From Henriciella sp. (GTDB taxonomy: Bacteria > Pseudomonadota > Alphaproteobacteria > Caulobacterales > Hyphomonadaceae), in NCBI GenBank assembly GCA_027019605.1, contig JALUWJ010000184.1, forward strand, positions 1-45,560: a stretch of DNA of 45,560 nt, written 5' to 3'. The translations under genes and the position numbers were made by a program. Every line of letters starts with the position of its first letter. The stretch's first letter is position 1. This document shows, in pieces, positions 1 through 45,560 of this stretch. Under the pieces are notes generated by a model. It did not search any database. It saw only the letters and a list, made by a program, of their open reading frames with translations, and was not told where the DNA came from.

Positions 1-63
1 CTCCGTGACCTGCGCCACAGCCTCGCGCTTGAACTCTTCTGTATATCTAATCCGTCCTGACAT
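1..63 (-). CDS. IS3-family transposase OrfA, partial (N-terminus only)
   Basis: Start codon at 61-63 (minus strand) with 21 in-frame codons to the window edge. The residues IRYTEEFKREAVAQV are the beginning of the OrfA helix-turn-helix that binds the IS ends. OrfB (the DDE integrase half) would lie outside the window. The gene is truncated by the window, not evidently by mutation. Confidence 0.75.
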   Translation of the reverse strand, partial: MSGRIRYTEEFKREAVAQVTE

Positions 64-126
64 GGACCATAACTCCTTGCTTCCAGTTTTACCTTGCAAG
101 GCGTCTACCGTTCTAGGGGCACATCA
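1..126 (-). mobile_element. IS3-family insertion sequence, left part only (orfA start and terminal repeat)
   Basis: Positions 63 to 1 on the minus strand encode a 21-residue opening MSGRIRYTEEFKREAVAQVT, the typical start of an IS3-family OrfA (HTH transposase subunit). The gene runs off the window edge. Upstream of its start, 126 down to 100 reads TGATGTGCCCC followed by TAGAACGGTAGACGCC, which has the look of an IS3-family terminal inverted repeat, so the IS end is placed at 126. Only one end is visible, so whether the element is intact is unknown. It borders the catabolic genes and may have brought or bounded them. Confidence 0.75.
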
Positions 127-234
127 GACCTTATAGACATCGACGTGTTTGAATGGCGCTTGGCAGAGGGGCGCATGAAGATCGATGTGTCGCTCTCCAA
201 AACGTCGCTTTCTATCAGCTAATTGGAGGGCAGT

Positions 235-1098
235 ATGGAGCCCATCGGAATTGTCGGCGTCGGTCAAATAGGGCTCGCCGTTGCCGAACGTTTGATCACA
301 TCAAATCTTGCGACGATAGGATATCGCCGCTCCTCCCTAGAGGCCTTTACCAGTCTAGGGGGTATAGCTGCTAATGCCGCAAATGAGGTGGTTGAAAAAT
401 GCTCTCTCTCTTTGGAGTGCCTTCCAAACGAACCGGCCTTGTTCGATGTCATCCAACGACTGCCGGATTACACTCCAGCTAACGGCAAAACCATTATATC
501 GCTCTCTAGCCATTCGCTCGTCGCAAAAGAAGAAGCCAATCGGCGCCTCGGTGAGAAGAACATAACCTACCTCGATGGCGAGGTCAGCGGTATTCCGGAT
601 ATGGTCCGCGCCGGCCGGGCAAGCTTGTTTGTCTCAGGAGATGCTGAAACTTATTCCGATCACCAGAAGACGCTTGAAGCAATCTCACCCAATCTGAAAT
701 TCTTAGGGGATTTCGGCGCGGCAACTAAAATGAAGCTGATCGCCAATCAGATGATCATGATCCATACTCTGGCCAGCGCAGAAGCCATCGCCTTGGCAGA
801 GAAAATGGGGTTGGATCCTTTTGATGTTATCGAAACACTTGGCAATAGCCCGGCATCTTCAGAGATGTTTCGCTTTCGTGCCCCGCTGATCGCAAATAGA
901 GCATTCGACGACTCACAAGCCTCTATCGCAACAATGCAAAAGTACGCCGATTTGATTGAGGCAGAAGTCGCAGCAAAAGCCATAGCGGCGCCGCTCTCGA
1001 TTTCGGCGGTTGAGTGGTTCAGAAAAGCCAACGACACGCCAGCATCCTCGCAAGACATTTCAGCCGTTTTTCGTCTGCTGAACTCAGTCGCGAAATAA
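235..1098 (+). CDS. NAD(P)-dependent beta-hydroxyacid dehydrogenase (3-hydroxyisobutyrate dehydrogenase / 6PGDH-like family)
   Basis: A 287-residue protein, normal for the beta-hydroxyacid dehydrogenase family. The start at 235 is chosen over the in-frame TTG at 223 because TTGGAGGG at 223-230 is its ribosome binding site. The N-terminus IGIVGVGQIGLAVAERL is a GxGxxG dinucleotide-binding fold. DGEVSGIPDMVRAGRASLFV matches the family's substrate-binding signature, in degenerate form (DGEVSGIP in place of D-A-P-V-S-G-G). KMKLIANQM carries the catalytic Lys with Asn four residues later. The family oxidises 3-hydroxyacids or reduces small semialdehydes in the cytosol. It lies on the plus strand, convergent with the catabolic genes to its right and next to the IS3 end. 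The substrate cannot be read from the sequence, and a link to gentisate catabolism is only suggested by position. Confidence 0.8.
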   Translation: MEPIGIVGVGQIGLAVAERLITSNLATIGYRRSSLEAFTSLGGIAANAANEVVEKCSLSLECLPNEPALFDVIQRLPDYTPANGKTIISLSSHSLVAKEEANRRLGEKNITYLDGEVSGIPDMVRAGRASLFVSGDAETYSDHQKTLEAISPNLKFLGDFGAATKMKLIANQMIMIHTLASAEAIALAEKMGLDPFDVIETLGNSPASSEMFRFRAPLIANRAFDDSQASIATMQKYADLIEAEVAAKAIAAPLSISAVEWFRKANDTPASSQDISAVFRLLNSVAK

Positions 1099-1114
1099 AA
1101 CTCTGGCCCGGCCT

Positions 1115-1151
1115 AAAAAAGAGGGCGGATCGCATCGTCGCGAGCCGCCCT
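1115..1151 (-). terminator. Rho-independent terminator for the minus-strand catabolic genes
   Basis: AGGGCGG (1122-1128) pairs perfectly with CCGCCCT (1145-1151). On the minus strand the hairpin is followed by a CTTTTTT tract (1115-1121 read backwards). It sits 81 bases past the VOC gene stop, as expected for the end of the reductase-hydrolase-VOC transcript. It could also weakly stop the convergent dehydrogenase message. Confidence 0.7.
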
Positions 1152-1231
1152 TCAGTTACCGGAGGATACGCAAGCTTCCTACAAGACGAGAAGCTTGCGG
1201 TCCTTTGAATATTTGAGTGTTTTGACCGAGC

Positions 1232-1726
1232 CTAAGACGCGTCCTGTGGGCGATCGAAATCTTTCGCCAAGTGTCCACGTCCTTCTTGGTCGCCGCGTTC
1301 AAACATCCAACCATAACCGCCCTTAGGATTGCTGAGAATTTCCCAGTAATTCTCGTCCATATCGCGGAAATAAAAACTGTAACTGCCATGCTGGGTTAGA
1401 GGCTCGCTAATCTCATGCAGCCCCCACTTTTCTGCATCGCGCATTACGATCTTATAGGCCTCATCCACCTCAGCGTCCGTCTCCACATCAATCCCGTTGT
1501 GGTTTAAGAACGGCATTGGCTGCTTCTCACCGGGAGGGGCTTTGACGGCGACATAAACATGGTCGCCGCCTAATCTTACCCATACAGAGATCTTGCTCGT
1601 CCGAACGGTTTCGAACCCAAAGAACTCTTCGTAAAATTGACGAGACTTCTCAATGTCGATGCACTCCAAAGTGCCGTGAGAGATAAACTTCAAGTTCAGT
1701 GCAGGTTTTACTTTTTGATCTGTCAC
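1232..1726 (-). CDS. VOC-family (glyoxalase / extradiol dioxygenase fold) protein
   Basis: A 164-residue vicinal-oxygen-chelate protein. The start is GTG at 1726, preceded by AAGGAG at a good distance (an ATG overlapping by two bases is out of frame and closes at once). The likely metal ligands are His in SHGTLECIDIEKSRQFYEEF near residue 17, His in FLNHNGIDVETD near residue 78, and Glu in DENYWEIL near residue 134: the usual H-H-E set. The family covers ring-cleaving dioxygenases, glyoxalases and isomerases. It is the last gene of the minus-strand run with the ferredoxin reductase and fumarylpyruvate hydrolase, so an auxiliary role in aromatic catabolism is likely. The exact reaction is not identifiable. 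Confidence 0.75.
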   Translation of the reverse strand: MTDQKVKPALNLKFISHGTLECIDIEKSRQFYEEFFGFETVRTSKISVWVRLGGDHVYVAVKAPPGEKQPMPFLNHNGIDVETDAEVDEAYKIVMRDAEKWGLHEISEPLTQHGSYSFYFRDMDENYWEILSNPKGGYGWMFERGDQEGRGHLAKDFDRPQDAS

Positions 1727-1779
1727 ATTTGTCTCCTTGTTCGTCCGATAATTTCGAATGGGTTATGCTGAGAGAGGGA

Positions 1780-2475
1780 TTAGCGCGCAGGCCCGATTTT
1801 GATGTTGATATCCGTCAGCCCGTCCACACCGCCGGTGATCTCATCTCCAGGGACAACAGCATCAACGCCTTCAGGCGTGCCGGTGTAGATCAAATCGCCA
1901 GGTTGGAGTTCGATCGCATGACTGAGCGTGGACAAGATTTCAGGCACAGACCAGATCAAATGCGTGATGTTAGAATCCTGCTTAGTCTCACCATTTACTT
2001 TCAACCAAATACGCGCGTCATCCATAACGCCGATCTCTGATTTTGGGGTAATCTCCGCACACGGACCAGAATTATCGAACGCCTTGCCAAATTCCCAAGG
2101 GTGGCCAGCTTTCATGGCGCCCATTTGCAAGTCTCGGCGTGTCAGATCGATGCCGACTGCATATCCGTAAATGTGATCGTTGGCGTCTTCCTTCGAAACT
2201 TTGAACATGGTCTTGCCGATCGCGACCACGAGTTCAATTTCGAAGTGAAAGTTCTCAGTGATGGTGGGGTAGGCGACCGTTTCACCATTTTGAACAATCG
2301 CATCGGCTGGTTTGGTGAAGAAGAATGGAGGGTTGCGGTCCGGGTGGCCGCCCATTTCAATCACGTGCTTTGAATAATTCCGACCCACGCAGAAGATGCG
2401 GCGTACAGGTAAGCGATCATCGCTTCCTTTAATCGGAACGGTTGGCGTTTCGATGGCGGGAAAGACTAAACTCAT
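1780..2475 (-). CDS. nagK: Fumarylpyruvate hydrolase (FAH family), gentisate pathway
   Basis: A 231-residue member of the fumarylacetoacetate hydrolase family, the size of the short NagK-type enzymes. [12 protein letters not shown] and the metal-binding stretch [11 protein letters not shown] (Glu-x-Glu), followed by [10 protein letters not shown], are the family core, and [12 protein letters not shown] is the conserved C-terminal loop. It should hydrolyse 3-fumarylpyruvate to fumarate and pyruvate, the last step of the glutathione-type gentisate route, in the cytosol. An AAGGATG ribosome binding site precedes the ATG at 2475. It lies 19 bases after the reductase gene and before the VOC gene. 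A generic 2-keto-hydrolase is possible, but gentisate dioxygenase and maleylpyruvate isomerase nearby make NagK the best call. Confidence 0.88.
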
Positions 2476-2494
2476 TTCAACATCCTTGTTTATG

Positions 2495-3745
2495 TCATTG
2501 AACCAATTGAGATTGTTTGATCAGCGCCTTGCAGGTTTTCGCGAGCGGCGTTGATGTATCGAGAAGCTGATCGGCGTCTCCGCTCCACCGCGAGGCGATA
2601 AGGCGTGTCAGCGGCGTCATAACGCGGCCATTGTCGATCGTGGTTGCCGCGATGAGCGTGTCACCGGCAAAGTGGAACGCGGTTTTCGCGTCACCGTCAT
2701 AGCGCCAGACGGTCCGTTCAGCCTGCGCCGCTAAGCCAACAACTTGAATGTTCATGCCAAGCTGATCGGTCCAAAACCAAGGAAGCTCTGCATACTCCGA
2801 CGGCTTGTCGAGCATGCGACGCGCGACATGTGCCGCGTGATTGATGGCATGGCGCCATGCCTCTAACCGCAAATGTTCGCCGTAAAAGGGATGATAGAAA
2901 TTCGCGACATCGCCAGCAGCATAAATATCTGGAATGGAGCTCGCTCCATGCTCGTCTACGACAATTCCATTGTCGACATCACACCCGATCGACTTTGCCA
3001 ATTCTACATTTGGCTGAACGCCGCACCCAGCCAGCAACAAGTCTGCCGCAATGGCATTTTTCTCTGAGCTAATATGCAGTCTGTCTGCGCTCTCCTCGAC
3101 GATAATATCGCGCTCATTCATGTGGATCTCAACGCCGCGAAGCGTGTGAGCAGAGACCAAGAATTCTGAAAGTTCAGGCGCAAGAGCGCGCCCCATAGCG
3201 CGGCTCGCAATATCTAAAACGGTGACATTCTTACCAAGCGCGCGAACAGTCGAAGCAACCTCCAACCCAATAACGCCGGCTCCGACAACACATATGTCCG
3301 TTGCTCGATTGAGCTCAGATCGAAGCTCTCTTGCATCAAGCTGGGTGCGTAAGACGTGCGTTTTGGAGGAGACAAGATTATCTATCATACGGGCGCGGGC
3401 GCCGGTCGCGATGAGCAGTTTGTCATACTCTATCTTGATAGCAGGATCGCTATTGCCAACCTCCGTATAGCTCAGAAGCTTCTTATCGGCATGAACGGAT
3501 AAAACTCTGGCACCTAAGCGCAGGTCGATCTCATTTTCCTTGAACCAAGCTTCGCCCTTAATCTCCGCAGGTTGATGCTGGTTTTCGAGGATGAACTCTT
3601 TCGACAGTGGAGGGCGTTGGTAGGGGCTATCCGGTTCATCGCTAAGCACGATTATTTGGCCATCATAGCCTTCGGACCGAAGGGTTGCAGCAGCCGATAC
3701 ACCCGCTTCGCCTGCGCCAATAATGACTATTCCTGACTGACTCAT
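2495..3745 (-). CDS. nagAa: FAD-dependent ferredoxin reductase of the salicylate 5-hydroxylase system
   Basis: A 416-residue pyridine-nucleotide disulfide oxidoreductase of the Rieske-oxygenase ferredoxin-reductase type. [17 protein letters not shown] at residues 6-22 binds [16 protein letters not shown] near 153-165 binds NADH, and [11 protein letters not shown] near 270-280 is the second FAD contact. It should pass electrons from NADH to the Rieske ferredoxin at 6411-6731. Note that U2-type NagAa is a different (iron-sulfur flavoprotein) reductase, so the symbol is used by function only. It is the first gene of a minus-strand transcript, with fumarylpyruvate hydrolase and VOC behind it, divergent from the IclR gene. 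The strong palindrome at 3797-3830 lies in the shared promoter region. Confidence 0.85.
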
Positions 3746-3796
3746 ATCCTACCCCGGTCCACGAACTCATTTAAGAAAGGCCGTGTTATTATTGTT

Positions 3797-3830
3797 TTGC
3801 ACATTGTGCATAAGTTCACACAATGTGCAA
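3797..3830. promoter_or_regulatory. IclR operator between reductase and iclR genes (double palindrome)
   Basis: TTGCACATTGTG (3797-3808) and CACAATGTGCAA (3819-3830) are a perfect 12-base inverted repeat with a 10-base spacer. The left arm also carries the shorter palindrome TTGCA-N5-TGCA. The same TTGCA-N5-TGCAA unit occurs twice more, at 8515 and 8702. Its place in the divergent promoter region of the IclR gene and the reductase operon makes it the likely binding and autoregulation site of that IclR protein. Confidence 0.75.
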
Positions 3831-3913
3831 CCCAGGTCGGTTCAAAAGTCGCGAAAAGTTGACTTGAAAGAGTAATTGCCCTTCAACTCGCGGCAAAATG
3901 AGAGAGTTTTTGA

Positions 3914-4693
3914 ATGCCGGATGATATCGCCAAAGCCCCAAAACGACGGGGAATTCAATCCGTTGAAATCGGTATTCGCGTGCTAGAAGCGGTTGCCTCA
4001 TTCAGAGACTTGGCCAGTCTTTCCACAATATCCGCGAGCGCAGGGTTATCGGCCAGCCAAACACATAGATATCTCAGCAGTCTATCTGCGGCCGGCATGG
4101 TGATGCAGGATCCAGATTCCGGGCATTATGGATTGGCCTCAGGCGCAATTAAGATTGGCCTTGCGGCTCTGGCGCGCGTTGATTCATTCCGATTGGCAGA
4201 CAGCGTCTTCGAAGATCTATCGCGCCGATGCGGTCACACATGCTTAGTGACCGTTTGGGGGGATGCAGGACCGACAGTGCTGCGTTGGTATGATGGCGAT
4301 CCGCCGGTCATAACCTCTCTGGGCGTCGGCTCAGTTTTGCCATTGCTGCGATCAGCCAATGGCCGCGTCTTCTACAGCTTCCTCAGCGATCCAGTTCTTG
4401 AGCGAATCGGTAAGTCTAAGATATTGGACGAAATCAAATTGATTGGCGGAAATCATACGCAGATCAGAAAAGATACTAAGCGAAACTACTATGCTGAGGT
4501 CCAAGGCGATCTTATCCCTGGACTGGCCGCGGTGGCCGCCCCGGTGTTCGATTTGCAAGGAAAGGTCGCACTCGTTGCCTCCGTGATCAGCAACATGCAA
4601 AAGCAGACTGATCTTAAGACGGAAAGAAAAGACTTACTTGCAGCCTGCCAAAGACTGACCGAGGCAATCGGCGGCGTCTGGCCAGCAGCTTAA
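3914..4693 (+). CDS. IclR-family transcriptional regulator of the salicylate/gentisate genes
   Basis: A 259-residue IclR-type regulator. A winged helix-turn-helix occupies about residues 12-75 (IQSVEIGIRVLEAV, then LSTISASAGLSASQTHRYLSSL), and an effector-binding domain occupies about 85-255. It should bind DNA as a dimer or tetramer and respond to an aromatic acid such as salicylate or gentisate. It reads away from the reductase gene across the palindrome at 3797-3830. Its stop overlaps by four bases with the stop of the convergent maleylpyruvate isomerase gene, so it sits inside the catabolic block. Whether it activates or represses is not visible. Confidence 0.9.
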   Translation: MPDDIAKAPKRRGIQSVEIGIRVLEAVASFRDLASLSTISASAGLSASQTHRYLSSLSAAGMVMQDPDSGHYGLASGAIKIGLAALARVDSFRLADSVFEDLSRRCGHTCLVTVWGDAGPTVLRWYDGDPPVITSLGVGSVLPLLRSANGRVFYSFLSDPVLERIGKSKILDEIKLIGGNHTQIRKDTKRNYYAEVQGDLIPGLAAVAAPVFDLQGKVALVASVISNMQKQTDLKTERKDLLAACQRLTEAIGGVWPAA

Positions 4694-5316
4694 GCTGCAT
4701 CCGGCTGGTTTTGCGGGGCGGCTTTCTGGAACGCGTCCAGTGCGTCGCAATTCTCTGCAACCCTATTGATGTTCGGCCAATCGCCCATAGCGTCAAAGCG
4801 CTTGGCGTTTCCGAGTTGCGGGATCAGGCAAATGTCCGCGATGGTCAGATTGTCTCCAAAGCAATACGCGCCCGCTACACTTTCTAAGCGCTTTTCCATA
4901 GCGGCTAAGCCTTCAAAGATGACCCGTTTTGCCCATGCCGGCCCCTCCTCGGGGGTGGTGAGCGCCGAGATGCTTTGAAGAATTTTCAGGTTTTGAACCG
5001 GATGTATATCGCAAGCGATGATCTGCGCTAGGCTGCGAACCTCAGCACGCTCAAGCGGTGTGGATGGAACCAGCTTGGGGTCTGGATAGATCTCATCAAG
5101 GTACTCAAGTATCGCAAGCGATTGTGTGAGGGTTGTGCCGTCTTCAAGCTCCAGCGATGGAACTAAGCCTTGCGGGTTAAGTGCAAGATACGCATCCTGG
5201 CGCTGATCGCCCGCTCGCAACGTGTATGATTTTTGCTCGAACTCGATGTTTTTTAAACCGAGTGCAATCCTGACCCGCCAACTCGCGGAGGATCGATGAA
5301 ACCCGTGTAGAAGCAT
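4690..5316 (-). CDS. nagL: Maleylpyruvate isomerase (zeta-class glutathione transferase)
   Basis: A 208-residue glutathione S-transferase fold protein. HRSSASWRVRIALGLKNIEF at residues 6-25 matches the zeta-class SSxxxRVRIAL signature, with the catalytic Ser-Ser and Arg. NPQGLVPSLELEDG and the TQSLAILEYLDE glutathione-site motif follow. The C-terminal helical domain contains DNLTIADICLIPQ. It should convert maleylpyruvate to fumarylpyruvate with glutathione. It follows gentisate dioxygenase on the minus strand with a 40-base gap. Maleylacetoacetate isomerase of tyrosine breakdown is the close alternative, but the neighbouring gentisate dioxygenase decides for NagL. Confidence 0.9.
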   Translation of the reverse strand: MLLHGFHRSSASWRVRIALGLKNIEFEQKSYTLRAGDQRQDAYLALNPQGLVPSLELEDGTTLTQSLAILEYLDEIYPDPKLVPSTPLERAEVRSLAQIIACDIHPVQNLKILQSISALTTPEEGPAWAKRVIFEGLAAMEKRLESVAGAYCFGDNLTIADICLIPQLGNAKRFDAMGDWPNINRVAENCDALDAFQKAAPQNQPDAA

Positions 5317-5356
5317 ATTTTTGTAGACCTTAATTCGCGCGCAAGGCGCGCAGAGA

Positions 5357-6421
5357 TTAGCTTTTCAAATCGCGGAACAAATTGAGTTTCTCTTGCGAGG
5401 TCCGATCTGAATATCCAAAGAGCGTCAAATCCTGGTCAGCTTTGATCTGAACTGGGTGCCATGAGGGAACAACGAAGAAGTCGCCTTCTTCTAGCATATG
5501 CTCAACATCGCCAATCATCGCGCTCCCAGAGCCCTCCAGAACGACGTAAACTGAGCCGTCAGTGGAGCGGCGCTCTGCGGTTTCAAAGCCTTTTGGCAAA
5601 AGGCGCACATGCGCGGATATGGTCGGCATAATTGCACCGCCGGTCGACGGATTAATAAATTCCAGAGCATAGCCGAAGTGAGGGTCTGGAGCTTCGCTGT
5701 TTGAGAGATCCGTCAGCGAGCTGTGCCATTGTTTGTACGGGTAGTGGAACAGCGGCATATGCTTCGGACGGCGATCCGACTGAGAGCCTCTGATGGGACG
5801 AAGATTCTTGCCATATCTTGAAAGCGTGTCTCCCGGCGGCATCGATTCAGGATGAGCGTCTGTGCCCGAAAGCGTTTCAGCAAAACTCGTATCGAAGTGG
5901 TTTACCAATGGGATATCTAGGCCGTCTAACCAAATCATCGGATCATCGGTTGTGTTGCCATGGTCATGCCATTGCCAGTTTGGTGTCAGCACCAAGTCAT
6001 ACTTTTCCATCATGGCTTTTTCACCGTCAATGGCGGTAAACGCCCCGCTTCCTTCCATAACGAAACGGAGAGCTGATTGCGCGTGACGGTGACAAGGTGC
6101 AACTTCACCAGGCAGTATGAGTTGTAAGCCAGCATAGAGCGTCGATGTGATTGCGTGGGTGCCCTGAAGACCCGGATTTTCCAGAACCAAAACGCGGCGC
6201 TCGGCTTGCTTTGCGCTAATCAATTCACCCGCGCGCATAAGATGCGTTCGGATGTCACCATATTTCCACTTGGCGGAAACAACGGGCGTTTTCGGGGTCT
6301 TGGTAACCAGGTTCGCAAGCGCCTCCCATAGCGGCAACAAGCCCTTGGGGGCCATTTCCGCATAAAGTTCCTCAAGCAGAGCTTGATTATCGGGTTGCAG
6401 TTCAGCGGTATTAGGTTTCAT
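5357..6421 (-). CDS. nagI: Gentisate 1,2-dioxygenase (bicupin)
   Basis: A 354-residue bicupin, close to the usual 340-380 residues for the enzyme. The N-terminal cupin holds PGEVAPCHRHAQSALRFVME, with iron ligands His111 and His113, and the later pair WHDHGN (His152, His154). A second cupin in the C-terminal half contains VYVVLEGSGSAMIGD and FFVVPSWHPVQI. The Fe(II) enzyme opens the ring of gentisate between C1 and the carboxyl-bearing C2 to give maleylpyruvate. Its start overlaps the ferredoxin gene by 11 bases, so the two are probably translationally coupled. It is the central enzyme of the pathway encoded here. Confidence 0.93.
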   Translation of the reverse strand: MKPNTAELQPDNQALLEELYAEMAPKGLLPLWEALANLVTKTPKTPVVSAKWKYGDIRTHLMRAGELISAKQAERRVLVLENPGLQGTHAITSTLYAGLQLILPGEVAPCHRHAQSALRFVMEGSGAFTAIDGEKAMMEKYDLVLTPNWQWHDHGNTTDDPMIWLDGLDIPLVNHFDTSFAETLSGTDAHPESMPPGDTLSRYGKNLRPIRGSQSDRRPKHMPLFHYPYKQWHSSLTDLSNSEAPDPHFGYALEFINPSTGGAIMPTISAHVRLLPKGFETAERRSTDGSVYVVLEGSGSAMIGDVEHMLEEGDFFVVPSWHPVQIKADQDLTLFGYSDRTSQEKLNLFRDLKS

Positions 6422-6731
6422 TTTCCTCTACCTCCACATAGATAAAGCCATCCTCGACTTTGGTCGGGTAAACGCGAACAGGTTCTGTACACGGTGGATC
6501 AACTGGCTCGCCGGTGCGAATATCGAACGTGCCTTGGTGCAGCGGGCATTCGATCAAAAAGTCTTCAAGGTAACCATCCGCCAAAGAGGCCTGCCCATGA
6601 GAGCAAAGAACTGCCGAGGCATAAAATCCGCCATCTGCAGCGTACAATACAACCCAGTCTTTCCCGGCTTGAGCTGCCGCGATTTCTTCTGACTCAACCG
6701 TCGCGGCTTCTATTGTTTTAATCCAAGGCAT
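6411..6731 (-). CDS. nagAb: Rieske [2Fe-2S] ferredoxin of the ring hydroxylase
   Basis: A 106-residue Rieske ferredoxin. The cluster ligands are Cys43 and His45 in CSHG and Cys62 and His65 in CPLHQG, with the normal spacing. It has no signal peptide and should be cytosolic. It would carry electrons from the reductase at 2495-3745 to the oxygenase encoded upstream at 6757-8458. It lies 25 bases after the beta-subunit gene and overlaps gentisate dioxygenase. The reductase gene being in a separate transcript means both units must be expressed together, which the shared operator motif would achieve. Confidence 0.93.
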   Translation of the reverse strand: MPWIKTIEAATVESEEIAAAQAGKDWVVLYAADGGFYASAVLCSHGQASLADGYLEDFLIECPLHQGTFDIRTGEPVDPPCTEPVRVYPTKVEDGFIYVEVEENET

Positions 6732-6756
6732 GTCGGTAATCCGTGCTCCGTATTTT

Positions 6757-7236
6757 TTAAGCGGGGTAAATTAGGCTGTTGGGGATCATCTCTGAATCGT
6801 AGACGACCTCGCGGCTCTCAATCATCAAGCCATCGTCGGTCTGAACGAGCGTGTCATAGCAACGCGCAGACAGAACAATATCGCTTTGTTTGTCCTGCAT
6901 TGTCTGGGCGATTAGGAGATTGTGCTCGGCCTTAATGCTCTCATCGTCAGACGAACGAATGAGGGCAGGGCTTGGAAAACGGCGATAGTAACGCGGCGCG
7001 TAAACCTGCGTCTTTCTTAGGCCGACGACGCGGTCCTTTAGCATGCCGCGGCTCTCTGCATATATCGTCGAGAGGCGAAGACCTTGCTCGTAATTCTCTC
7101 GTGATACAACGCGGTACAAACAGTCTTCTAAGAAGAATTCCGGCCATTCCTCTAAGCGCATTTCATCGAGCGCGTCGTAATAGCGTAGGTAAAACGCGCT
7201 AACTTCGGCCATCGCGGCGGCATCGGTCTTACTCAT
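6757..7236 (-). CDS. nagH: Salicylate 5-hydroxylase, small (beta) subunit
   Basis: A 159-residue aromatic-ring-hydroxylating dioxygenase beta subunit (NTF2-like fold, SnoaL-type cone). EVSAFYLRYYDALDEMRLEE at the start and VSRENYEQGLRLSTIYAESR in the middle are family features. It has no catalytic metal site and supports the alpha3beta3 structure. It overlaps the alpha-subunit gene by eight bases, which indicates coupled translation. The length matches NagH-type subunits. Confidence 0.9.
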   Translation of the reverse strand: MSKTDAAAMAEVSAFYLRYYDALDEMRLEEWPEFFLEDCLYRVVSRENYEQGLRLSTIYAESRGMLKDRVVGLRKTQVYAPRYYRRFPSPALIRSSDDESIKAEHNLLIAQTMQDKQSDIVLSARCYDTLVQTDDGLMIESREVVYDSEMIPNSLIYPA

Positions 7237-8458
7237 AGCCCATCACCTTGCGCCAGTAGCCATACATTCCGCGGATCGCCGCCTCCGTGACCATATGGTC
7301 GGTTGGGTCTTTTTCGCGCCCGCCCATGGTCACGACCGCAGCTTGTTCTTCGCTGGCCGCAAAACCTTGTTGCGCAAACTCGATGACCTCGCCGTCATCA
7401 GCTGAAACCAGACCAGCAGGTCCAAACAAATTTGCTTGCCGCGTACGCCGCAGCTTCATCTCTTCAGTATCGTCAGCATATGTCCAATGCGTCCAATGGA
7501 AGTCAAAACCGCCAGGGCCTTTGGGAACGATTTGACGGGTCGAAAGTGAGTTCGTTTGTTGTTGCAAAATAACGCTCGGAAACATGGTGATCATGCCGAC
7601 CGTTTCCTCTCCTGGAAACTCATGGACCACGTCCAGAATTCTAGGATCAGAGAGCTGAAGATCGCTCTGGAATTGTCGTAAATCTCCAGTGACCTCGTTC
7701 TGCTCTTTTTCACCCTTTCGGCTGATCAGAATCGCGTTTCGTCCCTCATCATCAATGTCCACGGCTGATTTTTGGTCGGCGCGGAACAGGCCGAAGGTTA
7801 CGAAGAAAACGTGCAGCAGACCTGCATGATAGGGGTCTTTAATGTTCTCCTGCATGAGCTTCCAGTTTCCCGGAATATGCTGGCGGTTGTAGCCAAGGAG
7901 CTCTAATTTGCGACCATCATATACGCGCGTGTAATGCTTCCAAAATCGCTCACCCACATACTCTCTAAATGGCGGCAGGTTGTGGTCGAACGAGGCCCAC
8001 ACGACGCCATTGACGACTTCAACATTCAGCTTGTTGAGACCGTTTTCCTTAGGGTCGAAATCCTTGGGCATCCCGCCTTGGCCTTTAACGCCTCTGCGGA
8101 AAGGGACACCAAGTAGATTCCCCTTTAGATCAAAACTCCACTGATGGTATGGGCAAACAAAATCGCTCTCATTGCCATGCCGGTTCTGGCAAAGTTTTAA
8201 GCCGCGGTGGGCGCAGCGGTTCTCGACGACACGGACTTCGCCGTCTTCATCGCGAACCACAATGACCGGTTTTTCTCCAAGCGTCGTCGTTTTGTAATCG
8301 CCGGGATTTGGAATCTCGCATTCCAATGCAGCATACAGCCAGTGCGGGCCGTACCAGATCTTTTCGAGTTCTTTCTGATAAACATCTTTGTCAGTGTAGA
8401 CCCAATATGGAACGCGTCCGTCCGCGTCCTCCGGCCACTGATGCTCTGCTGCTGCCAT
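7229..8458 (-). CDS. nagG: Salicylate 5-hydroxylase, large (alpha) subunit (Rieske non-heme iron oxygenase)
   Basis: A 409-residue Rieske oxygenase. The start at 8458 (MAAAEHQWPEDADG) is chosen over in-frame upstream codons because GGGAG lies just before it and the extra N-terminus would be unlike the family. The Rieske centre is Cys82-x-His84 and Cys102-x2-His105 (CAHRGLKLC and CPYHQW). The mononuclear iron site is in NIKDPYHAGLLH with His211 and His216, and Asp208 serves as the electron bridge. It should hydroxylate salicylate at C5 to gentisate with NADH-derived electrons. It is the first gene of the nagG-H-Ab-I-L transcript. A related benzoate or anthranilate substrate cannot be excluded, but the gentisate pathway downstream favours salicylate. 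Confidence 0.88.
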   Translation of the reverse strand: MAAAEHQWPEDADGRVPYWVYTDKDVYQKELEKIWYGPHWLYAALECEIPNPGDYKTTTLGEKPVIVVRDEDGEVRVVENRCAHRGLKLCQNRHGNESDFVCPYHQWSFDLKGNLLGVPFRRGVKGQGGMPKDFDPKENGLNKLNVEVVNGVVWASFDHNLPPFREYVGERFWKHYTRVYDGRKLELLGYNRQHIPGNWKLMQENIKDPYHAGLLHVFFVTFGLFRADQKSAVDIDDEGRNAILISRKGEKEQNEVTGDLRQFQSDLQLSDPRILDVVHEFPGEETVGMITMFPSVILQQQTNSLSTRQIVPKGPGGFDFHWTHWTYADDTEEMKLRRTRQANLFGPAGLVSADDGEVIEFAQQGFAASEEQAAVVTMGGREKDPTDHMVTEAAIRGMYGYWRKVMGYE

Positions 8459-8514
8459 GCTTAGTCTCCCTGTTAGCGCTTTTCTATTATCGCTATTTAT
8501 TTTAGTCAAACGTA

Positions 8515-8529
8515 TTGCATAATGTGCAA
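8515..8529. promoter_or_regulatory. IclR operator copy 2 (upstream of nagG)
   Basis: TTGCATAATGTGCAA: the perfect half-sites TTGCA and TGCAA around a five-base spacer, the same unit as at 3797 and 8702. It lies 57 bases upstream of the chosen nagG start, where a promoter for the nagG-H-Ab-I-L transcript would be. Confidence 0.7.
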
Positions 8530-8701
8530 TAGGTATCAATCCGTACTCCAGATCAGTAATGATTGTTTTCACCTACGGGACGCCTGCGATGGATCAACGT
8601 GCTCTGAAAAACGAAAATATGGACCTCAGGTTTAGCGCTGGCGATTTCGGCAAGTCACTTGTGAACGAAATAACCTTGTCAAACACCTTGCGCCAGAATA
8701 G

Positions 8702-8716
8702 TTGCATAATATGCAA
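8702..8716. promoter_or_regulatory. IclR operator copy 3 (upstream of the transporter gene)
   Basis: TTGCATAATATGCAA, with TTGCA and TGCAA half-sites and a five-base spacer. It lies 95 bases upstream of the transporter start and overlaps the best -10 candidate, which would suit repression there. Confidence 0.7.
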
Positions 8717-8810
8717 TTAATTAGCTCATGAAGATTTTGAGCTCAAAGAGCGTCACAAAAAATAGTGAGCACTGCAATTCAATGCGGTGGCCAAGGGAAG
8801 GATCAAAACT

Positions 8811-10127
8811 GTGTCAAACGCTGCAATTGGGATTGTCAGAGAAAGAATTGATGGAGGGCCGTTGGTGCCAACCATGTACCTGGTTGTCCTCATCGGATTT
8901 TTGCTCAACATGGTCGATGGGTTCGACGTAGTTGCCATGTCTGCTGCCGCCCCATCGCTCACAGTAGAATGGGGAATTACCGATCAAGAGAAGGGATTGA
9001 TCTTAAGTTCGACGCTTGTCGGCATGGCCATCGGCGCGGTCGCCATTGCACCCGTTTCCGATATTATCGGAAGGCGACTGGCTATATTGGGCGCGACCGT
9101 CGCAATCGGCGTTTCTATGATCGCCACAGGCTACATTCCGCCATCGGTTTCCTTGCTCGTTGTGATGCGCGTTCTATCAGGGCTGGGTATCGGCGTGATA
9201 TTGGCGAGCGGTTCGGCGATCGCCAGTGAATTTGTTCCTGATAAGTATCGCGGCGTCGCTGTCACGACAGTGATTATGGGATACTCGGCGGGCGCTATGA
9301 TGGTGGGACCGATCGCCGGCGCGCTAGTGCCGACACAAGGGTGGGAAGTGCTGTTCATTTACGGCGGCGCGGTTACGCTGATCCTCGGCGCAGCGCTTTA
9401 CTTTGCACTCCCAGAATCTGTTGAGTTCTTGGTCAGCCGGGAAAATCCAAACCTCGACGAAGTCAACAAGGTCCTGTCGCGGCTGAAGCGAGCTCCAATC
9501 GATCAATTACCAACGCCCGAACAACCAGAGCCGCCCATGAGCCTTCAAAACGCTGTCGGCCAGTTATTGAGCCCAGAATATATCGGGCGAACGCTGACGA
9601 TTTGGGCAATGTACTTCTTAGGGTTCTTGGCCATCTACTTCTTGATGTCGTGGATCCCGTCTATTTTTGTCGACAGTGGCTTCACTCGCGGGCAAGGATA
9701 TGCGGCGCTGACGCAGTTTAATATCGGCGCGCTTATCGGCACATCACTTATTGGGTATCTTTCGACTCGAATGAAGCTCGCAAAGCCAATCGCTGTCTAC
9801 TATGTCGGCGCGGCGATCGCTCTTGCACTCGTCTACTTCTTGCGCCCCGAGAACATCACCGTATTGAATTCCATCATCCTGATGATTGGTTTCCTGCTGC
9901 AAGGCGGGTTCATTGCGATGTTTGCTCTAGCGACCCGTACCTATCCGACATCTGTCAGAACAACCGGTGTGGGTTGGGCTGCGGGCCTTGGACGCATTGG
10001 TGGGATCGTGTCCCCAATCATTGCCGGGTACCTGATCGCATCCGGTTGGGATCTCTATTCCCTGTTCTTGCTCTTCAGTGTGCCGCTTGTGCTCGCAGGG
10101 GCTCTGGCTCTGCGCTTCAAGATTTAA
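8811..10127 (+). CDS. MFS aromatic-acid transporter (AAHS family)
   Basis: A 438-residue, twelve-helix major facilitator protein of the aromatic acid:H+ symporter type (PcaK/BenK/GenK-like). A GTG start at 8811 is chosen over GTG at 8787 because AAGGGAAGGA at 8793-8802 is a good ribosome binding site for it. NMVDGFDVVAMSAAAPSL in helix 1 is the family's D-G-x-D signature, and ISDIIGRR-type loops follow between helices 2 and 3 (PVSDIIGRRLAI). The helix 8-9 loop has STRMKLAKP. It should import salicylate, gentisate or a related acid through the inner membrane. It is divergent from the nagG operon across the palindrome-bearing control region. Confidence 0.9.
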   Translation: MSNAAIGIVRERIDGGPLVPTMYLVVLIGFLLNMVDGFDVVAMSAAAPSLTVEWGITDQEKGLILSSTLVGMAIGAVAIAPVSDIIGRRLAILGATVAIGVSMIATGYIPPSVSLLVVMRVLSGLGIGVILASGSAIASEFVPDKYRGVAVTTVIMGYSAGAMMVGPIAGALVPTQGWEVLFIYGGAVTLILGAALYFALPESVEFLVSRENPNLDEVNKVLSRLKRAPIDQLPTPEQPEPPMSLQNAVGQLLSPEYIGRTLTIWAMYFLGFLAIYFLMSWIPSIFVDSGFTRGQGYAALTQFNIGALIGTSLIGYLSTRMKLAKPIAVYYVGAAIALALVYFLRPENITVLNSIILMIGFLLQGGFIAMFALATRTYPTSVRTTGVGWAAGLGRIGGIVSPIIAGYLIASGWDLYSLFLLFSVPLVLAGALALRFKI

Positions 10128-10176
10128 GAAGAGCGATTGCAAAGCAACGCGTTTGATTGAGAAAAAGGAGAGGCTC

Positions 10177-10455
10177 ATGATCAAAAAAGTGATTTTTCTA
10201 TCGGTCGCTATGGCGACTGTTTCAGGTGGCGCATTGGCAGACCAGACAGAAGCGCAAGCCAAAGCCGAGGCCAAATGCGTTGAGGCGGTTTCCCAATACG
10301 ATCTCAGCGAGCCAGAGGCGAAATGCGCATGCTTTGTTGCAAAGCTGACTGAGACGCAGATTGAGAAATACCTCGAAATCAGAAACTGGGATGACGAGGC
10401 TACCGAAGAGCTCAAAACAGCCGGCGCAATCTGCATGCCTGAAATCGCTTCCTAG
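10177..10455 (+). CDS. Small exported protein with four cysteines, function unknown
   Basis: A 92-residue protein starting at 10177, with AAAAAGGAG just upstream. Residues 1-20 (MIKKVIFLSVAMATVSGGAL, then AD) form a signal peptide with a likely cut after ALA. The mature part is acidic and has four cysteines: one in AEAKCVEAV, two in KCACFVAK and one in GAICMPEIAS, a spacing that would suit disulfides or a metal. It follows the transporter by 49 bases and may share its transcript. I do not recognise the family. A periplasmic role beside the aromatic transporter is an inference from position only. Confidence 0.65.
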   Translation: MIKKVIFLSVAMATVSGGALADQTEAQAKAEAKCVEAVSQYDLSEPEAKCACFVAKLTETQIEKYLEIRNWDDEATEELKTAGAICMPEIAS

Positions 10456-10549
10456 CACCTCAAACAGGCTGGCGTTTCGAGGGGCGGGTTGGATTAAACC
10501 GCGCTTGGCGTCAGCTTGCCGGAAGGTGGAGCCTAAAGGAACTTCCAAA

Positions 10550-11140
10550 ATGCAACACTCGGCGTCGGATTTGGAGCTGAACTACTCCGACCCGCGTTAT
10601 CATCTGACAACCCGAAAAGAGATTACGGAGCAGTCTTTTTCAGGTCTATTCAGGGTCGACCGAGAGGGCTGGCCGCTGGTTCCTGAATTTATCATGTGGC
10701 CGTCGCGATTGCAGCGGCTGCACGCCTCAATCCTAGACGCAAGCGACAACCTCATTGACGGTTTGCAAAACACGCTCGACCAACCTGAGCGCTCACTGCA
10801 AGAGGTGCTCGGGCTCACTGGAATGCGGAAGCTCGGATTAGACCTTATCGAACACGTGGAAATTCATCATCGAACCGAAGACAAGCACGTGCTTCCGAAT
10901 TTTTTGCAGCGCTTTCCAAACTTGCGCCGCGCCATCTCATTGATCGAAAACGATCACCAGTTTTTGGATAATGCGATGGATGTCGCAAGAATAGTCTTCG
11001 GTGCGCTCGCTCAGCCCGCAGTTGATAAAAGCCACGTTGCGTCCGCGCTCGCTTCGGCGAGCTCGCTCGATCGACTGTTAAAGCGGCACACCCATGACGA
11101 AGAAAATATTCTAATTCCTGCAACCATGAGTGGGGAATGA
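10550..11140 (+). CDS. Hemerythrin-like (HHE) domain protein
   Basis: A 196-residue cytosolic protein. The start at 10550 has AAAGGA at 10535-10540; the longer in-frame reading overlaps the previous gene and looks non-coding. The pattern RLQRLHASIL, then EHVEIHHRTEDKHVLP, then ENDHQFLDNAM, then KRHTHDEENILIP supplies the His and Glu ligands expected for a four-helix di-iron hemerythrin fold. The family stores or senses oxygen, iron or nitric oxide. Next to oxygenases it may buffer iron or oxygen, but that is an inference from the neighbourhood. Confidence 0.7.
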   Translation: MQHSASDLELNYSDPRYHLTTRKEITEQSFSGLFRVDREGWPLVPEFIMWPSRLQRLHASILDASDNLIDGLQNTLDQPERSLQEVLGLTGMRKLGLDLIEHVEIHHRTEDKHVLPNFLQRFPNLRRAISLIENDHQFLDNAMDVARIVFGALAQPAVDKSHVASALASASSLDRLLKRHTHDEENILIPATMSGE

Positions 11141-11307
11141 TGTCCTGGAATGTGTCATCCATTGAGCTGAGAACCCGGTCAAAATCAGGCCTGTGTATTT
11201 GCGCAAATCCTGCTTGCGGGGAATGCGAATTATAACCCGTCCGGATCGACTTATCTCTTCCTAGCCGCAGCGAGCGGTTAGTTTTTAGATGAAAGAGAGA
11301 TCGGATC

Positions 11308-12408
11308 ATGAAAACCATGTTCAGGTTCGCAAGACGCGCTGTTTACGCCGCGCTTGCAGTTTCAGTCAGCACCGCAAGTGTCTTTGCGCAAGACATCGAA
11401 ACCAAATCAATGGACGAGCTTTACGCCGAAGCGCTCGCCGAAGGCGGTGAGTTCGTGCTTCGAGCTGGCGGCGATAAGTCAGATCAAATTGACTACTATC
11501 TCGACAAGTTCAAAGCCCGCTTCCCAGAGTTAAATGTAACCCATTCAGTGGACGTTAGTTTGAACCATGCGCCCCGCTACGATAATGCGCGTGCGGCCGG
11601 CGGTGAAACCAACGTGCCAGACGTCATTCAGTTTCAAACCCTGCACGATTTTGAGTATTACAAAGAGCATGGGCTGCTCGAGCAGTACAAGCCAGCAAAC
11701 TGGGATAGAGTCTTCCCAGATCATCGCGACCCCAATGGTTACTGGACCGCGATGTACGGCGTGACGTTTAGCAACTTCGTCAATACCGAGATGCTCGGCG
11801 AAGATGTGCCTCGCGATGCACTGGACTATCTTGACCCAGATCTCAAAGGCAAAGTCATTCTAACTTACCCTCATGACGACGATGCTGTTCTCTACCAATT
11901 CTGGAACCTGAAGGAACAGTATGGATGGGACTACCTGGAAAAACTCGTTGCGAATGAGCCTGTCTGGGTGCGCGGTACAGCAATGCCATATGTCGCGATC
12001 AATAATGGTTGGTATGCAGCGAGTTTCACCACGTTCTGGTCGTTTGAATCTGCACCAGACGCCAAGACCCGCTTCGTCTTGCCAGAAGAGGACTATTTCC
12101 TAACCTGGTTCCAAACGGCCGCCATTCCAACCCAAGCCAAGAACAAGGCCGCTGCCAAGCTCTACATGAACTGGATGCTTTCTGAGGAGATGCAGGGCAC
12201 ATGGCTTCAGTTCCCAGTGCGCTTCGATATCGAGGCACCAGGTGGCTACAAATCTGTCCTTCACCACAACACATCACCAGGCGACTTTAGACGCTGGATG
12301 ATGCAGCGTGACCAAGTTGAGCGCTTTCGCTTGCAAATGCGTCAGCTGATTGGTGAAGCGGTTGGGCCAACCCCAGTCGATATCGATTATAGCGTGAAAC
12401 CTGAATAG
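11308..12408 (+). CDS. Periplasmic extracellular solute-binding protein (ABC, FbpA-like)
   Basis: A 366-residue protein with a signal peptide at about residues 1-27 (RRAVYAALAVSVSTASVFAQ, cut after FAQ or AFA-like site). Then comes a type II periplasmic binding fold: ELYAEALAEGGEFVLRAGG near the start, VPDVIQFQTLHDF in the first lobe, DPDLKGKVILTYPHDDDA in the hinge region and AAAKLYMNWMLSEEMQ toward the end. Proteins of this class bind iron(III), polyamines or organic anions for an ABC importer. No permease or ATPase gene lies beside it, so it is an orphan or uses a transporter elsewhere. GAGAGATCGG precedes the ATG. The terminator at 12428-12463 ends its message. Confidence 0.8.
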   Translation: MKTMFRFARRAVYAALAVSVSTASVFAQDIETKSMDELYAEALAEGGEFVLRAGGDKSDQIDYYLDKFKARFPELNVTHSVDVSLNHAPRYDNARAAGGETNVPDVIQFQTLHDFEYYKEHGLLEQYKPANWDRVFPDHRDPNGYWTAMYGVTFSNFVNTEMLGEDVPRDALDYLDPDLKGKVILTYPHDDDAVLYQFWNLKEQYGWDYLEKLVANEPVWVRGTAMPYVAINNGWYAASFTTFWSFESAPDAKTRFVLPEEDYFLTWFQTAAIPTQAKNKAAAKLYMNWMLSEEMQGTWLQFPVRFDIEAPGGYKSVLHHNTSPGDFRRWMMQRDQVERFRLQMRQLIGEAVGPTPVDIDYSVKPE

Positions 12409-12427
12409 TTCAGGCGAAGCTTGATGA

Positions 12428-12463
12428 GATGCACCAGGAGACAATCCCGGTGCATCTTTTTTT
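12428..12463 (+). terminator. Rho-independent terminator after the solute-binding protein gene
   Basis: GATGCACC (12428-12435) pairs perfectly with GGTGCATC (12449-12456), followed by seven T residues (12457-12463). It closes the plus-strand catabolic transcript and marks the boundary with the ICE-type genes that follow. Confidence 0.9.
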
Positions 12464-12498
12464 ACGGCATACGTGGCCACGGCTAAATTGTTGCCATT

Positions 12499-12526
12499 TA
12501 GACAAACAGTTGCACATTGGCATAAT
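12499..12526 (+). promoter_or_regulatory. Candidate sigma-70 promoter of the FseA-like gene
   Basis: TAGACA (12499-12504) and CATAAT (12521-12526) are each one base from the sigma-70 consensus, with a 16-base spacer. Transcription would start near 12533, only about 13 bases before the ATG at 12546. No ribosome binding site is seen, which would mean a very short leader. The stretch 12518-12533 also fits the GG/GC spacing of a sigma-54 promoter, but that reading would leave almost no leader. Confidence 0.4.
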
Positions 12527-12545
12527 TATTGCTCGATCTCCGCTT

Positions 12546-13382
12546 ATGGGGGTTCTGGAAACAGATGAGCCGGGCAATACCTGGTGCGATTATGCTGCAA
12601 AGTACGACTACACGATCGGACTTCGACGGCGAGATTGGGCATGGGAGTTTTTGAGGCGAAACTCGCGCTTTGCTGAGATCGCTTACACCGGCGAACAGAA
12701 GTTCCAGGCGTCTGATTCTTGCATTCCGAACAGCAAAGTCCTGCATCTCTACGAACGAAATCGACAAGCAGAAGAGTGGGGGCTCGTATTCTATCCAAAT
12801 CCCGATCAAGCGTCGCCTTTAGCTGATGTCTATTGGTTGCCAGAGATAGATCCGGCGATTGTTTCAGTGCTCGTCACGCCAAGACAGCCTCACGAGAGGG
12901 ACGAGATGAAAGCGGCCATCGAGTCATGTCAGATAGACGTGTTTCGTGACCCAACCGGGACCGAGCATCTGCTAACGCGAGGCGCATTCTCGACGGCTCA
13001 ATCAATTTGCTCTGGCCTGTCTTTATTGCATGCGAGACAGCCCGTGAAAGTCAATTTGGATATGCGCGGGCCTGGTCGGATGGAACGGGCGCTCGCGGCC
13101 TATAAGCAGGCTGAAGAGATCCTTCACCCAGGGCCTTGGCGTTGGACTGAACGCACGAAAAGACTGCGCAACGCGCTTATTTGTCTCGATGTCAAAGACG
13201 CAGGCTTAACCCTTCGCCACGCAGCTATGATCATACATTCTGAAGCGCGCGTTGAAGAAGATTGGTCGAGACAAAGAGCATTTCGCGACCGTATGAGAAG
13301 CTACCATCGAACAGGCGAGCGGCTCCGTGCCGGTGGATATCGCCAGCTTCTCAATGGTAAGCCGCTAGAGGCAATGTGCTAA
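12546..13382 (+). CDS. DUF6499-DUF2285 protein, FseA-like excision activator (single uninterrupted frame)
   Basis: A 278-residue protein. TWCDYAAKYDYTIGLRRRDW near residues 10-30, with WEFLRRNSRFAEIAY following, is the DUF6499 ('transcriptional regulator') domain. A DUF2285-type helical domain lies at about 205-275 (RTKRLRNALICLDVKDAG and so on). In the Mesorhizobium symbiosis island ICEMlSymR7A, the activator FseA is assembled from two such halves (msi172-msi171) by +1 frameshifting and switches on the excisionase gene rdfS. Here the two halves are already fused. The likely job is therefore activation of the excisionase-like gene at 18055. The start is the first ATG after the terminator and promoter; the in-frame reading upstream runs through the terminator and is unlikely. 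Confidence 0.7.
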   Translation: MGVLETDEPGNTWCDYAAKYDYTIGLRRRDWAWEFLRRNSRFAEIAYTGEQKFQASDSCIPNSKVLHLYERNRQAEEWGLVFYPNPDQASPLADVYWLPEIDPAIVSVLVTPRQPHERDEMKAAIESCQIDVFRDPTGTEHLLTRGAFSTAQSICSGLSLLHARQPVKVNLDMRGPGRMERALAAYKQAEEILHPGPWRWTERTKRLRNALICLDVKDAGLTLRHAAMIIHSEARVEEDWSRQRAFRDRMRSYHRTGERLRAGGYRQLLNGKPLEAMC

Positions 13383-13407
13383 ACTCGTTTAGATGGCCAC
13401 CCAGCGC

Positions 13408-14625
13408 TTAATCGAGTTTGAAAGCGCTGGCATAGGCCTTTTGATCTGCTGCGCTCATCCCAATGAGGCCAGCAACTTTGGGCCAATTTTCCACGGCCGA
13501 TCGGACTTCAATCGCTATGACTTCAGCTTCGTGCGCGGTCAACTTGAAATGCGGTGCAGCGTCCATGGCCAAATCAAACCGAGCCTCGTCGCCCTTGTCC
13601 GAGATCGCCGTTTCCAAGAGTCCGTCAGTCTCTCGAGCGGGCACGGGGTTTAGGTCATATGCTGGCGATAACCGCCACTGATTGTCACCATCATATAAGA
13701 AGCCATGATTGCGAAGGTGGTCGTCATGATTGGAGATCATGACATTGAACACAATCCGCCTGAACAGTTCATGCAAATCATCCGTCGGCGCGCTTGAATG
13801 ACGACGAATGACTTCAGCGATGTCTAAATAGGTTGCCTGGTCGCCATCATTTTTGCCAAGCAAGCTCATCGCCGACAGAAATGGAATACGCTTGGCGCCA
13901 TCACGGTCAAACCTGCGAATGATGGAAACTGGCCGACCAGCAACGCTTTCGAGGCGGGCGGTAGCGGCGGTGATGCCGGCAGCCTGTGCAAGTTTTAATG
14001 ACAAGACTTCACCATGTGCGATGGAGCGTGTGTCGTCGGGTTTCGGAAACTTCGCAATCGCAAGAACATCGCCATCTTGGACTGCAGATTTTGGGCGTGC
14101 TCCGCCGAGCGGGGAACCCTCGTTTAGTAACATACGAAGCTCTGCGTCCGTCTCATTGTCCCCAGCAACGGCGTTGGCGGCGTCCAATAGAGCCGGAAGC
14201 TGAATCAAAGGCGGAACACGGTGGCCACCAATATCGTGCTCGAAATCGTCTTGGTCCGCGCGGCGGTAGCGCAGCGCGCCAATGCGGGTCTCATCATTAA
14301 TTCCCAGCAGATAATCAAATTCTGTGAGCTGGCGATCGATCTCGGCTTTCCTGAAAGCGCGCTGGATCAGTTTTTGCCCCCAACGATCCGGGGCACTATC
14401 TCGAATGGCCCCCGGCAGGCTCGACTTTTCAGTGCGCGTATATACCGGGCCTTCGACCAAGGGCAGATTTTCAGGGTCGAGCGCGAAACCTATATCTGAT
14501 TTCAGCCAAGCCGCGTCATATTGAAATTCTGACGTCGAATGGCGCCGCTTGGTAATCAAACGGCAACGCCCCACAAGGTGGGCCTCATCATCCATATCCA
14601 AGTATATGCCGATCACGTCTGACAT
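13408..14625 (-). CDS. hipA: HipA-family serine/threonine kinase toxin
   Basis: A 405-residue HipA-like kinase. An N-terminal couple_hipA-type domain (GFALDPENLPLVEGPVYTR, then LPGAIRDSAPDRWGQK) is followed by the kinase core. That core has GSPLGGARPKSAV near 170-182, the ATP lysine in VLAIAKFPKP near 187-196, the catalytic loop ISNHDDHLRNHGFL at 297-310, and the metal-binding PAYDLNPVP at 321-329. HipA proteins phosphorylate aminoacyl-tRNA synthetases (GltX in E. coli) and stop translation. It begins two bases after the hipB stop in the same transcript. On an ICE it probably serves maintenance. All key residues look intact. Confidence 0.9.
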   Translation of the reverse strand: MSDVIGIYLDMDDEAHLVGRCRLITKRRHSTSEFQYDAAWLKSDIGFALDPENLPLVEGPVYTRTEKSSLPGAIRDSAPDRWGQKLIQRAFRKAEIDRQLTEFDYLLGINDETRIGALRYRRADQDDFEHDIGGHRVPPLIQLPALLDAANAVAGDNETDAELRMLLNEGSPLGGARPKSAVQDGDVLAIAKFPKPDDTRSIAHGEVLSLKLAQAAGITAATARLESVAGRPVSIIRRFDRDGAKRIPFLSAMSLLGKNDGDQATYLDIAEVIRRHSSAPTDDLHELFRRIVFNVMISNHDDHLRNHGFLYDGDNQWRLSPAYDLNPVPARETDGLLETAISDKGDEARFDLAMDAAPHFKLTAHEAEVIAIEVRSAVENWPKVAGLIGMSAADQKAYASAFKLD

Positions 14626-14627
14626 GA

Positions 14628-14951
14628 CTAAGTTCGCCGTTTCAGAGTAATGCGCTCTGGGAGATTGCCTTCATCGAGATCTAATCCAACCTCATCTTTA
14701 GACCGCTCGGCGACGTCGCCCAACCTGCTCACAAGACCAAGCAGAGATAAGAGGGTTGCATACACCGCGATGGATACTGAAGGGTTTCCCTTTTCAGCCT
14801 GATAAAGTGTATTGCGGCTGATAAAGGCGCGCTCGGCCATGGACACGGTCGAAATTCCGCGTTTCTTGCGCGCAACAGCAATATCCTCGCCCAATTTGAC
14901 GAGAGCATCTCGGGCATCCCGAGGAAGTGTATGTTTAGCTGCAGATCGCAT
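14628..14951 (-). CDS. hipB: HipB-family HTH antitoxin
   Basis: A 107-residue Xre-type protein. The helix-turn-helix spans about residues 20-75 (LGEDIAVARKKRGISTVSMA, then RAFISRNTLYQAEKGNPSVS). It should bind HipA and repress its own promoter through the palindrome at 14978-15001. It is the first gene of the hipBA transcript, and its start overlaps none of the operator. The C-terminal tail (EVGLDLDEGNLPERITLK) may be the part that contacts HipA or is degraded. Confidence 0.88.
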   Translation of the reverse strand: MRSAAKHTLPRDARDALVKLGEDIAVARKKRGISTVSMAERAFISRNTLYQAEKGNPSVSIAVYATLLSLLGLVSRLGDVAERSKDEVGLDLDEGNLPERITLKRRT

Positions 14952-14977
14952 GCTTGTCCTATATATTGAGCATTATA

Positions 14978-15001
14978 CCTATTTAGTGTACTATAAATAG
15001 G
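14978..15001. promoter_or_regulatory. hipBA operator
   Basis: CCTATTTA (14978-14985) and TAAATAGG (14994-15001) are a perfect inverted repeat with an eight-base spacer, 27 bases upstream of the hipB start. A further GTCCTAT (14955-14961) faces ATAGGAC (14998-15004), so the promoter carries paired half-sites as is usual for HipB autorepression. Confidence 0.65.
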
Positions 15002-15054
15002 ACATAAGTGTATCAATTTCAATAACGTATAGATTGAGTTTGAATGCCTGGTGC

Positions 15055-15090
15055 GCCAGCGCCCTAATGGTCAGGGCACCCGCCGCTGGC
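15055..15090 (+). ncRNA. Strongly foldable leader element (stacked hairpin), function unknown
   Basis: GCCAGCG (15055-15061) pairs with CGCTGGC (15084-15090), and directly inside it CCCT (15062-15065) pairs with AGGG (15073-15076), giving an 11-pair stacked stem with one side bulge. Further along are the perfect palindrome CCGCGCGCGG (15146-15155) and several G+C-rich segments up to about 15300. The stretch lies between hipB and the 88-codon gene and contains no convincing gene. It could be a structured leader, a small RNA or a protein-binding or origin site. Confidence 0.35.
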
Positions 15091-15320
15091 TGGCTCCAAT
15101 GATTACGCTTCCCAGCAGTCGGTTTGAGGCGGACGGCGTGCTTACCCGCGCGCGGACTGCCCGCAAGGCGGCGGAATGATAAGACGTCTAAATCTCAAAT
15201 CACGACCGACCTGATCCGCCTTGCCGTCACCCCTTATTCGCCCGGCCTAACACGTCTCCCGCCGCCCCATCCCGCCTGCTGGGAAATGAGCTTAAGGGGC
15301 GAAAGCGGAGCCTGAACATC

Positions 15321-15587
15321 ATGACACAACACTTAAACCACCTTCGCCAAGCGCTTGGTCCCCGCCCGGATATGACGCTTATCATACAAGATCAGTTTAT
15401 CAGAGAAATTTGGGTCAACGGCCGCGCGCCAATCATCACCATCCACGACTATGATTGGGGAGGGGATGACCCTAACCCTAGTTTCGACGAAGAAGGATTT
15501 GCGTACTCACCAATCCGCTGGAGAGCGCCGGCATGGCAACTTGGCCTGAGCGCAGTCTCATATGATCAGACGTGGCCGCGCCGCTGA
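15321..15587 (+). CDS. Small ICE-associated protein, function unknown
   Basis: An 88-residue soluble protein starting at 15321. The middle is acidic and rich in Trp, Tyr and Asp (TIHDYDWGGDDPNPSFDEEG) and the end is WRAPAWQLGLSAVSYDQTW. There is no signal peptide or membrane segment. Its ribosome binding site is weak (GCGGAGCC before the ATG). It lies behind the structured leader at 15055-15300. I do not recognise a named family. QseM, the small antiactivator that binds FseA in the Mesorhizobium system, is about this size, but I see no specific similarity and do not claim it. Confidence 0.5.
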   Translation: MTQHLNHLRQALGPRPDMTLIIQDQFIREIWVNGRAPIITIHDYDWGGDDPNPSFDEEGFAYSPIRWRAPAWQLGLSAVSYDQTWPRR

Positions 15588-15631
15588 TGCAAGAGCGATC
15601 AGTATTCGATCCATCCGTAAATGGAACTTGG

Positions 15632-16039
15632 TTAGTCTGCTGCGAGGAATGGCTCTGCCAGTTCTCTCAACTTATCGGGAATCGCGACTGCCTTGCGGTC
15701 TTGTAGATCAAAATAAACCGAGATGCTCTCGAGCGTCGCGGCGAGATTTTGTCGCGTCAAATTGTGCATCTCATAGTGCACTGTAATCGACTTGCCGCCC
15801 ACCTTTATCAACTTACCGCGCACTTCTAAGAGATCGCCGCTACCCACTTCATCCTGATACTCAATGGTGTGCTTCACATCCGCCCAGCCTGGTTCATCAC
15901 CTCCCGCGGACCAGCCAAAAACCTCTCTGAGGAAATGATATGATGCATCATCAAACATCGCCACATAGTAGCGCGTTGTCATGTGCCCAATGACATCACA
16001 AAGCCAAGGATGCGCAACACCTTTATGTACACTTATCAT
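15632..16039 (-). CDS. Hotdog-fold acyl-CoA thioesterase (likely betainyl-CoA thioesterase type)
   Basis: A 135-residue 4HBT-type hotdog thioesterase. [20 protein letters not shown] near residues 14-33 carries the active-site aspartate and the D-x-x-G-H-M motif. The remainder has the usual beta-sheet pattern ([20 protein letters not shown]). Together with the BKACE enzyme it overlaps by four bases, it matches the carnitine route, where dehydrocarnitine is split and betainyl-CoA is then hydrolysed to glycine betaine. L-carnitine dehydrogenase, the preceding enzyme, is not in the window. Other short-chain acyl-CoA substrates are possible. Confidence 0.75.
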
Positions 16040-16953
16040 GCTGAACTCCTAATAAGAGCCGGCGCCGCTTGCTTCTTGATGCCAAGCGTTTCTCGAGCCT
16101 CTTTCGGCGATTGAATGCGCGCCCCCATATTTTCTAAGATCGAGCGAGCGCGTTCAACCAATTGAGCATTGGACGCAAGTTTGCCGCGCTCAAGATAAAG
16201 ATTGTCTTCCAAACCAACCCGGACATGTCCTCCAAGCAAAGCGGCCTGTGCAACCATTGGCATTTCAAGCGCACCAATCGCAAATCCCGCCCAATTGGCC
16301 TGCGCCGGTAAATTGTCGACCATGTTCATGAAATTGCGAGGCGTTGCCTCTGCAGCCCAGCGTATGCCCATACAGACTTGGAATAAGGGCGGTGCATCAA
16401 GCAAACCCTCATGCATCAATTGTTTCGCAAATGAGATGTGGCCAAGGTCGAAGACTTCAAGCTCAGGTTTAACGCCAATTTTCTGCAATCGCTTTGCGCC
16501 TAGTCGCAGCATATCTGGCGACGAGATGTAGACGTAATTACCGCCCGGATAATTGAATGAGCCACAGTCCAGCGAGCAAATCTCTGGAAGCAGCGCCTCG
16601 ACATGCTCCATTCGCTCCAGCTGTCCAACCATGTCGGTAGCTGAGTCCAACGCGAGCGGGTCTTCGTCTGGGCCCAGATAAAGATCGCCGCCCATTCCCG
16701 TCGTAAGATTGATGACGACGTCCTGATCTGCGTCTCTGATCCGATCTACAACTTCGCGGTAAAGCGCCACATCGCGGCTTGGCGCTCCTGTCTTGGGATC
16801 ACGCACATGGATATGTGCAATGGCTGCCCCAGCTTTTGCCGCTTCAATAGATGCGTTGGCAATCTCTTGCGGTGTGACCGGCACAAGATGGGATTTGTCT
16901 GTCGAATCCCCTGAGCCTGTTACGGCGCATGTTATAATAACATCACGGTTCAT
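16036..16953 (-). CDS. BKACE-family beta-keto acid cleavage enzyme (likely dehydrocarnitine cleavage)
   Basis: A 305-residue TIM-barrel enzyme of the beta-keto acid cleavage family (DUF849). The zinc-binding H-x-H-x-R motif is in [19 protein letters not shown] near residues 45-62. [19 protein letters not shown] and the later [20 protein letters not shown], with [12 protein letters not shown] carrying further metal and substrate residues, are typical. The family condenses a beta-keto acid with acetyl-CoA to give an acyl-CoA and acetoacetate. Pairing with a hotdog thioesterase suggests dehydrocarnitine as substrate. The two genes face away from the conjugation genes and look like inserted cargo. 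Confidence 0.8.
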
Positions 16954-17553
16954 TCGTGTTTTACCAGGTCCTGTTCGGACCCCTCCATCCTTTTATGCGC
17001 CTAGTTCGCGTTATCGCGGCTCCATCCACCAAACCCCCAAAAGAGTTGGAGCGACCAACAGGCCATCTCATCATGGCCAGGTGCACAAAGGGCAATTGGG
17101 TTCAGTTTCTGAACGCTTTCTATGGTGGGTTGCGGCATCCGCGCAAGGGGGCGGCTGACGGTGGGGACCGTATTTAGTCGAGCGCCCCAATTTTAATCAA
17201 TCGCCCAATAGTACTTCGCTCGCGTCCACAGTTTTCGGGCTCTCGAATTTCATCAATATCGCGACGTGTTGCATATGCCATTCGTCCGGGTTCGTTCACA
17301 GCGATCAGCACCTGAAAGATGCGCCTCTCACGTATTGGCCTAGACGTCCCTGTCGACGTTTGAAATCTAAAAATTCTAAAGATTTCCCCGCAGCTGCGCA
17401 GCTCCTCGCGCCCCAAATCTTTTGAAGTTTTCGATGCTCCGCTGCGCTTCGCCCCGTTCAGGTTCAAACGTCGACTGTGTCGTCATTCAGGCAATGTGTC
17501 GACGGCGACAATAGGTTGCTGAGGACACCTAAACAAACGAAAGGAAGTACAAA
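16954..17553. other. 600-base region rich in inverted repeats, no convincing gene
   Basis: Between the BKACE gene and the DUF736 gene there are small perfect hairpins: GGCCAT/ATGGCC at 17061-17078 and GTTCAG/CTGAAC at 17100-17114. There is also a long-range 13-base inverted repeat at 17352-17475 (listed separately). An open frame at 17174-17467 on the minus strand (97 codons, TTG start, no ribosome binding site) overlaps that repeat and may be chance. GAAAGGAAG at 17539-17547 is the ribosome binding site of the DUF736 gene. The region could hold promoters, a transfer origin or remains of an insertion. Confidence 0.4.
17352..17475. repeat. 124-base unit bounded by 13-base perfect inverted repeats
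   Basis: GTCGACGTTTGAA (17352-17364) and TTCAAACGTCGAC (17463-17475) are exact reverse complements. Inside lie AAATCT/AGATTT (17363-17385) and the G+C palindrome GCAGCTGC (17390-17397). No flanking target duplication is evident. The arrangement suits a small non-autonomous insertion, a transfer-origin-like site or a looped regulatory site upstream of the DUF736 gene. Confidence 0.5.
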
Positions 17554-17874
17554 ATGGCGAACGCTCTTGGATATGTCAGCGAAACGAAAACCGGTTTTGA
17601 AGGTACGCTTGCAATGCTCAACCTCACCGCTTCGATCCGCTTGGAGAAGAATGATGAAAAACAGTTCGATGGCCAACCGGACTACCGGATTTTCGCAGGT
17701 GAAACCTCTTCCGAAATAGGGGCAGGATGGATCCGTCAGGCGAAAGGGTCAGGCCGCGACTATTTATCTTTGACGCTTGCAGACCCACAAATTGGGCCAC
17801 GCCGCGTCTACGCTAATCTCGCTCCGATCAAAGACAATGATGGCCGGTACGTCATCCTCTGGAACCCCAATTAA
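17554..17874 (+). CDS. DUF736 family protein (copy 1)
   Basis: A 106-residue DUF736 protein. ALGYVSETKTGFEGTLAMLN followed by LTASIRLEKN is the family opening, and a stretch like the usual PDYRIFAG...IGAGW follows (PDYRIFAGETSSEIGAGW). Proteins of this family are common on alphaproteobacterial ICEs and plasmids; their role is not known. AAAGGAAG lies just upstream of the ATG. A diverged second copy lies at 34889-35194, so the transfer module is bracketed by two DUF736 genes. Copy 1 differs in the middle and end, so it is not a recent duplicate. Confidence 0.85.
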   Translation: MANALGYVSETKTGFEGTLAMLNLTASIRLEKNDEKQFDGQPDYRIFAGETSSEIGAGWIRQAKGSGRDYLSLTLADPQIGPRRVYANLAPIKDNDGRYVILWNPN

Positions 17875-17901
17875 TCCACGCAAACCAAGTATCGCGACAT
17901 G

Positions 17902-17928
17902 ACCACGCCAGAGCGAATCTGGCGTGGT
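17902..17928 (+). terminator. Strong hairpin after the DUF736 gene
   Basis: ACCACGCCAGA (17902-17912) pairs perfectly with TCTGGCGTGGT (17918-17928) around the loop GCGAA, and GACAT/ATGTC (17896-17900, 17931-17935) extends the stem. It lies 28 bases after the DUF736 stop. There is only TTAA after it and no T-run, so it may be a weak terminator, a message-stabilising hairpin or part of the excisionase control region. Confidence 0.45.
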
Positions 17929-18008
17929 TAATGTCTGCGGCAGGGCCGAAAGTGGAACTTATACCCTTCAATTAACCATATCAGCTTGGCTTCATTCCTC
18001 AAAGCGTG

Positions 18009-18022
18009 AGTGAATTGTCACT
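18009..18022. promoter_or_regulatory. Palindrome upstream of the excisionase-like gene
   Basis: AGTGA (18009-18013) and TCACT (18018-18022) around ATTG form a perfect inverted repeat 32 bases before the excisionase-like start. It is in the right place for an operator or activator site, for example of the FseA-like protein, but no protein can be assigned from sequence alone. Confidence 0.35.
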
Positions 18023-18054
18023 GGCGTTTGTTAAACGATTAGTGAGGGGTGAAA

Positions 18055-18267
18055 ATGTCTTCCGACGGCAAAAAGAAAAAGTCGAAGCCAAGGTACTTAC
18101 TTCCCAAAGAAGCTGCGGAAATCTTGCGCGTCCGCCCAAAAACCCTCGCCAACTGGAGATGGCGCGGGACTGGACCAAAGTACCGAAAACACGGAGGGAC
18201 CGTCGTATACTGTATCGATGACCTGAAGCGTTATTCTGACGATGACGACAAGTCTCATGTCGGATGA
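18055..18267 (+). CDS. Excisionase-like HTH protein (RdfS-type recombination directionality factor)
   Basis: A 70-residue basic protein. RYLLPKEAAEILRVRPKTLA and NWRWRGTGPKYRKHGGTVVY form a MerR/excisionase-type winged helix (HTH_17) as in helix-turn-helix excisionases. Its place directly upstream of DUF2840, traF and the relaxase is the same as that of rdfS in ICEMlSymR7A-type elements. It should bend DNA at the attachment site to favour excision with the integrase at 43915-45342. The ATG at 18055 is chosen over GTG at 18049 because GAGGGG lies just upstream at a good spacing. Confidence 0.75.
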   Translation: MSSDGKKKKSKPRYLLPKEAAEILRVRPKTLANWRWRGTGPKYRKHGGTVVYCIDDLKRYSDDDDKSHVG

Positions 18268-18694
18268 CTTCACGGTTGTCTTCATGGCATGGCGTAAGAA
18301 GCGGCGTAACCATCGACTGATTTTTGGACGCCCCGCCAAGCTCATCCGACTTGACTGGCAGCGATCGATCGCGGTCTTCAAACCGGGCGATATCTTTGCC
18401 TATGAAAGATGGGAAGCCAATAAATTTGGCACCCAACACTGGTCAATCAGTGTGCTACAAGCTGCATCGAATGGCGAAGCGGTGATCGCGTATCCGGGTG
18501 TCAAACCGGGGGCCCATATACTCGCCCGAAGACATGGCTCTAACGCGTGCCGGGCTTTCTTCATCCTCTTCGATATACTGCGCAAGACAGGAGAAATAGA
18601 ATCTGTTGGCAAGACGAATTGGCAAGTCATAGGGCATCGTTTGAACGCCGGAACCAGACCTAACTACATCCTAAAAGACCTAGGGCTTGCGTGA
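18242..18694 (+). CDS. DUF2840 family protein
   Basis: A 150-residue protein of the DUF2840 family. RNHRLIFGRPAKLIRLDWQR, AVFKPGDIFAYERWEANKFG, and the C-terminal WQVIGHRLNAGTRPNYIL are its conserved blocks. It is regularly found between the excisionase gene and traF in alphaproteobacterial ICEs; the function is unknown. Its start overlaps the end of the excisionase-like gene by 26 bases, and an in-frame ATG at 18257 is an alternative start. Its stop overlaps the traF start (TGATG). Confidence 0.8.
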   Translation: MTTSLMSDDFTVVFMAWRKKRRNHRLIFGRPAKLIRLDWQRSIAVFKPGDIFAYERWEANKFGTQHWSISVLQAASNGEAVIAYPGVKPGAHILARRHGSNACRAFFILFDILRKTGEIESVGKTNWQVIGHRLNAGTRPNYILKDLGLA

Positions 18695-19437
18695 TGATAC
18701 GAGCGTTTTTCGTGCTGTCGTTGAGCGCGGCAGCCCTCTGTTTGCTAAGCCTTGCAAGCATCGAACGTGACCCAAAAGTACTCTACAATCCTAGCCCGAG
18801 CGCACCAATTGGATGGTATGAAATCAAACAATCGGATGAGTATGTTGTCGGAGATTTGGTTGCAGCTTGGCTTCCGAAACATGCAGAAGCTTTGGCGCAT
18901 AAACGAGGATATTTGCCCGAAAAAACACCGGTCATCAAAACAATCGTTGCGGTGCCCGGGGATCAATACTGTTTCAAAAATGAGGCCCTCAAAATCGCCG
19001 GCCAACCGGATCGGCCGCTTCTTACCACCGACAGCCAAGGGCGGGCATTGCCGGCGAAAGCCGATGGTTGTCGTAGATTAAAGAGCGGGAAAGTACTGAT
19101 CGTTTCCGATCGGATCGAGTCCTCCTTCGACAGTCGATATTTCGGAGAAGTCGAAGTGTCAGCCATACTTGGTCATGCCGTTTTTCTGGGAAAGTCCGAA
19201 GCTGTAGACCAATCGGAAAAGCAGGAAATGGGCGGGGCGCGGGGTACGGGCGCGCAGGGCAAGATAAAAGGCGACGGTACTAACCGGTCGCTAAGTCACT
19301 GTCTGCACATCGATTTTTATAGTACTGTTTTGAGGGCCGTAGTACTAGCCGATCGCGCTTTCTGTAATGATTACAAGGTGATTGACGGGTACCAAGTCCC
19401 GATTGATCACGGGATTTCCCGCGGTGCACCAGGGTGA
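18694..19437 (+). CDS. traF: TraF conjugation peptidase (S26 signal peptidase family) with C-terminal extension
   Basis: A 247-residue protein, longer than the usual TraF of about 175. The start is ATG at 18694, overlapping the DUF2840 stop. A membrane anchor lies at about 3-22. The catalytic serine is in NPSPSAPIGWYEI near residues 32-44 and the lysine is in PVIKTIVAVPGD near residues 79-90, the serine-lysine dyad. TraF trims or cyclises the TrbC pilin. The catalytic part ends near residue 170 (ILGHAVFLG). The remaining 75 or so residues (from MGGARGTGAQGKIKG onward) do not look like the peptidase and lie over the region just before the relaxase gene, so they may be a chance reading of a conserved DNA site. 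Confidence 0.8.
   Translation: MIRAFFVLSLSAAALCLLSLASIERDPKVLYNPSPSAPIGWYEIKQSDEYVVGDLVAAWLPKHAEALAHKRGYLPEKTPVIKTIVAVPGDQYCFKNEALKIAGQPDRPLLTTDSQGRALPAKADGCRRLKSGKVLIVSDRIESSFDSRYFGEVEVSAILGHAVFLGKSEAVDQSEKQEMGGARGTGAQGKIKGDGTNRSLSHCLHIDFYSTVLRAVVLADRAFCNDYKVIDGYQVPIDHGISRGAPG
19226..19433 (+). other. Candidate origin of transfer region (oriT) before the relaxase gene
   Basis: The segment between the TraF catalytic domain and the relaxase start contains TAGTACT (19320-19326) facing AGTACTA (19341-19347), and GGTACC-type and GGGATTTCCC-type palindromic motifs (19388, 19421). It is the usual position for oriT in elements with rlxS-like relaxases. It is formally coding for the TraF tail. No nic site can be pinpointed. 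Confidence 0.35.
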
Positions 19438-21335
19438 GAGACCACTCTGAAAACCCCTTTGAGCCGCGCCTCGGCCGCATCCGCTCGCATGGCAATGGAC
19501 GCCGCGGTCGGACCTTTATGTCCAAAGTTGCAAGATCTGTTAGCCGTGCAGGGGGCGGTAGGCGCGGCCCCAATGGAAAATGGGGTAAACCACGAACTGG
19601 AAAATTTGCTCGCCGCGTTGTCGTGAAAGCACGCATTGTGCGTTCAACTTCATCCTCAGCCAAAGCACTCCGCGAACACCTTCGCTATATAAGCCGTGAC
19701 AGCGCGGTAAAGGGCGACGACCAAGGCCGGGTGTTCGATCATGCGGACGACGATGTTGATCGAGATCAATTTTCAGGCGCCGCCAATGATGACCGGCATC
19801 ATTTTAGGTTCATAGTTTCGCCAGAAGATGGCGGTGAGTTACACGACATGAAACCCTTCATTCGTGACTTAGTCTCACAAATGGAACGAGATTTAGAATC
19901 GCGGCTGGAATGGGTCGCGGCAATCCATGACAATACCGACCACCCACACGCGCATGTTGTGGTTCGCGGGAAGCGAGACGATGGCCGCGATTTGGTGATG
20001 CCAAGAGCATACATTTCTCACACAATTCGTGAGCGCGCAGAAGAATTGGTGACCCTTGAGCTTGGTCCAGAAAGTCAGCTCGAACGTGATGTGAAACATG
20101 CCAAGCAGGTGCGCGCTGAAAGACTGACGCGCATCGACCGAACTCTGGCTCGCCTGCGTAACGAAGATGGTGTGATCGATTTGGTTCAAACGCCCATGCG
20201 ATATCGCGCTGTAAATGCTGCGCGCTTGCGAAAACTAAAAAGCCTCGGATTAGCCAATGAAATTGATAAGCAGCGTTGGAGAGTATCGAAAGAGTTCGAA
20301 CGCACATTGAAAGACCTCGGTGAGCGCGGCGACATCATAAAACAAATGCACCGCGCGCTCGGAGATCGCCGCGACAGGGTCTTCGATCCAGTTCGGCCAT
20401 TCTCTGGCGGTGCGGGGCAAGTGCCGCTAACCGGTGAACTCATCCGAAAAACTATGGGCGGGGATGGACATGACATTCCCTATGTCATCGTCGATGGACT
20501 TGATGGACGCGTCGTTCATTGCCGCGTCTCAAATGCCGAGGAGATTGACGGTATTTCCCCTGGAATGATCGTCACGCTAAAACCTCCAAATCTTGAACCG
20601 CGGCCTTCAGATGAAAACATCGCTTTGATTGCATCTGAAAATGACGGGATCTATTCGGCGGCGCTGCATCATCAATCTGACCCACGCTCAACCCCGGCAT
20701 TCATCCGCGCGCATATTAGGCGCTTAGAGGCCTTGCGGCGCCAGGGCTTGGTTGAACGGTTGCAAACCGGCGAGTGGCGCGTTCCGCGAAACTACCTCAG
20801 CAGAGTTCGCCAGCACCATGAGCGGAGCGTTGGAAAAACAGGGGCAAAGCTTGAGGTCGAGAGTTGGTCGAAACTAGAACGACAAATTGATGCCATCGGT
20901 TCTACCTGGTTGGACACTGAGCCTGCCTACGAAAGTGGTGCGCGCGGGTTTGCAGATGATGTGCGCGAAGCGATCCGTAATCGGCGTGCCATCTTGCGAA
21001 GCCGGGGTGTCCTTTCAGCGAATGACAGTAAGCTCGGTAAAGCGTCATTCGAAGCCTTAAAGCGCGCTGGCTTAGACCACCATGGGAAAACGCTGGCCCA
21101 GCAATTGGGAAAAACCTATCATCCGCTCCCGCCCTCCGGATCGATCGAGGGTATATATGTGAAGTCAATCAAAACACCTGAAGGACGATTTGCCGTGATA
21201 GATCTAGGGAAAACGCTCACGCTTGCTCCCTGGGGACACGTCATGGAGCGGGCTAAGGGACAGACGATTTCAGGTATGGTCCGCGGCGATCAAGTGTCTT
21301 GGCAAATCGGACGCAATCGAGGCCTGGGCAGATAA
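19434..21335 (+). CDS. Conjugative relaxase (DUF3363 / VirD2-like, RlxS-type)
   Basis: A 633-residue relaxase. A GTG start at 19434 is kept because FEPRLGRIRSHGNGRRGRTF is the family's conserved N-terminal block. The relaxase domain includes RHHFRFIVSPEDGGELHDM and the metal-binding three-His motif in TDHPHAHVVVRGKRDDGRD (about residues 168-186), and the DUF3363 domain covers most of the C-terminal half. The enzyme nicks one strand at oriT, stays attached to the 5' end and is carried through the channel by the TraG coupling protein. It overlaps the traF end by four bases. The sequence reads without interruption. Confidence 0.9.
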   Translation: MRDHSENPFEPRLGRIRSHGNGRRGRTFMSKVARSVSRAGGGRRGPNGKWGKPRTGKFARRVVVKARIVRSTSSSAKALREHLRYISRDSAVKGDDQGRVFDHADDDVDRDQFSGAANDDRHHFRFIVSPEDGGELHDMKPFIRDLVSQMERDLESRLEWVAAIHDNTDHPHAHVVVRGKRDDGRDLVMPRAYISHTIRERAEELVTLELGPESQLERDVKHAKQVRAERLTRIDRTLARLRNEDGVIDLVQTPMRYRAVNAARLRKLKSLGLANEIDKQRWRVSKEFERTLKDLGERGDIIKQMHRALGDRRDRVFDPVRPFSGGAGQVPLTGELIRKTMGGDGHDIPYVIVDGLDGRVVHCRVSNAEEIDGISPGMIVTLKPPNLEPRPSDENIALIASENDGIYSAALHHQSDPRSTPAFIRAHIRRLEALRRQGLVERLQTGEWRVPRNYLSRVRQHHERSVGKTGAKLEVESWSKLERQIDAIGSTWLDTEPAYESGARGFADDVREAIRNRRAILRSRGVLSANDSKLGKASFEALKRAGLDHHGKTLAQQLGKTYHPLPPSGSIEGIYVKSIKTPEGRFAVIDLGKTLTLAPWGHVMERAKGQTISGMVRGDQVSWQIGRNRGLGR

Positions 21336-21496
21336 GTCGGAAAAGTCCTCGAGCTGGCCGACATCACCACGACAGCTGTTTCCTAATTGCAGACATAAAC
21401 CAAGCGCCGCTTTCGCTTCACCGAAAACCTCTTTTGGAGCAAGCGGCATTAGCATAAGAACACAAAAAGAACACAGAATCGCAGTAGCGCGCGATC

Positions 21497-22987
21497 ATGC
21501 GTTCGTTATTCGTCTTGTTTCTGCTGTTGGCGCTGCTTCCTGAGATATCGCCTCATAGCCGAGCATCTGCATCTGAACCAAATAAGAGTATCTACTTCTT
21601 AGTAGATGTAAGTGGCTCAATGCAGCATCGATGGTTAGATGCCGAAATAGAGATAAGCAAACAAGTGTCCGTGATCGCTAACCAGCATCCCGAAGCGATG
21701 ATTTCCCGTACGGAGTTTAGAGCAAAATCTGATTCAGACTGCAGCGATGAAATTGCCATTGTCGACCCGGTACCGTTGGCCCTACTGGAGGAGCCTCAGA
21801 AAGAAAGAACTTTTGCGACAGACGATTATTCACCATTGGGATCAGCGCTACTTGCGGCGATCACGCATGCGAAAATGGGGCCCGCAGAAATTTTTCTGGT
21901 CAGCGATTGGGCGCAATCGCCGGGCTGTGGGGTAACAATTGAGGATGCGATACAAAGTGTCGATCCCGATGCCGATATCGCAATAACGCCGATTATAATC
22001 CGCGCCAACGATGCTGATTTAGTCTTAGCGAAGGAAGCGTCGCGTTCGCGCTTTGTCGTGATTTCTGATGTGAGCAACGCGCCCACCAATACAAATGGCG
22101 TTGGTGTTCCAAAATTGCGAACGGAGGTCTACGGACCGCCGAAATCCTTCTCTCTCAAATGGCTATTTGTACCACTCAGCTTGATATTTTTCGGTGCGTC
22201 CGTCGTGATATTTCTCACGATGGCGCTTCGAAAAAACGAGGCAATCGCGAGTCAAGAGAGTGAACCGAAACAGAAACATAAGGCGATCGCTGCTTGGACG
22301 AGCGCCGCATTCTCTTTTGGCTTTTTGGCGTTGGCGTTAATATTGTTTAGCGACGCTCAACGAGCGCAGTTTCCATTTTTGTATCAACAAATGAATGGTC
22401 GCCTACTATCCGGCTTGATATTGAACTTGATGCTCGGGTTCGTTGGTTGGTCCCTCATACAAGTGTGGGGAATTAATGAGTTCCGTCAAAAAACGGCCAA
22501 CCGGAAGTACATCAAAGAGCTAGAGGAAACCCGACGAAACCAACGCTTAAAAGATCGAGAAGATAAGTTCCAAGCAAACGACAAACCCAAGCTTGAACGC
22601 AAGCGTGTCTACGCAACCTCGAAAGTCGAAAACGTAAAGCAGCGCCGGCTGCTAATGTACCAAGGTCCGCTCGAAGAGTCTGGTCTGCTCGCTTTATCTA
22701 AAAAAGTTGCGCGCGTGGAACAAAACTTGGAGCGCCTCGTAGAGAAGTTTTTTGCTGCTGCGAAGAGAGATGACCGACAAACACTGTCCGCATTTTTGAA
22801 TGCGTCCAGGCAAAATTACTCTGAGGTTGCCGACTTGCTGGTAGAGCAATCCCTTCTTGATGAAAAAATCGCCATAGGGGCGAATGAAGTGCTAGCAGCC
22901 TGGGAACAAATTTTAGATGGCGATCGGAGTGAAGTTGCAGAATACTCCCGATTGATCGAACAGTTCAACGCCGACACTATTGCGTAA
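21497..22987 (+). CDS. VWA-domain membrane protein of the transfer module, function unknown
   Basis: A 496-residue protein with a signal peptide at about residues 1-25, then a von Willebrand A domain with the metal site DVSGS at 37-41 and the later FLVSDWAQ near 133-140. Membrane segments follow at about 222-243 (WLFVPLSLIFFGASVVIFLT), 265-285 and 303-325. A charged, probably coiled-coil region (YIKELEETRRNQRLKDREDK) and a helical cytosolic tail complete it. It sits between the relaxase and the coupling-protein gene, on the same strand, where I know of no standard VWA gene in Trb systems. It could be an adhesin or mating-pair factor, or a MIDAS protein recruiting the coupling protein. No family name can be given. 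Confidence 0.7.
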   Translation: MRSLFVLFLLLALLPEISPHSRASASEPNKSIYFLVDVSGSMQHRWLDAEIEISKQVSVIANQHPEAMISRTEFRAKSDSDCSDEIAIVDPVPLALLEEPQKERTFATDDYSPLGSALLAAITHAKMGPAEIFLVSDWAQSPGCGVTIEDAIQSVDPDADIAITPIIIRANDADLVLAKEASRSRFVVISDVSNAPTNTNGVGVPKLRTEVYGPPKSFSLKWLFVPLSLIFFGASVVIFLTMALRKNEAIASQESEPKQKHKAIAAWTSAAFSFGFLALALILFSDAQRAQFPFLYQQMNGRLLSGLILNLMLGFVGWSLIQVWGINEFRQKTANRKYIKELEETRRNQRLKDREDKFQANDKPKLERKRVYATSKVENVKQRRLLMYQGPLEESGLLALSKKVARVEQNLERLVEKFFAAAKRDDRQTLSAFLNASRQNYSEVADLLVEQSLLDEKIAIGANEVLAAWEQILDGDRSEVAEYSRLIEQFNADTIA

Positions 22988-23173
22988 CCGCATGTCTGCT
23001 TCTGCTCGCTCTGAAGAGATGCAAGCGACACAAATCTACTCGGAAATGGTCGTTAATGGACTGCACCAGTTCCCGGATTATCCCTGATCTTCCTTTTGGG
23101 TCTTGTTCGATTAATCCGCATCCCTTTGCGACTCGATATTGCTCGATTTTCTGCCTAGCAGAGCGCAGGTGAA

Positions 23174-25180
23174 ATGTTTCAGCCTAAGGGCATGAAACTT
23201 AGTACGACCATCTTCTGGCAAGTCCTCATCGTCCTCTGCGTGATCATCTGCAGCGTTTGGTTCGCCGCGCAGTGGACCGCCGTGCAGCTTGCATACTCAC
23301 CACGTCTCGGTGAGCCATGGTTCGTGTTTGCAGACACACCCATCTATCGGCCGTGGCAGTTTTTCGGTTGGTGGTATTCCTACGAAGCTTACGCGCCAAA
23401 CATATTCCGCCGCGGCGGGCTGATCGCGGGTGCGGGTGGAGTGATCGGTCTACTCGTCGCTGTGATTGGGGCGGTTCTACGTTCGCGCGAGTCAAGCAAT
23501 GTCACCACTTATGGATCTTCGCGCTGGGCAAAAAGGTCTGAGATTAAGCGTGCTGGACTACTGACTTCGCAGGGCGTTTTTCTAGGGCAAACTCGCGGAT
23601 CCTACCTGCGCCATGATGGGCCAGAGCACGTTATGGCATTTGCGCCCACGAGATCGGGTAAGGGCGTCGGCCTGGTCATACCCACACTGCTGTCATGGCA
23701 ACATTCTGCAGTGATCCATGACATCAAAGGTGAAAATTGGGATCTGACATCTGGATGGCGCTCAAAGTTCTCTCGCACTATTCGCTTTGACCCCACTAAT
23801 CCAAAAACGCTGCGCTACAATCCGCTACTCGAGGTCCGCAAAGGGCGCGATGAAGTTCGCGACGTCCAGAATATTGCTGATATTCTGGTTGACCCTGAAG
23901 GCGGACTGGAGCGTCAAAGCCATTGGGATAAAACTGCACATGCCTTGCTCGTTGGAACAATTCTCCACGTGCTTTACGCGTGCGAAGATAAATCCCTGGC
24001 CGGCGTGGCCTTTATTCTTTCTCACCCAGAGCGCAGTTTTTACGACACGCTCGAGGAAATGCTTGTTACCAATCACCTTGGTACAGATGAAGCGCCAAGA
24101 GTTCATCCCATCGTCGCTCAGTCCGCTCGCGAGCTCCTAAACAAAGCTCCAAATGAACGTTCAGGTGTTCTCTCGACAGCCCTCAGCTTTCTATCGCTTT
24201 ATCGCGATCCGACTGTCGCGTGGGCGACGTCGGCCTGTGACTTTCGAATTGATGATCTGATTGGCGGTGATCACCCCACATCGCTTTATCTGGTTGTGCC
24301 GCCGTCTGACATCTCACGTACGCGCCCCTTGGTTCGCCTTATGCTCAATCAAATTGGGCGTCGTCTAACAGAAGACCATACCGCCCCAAATGAAGAGCGG
24401 CACAAGGTGTTGTTCATGCTGGATGAGTTTCCGGCGCTTGGGAGGCTCGATTTCTTCGAAACCGCCCTCGGCTACATGGCGGGCTATGGCCTGCGCGCGT
24501 TCTTGATTGCGCAATCACTCAACCAGATTTCTAAGGCGTACGGGTCGGATAACTCTATTCTGGATAATTGCCATGTCCGCGTTGCGTTCGCCAGCAATGA
24601 CGAACGAACAGCCAAACGCATTTCGGACGCGTTAGGCTCTACAACTGAGCTCCGAGCCATGAAGAATTATGCGGGGCACCGACTCGCACCCTGGCTTAGT
24701 CATGTCATGGTTTCGCGGCAAGAAACTGCTCGGCAATTGCTGACCCCCGGTGAAGTGATGCAACTGCCGCCGGATGATGAAATCGTGATGGTGGCAGGGG
24801 CCCCTCCGGTGCGAGCTAAAAAGCTGCGTTACTATCAAGACCGCAACTTTATCGACCGTGTTTTGCTTGCGGTCGGGCCGGACCAACTTAACAGTTCGAT
24901 TGGCGGTGAGTGGGCTGAAACAGATTGGGATGGGCTAACTGCTAGCCCGCATGAAGCTCTATATCACGGTTCTAAGGAAGACGACGGACTACAGCACGCA
25001 CCGTCTTTTGAAAAAGAACCCGATAGTGCTCCGGACGTTGATGCAGAAAACGATCCCAGTGCCAACGAGACGCGTGAAAGAAAATCACGAAAACGCGGCC
25101 TTTTTGGGCGATCCGTTGCCGAAGCAGATGCGTTCGATGAGCTAACACCAGCTCAGCTGCTTGATCGGAAAAAACGATGA
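23174..25180 (+). CDS. traG: TraG/VirD4-type coupling protein (T4CP)
   Basis: A 668-residue ATPase. Membrane segments lie near residues 10-35 and 75-100. Walker A is PTRSGKGVG at 158-166, Walker B is VLFMLDEFPALG at about 412-423. RAFLIAQSLNQISKAYG and the C-terminal GAPPVRAKKLRYYQD are typical of TraG. The hexamer links the relaxase-DNA complex to the Trb channel. The last 100 residues form an acidic tail (EPDSAPDVDAENDPSANETR). It overlaps the RHH gene by four bases and starts the TraG-to-TrbI operon-like run. Confidence 0.93.
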   Translation: MFQPKGMKLSTTIFWQVLIVLCVIICSVWFAAQWTAVQLAYSPRLGEPWFVFADTPIYRPWQFFGWWYSYEAYAPNIFRRGGLIAGAGGVIGLLVAVIGAVLRSRESSNVTTYGSSRWAKRSEIKRAGLLTSQGVFLGQTRGSYLRHDGPEHVMAFAPTRSGKGVGLVIPTLLSWQHSAVIHDIKGENWDLTSGWRSKFSRTIRFDPTNPKTLRYNPLLEVRKGRDEVRDVQNIADILVDPEGGLERQSHWDKTAHALLVGTILHVLYACEDKSLAGVAFILSHPERSFYDTLEEMLVTNHLGTDEAPRVHPIVAQSARELLNKAPNERSGVLSTALSFLSLYRDPTVAWATSACDFRIDDLIGGDHPTSLYLVVPPSDISRTRPLVRLMLNQIGRRLTEDHTAPNEERHKVLFMLDEFPALGRLDFFETALGYMAGYGLRAFLIAQSLNQISKAYGSDNSILDNCHVRVAFASNDERTAKRISDALGSTTELRAMKNYAGHRLAPWLSHVMVSRQETARQLLTPGEVMQLPPDDEIVMVAGAPPVRAKKLRYYQDRNFIDRVLLAVGPDQLNSSIGGEWAETDWDGLTASPHEALYHGSKEDDGLQHAPSFEKEPDSAPDVDAENDPSANETRERKSRKRGLFGRSVAEADAFDELTPAQLLDRKKR

Positions 25181-25671
25181 AGCCAAGAATTCACACATAC
25201 GTTTCCGATATCAACTTTGCCCGCCTTCATGAATTTGCGAAGCGGCCAGGGCAGAGCCTGTGCGGAGTGGTTGACGAGGCCCTCACTCAATATCTCAGCG
25301 GTAACAAAGAGAGCGAACGTGAAGCTGTCATCGCGCGCCGACTAGACCGGCTCTCCAGGCAATTCGATCGCTTGGAACAGAAAGACACCGTGCTGGGCGA
25401 AACACTCGCATTGTTCATTCGTTACTTCTTGATGGTGACACCCCAGCTGCCCGCCCATCATCTGGATGCCGCTAGAGCCAAGGGTGAAGAACAGTTCGAG
25501 CAGTTCCTTGAGCAACTCGGGCGTGACCTTCAATCCGGAACCCGATCACTTCAGCGCGCAATGAATGAAGCAACCGCGGAAGCAAATGACTTTTTCTCAG
25601 AGGCTGAACTGGAGCGACTGCATCAGCCTGCGCCCAAACGGCCAGCCGAAAAGGAGGCGGGTCATGCGTGA
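25177..25671 (+). CDS. Ribbon-helix-helix (CopG-like) accessory protein
   Basis: A 164-residue protein. The N-terminal 50 residues (RIHTYVSDINFARLHEFAKR, then LCGVVDEALTQYLSG) look like a CopG/RHH DNA-binding domain. A longer helical part with charged repeats follows (RRLDRLSRQFDRLEQKD) and suggests dimerisation. The gene is placed between traG and trbB in many alphaproteobacterial trb clusters. It may regulate the operon or bind oriT. It overlaps traG by four bases and trbB by eight. Confidence 0.8.
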   Translation: MKPRIHTYVSDINFARLHEFAKRPGQSLCGVVDEALTQYLSGNKESEREAVIARRLDRLSRQFDRLEQKDTVLGETLALFIRYFLMVTPQLPAHHLDAARAKGEEQFEQFLEQLGRDLQSGTRSLQRAMNEATAEANDFFSEAELERLHQPAPKRPAEKEAGHA

Positions 25672-26650
25672 TGAAGCGAGCCAAATCCGAACAGCCGAGA
25701 TGCTGATTACGGCATTTGGAGACGAGATCGTTTCGGCCCTAAAGAACCCGGACGTCATAGAAATTATGGTTAATCCAGATGGGCGGTTATGGATTGAAAC
25801 TCACGGGGTAGGGCGCCGGGATTCCGAAATCGACATTCCACCGACAGAAGTCGAACGCGTCATTCGCATCGTGGCAAGCCATATTGGACGAGAAGCTAAC
25901 GTCGAGACCCCGATTGTCTCAGCTGAACTTCCAATCACAGGAGAGCGTTTTGAAGGCGTCCTGCCGCCGGTGACGCCAGCGCCCTGTTTTTCCATACGAA
26001 AACCAGCGGGCCGAGTGATCACCCTTGATGAATATGTCTCAAGTGGAGTTATGAGTCCGCATAGCGCGGTCGCATTGCGCGAGGCCGTTTTAGACCGGGC
26101 CAATATATTAATCGTCGGCGGTACCGGGTCGGGCAAAACGACACTCGCCAATGCCATACTCGCTGAAATCGCTGAGACCGGCGACCGCGTCATCTTGCTT
26201 GAAGACACCCGCGAGCTTCACTGCGCAGCTAAAGACACTGTTGCAATGCGAACGCAGCCAGGAACGGCAACGCTATCTGACCTGGTTCGCTCAACGCTCC
26301 GCTTGCGGCCCGATAGGATAATTGTCGGTGAAGTACGAGGGCCAGAAGCGCTCGACATGCTCAAGGCCTGGAATACCGGCCACCCGGGAGGGGTTGCCAC
26401 ACTCCACGCCAATTCCGCTGAAGCGGGCCTTTACCGGCTTGAGCAGCTGATCGGTGAAGCCACCCACGTCATTCCGAACACGCTAATCGCTGAAACAATC
26501 GACCGCCTCGTCTTCATTCGCCGAATAGATGGCGTTCGCCGCGTCGAAACCGTTCTCAAAGTCGCTGGCTCATCTGTGGATGGCTACGAACTCGAACCGA
26601 TTACGACCTGCCTGAAGGCAGTCCCATCAGTAGAAAGGAAACACCCATGA
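25664..26650 (+). CDS. trbB: TrbB, VirB11-like secretion ATPase
   Basis: A 328-residue ATPase. The start at 25664 has AAAAGGAGG just before it and overlaps the RHH gene by eight bases. Walker A is GGTGSGKT at 152-159, followed by the acidic motif VILLEDTRELHC and the His box-like GHPGGVATLHANSAEAG. It forms a cytoplasmic hexamer that powers pilus assembly and transport. It is coupled to trbC by an ATGA overlap. Confidence 0.95.
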   Translation: MRDEASQIRTAEMLITAFGDEIVSALKNPDVIEIMVNPDGRLWIETHGVGRRDSEIDIPPTEVERVIRIVASHIGREANVETPIVSAELPITGERFEGVLPPVTPAPCFSIRKPAGRVITLDEYVSSGVMSPHSAVALREAVLDRANILIVGGTGSGKTTLANAILAEIAETGDRVILLEDTRELHCAAKDTVAMRTQPGTATLSDLVRSTLRLRPDRIIVGEVRGPEALDMLKAWNTGHPGGVATLHANSAEAGLYRLEQLIGEATHVIPNTLIAETIDRLVFIRRIDGVRRVETVLKVAGSSVDGYELEPITTCLKAVPSVERKHP

Positions 26651-26958
26651 ACAATTCTGTCACCAAAGTCATGGCGCTCGCCGGCATCATCGCGATCTCA
26701 GCGTTACCCGCCCATGCGGCTGGCTCGGGCATGCCCTGGGAAGGTCCGCTCGATGCGATCTTGCAATCAATAGAAGGCCCCGTCGCTCGCATTCTGGCAA
26801 CAATCGTTATCATCATAACGGGGTTGGCGCTGGCATTTGGCGAGAGCAGCGGCGGGATGCGCAAACTGATACAAATTGTGTTCGGGATCTCAATTGCGTT
26901 CGCCGCGACCAGCTTCTTCCTCTCCTTCTTTTCCTTTGGTGGTGGGGCAACCTTCTAA
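26647..26958 (+). CDS. trbC: TrbC, major pilin (VirB2-like)
   Basis: A 103-residue pilin precursor. A signal peptide ends near residue 24 (SALPAHAAGSGMPW). Two hydrophobic segments follow, about 48-66 (ILATIVIIITGLALAFG) and 76-96 (IQIVFGISIAFAATSFF). It is trimmed, and in some systems cyclised, by TraF. It overlaps trbB (ATGA) and trbD (TAATG). Confidence 0.92.
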   Translation: MNNSVTKVMALAGIIAISALPAHAAGSGMPWEGPLDAILQSIEGPVARILATIVIIITGLALAFGESSGGMRKLIQIVFGISIAFAATSFFLSFFSFGGGATF

Positions 26959-27230
26959 TGAAAGACGGGTCTCACCTTCCAATAGGTTACGTTGTGCCGC
27001 TTCACCGGGCTTTAACAGAACCCATTCTGCTCGGCGGTGCACCGCGTATGGCCGCAATCATCAACGGTACGATCGCGGCAGCACTTGGACTTGGAATGCA
27101 AATGTGGGTGGTCGGCATCGTCTACTGGGTCACTACTCACGCGCTCTGTGTTTGGGCGGCAAAACGTGACCCAAATTTTGTCGATGTGCTCATTCGCCAT
27201 GTCAGACACAAGGGGTTTCTCTCATGCTAA
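26958..27230 (+). CDS. trbD: TrbD, inner-membrane channel subunit (VirB3-like)
   Basis: A 90-residue protein. Membrane segments are near residues 35-52 and 54-70 (IAAALGLGMQMWVVGIVYWV). The N-terminus IGYVVPLHRALTEPILLGGA is characteristic of VirB3. It overlaps trbC by one base and trbE by seven. Confidence 0.92.
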   Translation: MKDGSHLPIGYVVPLHRALTEPILLGGAPRMAAIINGTIAAALGLGMQMWVVGIVYWVTTHALCVWAAKRDPNFVDVLIRHVRHKGFLSC

Positions 27231-29662
27231 ACTTGGCCGAATATCGAGGTAAACCAAGACGATTGGTCGACTATGTCCCATGGGCGGCGTTGGTTGCGCC
27301 TGGGACAATCCTCAATAAGGACGGCTCGCTGCAACGCACTTGTCGTTATCGTGGGCCCGACCTGGAAAGCGCAACACCGACGCAGTTGGTCTCGTATATC
27401 GCGCGCGTCAACAATGCGTTGCGCCGGCTAGGTTCCGGGTGGGCCATCTTCTTCGAAGCAGCTCGCAGGCCATCGCTTGATTACCCCGAGTCCTGGTTTG
27501 ACGATGCAGCGTCCTGGTTAGTGGACGAAGAACGACGAAACACATTTCTTGAAGCTGGAAGTCACTTCGAAACAGACTTTTATCTAACCTTCTGTTGGTT
27601 GCCGCCCGCGGATCAGGCCGGGCGGATTGAGAACATGCTTATCGAGGATCCGGGCGCAGCGCCCCGAGCTTTCTGGGACGACACCCTGAGCACGTTCTCA
27701 AATCAGACAGGTCGTTACTTTGATTTGCTGCAAGCCCTGATGCCTGACGCCGCTTGGCTCAGCAATGATGAAACCCTTACCTATTTGCACGATTGCGTTT
27801 CGATAAAGCGCCATCCGGTAAAGGCCCCAGACGTGCCGATGCATCTTGACGATGTGGTGACCGATTGCTGTCTAACAGGCGGCCTTTCTCCAAAGCTCGC
27901 TGATCAGGCCTTGCGGGTCGTATCAGTTCAGGGCTTCCCGTCAGCAACAGAGCCCGGCCTTCTTAAAGACCTCGACCATCTCGGGTTTCCTTATCGATGG
28001 GTCACGCGCTCCCTTCCGCTCGATAAATCTGACGCCCAGAAAATTCTAAACCGCAACCGGCGTCATTGGTTCGCGAAACGCAAATCCATAATGACCGTGC
28101 TGAAAGAAACGTTGGAAAATGAACCGTCTCCGCTCGTCGACAGTGATGCGGAAAACAAAGCCGCTGACGTCGATGAAGCCCTGCAATCACTGGGCGCAGA
28201 CATGGTCGCTTTTGGATACATCACGACCTCTATCGTCGTGACCCACGAGGATCCCAAAATCGCGGATGAACAGGCGCGCGCGATCGAAAGAGTTTTAAAC
28301 GCGCATGGATTGACGGCGATCACTGAAAACCTGAATGCGGTGGACGCTTGGCTCGGAACCCATCCTGGCAATCCGTACGCGAATGTGCGCCGCGCGCCCG
28401 TAAGCACCCTCAACCTGGCACACCTCTCACCTTTGTCCGCAGTATGGGCCGGGCCGGAGCGAAATAAACACTTGAATGGGCCTCCGCTCATCATGGCGCG
28501 GTCGGATTCAAACACGCCGTTTCGATTGGTGACCCACCAAGGAGATGTCGGTCATACAATGATCGTCGGTCCGACGGGCGCCGGAAAATCAGTCTTGCTT
28601 TCCCTCATGGCGATGCAGTTCCGCCGATATGAGAACGCGCAGGTCTTTATCTTCGACAAAGGCGGGTCGGCGCGTGCAGCCATGGCGGGCATGGGCGGCG
28701 ATGCTTACGACCTAACCTTGGATGGCGGTTTATCCTTTCAACCACTCGCTTCGATCGATGACGAACACGAGCGGGCCGCTGCACAAACGTGGCTGCTCGG
28801 TCTGTTTGAACAAGAAGGCATAAGTCTGACACCTGCTATCCGAGACGCAGTATACGGAGCTCTGGTCAGTCTCTCGGACGCGCCTGAACGCCAGCGCACA
28901 CTCACAGGTTTTTCCGCGCTGGTGCAATCTGCAGAGCTGCGCCAAGCGCTAAAACCCTACACCCTAGCTGGACAGTATGGAGCCGTACTCGATTCAGAGA
29001 AAGACAGCCTACGCTCTGGCCGGCTCGCTCTATTTGAAATGGAGGACCTCCTTCACGACCCACGTCTCGCCGCGCCTGTTCTGTCTTACCTATTTCATCG
29101 ATTGGAACGCCGGTTTGATGGTAAACCTACAATGCTCATCTTGGATGAAGCCTGGGTGTTTTTAGATCATCCGATGTTTGCTGGGCGGCTTCGCGAATGG
29201 TTGAAAACGCTTCGAAAGAAAAATGTGTCAGTTGTTTTCGCAACCCAGTCACTCTCAGACATCTCTGGTAGTTCGATCGCACCGGCTCTGATTGAAAGCT
29301 GTCCGACACGTATCTTCCTACCAAACGCGCGTGCTGAAGAGCTCGGCCAAACGAACACTTATGAGGCGTTTGGCTTAAACCCGCGCCAAATTGAAATCAT
29401 CTCGCGATCGACCCCCAAGCGCGATTATTATTTGCAGTGTCCGAGCGGCAACCGACTGTTCGACCTTGAAATGGGGGCTATTGGTCTTGCGTTCTGCGCG
29501 TCTAGCTCCAAGCCGCGGCTCGCCGCGATTGACGAGATTTTAGAGACCAATGAACCCGGCGCAGCGTTCGCAGCCGCTTGGCTCCAGCACCTTGGACTCG
29601 ATTGGGCTTCAGACCTCATCGTGCAATCAGACAATGGAGGCGTGCCATGCGCAGCAGAGTAA
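27224..29662 (+). CDS. trbE: TrbE, VirB4-like ATPase
   Basis: An 812-residue ATPase of the usual size. Walker A is GPTGAGKS at about 449-456, and Walker B is MLILDEAWVFLD around 636-647. The N-terminal 400 residues are the domain that docks to the channel (for example RLGSGWAIFFEAARR). It energises assembly and transfer at the inner membrane. It overlaps trbD by seven bases and trbJ by 16. Confidence 0.95.
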   Translation: MLNLAEYRGKPRRLVDYVPWAALVAPGTILNKDGSLQRTCRYRGPDLESATPTQLVSYIARVNNALRRLGSGWAIFFEAARRPSLDYPESWFDDAASWLVDEERRNTFLEAGSHFETDFYLTFCWLPPADQAGRIENMLIEDPGAAPRAFWDDTLSTFSNQTGRYFDLLQALMPDAAWLSNDETLTYLHDCVSIKRHPVKAPDVPMHLDDVVTDCCLTGGLSPKLADQALRVVSVQGFPSATEPGLLKDLDHLGFPYRWVTRSLPLDKSDAQKILNRNRRHWFAKRKSIMTVLKETLENEPSPLVDSDAENKAADVDEALQSLGADMVAFGYITTSIVVTHEDPKIADEQARAIERVLNAHGLTAITENLNAVDAWLGTHPGNPYANVRRAPVSTLNLAHLSPLSAVWAGPERNKHLNGPPLIMARSDSNTPFRLVTHQGDVGHTMIVGPTGAGKSVLLSLMAMQFRRYENAQVFIFDKGGSARAAMAGMGGDAYDLTLDGGLSFQPLASIDDEHERAAAQTWLLGLFEQEGISLTPAIRDAVYGALVSLSDAPERQRTLTGFSALVQSAELRQALKPYTLAGQYGAVLDSEKDSLRSGRLALFEMEDLLHDPRLAAPVLSYLFHRLERRFDGKPTMLILDEAWVFLDHPMFAGRLREWLKTLRKKNVSVVFATQSLSDISGSSIAPALIESCPTRIFLPNARAEELGQTNTYEAFGLNPRQIEIISRSTPKRDYYLQCPSGNRLFDLEMGAIGLAFCASSSKPRLAAIDEILETNEPGAAFAAAWLQHLGLDWASDLIVQSDNGGVPCAAE

Positions 29663-30366
29663 TTTCCATATGCGTAGGCAGTGTCGCGTTGAGTATGATG
29701 CCGCTTCCGGCAAGTGCATTTTTCGGGGGCGGGGTGGTTATTGACCCCACCAATCTCGTTCAAAACACAAATTCCGCGATTAACTCGCTTGAGCAGATCA
29801 ACAATCAAATTCGCCAGCTTCAAAACGAGGCTCAGATGTTGATCGATTCAGCAGACAATCTCGCCCGCCTTGATCAAACCTCAATTGATGAACTTCGCCG
29901 GATCCTCGAGCGCATTGATGGCCTCATGAAACAAGGCGACGACCTGACATATGAAGTCGCGACGTCTGAGCAACGCTACGAAAAAGAATTTCCAGAAAGC
30001 TATCAGAACCTCACCAATCAAGAGATTGTGGTTCGTGCGATTGACCAATGGAAAATGGCGCGCCGCTCATTTGGAAACGCCATTCGCGTTCAATCCGGCA
30101 TCGTCACCTCAATCGCAGAATCCAAGGAAACGCTAACCAGAATTGTAAGTCAGAGCCAGGAGGCGGCCGGCAACCTAGAAGTCAATCAAGCTGGCAATCA
30201 GCTCATCGCGCTCAGCGTCGAGCAACAAATGCAGATGCAGCAGCTTATGGCTGCCCAGTATCGAATGAGCGCGGTTGAACAAGCGCGCCGCGCTGCGATC
30301 GAGGAACAAGCCCGCGTGCGTCACGAGCGCTTCAAAGGCGACGGCTCGGCCTACACCAGAAACTAG
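29647..30366 (+). CDS. trbJ: TrbJ, minor pilus subunit (VirB5-like)
   Basis: A 239-residue periplasmic protein. The start at 29647 is preceded by TGGAGG and gives a clear signal peptide (VALSMMPLPASAFFGGG, cut near residue 25). The mature part is mainly alpha-helical with coiled-coil stretches (INNQIRQLQNEAQML and later EQQMQMQQLMAAQYRMS). It lies at the pilus tip in this family. The longer in-frame reading would start inside trbE without a ribosome binding site. Confidence 0.92.
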   Translation: MRSRVISICVGSVALSMMPLPASAFFGGGVVIDPTNLVQNTNSAINSLEQINNQIRQLQNEAQMLIDSADNLARLDQTSIDELRRILERIDGLMKQGDDLTYEVATSEQRYEKEFPESYQNLTNQEIVVRAIDQWKMARRSFGNAIRVQSGIVTSIAESKETLTRIVSQSQEAAGNLEVNQAGNQLIALSVEQQMQMQQLMAAQYRMSAVEQARRAAIEEQARVRHERFKGDGSAYTRN

Positions 30367-30377
30367 AGGCGAGCGCT

Positions 30378-31700
30378 ATGAACGACCTAAACGTCATTGA
30401 TCAGTTTGTTGAGATCTTCTCGACCTATATCGATAGCGGTTTTGGCTTGTTGCAAGCAGATGTGGCCTACCTCACCACCGCGTTAATCACGATTGATGTA
30501 ACACTCGCCGGACTGTTCTGGGCGATGGGCCCGGATACTGATGTGATCGCGAAGTTCTTGAAGAAAGTCCTCTATGTGGGCTTCTTCGCGTTGATCATTG
30601 GCAACTTTGGGTTTCTGGCGAACGTTATTTTTGACAGTTTTGCTGAGCTCGGTCTCACCGCGACGAATGGGACGATTACCGCAGCCGACATAATGAAGCC
30701 CGGCTTTGTAGCAGCAACCGGTTATGACGCAGCTTACCCTCTGCTCGATGAGATTTCCAAACTCACAGGGCCAATCGCGTTCTTCAAAAATTTTGTAATT
30801 ATATTTGTTCTTGGGCTTGCCTGGCTGATCACGCTGCTCGCTTTTTTCTTTTTAGCGATACAGCTCTTCATAACGATCATAGAGTTCAAACTCACCACGC
30901 TCGCTGGCTTTGTTCTGATCCCGTTTGCGCTTTGGAATAAGACGTCATTCTTGGCTGAGCGTGTCCTTGGCAACGTCATTTCATCCGGTATCAAACTCAT
31001 GGTGCTTGCCATTATTGTTGGTATCGGTTCGACCATTTTTGGCACAATTGTTTCCACCTTTACCCCGGATGCGGTCACCCTTGAGCAGGCCGCGTCCGTG
31101 ATACTCGGCTCGCTCGCGCTGCTCGCGCTCGGAATCTTCGGTCCAGGAATCGCCACCGGTATCGTTTCAGGAGCGCCGCAGCTTGGAGCAGGGGCAGCCA
31201 TCGGCACCGCCGCCGGAGTCGCTGCCGGAACAGTCGCTGGCGGCTCTGCCGTCCGCGGCATAGCAGGCGGCGCCGGTAAAGCCGCGCAGTCTTCAATAAG
31301 TGCGGCAACCTCAATGGCAGGCGGCGCCCGCACCTCATATGCGATGGCGAGTGCCGCCTCGGGCCAGAGCGGAGCTCGTTCGGTCGCCGCAGGGCTTGGC
31401 GGTGTTGCCGCTGCCGGACTTGGAACGGCTCGACAGTCGGCTGGCCGCTTCTTCTCTCGAATGGCCGGCAACCCCAGTGCGCGCTATCGCTCCGGCGGAC
31501 AAGCCGCATTCGCCGCAACCGGCGGTCGAGCAAATTCAGTTGTGCCAGCTCCAGCAAACGACGATGGCAGCCCTGATTGGGCGCGGCGAATTCGCAGAAG
31601 CCAAGCCACAAGAGATGCAGGCATGACGGCCGCATCAACGATACGCGATGGTGACCGCCCTGGCTCAGGCGAAGCGCCGCGATTGAATGACGAGGAGTAG
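30378..31700 (+). CDS. trbL: TrbL, polytopic channel protein (VirB6-like)
   Basis: A 440-residue inner-membrane protein with about six hydrophobic segments between residues 25 and 265 (for example VLYVGFFALIIGNFGFLANV and WLITLLAFFFLAIQLFITII). A long Gly/Ala/Ser-rich low-complexity tail occupies the last 175 residues. It follows trbJ by only 11 bases, so the trbK (entry-exclusion lipoprotein) gene that often lies between them is absent. Confidence 0.93.
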   Translation: MNDLNVIDQFVEIFSTYIDSGFGLLQADVAYLTTALITIDVTLAGLFWAMGPDTDVIAKFLKKVLYVGFFALIIGNFGFLANVIFDSFAELGLTATNGTITAADIMKPGFVAATGYDAAYPLLDEISKLTGPIAFFKNFVIIFVLGLAWLITLLAFFFLAIQLFITIIEFKLTTLAGFVLIPFALWNKTSFLAERVLGNVISSGIKLMVLAIIVGIGSTIFGTIVSTFTPDAVTLEQAASVILGSLALLALGIFGPGIATGIVSGAPQLGAGAAIGTAAGVAAGTVAGGSAVRGIAGGAGKAAQSSISAATSMAGGARTSYAMASAASGQSGARSVAAGLGGVAAAGLGTARQSAGRFFSRMAGNPSARYRSGGQAAFAATGGRANSVVPAPANDDGSPDWARRIRRSQATRDAGMTAASTIRDGDRPGSGEAPRLNDEE

Positions 31701-31707
31701 AGTTAAG

Positions 31708-32391
31708 ATGCTGTGGAAACGACAAGGAAATGCTTACGGCGAAACCCCAGAACCGGTGACGCCATATCAACGCGCGGCTCAGGCTTGGGACGACCGGATT
31801 GGGTCTGCGCGCGTGCAGGCGAAGAATTGGAGAATTGCCGCCCTCATTGCTCTTGGAATGAGCGCGATGCTGGCAGCCGGGCTTGTTTGGCGATCAACCC
31901 AGTCATATGTAACGCCTTACGTTGTCGAACTGACAACTGACGGAACGGTCCGCGCCGTCGGCCCTGCCGACGCGACCTACAAACCGACCGATGCGCAAAT
32001 TGCGTATCACCTTGCCGGCTTTATTCAGAACACGCGGTCGGTTTCAATTGATCCAATCATTGTGCGCCAAAATTGGCTTCAGGCATATGCCTATACCACC
32101 GATAAGGCTGCCGCGATCCTCAATACATATGCGCAGGAGAATGACCCATTCGCGGATATTGGGAAACGCTCGGTCTCTATCGATGTTTCCAGTGTCGTAC
32201 GCGCAAGCGACGACAGCTTCACCGTGCGTTGGCGTGAAACCGAGTTTCGCAATGGAGCAGAGATGGGCCGGGCAAACTGGACCGCAACGCTGTCAGTCAT
32301 CACGGATCCTCCGCGCGACGCGGAAACACTCCACCGAAATCCGCTGGGGCTCTACGTCCACGGCATCAATTGGTCGAAAGACCTAAACTGA
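31708..32391 (+). CDS. trbF: TrbF, VirB8-like assembly factor
   Basis: A 227-residue protein. The start at 31708 is chosen for GAGGAG at 31692-31697. A membrane anchor lies near residues 36-55 (IAALIALGMSAMLAAGLVW), and the periplasmic NTF2-like domain follows (DPIIVRQNWLQAYAYTTDKA). It acts as a scaffold for channel assembly. It lies between trbL and trbG, as expected. Confidence 0.92.
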   Translation: MLWKRQGNAYGETPEPVTPYQRAAQAWDDRIGSARVQAKNWRIAALIALGMSAMLAAGLVWRSTQSYVTPYVVELTTDGTVRAVGPADATYKPTDAQIAYHLAGFIQNTRSVSIDPIIVRQNWLQAYAYTTDKAAAILNTYAQENDPFADIGKRSVSIDVSSVVRASDDSFTVRWRETEFRNGAEMGRANWTATLSVITDPPRDAETLHRNPLGLYVHGINWSKDLN

Positions 32392-32402
32392 AGGAGGCGG
32401 CA

Positions 32403-33407
32403 ATGAAACGCACACCCAAAATATGGATCCTTCTTGGGGCTGTCTTCCTGACCGCTTGCGAGACAATCGAGATCGGACCAAAAGCGCCAGATATCTTATT
32501 AGACGATGAGCCCTTCATTGAGGCGGTCTATCTCTCCGAGGAAACTGCCGAAGAGGTGAACACAGCTCTGATCGCAGCCGAGCCCATTGTCGCGCGGACA
32601 TTCGGACCGAGTATCACACCAGCAGAGCTTTCCGGCGATTCTGGAAATGAACTGCGGCCCTACCAGGCAATTGAGAAAGCGAACGCATCAGCGGCCATCG
32701 AACCGTCGACGGCAAACTATATGAACGCGATTCAGATTTATCCCTATACACGCGGCGCACTCTACCAAGTCTATACAGCCCCGGAGCAGGTCACAGATAT
32801 CGCCCTTCAGCCCGGCGAAGAACTCATGTCTGTTTCAGCGGGTGACACTGTCCGTTGGGTATTGGGTGACACGGTTTCTGGCGCTGGCGATCAGGCGCAA
32901 GTGCATATTTTGGTGAAACCCATTCAGGCCGGCCTAAAAACAAACCTCATCATAACCACATCACGGCGCGCCTATCATCTTGAACTACATTCCTTCCGCG
33001 AGACTTATATGGCTGCAGTGTCCTGGCGCTATTCAGATCAGGCGCTTGTCCAACGAAAAGCGAGTTTGCAAACAACACAGGCAGAGCGCGGCCCGCATGG
33101 TCTGCAGCTCGATAGATTGCGGTTTAGATACGAAATAAGCGGCGATAAACCCCACTGGCGACCGACGCGCGTGTTCGATGACAGCCGCAAAGTCTACATT
33201 CAATTTCCAGCCCGCCTCGATCAAGGAGAAGCCCCGCCACTATTTGTTGTCGGACGCGATGGTAAGTCTCAGCTCGTGAATTATCGCATGCAGGGCAATT
33301 ATTATGTGGTTGATCGTCTTTTTGCGCTCGCGGAACTACGCCTCGGTGAGAAGAACCAAGATGTCGTTCGGATTGAACGCAATGACCTAAAAATGGCTGC
33401 CCGATGA
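32403..33407 (+). CDS. trbG: TrbG, outer-membrane core lipoprotein (VirB9-like)
   Basis: A 334-residue protein. AAGGAGG precedes the ATG at 32403. A lipobox FLTAC near residue 19 indicates a lipoprotein. The N-terminal VirB9 domain contains TRGALYQVYTAPEQVTDIAL, and the C-terminal domain contains PTRVFDDSRKVYIQFPARLD, both family signatures. It joins TrbI in the periplasm-spanning core. It overlaps trbI by four bases. Confidence 0.93.
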   Translation: MKRTPKIWILLGAVFLTACETIEIGPKAPDILLDDEPFIEAVYLSEETAEEVNTALIAAEPIVARTFGPSITPAELSGDSGNELRPYQAIEKANASAAIEPSTANYMNAIQIYPYTRGALYQVYTAPEQVTDIALQPGEELMSVSAGDTVRWVLGDTVSGAGDQAQVHILVKPIQAGLKTNLIITTSRRAYHLELHSFRETYMAAVSWRYSDQALVQRKASLQTTQAERGPHGLQLDRLRFRYEISGDKPHWRPTRVFDDSRKVYIQFPARLDQGEAPPLFVVGRDGKSQLVNYRMQGNYYVVDRLFALAELRLGEKNQDVVRIERNDLKMAAR

Positions 33408-34648
33408 TGAAGCCGAAATCATCCACCAACGAAGACCTATCCATTCGCGCAGCACCAGCGCCCGTCAGACAATTTTCCAAAAAGGCGATCATGATCATTT
33501 TGGGTGGTGTAGGCCTGCTCGTCCTGCTCAGCTTTTCATTCGCGATCTCACCGCCAGGCGAAGAGCAGCAGGCCTCTGCGCGAGAGCTCTATTCAACAAC
33601 GAATAAGCCAAAAGCCGACGGTCTTGCCATGCTGCCGATAACTTACGCCGACATAGCTAAAGATGCCGATCCACGCGTCCCCATTCTCGGCCCCCCGCTG
33701 CCAGGTGATCTTGGAGCACCGATCCTTCAAGCCAGACGAGAAGGACAGCTTGCAATCGAGGACCAGTTGCAGCCAGCACCGCAAAATCCAGTCGCCGATG
33801 CAGCGATAGAGCTGGCAAGACTAGAAGCGGAACGGGCAGTGGCTGCCCGAGAGTCTGCCCTTTTCTTCTCAAATTCCGCAAACCGTTCTGGACCACAAAA
33901 AGCTCAGCCAGCAGCGATGACTGCGTCATCTTTAAAAGATCCATTTGAAGCTCTGAGCACGCTTCAACTGCCCAACGCAGAACAAGCGGCCCGCCTTGAC
34001 CCAAACCATCAGGGGCGCAAGCAATCGTTTCTGAATGATGTACCAGATGCCTCGATCTATAACCCTCACAGAATCGAGGCGCCCATCTCTCCCTGGCAGG
34101 TGATGGCTGGGACCGTCATTCCAGCGACACTGTTGACTGGTATCAATTCTGACCTACCAGGCCAAATTGTCGGTCAAGTGACCGAGCCGGTTTACGACAC
34201 AGTCACCGGAAACACCGTCTTGATCCCGCAAGGCAGCCGGATTGTCGGTCGCTACGATAGCGTAGTCGCCTATGGCCAGTCCCGGGCCTTAGTCGTTTGG
34301 AACCGGATCATCATGCCGGACGGAACATCGATCCGAATTGAAAATTTGCCTGGCGTCGATGGGCGCGGAAACGCAGGCCTGAAAGACCGCGTCGACAATC
34401 ATTCACTTCGCATATTCTCCGCCGCCGCTCTTTCGAGCTTGATTACAATCGGGGCCGAACTTGCTGAGGGTGACGATGAGTCTATTGCGCGCGCGCTGCG
34501 GGATGCGGCTCAAGATGGCGCATCGCGCGTTGGAAATGAGGTTGTGCGCCGTCAACTGAATGTGCAGCCGACCCTGACGGTACGACCCGGATGGAGACTA
34601 CGAATCCTGGTCCATCAGGACATCATCTTGCAACCTTACAAAGGATAA
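33404..34648 (+). CDS. trbI: TrbI, VirB10-like core protein
   Basis: A 414-residue protein with a single membrane anchor near residues 27-46 (IMIILGGVGLLVLLSFSFAI), then a proline-rich periplasmic linker. The C-terminal VirB10 barrel region includes VMAGTVIPATLLTGINSDLP and LIPQGSRIVGRYDSVVAYGQ. It bridges both membranes and senses ATPase energy. An in-frame ATG at 33407 is an alternative start. It closes the trbB-I run. Confidence 0.94.
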   Translation: MMKPKSSTNEDLSIRAAPAPVRQFSKKAIMIILGGVGLLVLLSFSFAISPPGEEQQASARELYSTTNKPKADGLAMLPITYADIAKDADPRVPILGPPLPGDLGAPILQARREGQLAIEDQLQPAPQNPVADAAIELARLEAERAVAARESALFFSNSANRSGPQKAQPAAMTASSLKDPFEALSTLQLPNAEQAARLDPNHQGRKQSFLNDVPDASIYNPHRIEAPISPWQVMAGTVIPATLLTGINSDLPGQIVGQVTEPVYDTVTGNTVLIPQGSRIVGRYDSVVAYGQSRALVVWNRIIMPDGTSIRIENLPGVDGRGNAGLKDRVDNHSLRIFSAAALSSLITIGAELAEGDDESIARALRDAAQDGASRVGNEVVRRQLNVQPTLTVRPGWRLRILVHQDIILQPYKG

Positions 34649-34652
34649 TCAA

Positions 34653-34889
34653 ATGCAACGTACGAACCTCAAAGTGGGCCCGATTAGAGACCGCGCACCT
34701 GTGAAACTGTCTATCGCGTGCGAGCCTGAGCTGCATGATGATCTCGTCGCATATGCGGATGTTCATGCTCACGTGTATGGCAAACCGGTCACGATCACCG
34801 AACTCATTCCCTCAATGCTGAAAACGCTCATCGATAGCGATGCAGGGTTCAAGCGCGCTCGGCGTCAGATGAGTGAAGGAGCGGGGTAA
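34653..34889 (+). CDS. DUF2274 family protein
   Basis: A 78-residue protein with the DUF2274 pattern (LKVGPIRDRAPVKLSIACEP, then VYGKPVTITELIPSMLKTLI). Genes of this family follow trbI in most alphaproteobacterial trb operons. The fold resembles small ribbon-helix-helix proteins and a regulatory role is possible. It starts four bases after trbI and overlaps the DUF736 start by one base. Confidence 0.85.
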   Translation: MQRTNLKVGPIRDRAPVKLSIACEPELHDDLVAYADVHAHVYGKPVTITELIPSMLKTLIDSDAGFKRARRQMSEGAG

Positions 34890-35194
34890 TGGCCAATATC
34901 GGCGTATTCACGCGAACGCGTAACGGCTTCGAAGGCACAATTTCAACGCTAACGCTTTGCCTATCAGCCAGGTTTGTTCCAAATCGAAATAAGCGCGGAG
35001 AACAATCCCCCGACTTCTTTATCAAGTCGGGCGATAGCGACCTGGGGGTAGGCTGGAACGCGCAGTCGAAAAGCGATGATGTTGGAGAATACATAAAGTG
35101 TGTTCTCGATGATCCAAGTTTCCCCGCACCCGTTCATGCTGCTTTGTTTCCCAGAACCGATGGCGCGGATCTGGTCTGGTCAAGACCGAAGTAG
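34889..35194 (+). CDS. DUF736 family protein (copy 2)
   Basis: A 101-residue DUF736 protein. NIGVFTRTRNGFEGTISTLT, then LSARFVPN, and GVGWNAQSKS are the family blocks, closer to the common type than copy 1 at 17554. It is the last gene of the transfer run. The function is unknown. Confidence 0.88.
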   Translation: MANIGVFTRTRNGFEGTISTLTLCLSARFVPNRNKRGEQSPDFFIKSGDSDLGVGWNAQSKSDDVGEYIKCVLDDPSFPAPVHAALFPRTDGADLVWSRPK

Positions 35195-35218
35195 GCGAAA
35201 CTGCATCAGTGTCTTTCC

Positions 35219-35434
35219 ATGAACCTCACGGATGAGCAAATCAAACACGCTAGGAATGTCGTGGCAGAAATTGTTGCCACGCATGACGCAAAATATGCAC
35301 CGCTCTTTGAGATATTAGACGACGAGGTGAAACGACGCGAGGCACGCGCACGAGCTATTAAAAGAACGGTCGCGGTCACTGATATCGATCAACTTAGAGC
35401 GGCGCGGCGCAGCAACCGAAGCAAACGTTTTTGA
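35219..35434 (+). CDS. Small charged protein, function unknown
   Basis: A 71-residue, highly charged and probably helical protein (ATHDAKYAPLFEILDDEVKR near 20-40, ending in RRSNRSKRF). It has no membrane segment or signal. It follows the DUF736 gene by 24 bases, with no clear ribosome binding site. The composition suggests nucleic-acid contact through the basic tail. I do not recognise a family. Confidence 0.5.
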   Translation: MNLTDEQIKHARNVVAEIVATHDAKYAPLFEILDDEVKRREARARAIKRTVAVTDIDQLRAARRSNRSKRF

Positions 35435-35545
35435 GCGATTAAAAACAGCCATTAAGTCAGCGGCTTAAGTCGCCCTAAAACGGACGCTTGCTGAAAACGA
35501 GTTTTGCTATTTGCCGAGTGAAGAACACCACAATAGGATCGGCAA

Positions 35546-36271
35546 ATGGAAACGAGCGCCACCGATCTTATCGAGCAACTGAGAGCACGAAGCAGTAAAG
35601 ACCCGTTCGACGTAGCGGCGAAACGAATGGTCCCTGCGGAGATGGTCATAGGAGTTTCACCAAGTGATGTTCGCGCGCTGGCGGAGACGACTGCCAAAGA
35701 CCGCTCGCTTGCAGAGGAGTTATGGTCCTCACAATTTATCGAGGCCAAAGCTTTGGCAATTTTATTGTTGCCCCCCAAACGCATCGACAACGCCCTAATC
35801 GAGACTTGGGTTGCGGAACTTAGTGATTGGAGCACCTGTGATCTATTCGTCAAAGCCATTATGGCGCGTCGAGCAGATGCAATAGATTGGGGGGTGAAAT
35901 GGGCTTCTAATGCTCGCCTCTACACGAAACGAGCAGGCCTCGCTTTGATCGCCAACTATTGTATGCGAGCGGAGATGTTCGACGATGATGTTTCAACCTT
36001 GATAATATCCACCATCCGGCAATCCGCACCGGATGATAGGGATCATGTCCGCCAGGCGTCTTGCTGGGCCCTTAGAGAGTTCGGAAAGAGTAACACCGAT
36101 AGCCACGAACAAGCTTGTATTTTCGCTGTGGAGCTTATCGATAGCGGTCACGCAGAAATGGCTTGGGTTGGCAGATGCGCCTACCGCGAGCTAGAAGATT
36201 TAATCAAAGTGCCGGAGCGAAGACGATTGATTTCTCGGAATTCTAAAACAGGCATGAAGTACGCAAACTAG
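35546..36271 (+). CDS. AlkD-like HEAT-repeat DNA alkylation repair protein
   Basis: A 241-residue alpha-helical protein. GVSPSDVRALAETTAKDRSL, then ALIETWVAELSDWSTCDLFV, and RQASCWALREFGKSN are the pattern of AlkD-type DNA glycosylases. The aspartate that follows the conserved Trp in this family has counterparts in the DWSTCD stretch. AlkD removes bulky or positively charged alkylated bases. It ends 161 bases before the convergent end of the modification-type operon, and lies between two operons as a stand-alone gene. Activity on an unusual base is possible but unproven. Confidence 0.75.
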   Translation: METSATDLIEQLRARSSKDPFDVAAKRMVPAEMVIGVSPSDVRALAETTAKDRSLAEELWSSQFIEAKALAILLLPPKRIDNALIETWVAELSDWSTCDLFVKAIMARRADAIDWGVKWASNARLYTKRAGLALIANYCMRAEMFDDDVSTLIISTIRQSAPDDRDHVRQASCWALREFGKSNTDSHEQACIFAVELIDSGHAEMAWVGRCAYRELEDLIKVPERRRLISRNSKTGMKYAN

Positions 36272-36432
36272 TATGATTTGGGCTTCCTTAATTCGCCTCT
36301 TTAACAGCCTCTGGGGATGTCCGTTTTGCGAGCAAATGCAGACATAATAAAAACAGCTCTTCTCCCGTGAAATGCCACGCTGTTCGGTTTTTCCGATACG
36401 CCATCTCCACAATTTTCAATGATTTCGAGACA

Positions 36433-36987
36433 TCATTTTGCTTTCGACTTCAGCGATTCAATAGCTAGAACGCATTCATCGACGACGACTTCGATCGATC
36501 GTGTTGCATCGATGATACTATCAGCGCGCTTTGGAAGTTCATGTTCCAAATCTCCCTCAACGCTGTGACTTGCAGCTCTCGTGAAATCGCTGGCGTCGTC
36601 TCCTCGGATTGAGGCACGTCTTCTTCGTTCGGAGTCGTCGACTTCCAAATGCAATAAGAACAGATTTCTCGGGAACAGATGGGCACTTAGCGCATCGACA
36701 ACTGTCAGATGTCTGATGCCGTCTACTACCAAATTTTCGTCTTCTCTGACCTCGAAATAATCGAGCATCTCCTGACAAAACCGGTTTACGCTTTGGCGCT
36801 CTCTAAGCTGGCCGACATCTTGAAGCTGTTTTCGATCGCCCGGGTCTCCACCCGCAGATTCGACGAGAAAACGCACGAACTCTCCGAAACTCGCGCGTTT
36901 CCAACCCAACGATCGCGCCACGAGCCCACTTACGGCCGTTTTACCGCTGCCAATCTTGCCGCTGAAGCAAACGACCGTCCCGCTCAA
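36433..36987 (-). CDS. P-loop nucleotide-kinase-like protein (operon gene 7)
   Basis: A 184-residue P-loop protein. Walker A is GKIGSGKT at 10-17, and the later VVDGIRHLTVVDALS near 87-101 and SERRRRASIRGDD (an arginine-rich lid) place it with small nucleoside-monophosphate kinase or dephospho-CoA-kinase-like folds. DRKQLQDVGQLRERQ near 51-65 recalls deoxynucleotide monophosphate kinases used by phages for base modification. It starts with an ATGA overlap at the end of the ASCH gene. It is the last gene of the seven-gene minus-strand operon. The substrate is unknown. Confidence 0.72.
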   Translation of the reverse strand: MSGTVVCFSGKIGSGKTAVSGLVARSLGWKRASFGEFVRFLVESAGGDPGDRKQLQDVGQLRERQSVNRFCQEMLDYFEVREDENLVVDGIRHLTVVDALSAHLFPRNLFLLHLEVDDSERRRRASIRGDDASDFTRAASHSVEGDLEHELPKRADSIIDATRSIEVVVDECVLAIESLKSKAK

Positions 36988-37490
36988 AACGCGAAGCTTC
37001 TTTGTTTGTCGGTCAACGGCACCCAGCCTCGTCGATCCCTCTTCGCGACCTTCAAGGGTTGAATCTCAATCGTGTCGCACAACCCGATGATCGTCGCATA
37101 CGCTGCGGTCCTCTGATACTCCCAAAAAGCATCGTCCGCACAGATGCGGGCGCCATATTTCTCGCGCACAAAATCGATCGAGTCCGTATCGAAAAAGTAG
37201 AACGCGGTATCCAGCGCTCGCGTGATCGCTCTTACAGGTCCACCAGACTGCTTAATGAGTATGACATCACCTATGCCGACTCTTTCGAATGGAGCACAGC
37301 GAACTCGGCTAAATCTAGACTCAACCGTTTTTCGTCCGTCTAGGACATAGGACAAATACGGTTCGGAGAACACCGCCAAGTGAACTTGAAGTGGCGAACT
37401 ACCATTTATGATTTCATCCACATATGTCAGCCAAGCTGGGTCGGCTGCGAGCCGTTCGCGTAATCCATCATAGTTGATTGTCGCCGACAT
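36984..37490 (-). CDS. ASCH-domain (PUA-like) protein (operon gene 6)
   Basis: A 168-residue protein. LQVHLAVFSEPYLSYVLDGR and KTVESRFSRVRCAPF give the ASCH signature G-x-K-x-x-E-x-R (Gly52, Lys54, Glu57, Arg59), followed by GDVILIKQSGGPVRAIT. ASCH proteins bind RNA or modified nucleosides, and some are amidohydrolases such as YqfB. It overlaps the methyltransferase gene by 64 bases in another frame and the kinase gene by four, an unusually deep overlap that points to coupled expression. Reading a modified nucleotide is a reasonable but untested guess. Confidence 0.78.
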   Translation of the reverse strand: MSATINYDGLRERLAADPAWLTYVDEIINGSSPLQVHLAVFSEPYLSYVLDGRKTVESRFSRVRCAPFERVGIGDVILIKQSGGPVRAITRALDTAFYFFDTDSIDFVREKYGARICADDAFWEYQRTAAYATIIGLCDTIEIQPLKVAKRDRRGWVPLTDKQRSFAF

Positions 37491-38743
37491 GACCGCTCCG
37501 CTGCCCTGGGTCGGACTTCCTCAATCGCTTCCCTATCTGCAAGCCTTGAAAGAGCTGCATTCAAACGAATGATGAGGCGATCCGCACTCGTTTCTCCCGG
37601 CCCACGTAATGAGGTGATTTGCTGGCTGGCGTAAAGCCCAAGCGAGGCTGCCTCCAACAACAGCTCAGGATGACCCGATTGAAATATCCTGTTTCCTGAT
37701 GTCCAAACGTCTGCGTGAACTCGCCGAGGGTCATGACGACTCACTGAAGGAAGAATTTCGCCTCGGACGATTGGGGTTAGCACGTTGCTAGAGCCAGAGC
37801 GTTTGTTTGACGTTCGGACAAAGATCCGCATCCGTCCCAAAACACGTTCGGACCAGCGATGCTCGTTCAAACTTTCGGTTTGCACGCTATGAATATTGCG
37901 CGCGACTTTCCGAAATGTGACCAGATCAGCAGTGCGCCAAATGGGCGGTGCGCAAAGTCCCGCCGCCACCAACGCGTTTGCTTCGAAGAACGGGGTTTCA
38001 TAACACAGCGCTCCCGCTTGGACCGTCTCGAGCGATAAGCCCAGTGATTTCGCCAGAGAAAAAACTTGGGCGCGGTGTTCAAATGTGTGACGGCCGGTTC
38101 CAAACGGAGCCAGAGCAAAATGTAAAGTACCCCCTAACTTGCATGCGAACACCGCCGACTTCAGCATCCCTGCGATAAAGTCGTCATACCATGGGGGGTC
38201 TATTATGACGGAGTCGGCTTGTCCCTCCTCTAATATACTCCCGCACCTAGCAGTTAGTAGAGGCTCCCCAGCGCGGCGATTTTCTAAATCGATTAAATCC
38301 GCCACAGCGTTGTCTTCTCCAAAACATGTGACCGATTGAGGCAGCGCTTGCTTTATCGCGAGCCTTGCGACGCCCGGAGTTCCAAACAACAGGATTTTTC
38401 CATTTTCTGGGGCAGATCGACTGGCCGCCCCAAGGATCTTTAGCGCACTTTCTTTAGTGAAACGCCATTCAAAATTTAGAGGATGTGGGGGTGGCAGTGA
38501 CCTGTCAAAAATCAGTTCTTGTTGGTCTTTGGTCGCGCTCTTTTCCAATGCACGAAAGGCTTCATCGCTGATTTCGTTCTCCCGACGGAGACGTTTGAGA
38601 GAAGCTAATACCGCCGTAGGATAGATCCCCGGCAAGCATCGTAGAAGCGTCTCAAAGCTCATGCCACGAGCCAACGTATCGCGCACCCAGGTATCGACCC
38701 TGTGCTCAAACGGCAAACGTGACATCGCAGCGTGATCTATCAT
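37427..38743 (-). CDS. DPPW-type SAM-dependent methyltransferase-like protein (operon gene 5)
   Basis: A 438-residue protein. The N-terminal 70 residues are helical and could bind DNA (SFETLLRCLPGIYPTAVLAS). KILLFGTPGVARLAI near 116-130 resembles motif I, and SVIIDPPWYDDFI at 178-190 carries the catalytic DPPWY of amino-methyltransferases (N6-adenine and MT-A70-like). The C-terminal 150 residues do not match anything I know. It would transfer a methyl group to nucleic acid, most likely adenine, but a nucleotide substrate is possible. Start and end overlap both neighbours. No restriction gene accompanies it. Confidence 0.7.
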   Translation of the reverse strand: MIDHAAMSRLPFEHRVDTWVRDTLARGMSFETLLRCLPGIYPTAVLASLKRLRRENEISDEAFRALEKSATKDQQELIFDRSLPPPHPLNFEWRFTKESALKILGAASRSAPENGKILLFGTPGVARLAIKQALPQSVTCFGEDNAVADLIDLENRRAGEPLLTARCGSILEEGQADSVIIDPPWYDDFIAGMLKSAVFACKLGGTLHFALAPFGTGRHTFEHRAQVFSLAKSLGLSLETVQAGALCYETPFFEANALVAAGLCAPPIWRTADLVTFRKVARNIHSVQTESLNEHRWSERVLGRMRIFVRTSNKRSGSSNVLTPIVRGEILPSVSRHDPRRVHADVWTSGNRIFQSGHPELLLEAASLGLYASQQITSLRGPGETSADRLIIRLNAALSRLADREAIEEVRPRAAERSCRRQSTMMDYANGSQPTQLG

Positions 38744-39780
38744 CCAGCCGCTCCAAAAGCCTTAATCGGCACGTTGTAGATCGGCATGGTGCGCAGGTCG
38801 TTGGCGAAACGAGCTGTAATCTCATTGTTCCAACAAGCAATCGCCTCTTCCTGTAAAGCCAGACTAAGCGTTCTTTCGTCGTTCATGCGAGCATGAACAG
38901 GGCCATAGGCACTGATGCGAAGCGGGATAATCCGAAGAGGTAAATTGGGGTGAATTGCCTGCAGCTGATCGAAAAAGGCACTGATTTGCCCCGATAAATC
39001 AGAAGTTCTTGGGGACGTAAGTGTGATGTAGCCGTAAAGATCAATGTCCAGCTTCAACATACGCTGCATTATCTCAAATTGGCGCAGGTAACCGGAGGCA
39101 TCCGCTTGCGTATTGAAAGTGAAAGACGCTTCGTCAAATCCTTTGAAGCAACACACCCTGCCGTAGTTTTGGTAGGATTGAAGATCTTCGATGTCACCAA
39201 ATGATAACTTGTCGAACAGAAATGTCGTACTCAGATTATCATCGGACCATAGATAGGTTGCGTTCGCGAGTTCTGCCTCTTTGAGCGCCCGCATCATCCA
39301 AACCGTCCATTCAGGAATAAGATCCGGTGAACCACCCGACAGATCTATGATCATGGGTCGGTGTTCATCCTTCTCATATAGTGCGACGAGGTGTTCTGCA
39401 GTGGCCCATACAGATCGCGCGGGATTAGCGCTCAATAAATTGTAAGGCACAAAACAGTACCAACAACGCCACGGACAGGCAGCATTCTGGAAGACCTGCG
39501 CCGTCATCTCGGAATGTTCTGGCGGCAAGCCCAAAGCTTGCCGAGCCGGTTCGATTGGAAGTGGATTCGAAGGCCACCCCTTGGCCGTCTTATGTTTGAA
39601 ATGCCGTACCCGGCCAAGTCCATCACAGTTCGGAGGTAGTGTCAGATCGCCTTCCTGATCAGATCCACTCAATTTTGATACTAGTATTTCGCGACGCTCA
39701 ACATTGATTGCGCGCGCCCTTAGATGTGCGACCATTTTTTCGGTATCGATGAGATTTGGCTGCGCACTCATATTTGTCAC
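38740..39780 (-). CDS. Radical-SAM enzyme (operon gene 4)
   Basis: A 346-residue protein. CPWRCWYC (Cys102, Cys106, Cys109) is the C-x3-C-x2-C motif that holds the [4Fe-4S] cluster, followed by MIIDLSGGSPDL near 143-154 as the SAM-binding GGxP-like motif. No second cluster motif is evident at the C-terminus. It is not viperin-like (the motif context differs). The enzyme would make a 5'-deoxyadenosyl radical for a difficult modification. It begins at GTG (39780) overlapping the preceding stop, or at ATG 39771. Confidence 0.82.
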   Translation of the reverse strand: MTNMSAQPNLIDTEKMVAHLRARAINVERREILVSKLSGSDQEGDLTLPPNCDGLGRVRHFKHKTAKGWPSNPLPIEPARQALGLPPEHSEMTAQVFQNAACPWRCWYCFVPYNLLSANPARSVWATAEHLVALYEKDEHRPMIIDLSGGSPDLIPEWTVWMMRALKEAELANATYLWSDDNLSTTFLFDKLSFGDIEDLQSYQNYGRVCCFKGFDEASFTFNTQADASGYLRQFEIMQRMLKLDIDLYGYITLTSPRTSDLSGQISAFFDQLQAIHPNLPLRIIPLRISAYGPVHARMNDERTLSLALQEEAIACWNNEITARFANDLRTMPIYNVPIKAFGAAG

Positions 39781-40355
39781 TATGCTCTGATTGGCGGAAC
39801 GTGTTCGCCTTCAGCCTTCACATTCGCCAATCGTTCATCGAAGTAGTGTTCAATCAGCGCCAAACAGTACTCTACCTCATCATCAGAAAGCGGACGGCCC
39901 TTTGGTATAGCGTGCCAATAGTCGAGACAGGTCCGGCAACATGTGGCCGTCGCATGTTGTGCGTAGAAGATCGGGTTTTTCTCGAACGGGGTCTGTTGGC
40001 CATCACGATAGGGATTTGCGGGAGCGAGATATTTTTCCAGTCTAGTTTTCGCAGCCGTCTTTAGATCGGTACGACCCTTGCGGCGCGCATAATTGATTGC
40101 CCACGGATCCATCTCGCGATGAAAAAACGTGTGTCGAATTAGCTCTCTCTTGAGCGCATCGAAAGTATGCGCGGCGTCCTTTATGTCACGCGATTGCACG
40201 CGCTCCCAATCGACGAGATCGGCATTGCATTCACGGCATTTGCCCCTGTCTTCTTTGGGCATTCGTTGAGTTGCCTTGAAGCAATGCAGATCGTTTTTGC
40301 AATCCGTCGCTGTGCAAGAAATCTTCAGTGGTTCAGGCTTCTTGAGTTTCGTCAT
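39780..40355 (-). CDS. Cysteine-rich (probable zinc or iron-sulfur) protein (operon gene 3)
   Basis: A 191-residue protein. Cysteines lie at 14, 19, 25, 40 and 43 (SCTATDCKNDLHC, then CRECN), with a second set in TATCCRTCLDYWH near residue 140. These could form a zinc-ribbon-like site or bind a cluster. A His-rich stretch (ELIRHTFFHREMDPW) follows the first group. It starts two bases after the Xre-ImmA gene and overlaps the radical-SAM gene by one base, so it is likely a partner or electron carrier. No family recognised. Confidence 0.65.
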   Translation of the reverse strand: MTKLKKPEPLKISCTATDCKNDLHCFKATQRMPKEDRGKCRECNADLVDWERVQSRDIKDAAHTFDALKRELIRHTFFHREMDPWAINYARRKGRTDLKTAAKTRLEKYLAPANPYRDGQQTPFEKNPIFYAQHATATCCRTCLDYWHAIPKGRPLSDDEVEYCLALIEHYFDERLANVKAEGEHVPPIRA

Positions 40356-40357
40356 TG

Positions 40358-41818
40358 TTATGCTCCTTCCAGCGCGCGTTGCAGCAACCCACGATCGCGT
40401 TCATCGCCCATCTCAAATGCAAAGCGTTCGAAGAATACCTCTCTCGCGATTTCCCATGGGTCCGCATCGTCTTTTTGGAGGTTAGCGGCGGCGCCCCACC
40501 AGTTAATGTCCTGCCAAGACAGTCTGAAAGCCAGGTAATTAGCTAGCAGACCAACATCGACATCTTCTTTCTCTGCAACATTCTGCACCACCGACTTGAG
40601 GTTTTGCACGCGTCCCTTCGCTAGCTGAACGCAAAGCTCCGCGAGTTCCTCGGCCCTCCCATCTAGACAGACTTCGCCGGCAAATTGGCTTGCCATCACT
40701 TCCTCGTCAGACTCGCGTCGCTCCGCAGACGTTTCGTCCATCTCGATCACTTCGAAGGTGGGCTCATTGGGGTGCTGTGAAGTGTGATAAAGCTCGTGAA
40801 GCAAATCGAAGAGCCAACGCGCAATGTGCCCAGAGCGCTGCTTCAACACGATAACGTTTCGTCCGTCATACCGCCAACATGCGCCATGAAAAGTTCCTGC
40901 ATCGCGAAGGGGGAGCACCGCAACACCAAGATCCCAGGCATAATTCAAGCATGATCGAAAGGAGATTTCATGATAGTTATCCAAAATCGCAGAGCGCATC
41001 ACGTCGGGCTCATCCGGAACCAATGCTGGTTCGAGCTGCGGCGATCCTTGCAACACCAATAGCGCAAGATAATGCGCATAGGCGGCGTATGCGCTTGTTG
41101 TTTTCTGGCTACGCGCAGCGGGCATTTTGAAACGCGCCTCGGCCGCTGCCAGTTCGGGTGGTGGGAGCGGTGTGTCACTAAAAAGTAGGTCGCGAGTCCA
41201 TCCAAAAACGCGATCCAGAGACTCCGATGCGCTATTCACGATCAAGCCATCATTGTATTCGCTTTCCCCCAATCCACGCTCCAACCGGGCAGCATCTTTC
41301 GAGGGAAGAAGTCGAGAAATGAGGAAGTCTTGGCTTAATCCTACTTGTTCAACTTTCTTAGACAGACCATCAAAGTCTTCAGCTCTGAACGGCACAAAGA
41401 TATCCTGCGTCACTCGAATATTGAGTGCGTCTACAATTTCGGTGAGACGTTTTAGTGAGGCTCCAGAGTATTGCTCGGCCTCATATCGCTGGATTTGTTG
41501 CGGTTTTAGCCCCAAACGCTCCGCGAGATCTTTTTGGCTAAGTCCCGCCGCAATGCGCGCTTTAATTAATCCATTGGCGAGCTCACCAAAGCTCTCGACT
41601 TCAATCACGGGGGCTTCGGAGGTTAGAAGCGCCTCATATTGATCGATCTCGAACAATAAATCACTCAGCTGACTTTCCAGCGCTTCTCGTTCAGCTTTCA
41701 AGAGCAGGGGATGTACATCATCACGCGTATCTTCTGTGGCCTCCAGGGCATTTAGGGCAGCTCTAAATTTATCAGCTTCGGCGCGCGTTATTCTGTACTG
41801 GCGTTCGTTCGTAATCAT
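40358..41818 (-). CDS. Xre-ImmA/IrrE regulator with metalloprotease domain (operon gene 2)
   Basis: A 486-residue protein. A helical N-terminus (to about 65) is followed by an Xre helix-turn-helix at about 79-135 (LIKARIAAGLSQKDLAERLG and so on). An ImmA/IrrE-type zinc-peptidase domain has HELYH at 341-345 and further Glu ligands around 370-375 (DEEVMASQFAGEVCL). In other systems, ImmA-type proteases cut a repressor or act as sensor. Here DNA-binding and protease domains are in one chain, so it may cut a partner or itself. It overlaps DUF6932 by four bases. It probably binds the palindromes at 42255-42289. Confidence 0.85.
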   Translation of the reverse strand: MITNERQYRITRAEADKFRAALNALEATEDTRDDVHPLLLKAEREALESQLSDLLFEIDQYEALLTSEAPVIEVESFGELANGLIKARIAAGLSQKDLAERLGLKPQQIQRYEAEQYSGASLKRLTEIVDALNIRVTQDIFVPFRAEDFDGLSKKVEQVGLSQDFLISRLLPSKDAARLERGLGESEYNDGLIVNSASESLDRVFGWTRDLLFSDTPLPPPELAAAEARFKMPAARSQKTTSAYAAYAHYLALLVLQGSPQLEPALVPDEPDVMRSAILDNYHEISFRSCLNYAWDLGVAVLPLRDAGTFHGACWRYDGRNVIVLKQRSGHIARWLFDLLHELYHTSQHPNEPTFEVIEMDETSAERRESDEEVMASQFAGEVCLDGRAEELAELCVQLAKGRVQNLKSVVQNVAEKEDVDVGLLANYLAFRLSWQDINWWGAAANLQKDDADPWEIAREVFFERFAFEMGDERDRGLLQRALEGA

Positions 41819-42258
41819 GTGACACTCCCAAGATCGATCAACAGCACTCCCTTCGCGGTTCCATTGCGATCACTTTGAAAAAAATCGCGATAAAGCACGC
41901 CGGCGGCTGCAGTCGCTGAGGCCGGGAAAAGTTCACCTTGATACTTCGCTTTCATCGCGCGCCGACCGTCATTGAACGTCAGCAACGTCGCATCGATCAG
42001 CGTTGGGTCGACTCCCGCTGGTTCCCATGCTCCGTCATAATCATTCGGCAGCTCCTTGCTGGAGACAAAGCTCCCGTCCAACAAAACTTCGCGGCACCCA
42101 GCGGCTTTAAGGTTCAAGAGTGCCAAGCGCAGGCCATCAATCATGCGAAGCCTGTGGCCGTTTTGGCCGCATAGGGCGACCATTTCTGGCCAAGTCACCG
42201 GATGAGCACCGGGTGGCAAATAACCTGTGTCTGGGTCGATCTCGATTTTCATGGACAC
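41815..42258 (-). CDS. DUF6932 nucleotidyltransferase-like protein (operon gene 1)
   Basis: A 147-residue protein. VLLDGSFVSSKELPNDYDGA near residues 58-77 looks like a minimal nucleotidyltransferase motif (Gly-Ser, then Asp-x-Asp) and fits the DUF6932 family. GTG at 42258 or ATG at 42252 may be the start; the latter would give an almost leaderless message from the promoter at 42267-42289. It is the first gene of the operon and overlaps the Xre-ImmA gene. Similar pairs look like toxin-antitoxin or control units. Activity is unknown. Confidence 0.72.
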   Translation of the reverse strand: MSMKIEIDPDTGYLPPGAHPVTWPEMVALCGQNGHRLRMIDGLRLALLNLKAAGCREVLLDGSFVSSKELPNDYDGAWEPAGVDPTLIDATLLTFNDGRRAMKAKYQGELFPASATAAAGVLYRDFFQSDRNGTAKGVLLIDLGSVT

Positions 42259-42289
42259 AACAAATATGTTGTGTTGACGATAACGTCAA
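42255..42289 (-). promoter_or_regulatory. Promoter and two palindromic operators of the seven-gene operon
   Basis: ACACAACA (42255-42262) faces TGTTGTGT (42267-42274), and TTGACG (42274-42279) faces CGTCAA (42284-42289), two perfect inverted repeats that touch. On the minus strand the second supplies a TTGACG -35 element, and CATATT (about 42262-42267) lies 16 bases downstream as a -10 element. Transcription would begin near the DUF6932 start, with little or no leader. The sites fit autorepression by the Xre-type protein of the operon. Confidence 0.55.
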
Positions 42290-42606
42290 GCAATTTTTGG
42301 AACATTTGACGAACTTCCACAAAAGCGCGTGTCCGTCAGCAATCAACGCCCCCTCACCAAAATCGTTGGGTGCAACAGTTTTTTGATCTCGCCGTAGCCT
42401 CCCGACTCATAAATACCCTAACTGCTCGCCAGCATTTCACGCGGTTGTCGAAAGTTTGGTATCAGTGTTGATCGCCGATTTCATTATGTCTGCTTCTCTA
42501 ATCGGGTGTTTTAGTCAAGCTCCTGAATTTGGTTTCCTGGCGGTTTAGTTCGTCTTGCTTGGGTCACGCTTCTCTTCGCAGTCGGATGAGGGCATAATGT
42601 TTCCCT
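42290..42606. other. Intergenic stretch between the operon promoter and the IS110 flank; nothing recognised
   Basis: No convincing gene, promoter or repeat was seen in this stretch. The border of the IS110 element must fall somewhere here or just to the right, but its ends carry no obvious terminal repeats, as is normal for IS110-type elements. Confidence 0.4.
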
Positions 42607-42767
42607 GATCCGCTGCATGCATGTGTCGGATCGGTCGTGGAGCGCCTTGCTTTTAGACGTGCTCTTAGTTGGGCACAGGAGACATAATCGGCGTCATCCG
42701 CGGACCTCGTCCAAGCCGGACGATCCCGCCTGATCGGGTGGAGGTCTTACGTCATGTCTGGACCTCC
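42607..42767 (-). ncRNA. Structured flank downstream of the IS110 transposase, candidate bridge RNA
   Basis: Several stems occur here: GATCCG (42607-42612) with CGGATC (42627-42632); GACCTC (42703-42708) with GAGGTC (42741-42746), enclosing GTCC/GGAC (42709-42721) and CCCG/CGGG (42725-42738); and GGAGGTC (42740-42746) with GACCTCC (42761-42767) across the transposase stop. Recent work on the IS110 family shows a noncoding bridge RNA from the element's flank, placed downstream of the gene in IS1111-type members. This region fits that but the loops cannot be matched to target sites here. Confidence 0.4.
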
Positions 42768-43786
42768 ATTCCGGTCAGGCGGAATTCTGTTCCGTCGGCC
42801 CACATACGATGCAGGATGACCGCAAGCTTGCGTGCGAGCGCGACCGTAGCTCGGCGACGGCCTCGCGTCCTTACTAGTTGCATGCCCCAAGTCTTCAGAT
42901 GTGACGGAGCCTTAGTGCGCATTAGAAGGGAGTTGGCGGCTGAGTAGAGAGCAGCTCTTACGTCAGCGTCACCAGCGCGCGAGATGTGGCCGGTCTGGTC
43001 TTTCTCTCCCGACTGGAATCGCCTTGGCGTCAAACCGAAATGTGCGCCAACGATCCGAGAGGATTTGAACCGCGATGGATCGTCAACGGCTGCCTTGAAG
43101 GTGAGCGCAGCTATCGGCCCAACTCCGGGTGCAGTCATAAGGAGAAGGCAGGTCGGATCTTTGCGCGCTGTCGCCTTCACGCGTCGGTCAAGCTCAAGGA
43201 AGGCGGTGTAGAGTGATCGCCAGGCCTCAATCATAGGCATCAGCGCGTAAGCGATCTGGTCGTCGGCCTCGATGATCGGAAGCACGGTTTGTTCAAACTT
43301 GCGATGCGAAAGCGGGGTCGGCAGACGCACCCCGAACACTCTTATCAAACCTCGGACTTCCTGCTCCAAGTCGATACACTTGCGCAGTATAGTCTTGCGC
43401 GATGTCAGCAAGGCGCGGTTATAGTGGCTATCGCGACTTTTAATATGCACCTCGCTGAACCAGCCAGATCGCAACACCTGGGCAATCCCGCGGGCATCGT
43501 TCTTGTCCGTCTTGTTCCGCATCGCCGACAGCGCAGCTGCGACTTGCCGGGCTTCCATGCAAATCGTCTCGAAGTCAGCGGCTACGAGGCCGTGATACAG
43601 ATGTTGGCTCATCACGCCGGCTTCGAAGCCAACCTGTTCGATGGTTCCATCAACAGACCGCAAACATGCGATCACGTCTTCGATCTCGAACGGGACCGTT
43701 CGCTCTAGTGCAATCTTGCCATCGCCATCAATCACGCAGATCGACACCGACCGCAGCGAGACATCTAATCCTGCAAAGTAACTCAT
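42752..43786 (-). CDS. IS110-family transposase
   Basis: A 344-residue protein. GGGAGAAG just before the ATG at 43786 decides the start over the in-frame reading from 43822. The N-terminal DEDD-type domain has FAGLDVS (Asp), VGFEAGVM (Glu) and NKTDKNDARGIAQ (Asp pair). The C-terminal transposase_20 domain has TAPGVGPIAALTFKAAVDD and GHISRAGDADVRAALY, with the active serine in ISRAG. The enzyme uses a bridge RNA to choose target and donor sites. It lies between the operon promoter and the integrase gene. The reading frame is intact, so the element may be active. Confidence 0.93.
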   Translation of the reverse strand: MSYFAGLDVSLRSVSICVIDGDGKIALERTVPFEIEDVIACLRSVDGTIEQVGFEAGVMSQHLYHGLVAADFETICMEARQVAAALSAMRNKTDKNDARGIAQVLRSGWFSEVHIKSRDSHYNRALLTSRKTILRKCIDLEQEVRGLIRVFGVRLPTPLSHRKFEQTVLPIIEADDQIAYALMPMIEAWRSLYTAFLELDRRVKATARKDPTCLLLMTAPGVGPIAALTFKAAVDDPSRFKSSRIVGAHFGLTPRRFQSGEKDQTGHISRAGDADVRAALYSAANSLLMRTKAPSHLKTWGMQLVRTRGRRRATVALARKLAVILHRMWADGTEFRLTGMEVQT

Positions 43787-43914
43787 AATCTTCTCCCATG
43801 TTTTGCAGCTCAAAGTCTGCATCTTACTGGGAACTCAACTCTCGTCAGTGAGCCCGATTACGCATGCTTCTAGGAATCTAGAGACCATATTTGCCGAATT
43901 GATAGCGCGTTAGT

Positions 43915-45342
43915 CTAAACGTTTGCTACTATATCAAACTCGTCAAAAAAGTTCTCAGGGTAGGGGTGGGTGATCTTTCGAAGCTCTTTAAGGCGATACT
44001 CCATTGAGCCGCCAGTCCCATATTCGGGGCGCTTGTTGTCATGCCCGAGAATAAGCATTCGTAACTCTAGGTCGATGCCTGCTTCTTTCATCCTGTCTTC
44101 GAATGAATGACGATATGAGTAAAACACATGGTCCGGTGTTTCGAAGAGTTTTCTGCGCGTGTAAGCGGCGCTCACCGCAGCAGAGAACGAATTAATCTTG
44201 TCATGATATTTGGGGAAGCCACCTGGCGCGCGTTTCGCCGCTTCAAGTGCGACCCCCATCAAAGGAATTTCTCGAATTGAGCCGACATCAGTTTTCTGTT
44301 GCCGGTCGTCTCGTTCAGCAATTTTGAGATACGGCACTTTGGTATTCAGGCATATGTCCTCTGGTCTTAGATTGATTACTTCGCCCGGGCGGCAGCCTGT
44401 CTCAATTGCAATGCATGTCGCTAAGAAGATCTCTGGTGTAAGTCCGTCCATGGAGCCTGTCTTCAAGATACGTGTGCGGACCCAGGTATTGCTGAATGGC
44501 AGGCGTTTCTTTCGTTGAGTTTTTTTCGTCTTGAAGCTCAGATTCCTAAATGGGTTTTGGCGATCTTCCTCGCCGACGTGTGTGTGATACTTATGATAAA
44601 GGTCGCGCATATCGCCAAAATGCTTGTTTGCTGTCTTTGGTGATTTTGGTTTCTGCTCTGGATCGAGCGGCGTGATCTGATCGTTCCACCATTTAAAATA
44701 GGCTAGGGCATCTTCTCGCGTGATCTCGTCGATGGCGATGTCTCCCATCAGGTCGACGAAGTAACTGAGAGAGCGGTCTTTTGTTTGTCGCCAAAGTTTG
44801 AGTTGGGCTGGAGATTTGCCGCGAAGGGATGAGGCCATGATCTCGTCTTGATAAACCGCCATGGCTTCACTGATTGAAACTTTAGGGACAGCAACACCGC
44901 CCAAAACCGCATCGACGATAACGGGGTTCAATCGCCCGTCGGATGTTTGGCTATTGTCTACGGCGAGGACGCGCCGAACAATTTCTTCGATCTGCGATGG
45001 GTTTGCCAGTTGATCAATTGGGCGAAACTTGAAACCCGCGGCAAGTGCACGCGCTTTAGCTATTTCATAGCGTGACTGAGCGTGGCGCGTGTCCATACGT
45101 TCACCCAGTTTTTCAAGTTGCAGAGATAACTTCAGTTCAGACCAGTAATCATTATCTGCTTCTATGAGTTCATCGCGTCGAGTTCTGGCGACTTCAGCAG
45201 ACTTCGTGTTGAGTGCGACCCGGATAAATTCGTTCGGATAGAAAGCGCGCAATGGCTTGGGAACGCGGCGATAATAATAGAACCATCCCGCCCTTTTTTT
45301 TAGGTACTTTTCGTCATCGCTAGATCTCGTCATCCACAACAT
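43915..45342 (-). CDS. Tyrosine recombinase (ICE integrase)
   Basis: A 475-residue integrase. The N-terminus KKRAGWFYYYRRVPKPLRAF is the DUF6538-type arm-binding domain. A core-binding domain covers about 150-260. The catalytic domain has Arg in TGCRPGEVINLRPEDI near 305-320, FYSYRHSFEDRM with His-x-x-Arg-like residues near 410, LILGHDNKRPEYGTG, and Tyr in SMEYRLKELRKI near 445-450. It should join the element to the chromosome at a tRNA 3' end. The gene lies about 120 bases from the tRNA-Gly-like sequence at 45462, the common position for such an integrase. Confidence 0.9.
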   Translation of the reverse strand: MLWMTRSSDDEKYLKKRAGWFYYYRRVPKPLRAFYPNEFIRVALNTKSAEVARTRRDELIEADNDYWSELKLSLQLEKLGERMDTRHAQSRYEIAKARALAAGFKFRPIDQLANPSQIEEIVRRVLAVDNSQTSDGRLNPVIVDAVLGGVAVPKVSISEAMAVYQDEIMASSLRGKSPAQLKLWRQTKDRSLSYFVDLMGDIAIDEITREDALAYFKWWNDQITPLDPEQKPKSPKTANKHFGDMRDLYHKYHTHVGEEDRQNPFRNLSFKTKKTQRKKRLPFSNTWVRTRILKTGSMDGLTPEIFLATCIAIETGCRPGEVINLRPEDICLNTKVPYLKIAERDDRQQKTDVGSIREIPLMGVALEAAKRAPGGFPKYHDKINSFSAAVSAAYTRRKLFETPDHVFYSYRHSFEDRMKEAGIDLELRMLILGHDNKRPEYGTGGSMEYRLKELRKITHPYPENFFDEFDIVANV

Positions 45343-45357
45343 TGTAGCACAAATTGT

Positions 45358-45393
45358 ATCTCAAAAGTAGCCCATCGTGGGCTACATTGAGAT
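45358..45393. promoter_or_regulatory. Long palindrome upstream of the integrase start
   Basis: ATCTCAA (45358-45364) faces TTGAGAT (45387-45393), and inside it GTAGCCCA (45367-45374) faces TGGGCTAC (45378-45385) around TCG. The near-continuous 15-pair hairpin lies 16 bases upstream of the integrase start. It may be the integrase promoter operator, or a recombination-site element. Confidence 0.5.
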
Positions 45394-45461
45394 TTTCATG
45401 GCAAGATTGCTTAAAAACCTGTTTTATTACAGGTGGTAAAGCTGTGTATTTTTGAGAAATA

Positions 45462-45475
45462 TGGAGCGGGCGATG
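45462..45475 (-). other. Candidate attachment-site core: tRNA-Gly 3' end
   Basis: Read on the minus strand, CATCGCCCGCTCCA is the acceptor end, discriminator and CCA of a tRNA-Gly, preceded by TTTCGAGCG, a degraded T-loop-like TTCGA. No tRNA body lies on either side. Integrases of this class commonly insert at tRNA 3' ends and leave such a copy at the far end. Proximity to the integrase supports the call. Confidence 0.4.
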
Positions 45476-45532
45476 CGCTCGAAATCAATCAAAATACATA
45501 TGCAAATCAACCACTTGTATATATTTCCCAAC

Positions 45533-45556
45533 ACAAATGTAGGGACAAATGTAGGG
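45533..45556 (+). repeat. Tandem 12-base direct repeat near the integrase
   Basis: ACAAATGTAGGG occurs twice without spacing (45533-45544 and 45545-45556). The related CACAAATTGTA lies at 45349-45359, close to the integrase start. Such repeats can be arm-type integrase binding sites, though their position at the window edge leaves the array incomplete. Confidence 0.4.
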
Positions 45557-45560
45557 AGAT

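Follow-up and report, generated by a model that had tools for sequence, protein, structure and literature searches.

Our results suggest that seven adjacent genes of Henriciella sp. form a self-contained cassette that can be switched on and off and produces a modified nucleotide, with foreign nucleic acid as its likeliest target; conjugative elements are one of the settings in which it occurs. We rate the probability of this reading at roughly 0.4. The seven genes are one system. Its control head would consist of DUF6932 (nucleotidyltransferase-like) and an XRE-ImmA protein, and the remaining proteins, the payload, would carry out the chemistry.

Locus and operon layout

The window, meaning the whole stretch of 45,560 nucleotides analysed (contig JALUWJ010000184.1, assembly GCA_027019605.1), contains seven ORFs, all on the - strand, spanning 36433-42258 (Table 1). 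An earlier note on this DNA had described them as same-strand, overlapping genes, and this was confirmed: five junctions overlap, by 4 nt (DUF6932/Xre-ImmA), 1 nt (DUF4186/radical-SAM), 4 nt (radical-SAM/transferase), 64 nt (transferase/ASCH, 37427-37490, as the note had stated) and 4 nt (ASCH/kinase), and a 2-nt gap separates Xre-ImmA from DUF4186. The note's family labels held for DUF6932, Xre-ImmA, radical-SAM, ASCH and the kinase. Judged by its sequence, its 'Cys-rich' protein is a DUF4186 protein, and its DPPW methyltransferase is better called BpsA-like; its interpretation overall was partly supported.

Table 1. Coordinates of the seven genes and of the likely operator in the window
Feature	Position	Strand	Evidence and remarks
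DUF6932 gene	41815..42258	-	Pfam DUF6932 E 1.1e-29; first gene of control head
XRE-ImmA gene	40358..41818	-	Pfam HTH_3 1.6e-11, Peptidase_M78 1.2e-5; switch protein
DUF4186 gene ('Cys-rich')	39780..40355	-	Pfam DUF4186 1.1e-34; Cys-containing N-terminal extension + DUF4186 domain
Radical-SAM gene	38740..39780	-	CPWRCWYC; Pfam Radical_SAM 1.5e-4 (below cut-off)
BpsA-like SAM-fold transferase gene ('DPPW')	37427..38743	-	no Pfam match; predicted fold
ASCH (PUA-superfamily) gene	36984..37490	-	Pfam ASCH 0.018 (below cut-off)
P-loop NMP-kinase-like gene	36433..36987	-	Pfam AAA_18 7.8e-10
Likely operator palindrome CACAAC-ATATTT-GTTGTG (- strand reading)	42256..42273	.	sequence

A DNA-alkylation-repair gene (PF08713) lies at 35546-36271, convergent to the operon. 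It would fit a role in stress or repair, in which damaged nucleotides are corrected or replaced, or tRNA or rRNA is modified, stabilising the element or the host; radical-SAM and NMP-kinase-like parts would also suit nucleotide salvage. However, this gene runs on the opposite strand and does not belong to the conserved set. In the host's class, 2 of 385 genomes have the BpsA-like family, and these are also the 2 with a full-length XRE-ImmA protein; such rarity argues against a household role. We consider this explanation quite unlikely.

The cassette recurs and its parts are inherited together

A genome scan recovered 80 loci from many phyla (the best 80 of 87 relatives). Gene content was scored in the 62 loci whose radical-SAM gene has 4.5 kb or more before it and 2.6 kb or more after it, leaving out 18 short ones. 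All seven families are held by 36 of these 62, and all seven slots are filled in 50 if fusions and the replacement of DUF6932 by DUF4160 are counted. The set thus passes the test that the earlier note had proposed, recurrence of at least five of the seven genes in unrelated genomes. In 44 of the 51 loci with all seven families detected (window and plasmid loci included) the genes lie on a single strand in the canonical order. Because the same set recurs in the same order across phyla, it represents more than chance.

Fused parts were found in six loci and four pairings: XRE-ImmA/kinase (L027), ASCH/kinase (L032, L062), transferase/ASCH (L059, L072) and ASCH/DUF4186 (L042). The parts also co-diverge, with distance correlations of r 0.62-0.92 against a best permuted value of 0.22 (window and plasmid loci included). 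It could be argued that unrelated cargo genes were joined by chance, since integrase, IS110 and conjugation genes mark the window as a mobile element. The recurrence data already refute this: one gene set in one order is shared by distant phyla, and together with the fusions, the co-divergence and a common palindrome this leaves the idea next to no probability.

The cassette varies in its details. The transferase is absent from 6 of the 62 loci and so is dispensable in some versions; XRE-ImmA and DUF4186 are both absent in 4. The spacing from XRE-ImmA to DUF4186 has a median of 93 across loci, compared with 2 nt in the window, and this median is probably an artefact of start-codon choice. A dCTP-deaminase-like gene is present in 7 of the 80 loci, in 5 of the 7 between DUF4186 and radical-SAM. 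The neighbour scan took in 300 ORFs out of 488 candidates between 150 and 700 aa long. Note that defence families occur among the neighbours; the PADLOC tallies count families, not proteins (the best 25 of 350 and of 160), and, being free of a control set, do not establish enrichment in defence islands.

As regards mobility, 6 of 7 plasmid records bearing the radical-SAM gene were typed conjugative, and in Tolypothrix PCC 7712 an insertion of 18.4 kb, described in the part of PMC9679502 consulted, carries the cassette. Plasmid-borne relatives occur, for example, in Rhizobium sp. WYJ-E13 and Roseovarius sp. THAF8. A phage origin was set aside: two pattern-filtered scans of viral_contigs and a search of 50,697 phage records returned no relative of the radical-SAM enzyme.

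The control head and its palindrome

The DUF6932 protein carries a nucleotidyltransferase-like motif, GSF...NDYDG, which we take to be of the pol-beta type. Both motif Asp are conserved in 61/61 aligned sequences, and the protein matches PDC-M63A of PADLOC (9.4e-8). The switch protein fuses an XRE helix-turn-helix with a metallopeptidase domain of the ImmA/IrrE type, whose HExxH zinc motif lies at residues 341-345 (H341 74/74, E342 72/74, H345 74/74). These residue counts, like those over 85 radical-SAM sequences below, include the window and plasmid loci.

The likely operator ends 3 nt before ATG 42252, which, lying directly after it, is more likely the start of the DUF6932 gene than GTG 42258. 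A TTGACG lies upstream at 42284-42289; the promoter scan listed no promoter at the palindrome. The pattern CACAA-N6..10-TTGTG was found upstream of 46 of 60 DUF6932 starts (60 of the 61 heads have at least 60 nt upstream; window and plasmid loci included). The other 14 lack the strict palindrome; several have a near variant, and inspection by eye of the L063, L085, L086 and L088 heads revealed none, near variants included. In the host genome (3.37 Mb, 84% complete) the 18-base palindrome has one exact site. Allowing one mismatch gave 5 sites, fewer than the 7 obtained with the pattern reversed as a control; the signal therefore lies in the exact match alone.

The recurrence of the palindrome and its single exact site in the host genome suggest dedicated auto-repression. 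The earlier note had proposed that Xre-ImmA keeps the operon silent; a palindrome conserved ahead of the first gene fits that proposal, and from it we infer the repression itself. The XRE part would occupy this palindrome, which overlies the operon start, and shut the operon down; upon invasion or stress, repression would be lifted by the ImmA-type protease or because the partner is lost. The conserved palindrome is a handle on what switches the cassette on.

This head also bears on whether the product is a small nucleoside-derived signal or antibiotic, exported from the cell. An enzyme-like, nuclease-free payload and a spread that is wide but sporadic are what one might expect of such a cluster. 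However, none of the seven proteins matched an exporter or self-resistance family in Pfam, the gene set is nearly constant across phyla, and a TA-like head with a dedicated operator is unusual for signal or antibiotic clusters, all of which counts against this very unlikely explanation.

The radical-SAM enzyme and the DUF4186 protein

The CxxxCxxC cluster-binding motif (Cys102, Cys106 and Cys109) places the enzyme in the radical-SAM superfamily, and this triad is invariant in 85/85 aligned sequences. Two further cysteines, Cys52 (84/85) and Cys211 (85/85), are conserved (window numbering; 3 lower in the conservation alignment), presumably arranged somewhat as in RlmN/Cfr. Known enzymes gave weak matches only. 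Viperin was rejected as its identity: NF038283 (cut-off 180) gave 15.3 bits, and pVip of PADLOC 15.4 bits.

In the DUF4186 protein, Cys40, Cys43, Cys139, Cys140 and Cys143 are invariant in 67/67 sequences (a subset of the family, window included). Its predicted structure (pLDDT 94.0) had no match in the PDB, the best row having E 1.8 and Z at most 2.8; the fold is possibly new, which the absent match does not prove. The family is that of E. coli YneG, termed an orphan of unknown function in the part of PMC9283627 consulted, and the cassette now gives it an operon context. Together, the radical-SAM enzyme and DUF4186 would alter a nucleotide or base.

The transferase resembles BpsA in its predicted fold

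The transferase comprises an N-terminal helical domain, a DPPWY motif and a C-terminal SRRD...WTSGNR region. The nearest fold to its predicted structure (pLDDT 89.6) is BpsA, a branched-chain polyamine synthase and aminopropyltransferase (6j27_C; Z 23.0, rmsd 3.6, 269 aligned, model residues 8-335), common to both over most of the chain, N-terminal domain included. The top six entries were five BpsA structures and 2qm3, and the best row beyond these was an RNA-methyltransferase-like chain (Z 17.4). We regard the protein as most like BpsA by modelled fold.

The two differ in sequence and setting. The transferase does not match BpsA_C (PF01861) or any other Pfam family at E 1, and PF01861 is missing from the host genome, whereas control genomes match. 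According to the consulted part of PMC12979288, the GDDD motif of BpsA positions the aminopropyl group of dcSAM. Its position would correspond to motif I of the transferase. The transferase lacks GDDD: across 59 aligned sequences (a subset, window included), neither the invariant columns nor those at 90% hold a conserved Asp pair, and in columns 119-127 at most 1/59 is acidic in any column. The SRRD...WTSGNR region and the operon context are further differences.

The earlier note had taken the DPPW protein for an enzyme that methylates nucleic acid. We set aside an ordinary nucleic-acid methyltransferase because no curated family (Pfam, NCBIfam, PADLOC at E 1) matched and the top of the fold search is taken by BpsA structures. 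Against this, the 59-sequence profile touched only methylases in the PDB, weakly, the best row being the putative methylase HI0767 (E 0.0089, 67 positions), and did not find BpsA by sequence. Where present, the BpsA-like enzyme would add a SAM-derived group.

The ASCH protein, the kinase and the level of the chemistry

The ASCH family profile had PH0355 as its best PDB row (E 0.028). The kinase matched PHROG 139, deoxynucleoside monophosphate kinase (2.4e-5), and the best near-full-length PDB rows of its family profile were AdkA-like/UPF0200 (1.7e-12), followed by adenylate kinases and UMP/CMP kinases. This NMP-kinase-like profile, the dCTP-deaminase-like gene and a sister operon with a kinase-adenylosuccinate synthetase fusion hint at nucleotide-level chemistry. 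The kinase would phosphorylate the substrate or the product, the ASCH protein would bind or process the modified base, and the product would act in the nucleotide pool or once incorporated, most likely against foreign nucleic acid.

A polymer substrate would also be compatible with the ASCH protein and with the transferase's helical domain at the N-terminus. Radical-SAM, DUF4186 and the BpsA-like enzyme might instead modify DNA or RNA bases after synthesis, with ASCH reading the mark, which would shield the element from host nucleases or label self. Consistent with this, proteins of the PUA/ASCH superfamily bind nucleic acid, modified bases are the predicted ligands of some ASCH domains, and ASCH, P-loop ATPase and XRE recur together in operons for which base modification has been predicted (PMC7641849, section 10 among the parts consulted); the RNA-methyltransferase-like fold rows after BpsA and plasmid carriage, compatible with anti-restriction, point the same way. 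However, Pfam found no nuclease among the seven proteins, an HNH_5 gene is nearby in just 5 of the 80 loci, and the kinase and optional deaminase-like gene point toward free nucleotides. This rival is rather unlikely, and less probable than the modified nucleotide that we prefer.

In a bolder form of the preferred reading, the cassette would be a new kind of mobile immune system: a TA-like protease switch would induce a novel modified nucleotide, charged by the kinase, that acts on foreign nucleic acid during replication, as a poison or as a mark. With its added claim that the extra-cysteine radical-SAM enzyme, its DUF4186 partner and the BpsA-like alkyl transferase make this nucleotide, we think it unlikely. 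The payload, the spread across many phyla and the conjugative plasmids imply a chemistry undescribed in bacterial conflict or nucleotide biology.

Comparison with known systems

The earlier note knew of no described system with this set, and we too found none in PADLOC (2023) or in the open-licence literature searched, which likewise yielded no activity, substrate or phenotype for it. The cassette does not hold the complete protein set of any PADLOC system: its head proteins match in part (PDC-M63A, RmrA, PD-Lambda-2 and others), and its payload weakly (VakA 0.0037, pVip 0.0023) or not at all. Because the seven genes include no nuclease, the partner expected in such an operon, classical restriction-modification is argued against. 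Dnd (PMC10853773), BREX (PMC12839542) and SGI1 (PMC9035990), as far as the consulted parts of these sources go, are other systems.

Prokaryotic viperins (pVip) with the kinase VakA likewise join a radical-SAM enzyme to a nucleotide-kinase-like protein; the cassette differs in its sub-cut-off viperin score, its weak VakA match, its multi-gene payload and its TA-like head. The (PIN)-GNAT-EVE operons, predicted base-modification/TA operons, share ASCH, a P-loop ATPase of a kinase-like family (AAA_17) and sometimes XRE (PMC7641849, crediting Iyer et al., in the sections consulted). In the cassette, radical SAM, DUF4186 and the BpsA-like transferase stand in place of GNAT, PIN and EVE, for which its seven proteins had no match (Pfam, E 1).

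Stand-alone pairs of DUF6932 and a short XRE (L093, L095, L096) have the same first protein and the same XRE N-terminal region, and in L093 and L095 also the palindrome, but lack the ImmA part and, within ~3.4 kb, the payload families; the DUF6932 frame of L095 is just 80 aa. Finally, the sister operon of rhizobial plasmids (L008; L090 is annotated similarly) encodes a BpsA-like protein, a PUA-like-metallophosphoesterase, a kinase-adenylosuccinate synthetase and DUF7002. It shares with the cassette a related transferase, a PUA-like domain and a related P-loop kinase, and replaces radical SAM and DUF4186 by an adenylosuccinate-synthetase-type enzyme and a phosphoesterase.

Recurrence of the seven genes as a unit

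The earlier note had claimed seven packed genes on one strand of the window, and the open reading frames there bear this out (see table). Plasmid records gave seven matches to the radical SAM protein (rSAM), all with 80% or more of its length covered and six of them on plasmids typed as conjugative; the same genes stand in the same order in the five plasmid loci examined (Rhizobium, Roseovarius, Tolypothrix, Aulosira and Nostoc). In the Roseovarius plasmid the transferase gene is absent from the annotation, yet its reading frame is open. A pattern-filtered rSAM scan of a species-genome sample (84,980 genomes) returned 87 relatives, 80 of which were analysed with profiles of the seven families; counts rest on the 62 loci with enough flank (at least 4.5 kb before and 2.6 kb after rSAM). 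All seven families are present in 36 of these. The seven genes are one system.

Per family, rSAM is present in 62 loci (by construction), XRE-ImmA, DUF4186 and the kinase in 58 each, the transferase and ASCH in 56 each, and DUF6932 in 46. Kinase fusions (L027, L032, L062) were counted as lacking the kinase, and the ASCH fusion of L059 as lacking ASCH. DUF4160 replaces DUF6932 in 11 of the 12 loci with XRE-ImmA but without DUF6932 (exception L075), and also in two short loci, its Pfam identity coming from one member. Because fusions and this replacement count, all seven slots are filled in 50/62 loci. As counter-evidence, the transferase is absent from L038, L041, L056, L063, L075 and L082, ASCH from L085 and L086, and both head (DUF6932 or DUF4160 plus XRE-ImmA) and DUF4186 from L030, L051, L072 and L081. 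Genes are rearranged in a few loci (L022, L042, L067, L089); canonical order on a single strand is kept in 44 of the 51 loci with all seven families detected, a count that takes in the window and the plasmid loci.

Features of the window and of related loci (L numbers: loci with relatives from plasmid, genome or viral-contig collections; coordinates local to each)
Feature	Locus	Position	Remark
Seven-gene cassette	window	36433-42258	one strand, tightly packed; family search: DUF6932, XRE + ImmA-type peptidase, DUF4186, ASCH (weak match), P-loop kinase-like
rSAM	window		weak radical SAM match, supported by motif
DPPW protein	window		no family assigned in family searches
Palindrome CACAAC-ATATTT-GTTGTG	window	42256-42273 (-)	directly before ATG at 42252
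TTGACG	window	42284-42289	upstream of palindrome
HipA-type toxin gene	window	13408-14625 (-)	HipA_C, Couple_hipA
DNA alkylation repair gene	window	35546-36271 (+)	PF08713; convergent to operon
Cassette	Tolypothrix plasmid	15,983-21,923	
DUF4160 in DUF6932 slot	L067	13497-13745	also in 12 other loci
DUF763 after kinase	L002	10321-11583	annotated; 4 nt overlap with kinase
424-aa frame at DUF763 place	L016	8894-10165	neighbour scan including it lists one DUF763 member
Second kinase-like protein	L059	11322-12320	C-terminal extension weakly like Rv2175c_C
Sister operon	L008 (Agrobacterium plasmid)	6908-12485	related transferase, PUA-like-metallophosphoesterase, DUF7002, P-loop kinase-adenylosuccinate synthetase fusion
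Sister operon	L090 (Rhizobium leguminosarum pRLN3)	6634-11411	annotation alike
Sister operon	L009		further locus
Transferase + PUA-like-metallophosphoesterase pair	L104	6680-9048	
Transferase + PUA-like-metallophosphoesterase pair	L105	742-3110	

Setting, co-inheritance and transfer

The cassette is adjoined by an IS110 transposase and by a tyrosine integrase that also has DUF6538. Conjugation genes of relaxase-like, coupling-protein, CagE/TrbE/VirB-, TrbL- and TrbI-type are present in the window, which is a conjugative or formerly conjugative element. The neighbour scan took in 300 of 488 ORFs. Among the commonest Pfam families in it are Phage_integrase, with 10 members, AbiEii and families of conjugation genes; the PADLOC matches listed include E1-E2, mad8, AbiE, BilD, dGTPase, HNH and Aga_ families. 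This company is mobile-element and defence-like, by a tally without a control set.

Pairwise protein distances between the seven families correlate at 0.62 to 0.92 (48 loci), the highest of 200 permutations per pair being at most 0.22; shared species history is a contributor. Mapping phylum onto the rSAM tree takes 25 changes; the possible minimum is 13, and shuffled labels take 52.9 (0/200 as low). The gene clusters by phylum far beyond chance, Cyanobacteriota forming one group, but other parts are mixed, which would allow some transfer between phyla without proving it. According to an excerpt of PMC9679502, the copy of Tolypothrix PCC 7712 is part of a stretch of 18,401 bases inserted with respect to strain PCC 7601. 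Among 385 genomes of the window's class, presumably Alphaproteobacteria to judge from the closest rSAM relatives, the transferase family occurs in two, exactly those with full-length XRE-ImmA; the N-terminal part of XRE-ImmA alone was matched in five more.

The control head

The strict palindrome CACAA-N6..10-TTGTG lies within -80 to +6 of the start in 46/60 DUF6932 heads, against an expectation of 0.0007 per such interval, estimated on the remaining sequence of the loci. TTGAC stands upstream of it in 28 of the 46, and in 34 the palindrome ends 2-4 nt before the script-chosen start codon. The 18-base form has a single mismatch-free site in the host genome (3.37 Mb, 84% complete). Tolerating one mismatch gives five places for it and seven for a reversed control pattern, so the exact site alone stands out. 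The promoter scan of the window listed none at the palindrome or operon head. We infer that XRE-ImmA binds the palindrome. By eye, and without statistics, palindromes of a different kind were read before DUF4160 heads: L038, L042 and L061 share AACGTATACGTT, from which L029 differs by a single base, and TTAACAT-N2-ATGTTAA lies upstream of the heads of L035, L069, L074 and L079.

DUF6932 also occurs with a short XRE of the same N-terminal type and no ImmA part (L093, L095, L096), with no payload family in the surrounding ~3.4 kb. Judging by these stand-alone pairs, the head appears to be a module, for control or of toxin-antitoxin type, that can be reused. In L094 and L097 the same XRE type heads longer frames (463 and 432 aa) with different C-terminal parts, each followed by another gene.

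The transferase and the other payload proteins

The structure model of the DPPW protein is confident (pLDDT 89.6). In Foldseek the top ranks went to 2qm3 and structures of the branched-chain polyamine synthase BpsA (best E 6.1e-11), and VIA-align against BpsA 6j27_C gave Z 23.0 and rmsd 3.6 over 269 aligned residues, N-terminal domain included; the best other row was a putative RNA methyltransferase (Z 17.4), METTL5 coming next. By sequence, the 59-member transferase profile found no BpsA in the PDB, its best row being the putative methylase HI0767 (E 0.0089, 67 positions). The donor of BpsA is decarboxylated SAM, with the aminopropyl group held by a GDDD motif, as described in an excerpt of PMC12979288. 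The predicted fold resembles that of BpsA. A GDDD-like acidic feature is absent from the DPPW family: it has no conserved Asp pair, and its motif I has almost no acidic residue, which suggests that the donor is probably SAM or another one.

Beyond the cluster triad of rSAM, Cys52 is kept in 84/85 sequences and Cys211 in 85/85; flanking the triad on both sides, they somewhat resemble the extra cysteines of RlmN/Cfr. The family search gave no RlmN/Cfr match for rSAM, and the best PDB rows of its profile were weak (E 0.02 and 0.28). The DUF4186 model (pLDDT 94.0) had no match in the PDB; five cysteines are invariant in 67/67 sequences, and E. coli YneG belongs to this family (excerpts of PMC11502571 and PMC9283627). 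A match to PHROG 139 (2.4e-5) relates the kinase to deoxynucleoside monophosphate kinases. Among the near-full-length PDB rows of its profile, AdkA-like/UPF0200 entries ranked best and were followed by adenylate and UMP/CMP kinases. Higher scores went to two long chains (adenylate-kinase-9 or cilia), whose best stretch took in only ~40 positions. The ASCH profile weakly matched PH0355 and relatives.

A candidate nucleotide-modifying system

Our tentative reading, at a probability of about 0.4, is a nucleotide-hypermodification cassette that can be switched and is probably used against invaders. A dCTP-deaminase-like gene is present in 7/80 loci, between DUF4186 and rSAM in five of them. The sister operon has a related transferase without radical SAM and DUF4186; among solved relatives of its synthetase, adenylosuccinate synthetases of 340 residues rank first (E 9.3e-51) and a PurZ-labelled chain seventh (5.5e-28). 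Such hints favour free nucleotides over polymer as substrate, and point to this without proof. The rival reading, that the cassette modifies or marks a polymer, ranks below hypermodification of nucleotides and seems to us the less probable of the two. Classical restriction-modification is argued against by the lack of a nuclease among the seven genes.

The transferase-phosphoesterase pair was found in two viral contigs, in one of them adjoined by a primase-helicase that we take to be of phage-satellite type. Two pattern-filtered scans of viral contigs gave no rSAM relative, nor did a search of phage records. DUF4186 relatives occur in eight viral contigs (L106-L113) and ASCH relatives, at 42-45% identity, in others (L114-L116), the other profiled families being absent from the DNA examined.

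Among the matches listed in the open-licence literature there was no description of the seven-family set. The nearest published idea is that of the (PIN)-GNAT-EVE operons, which, in an excerpt of PMC7641849, have ASCH, an AAA_17 ATPase and XRE.
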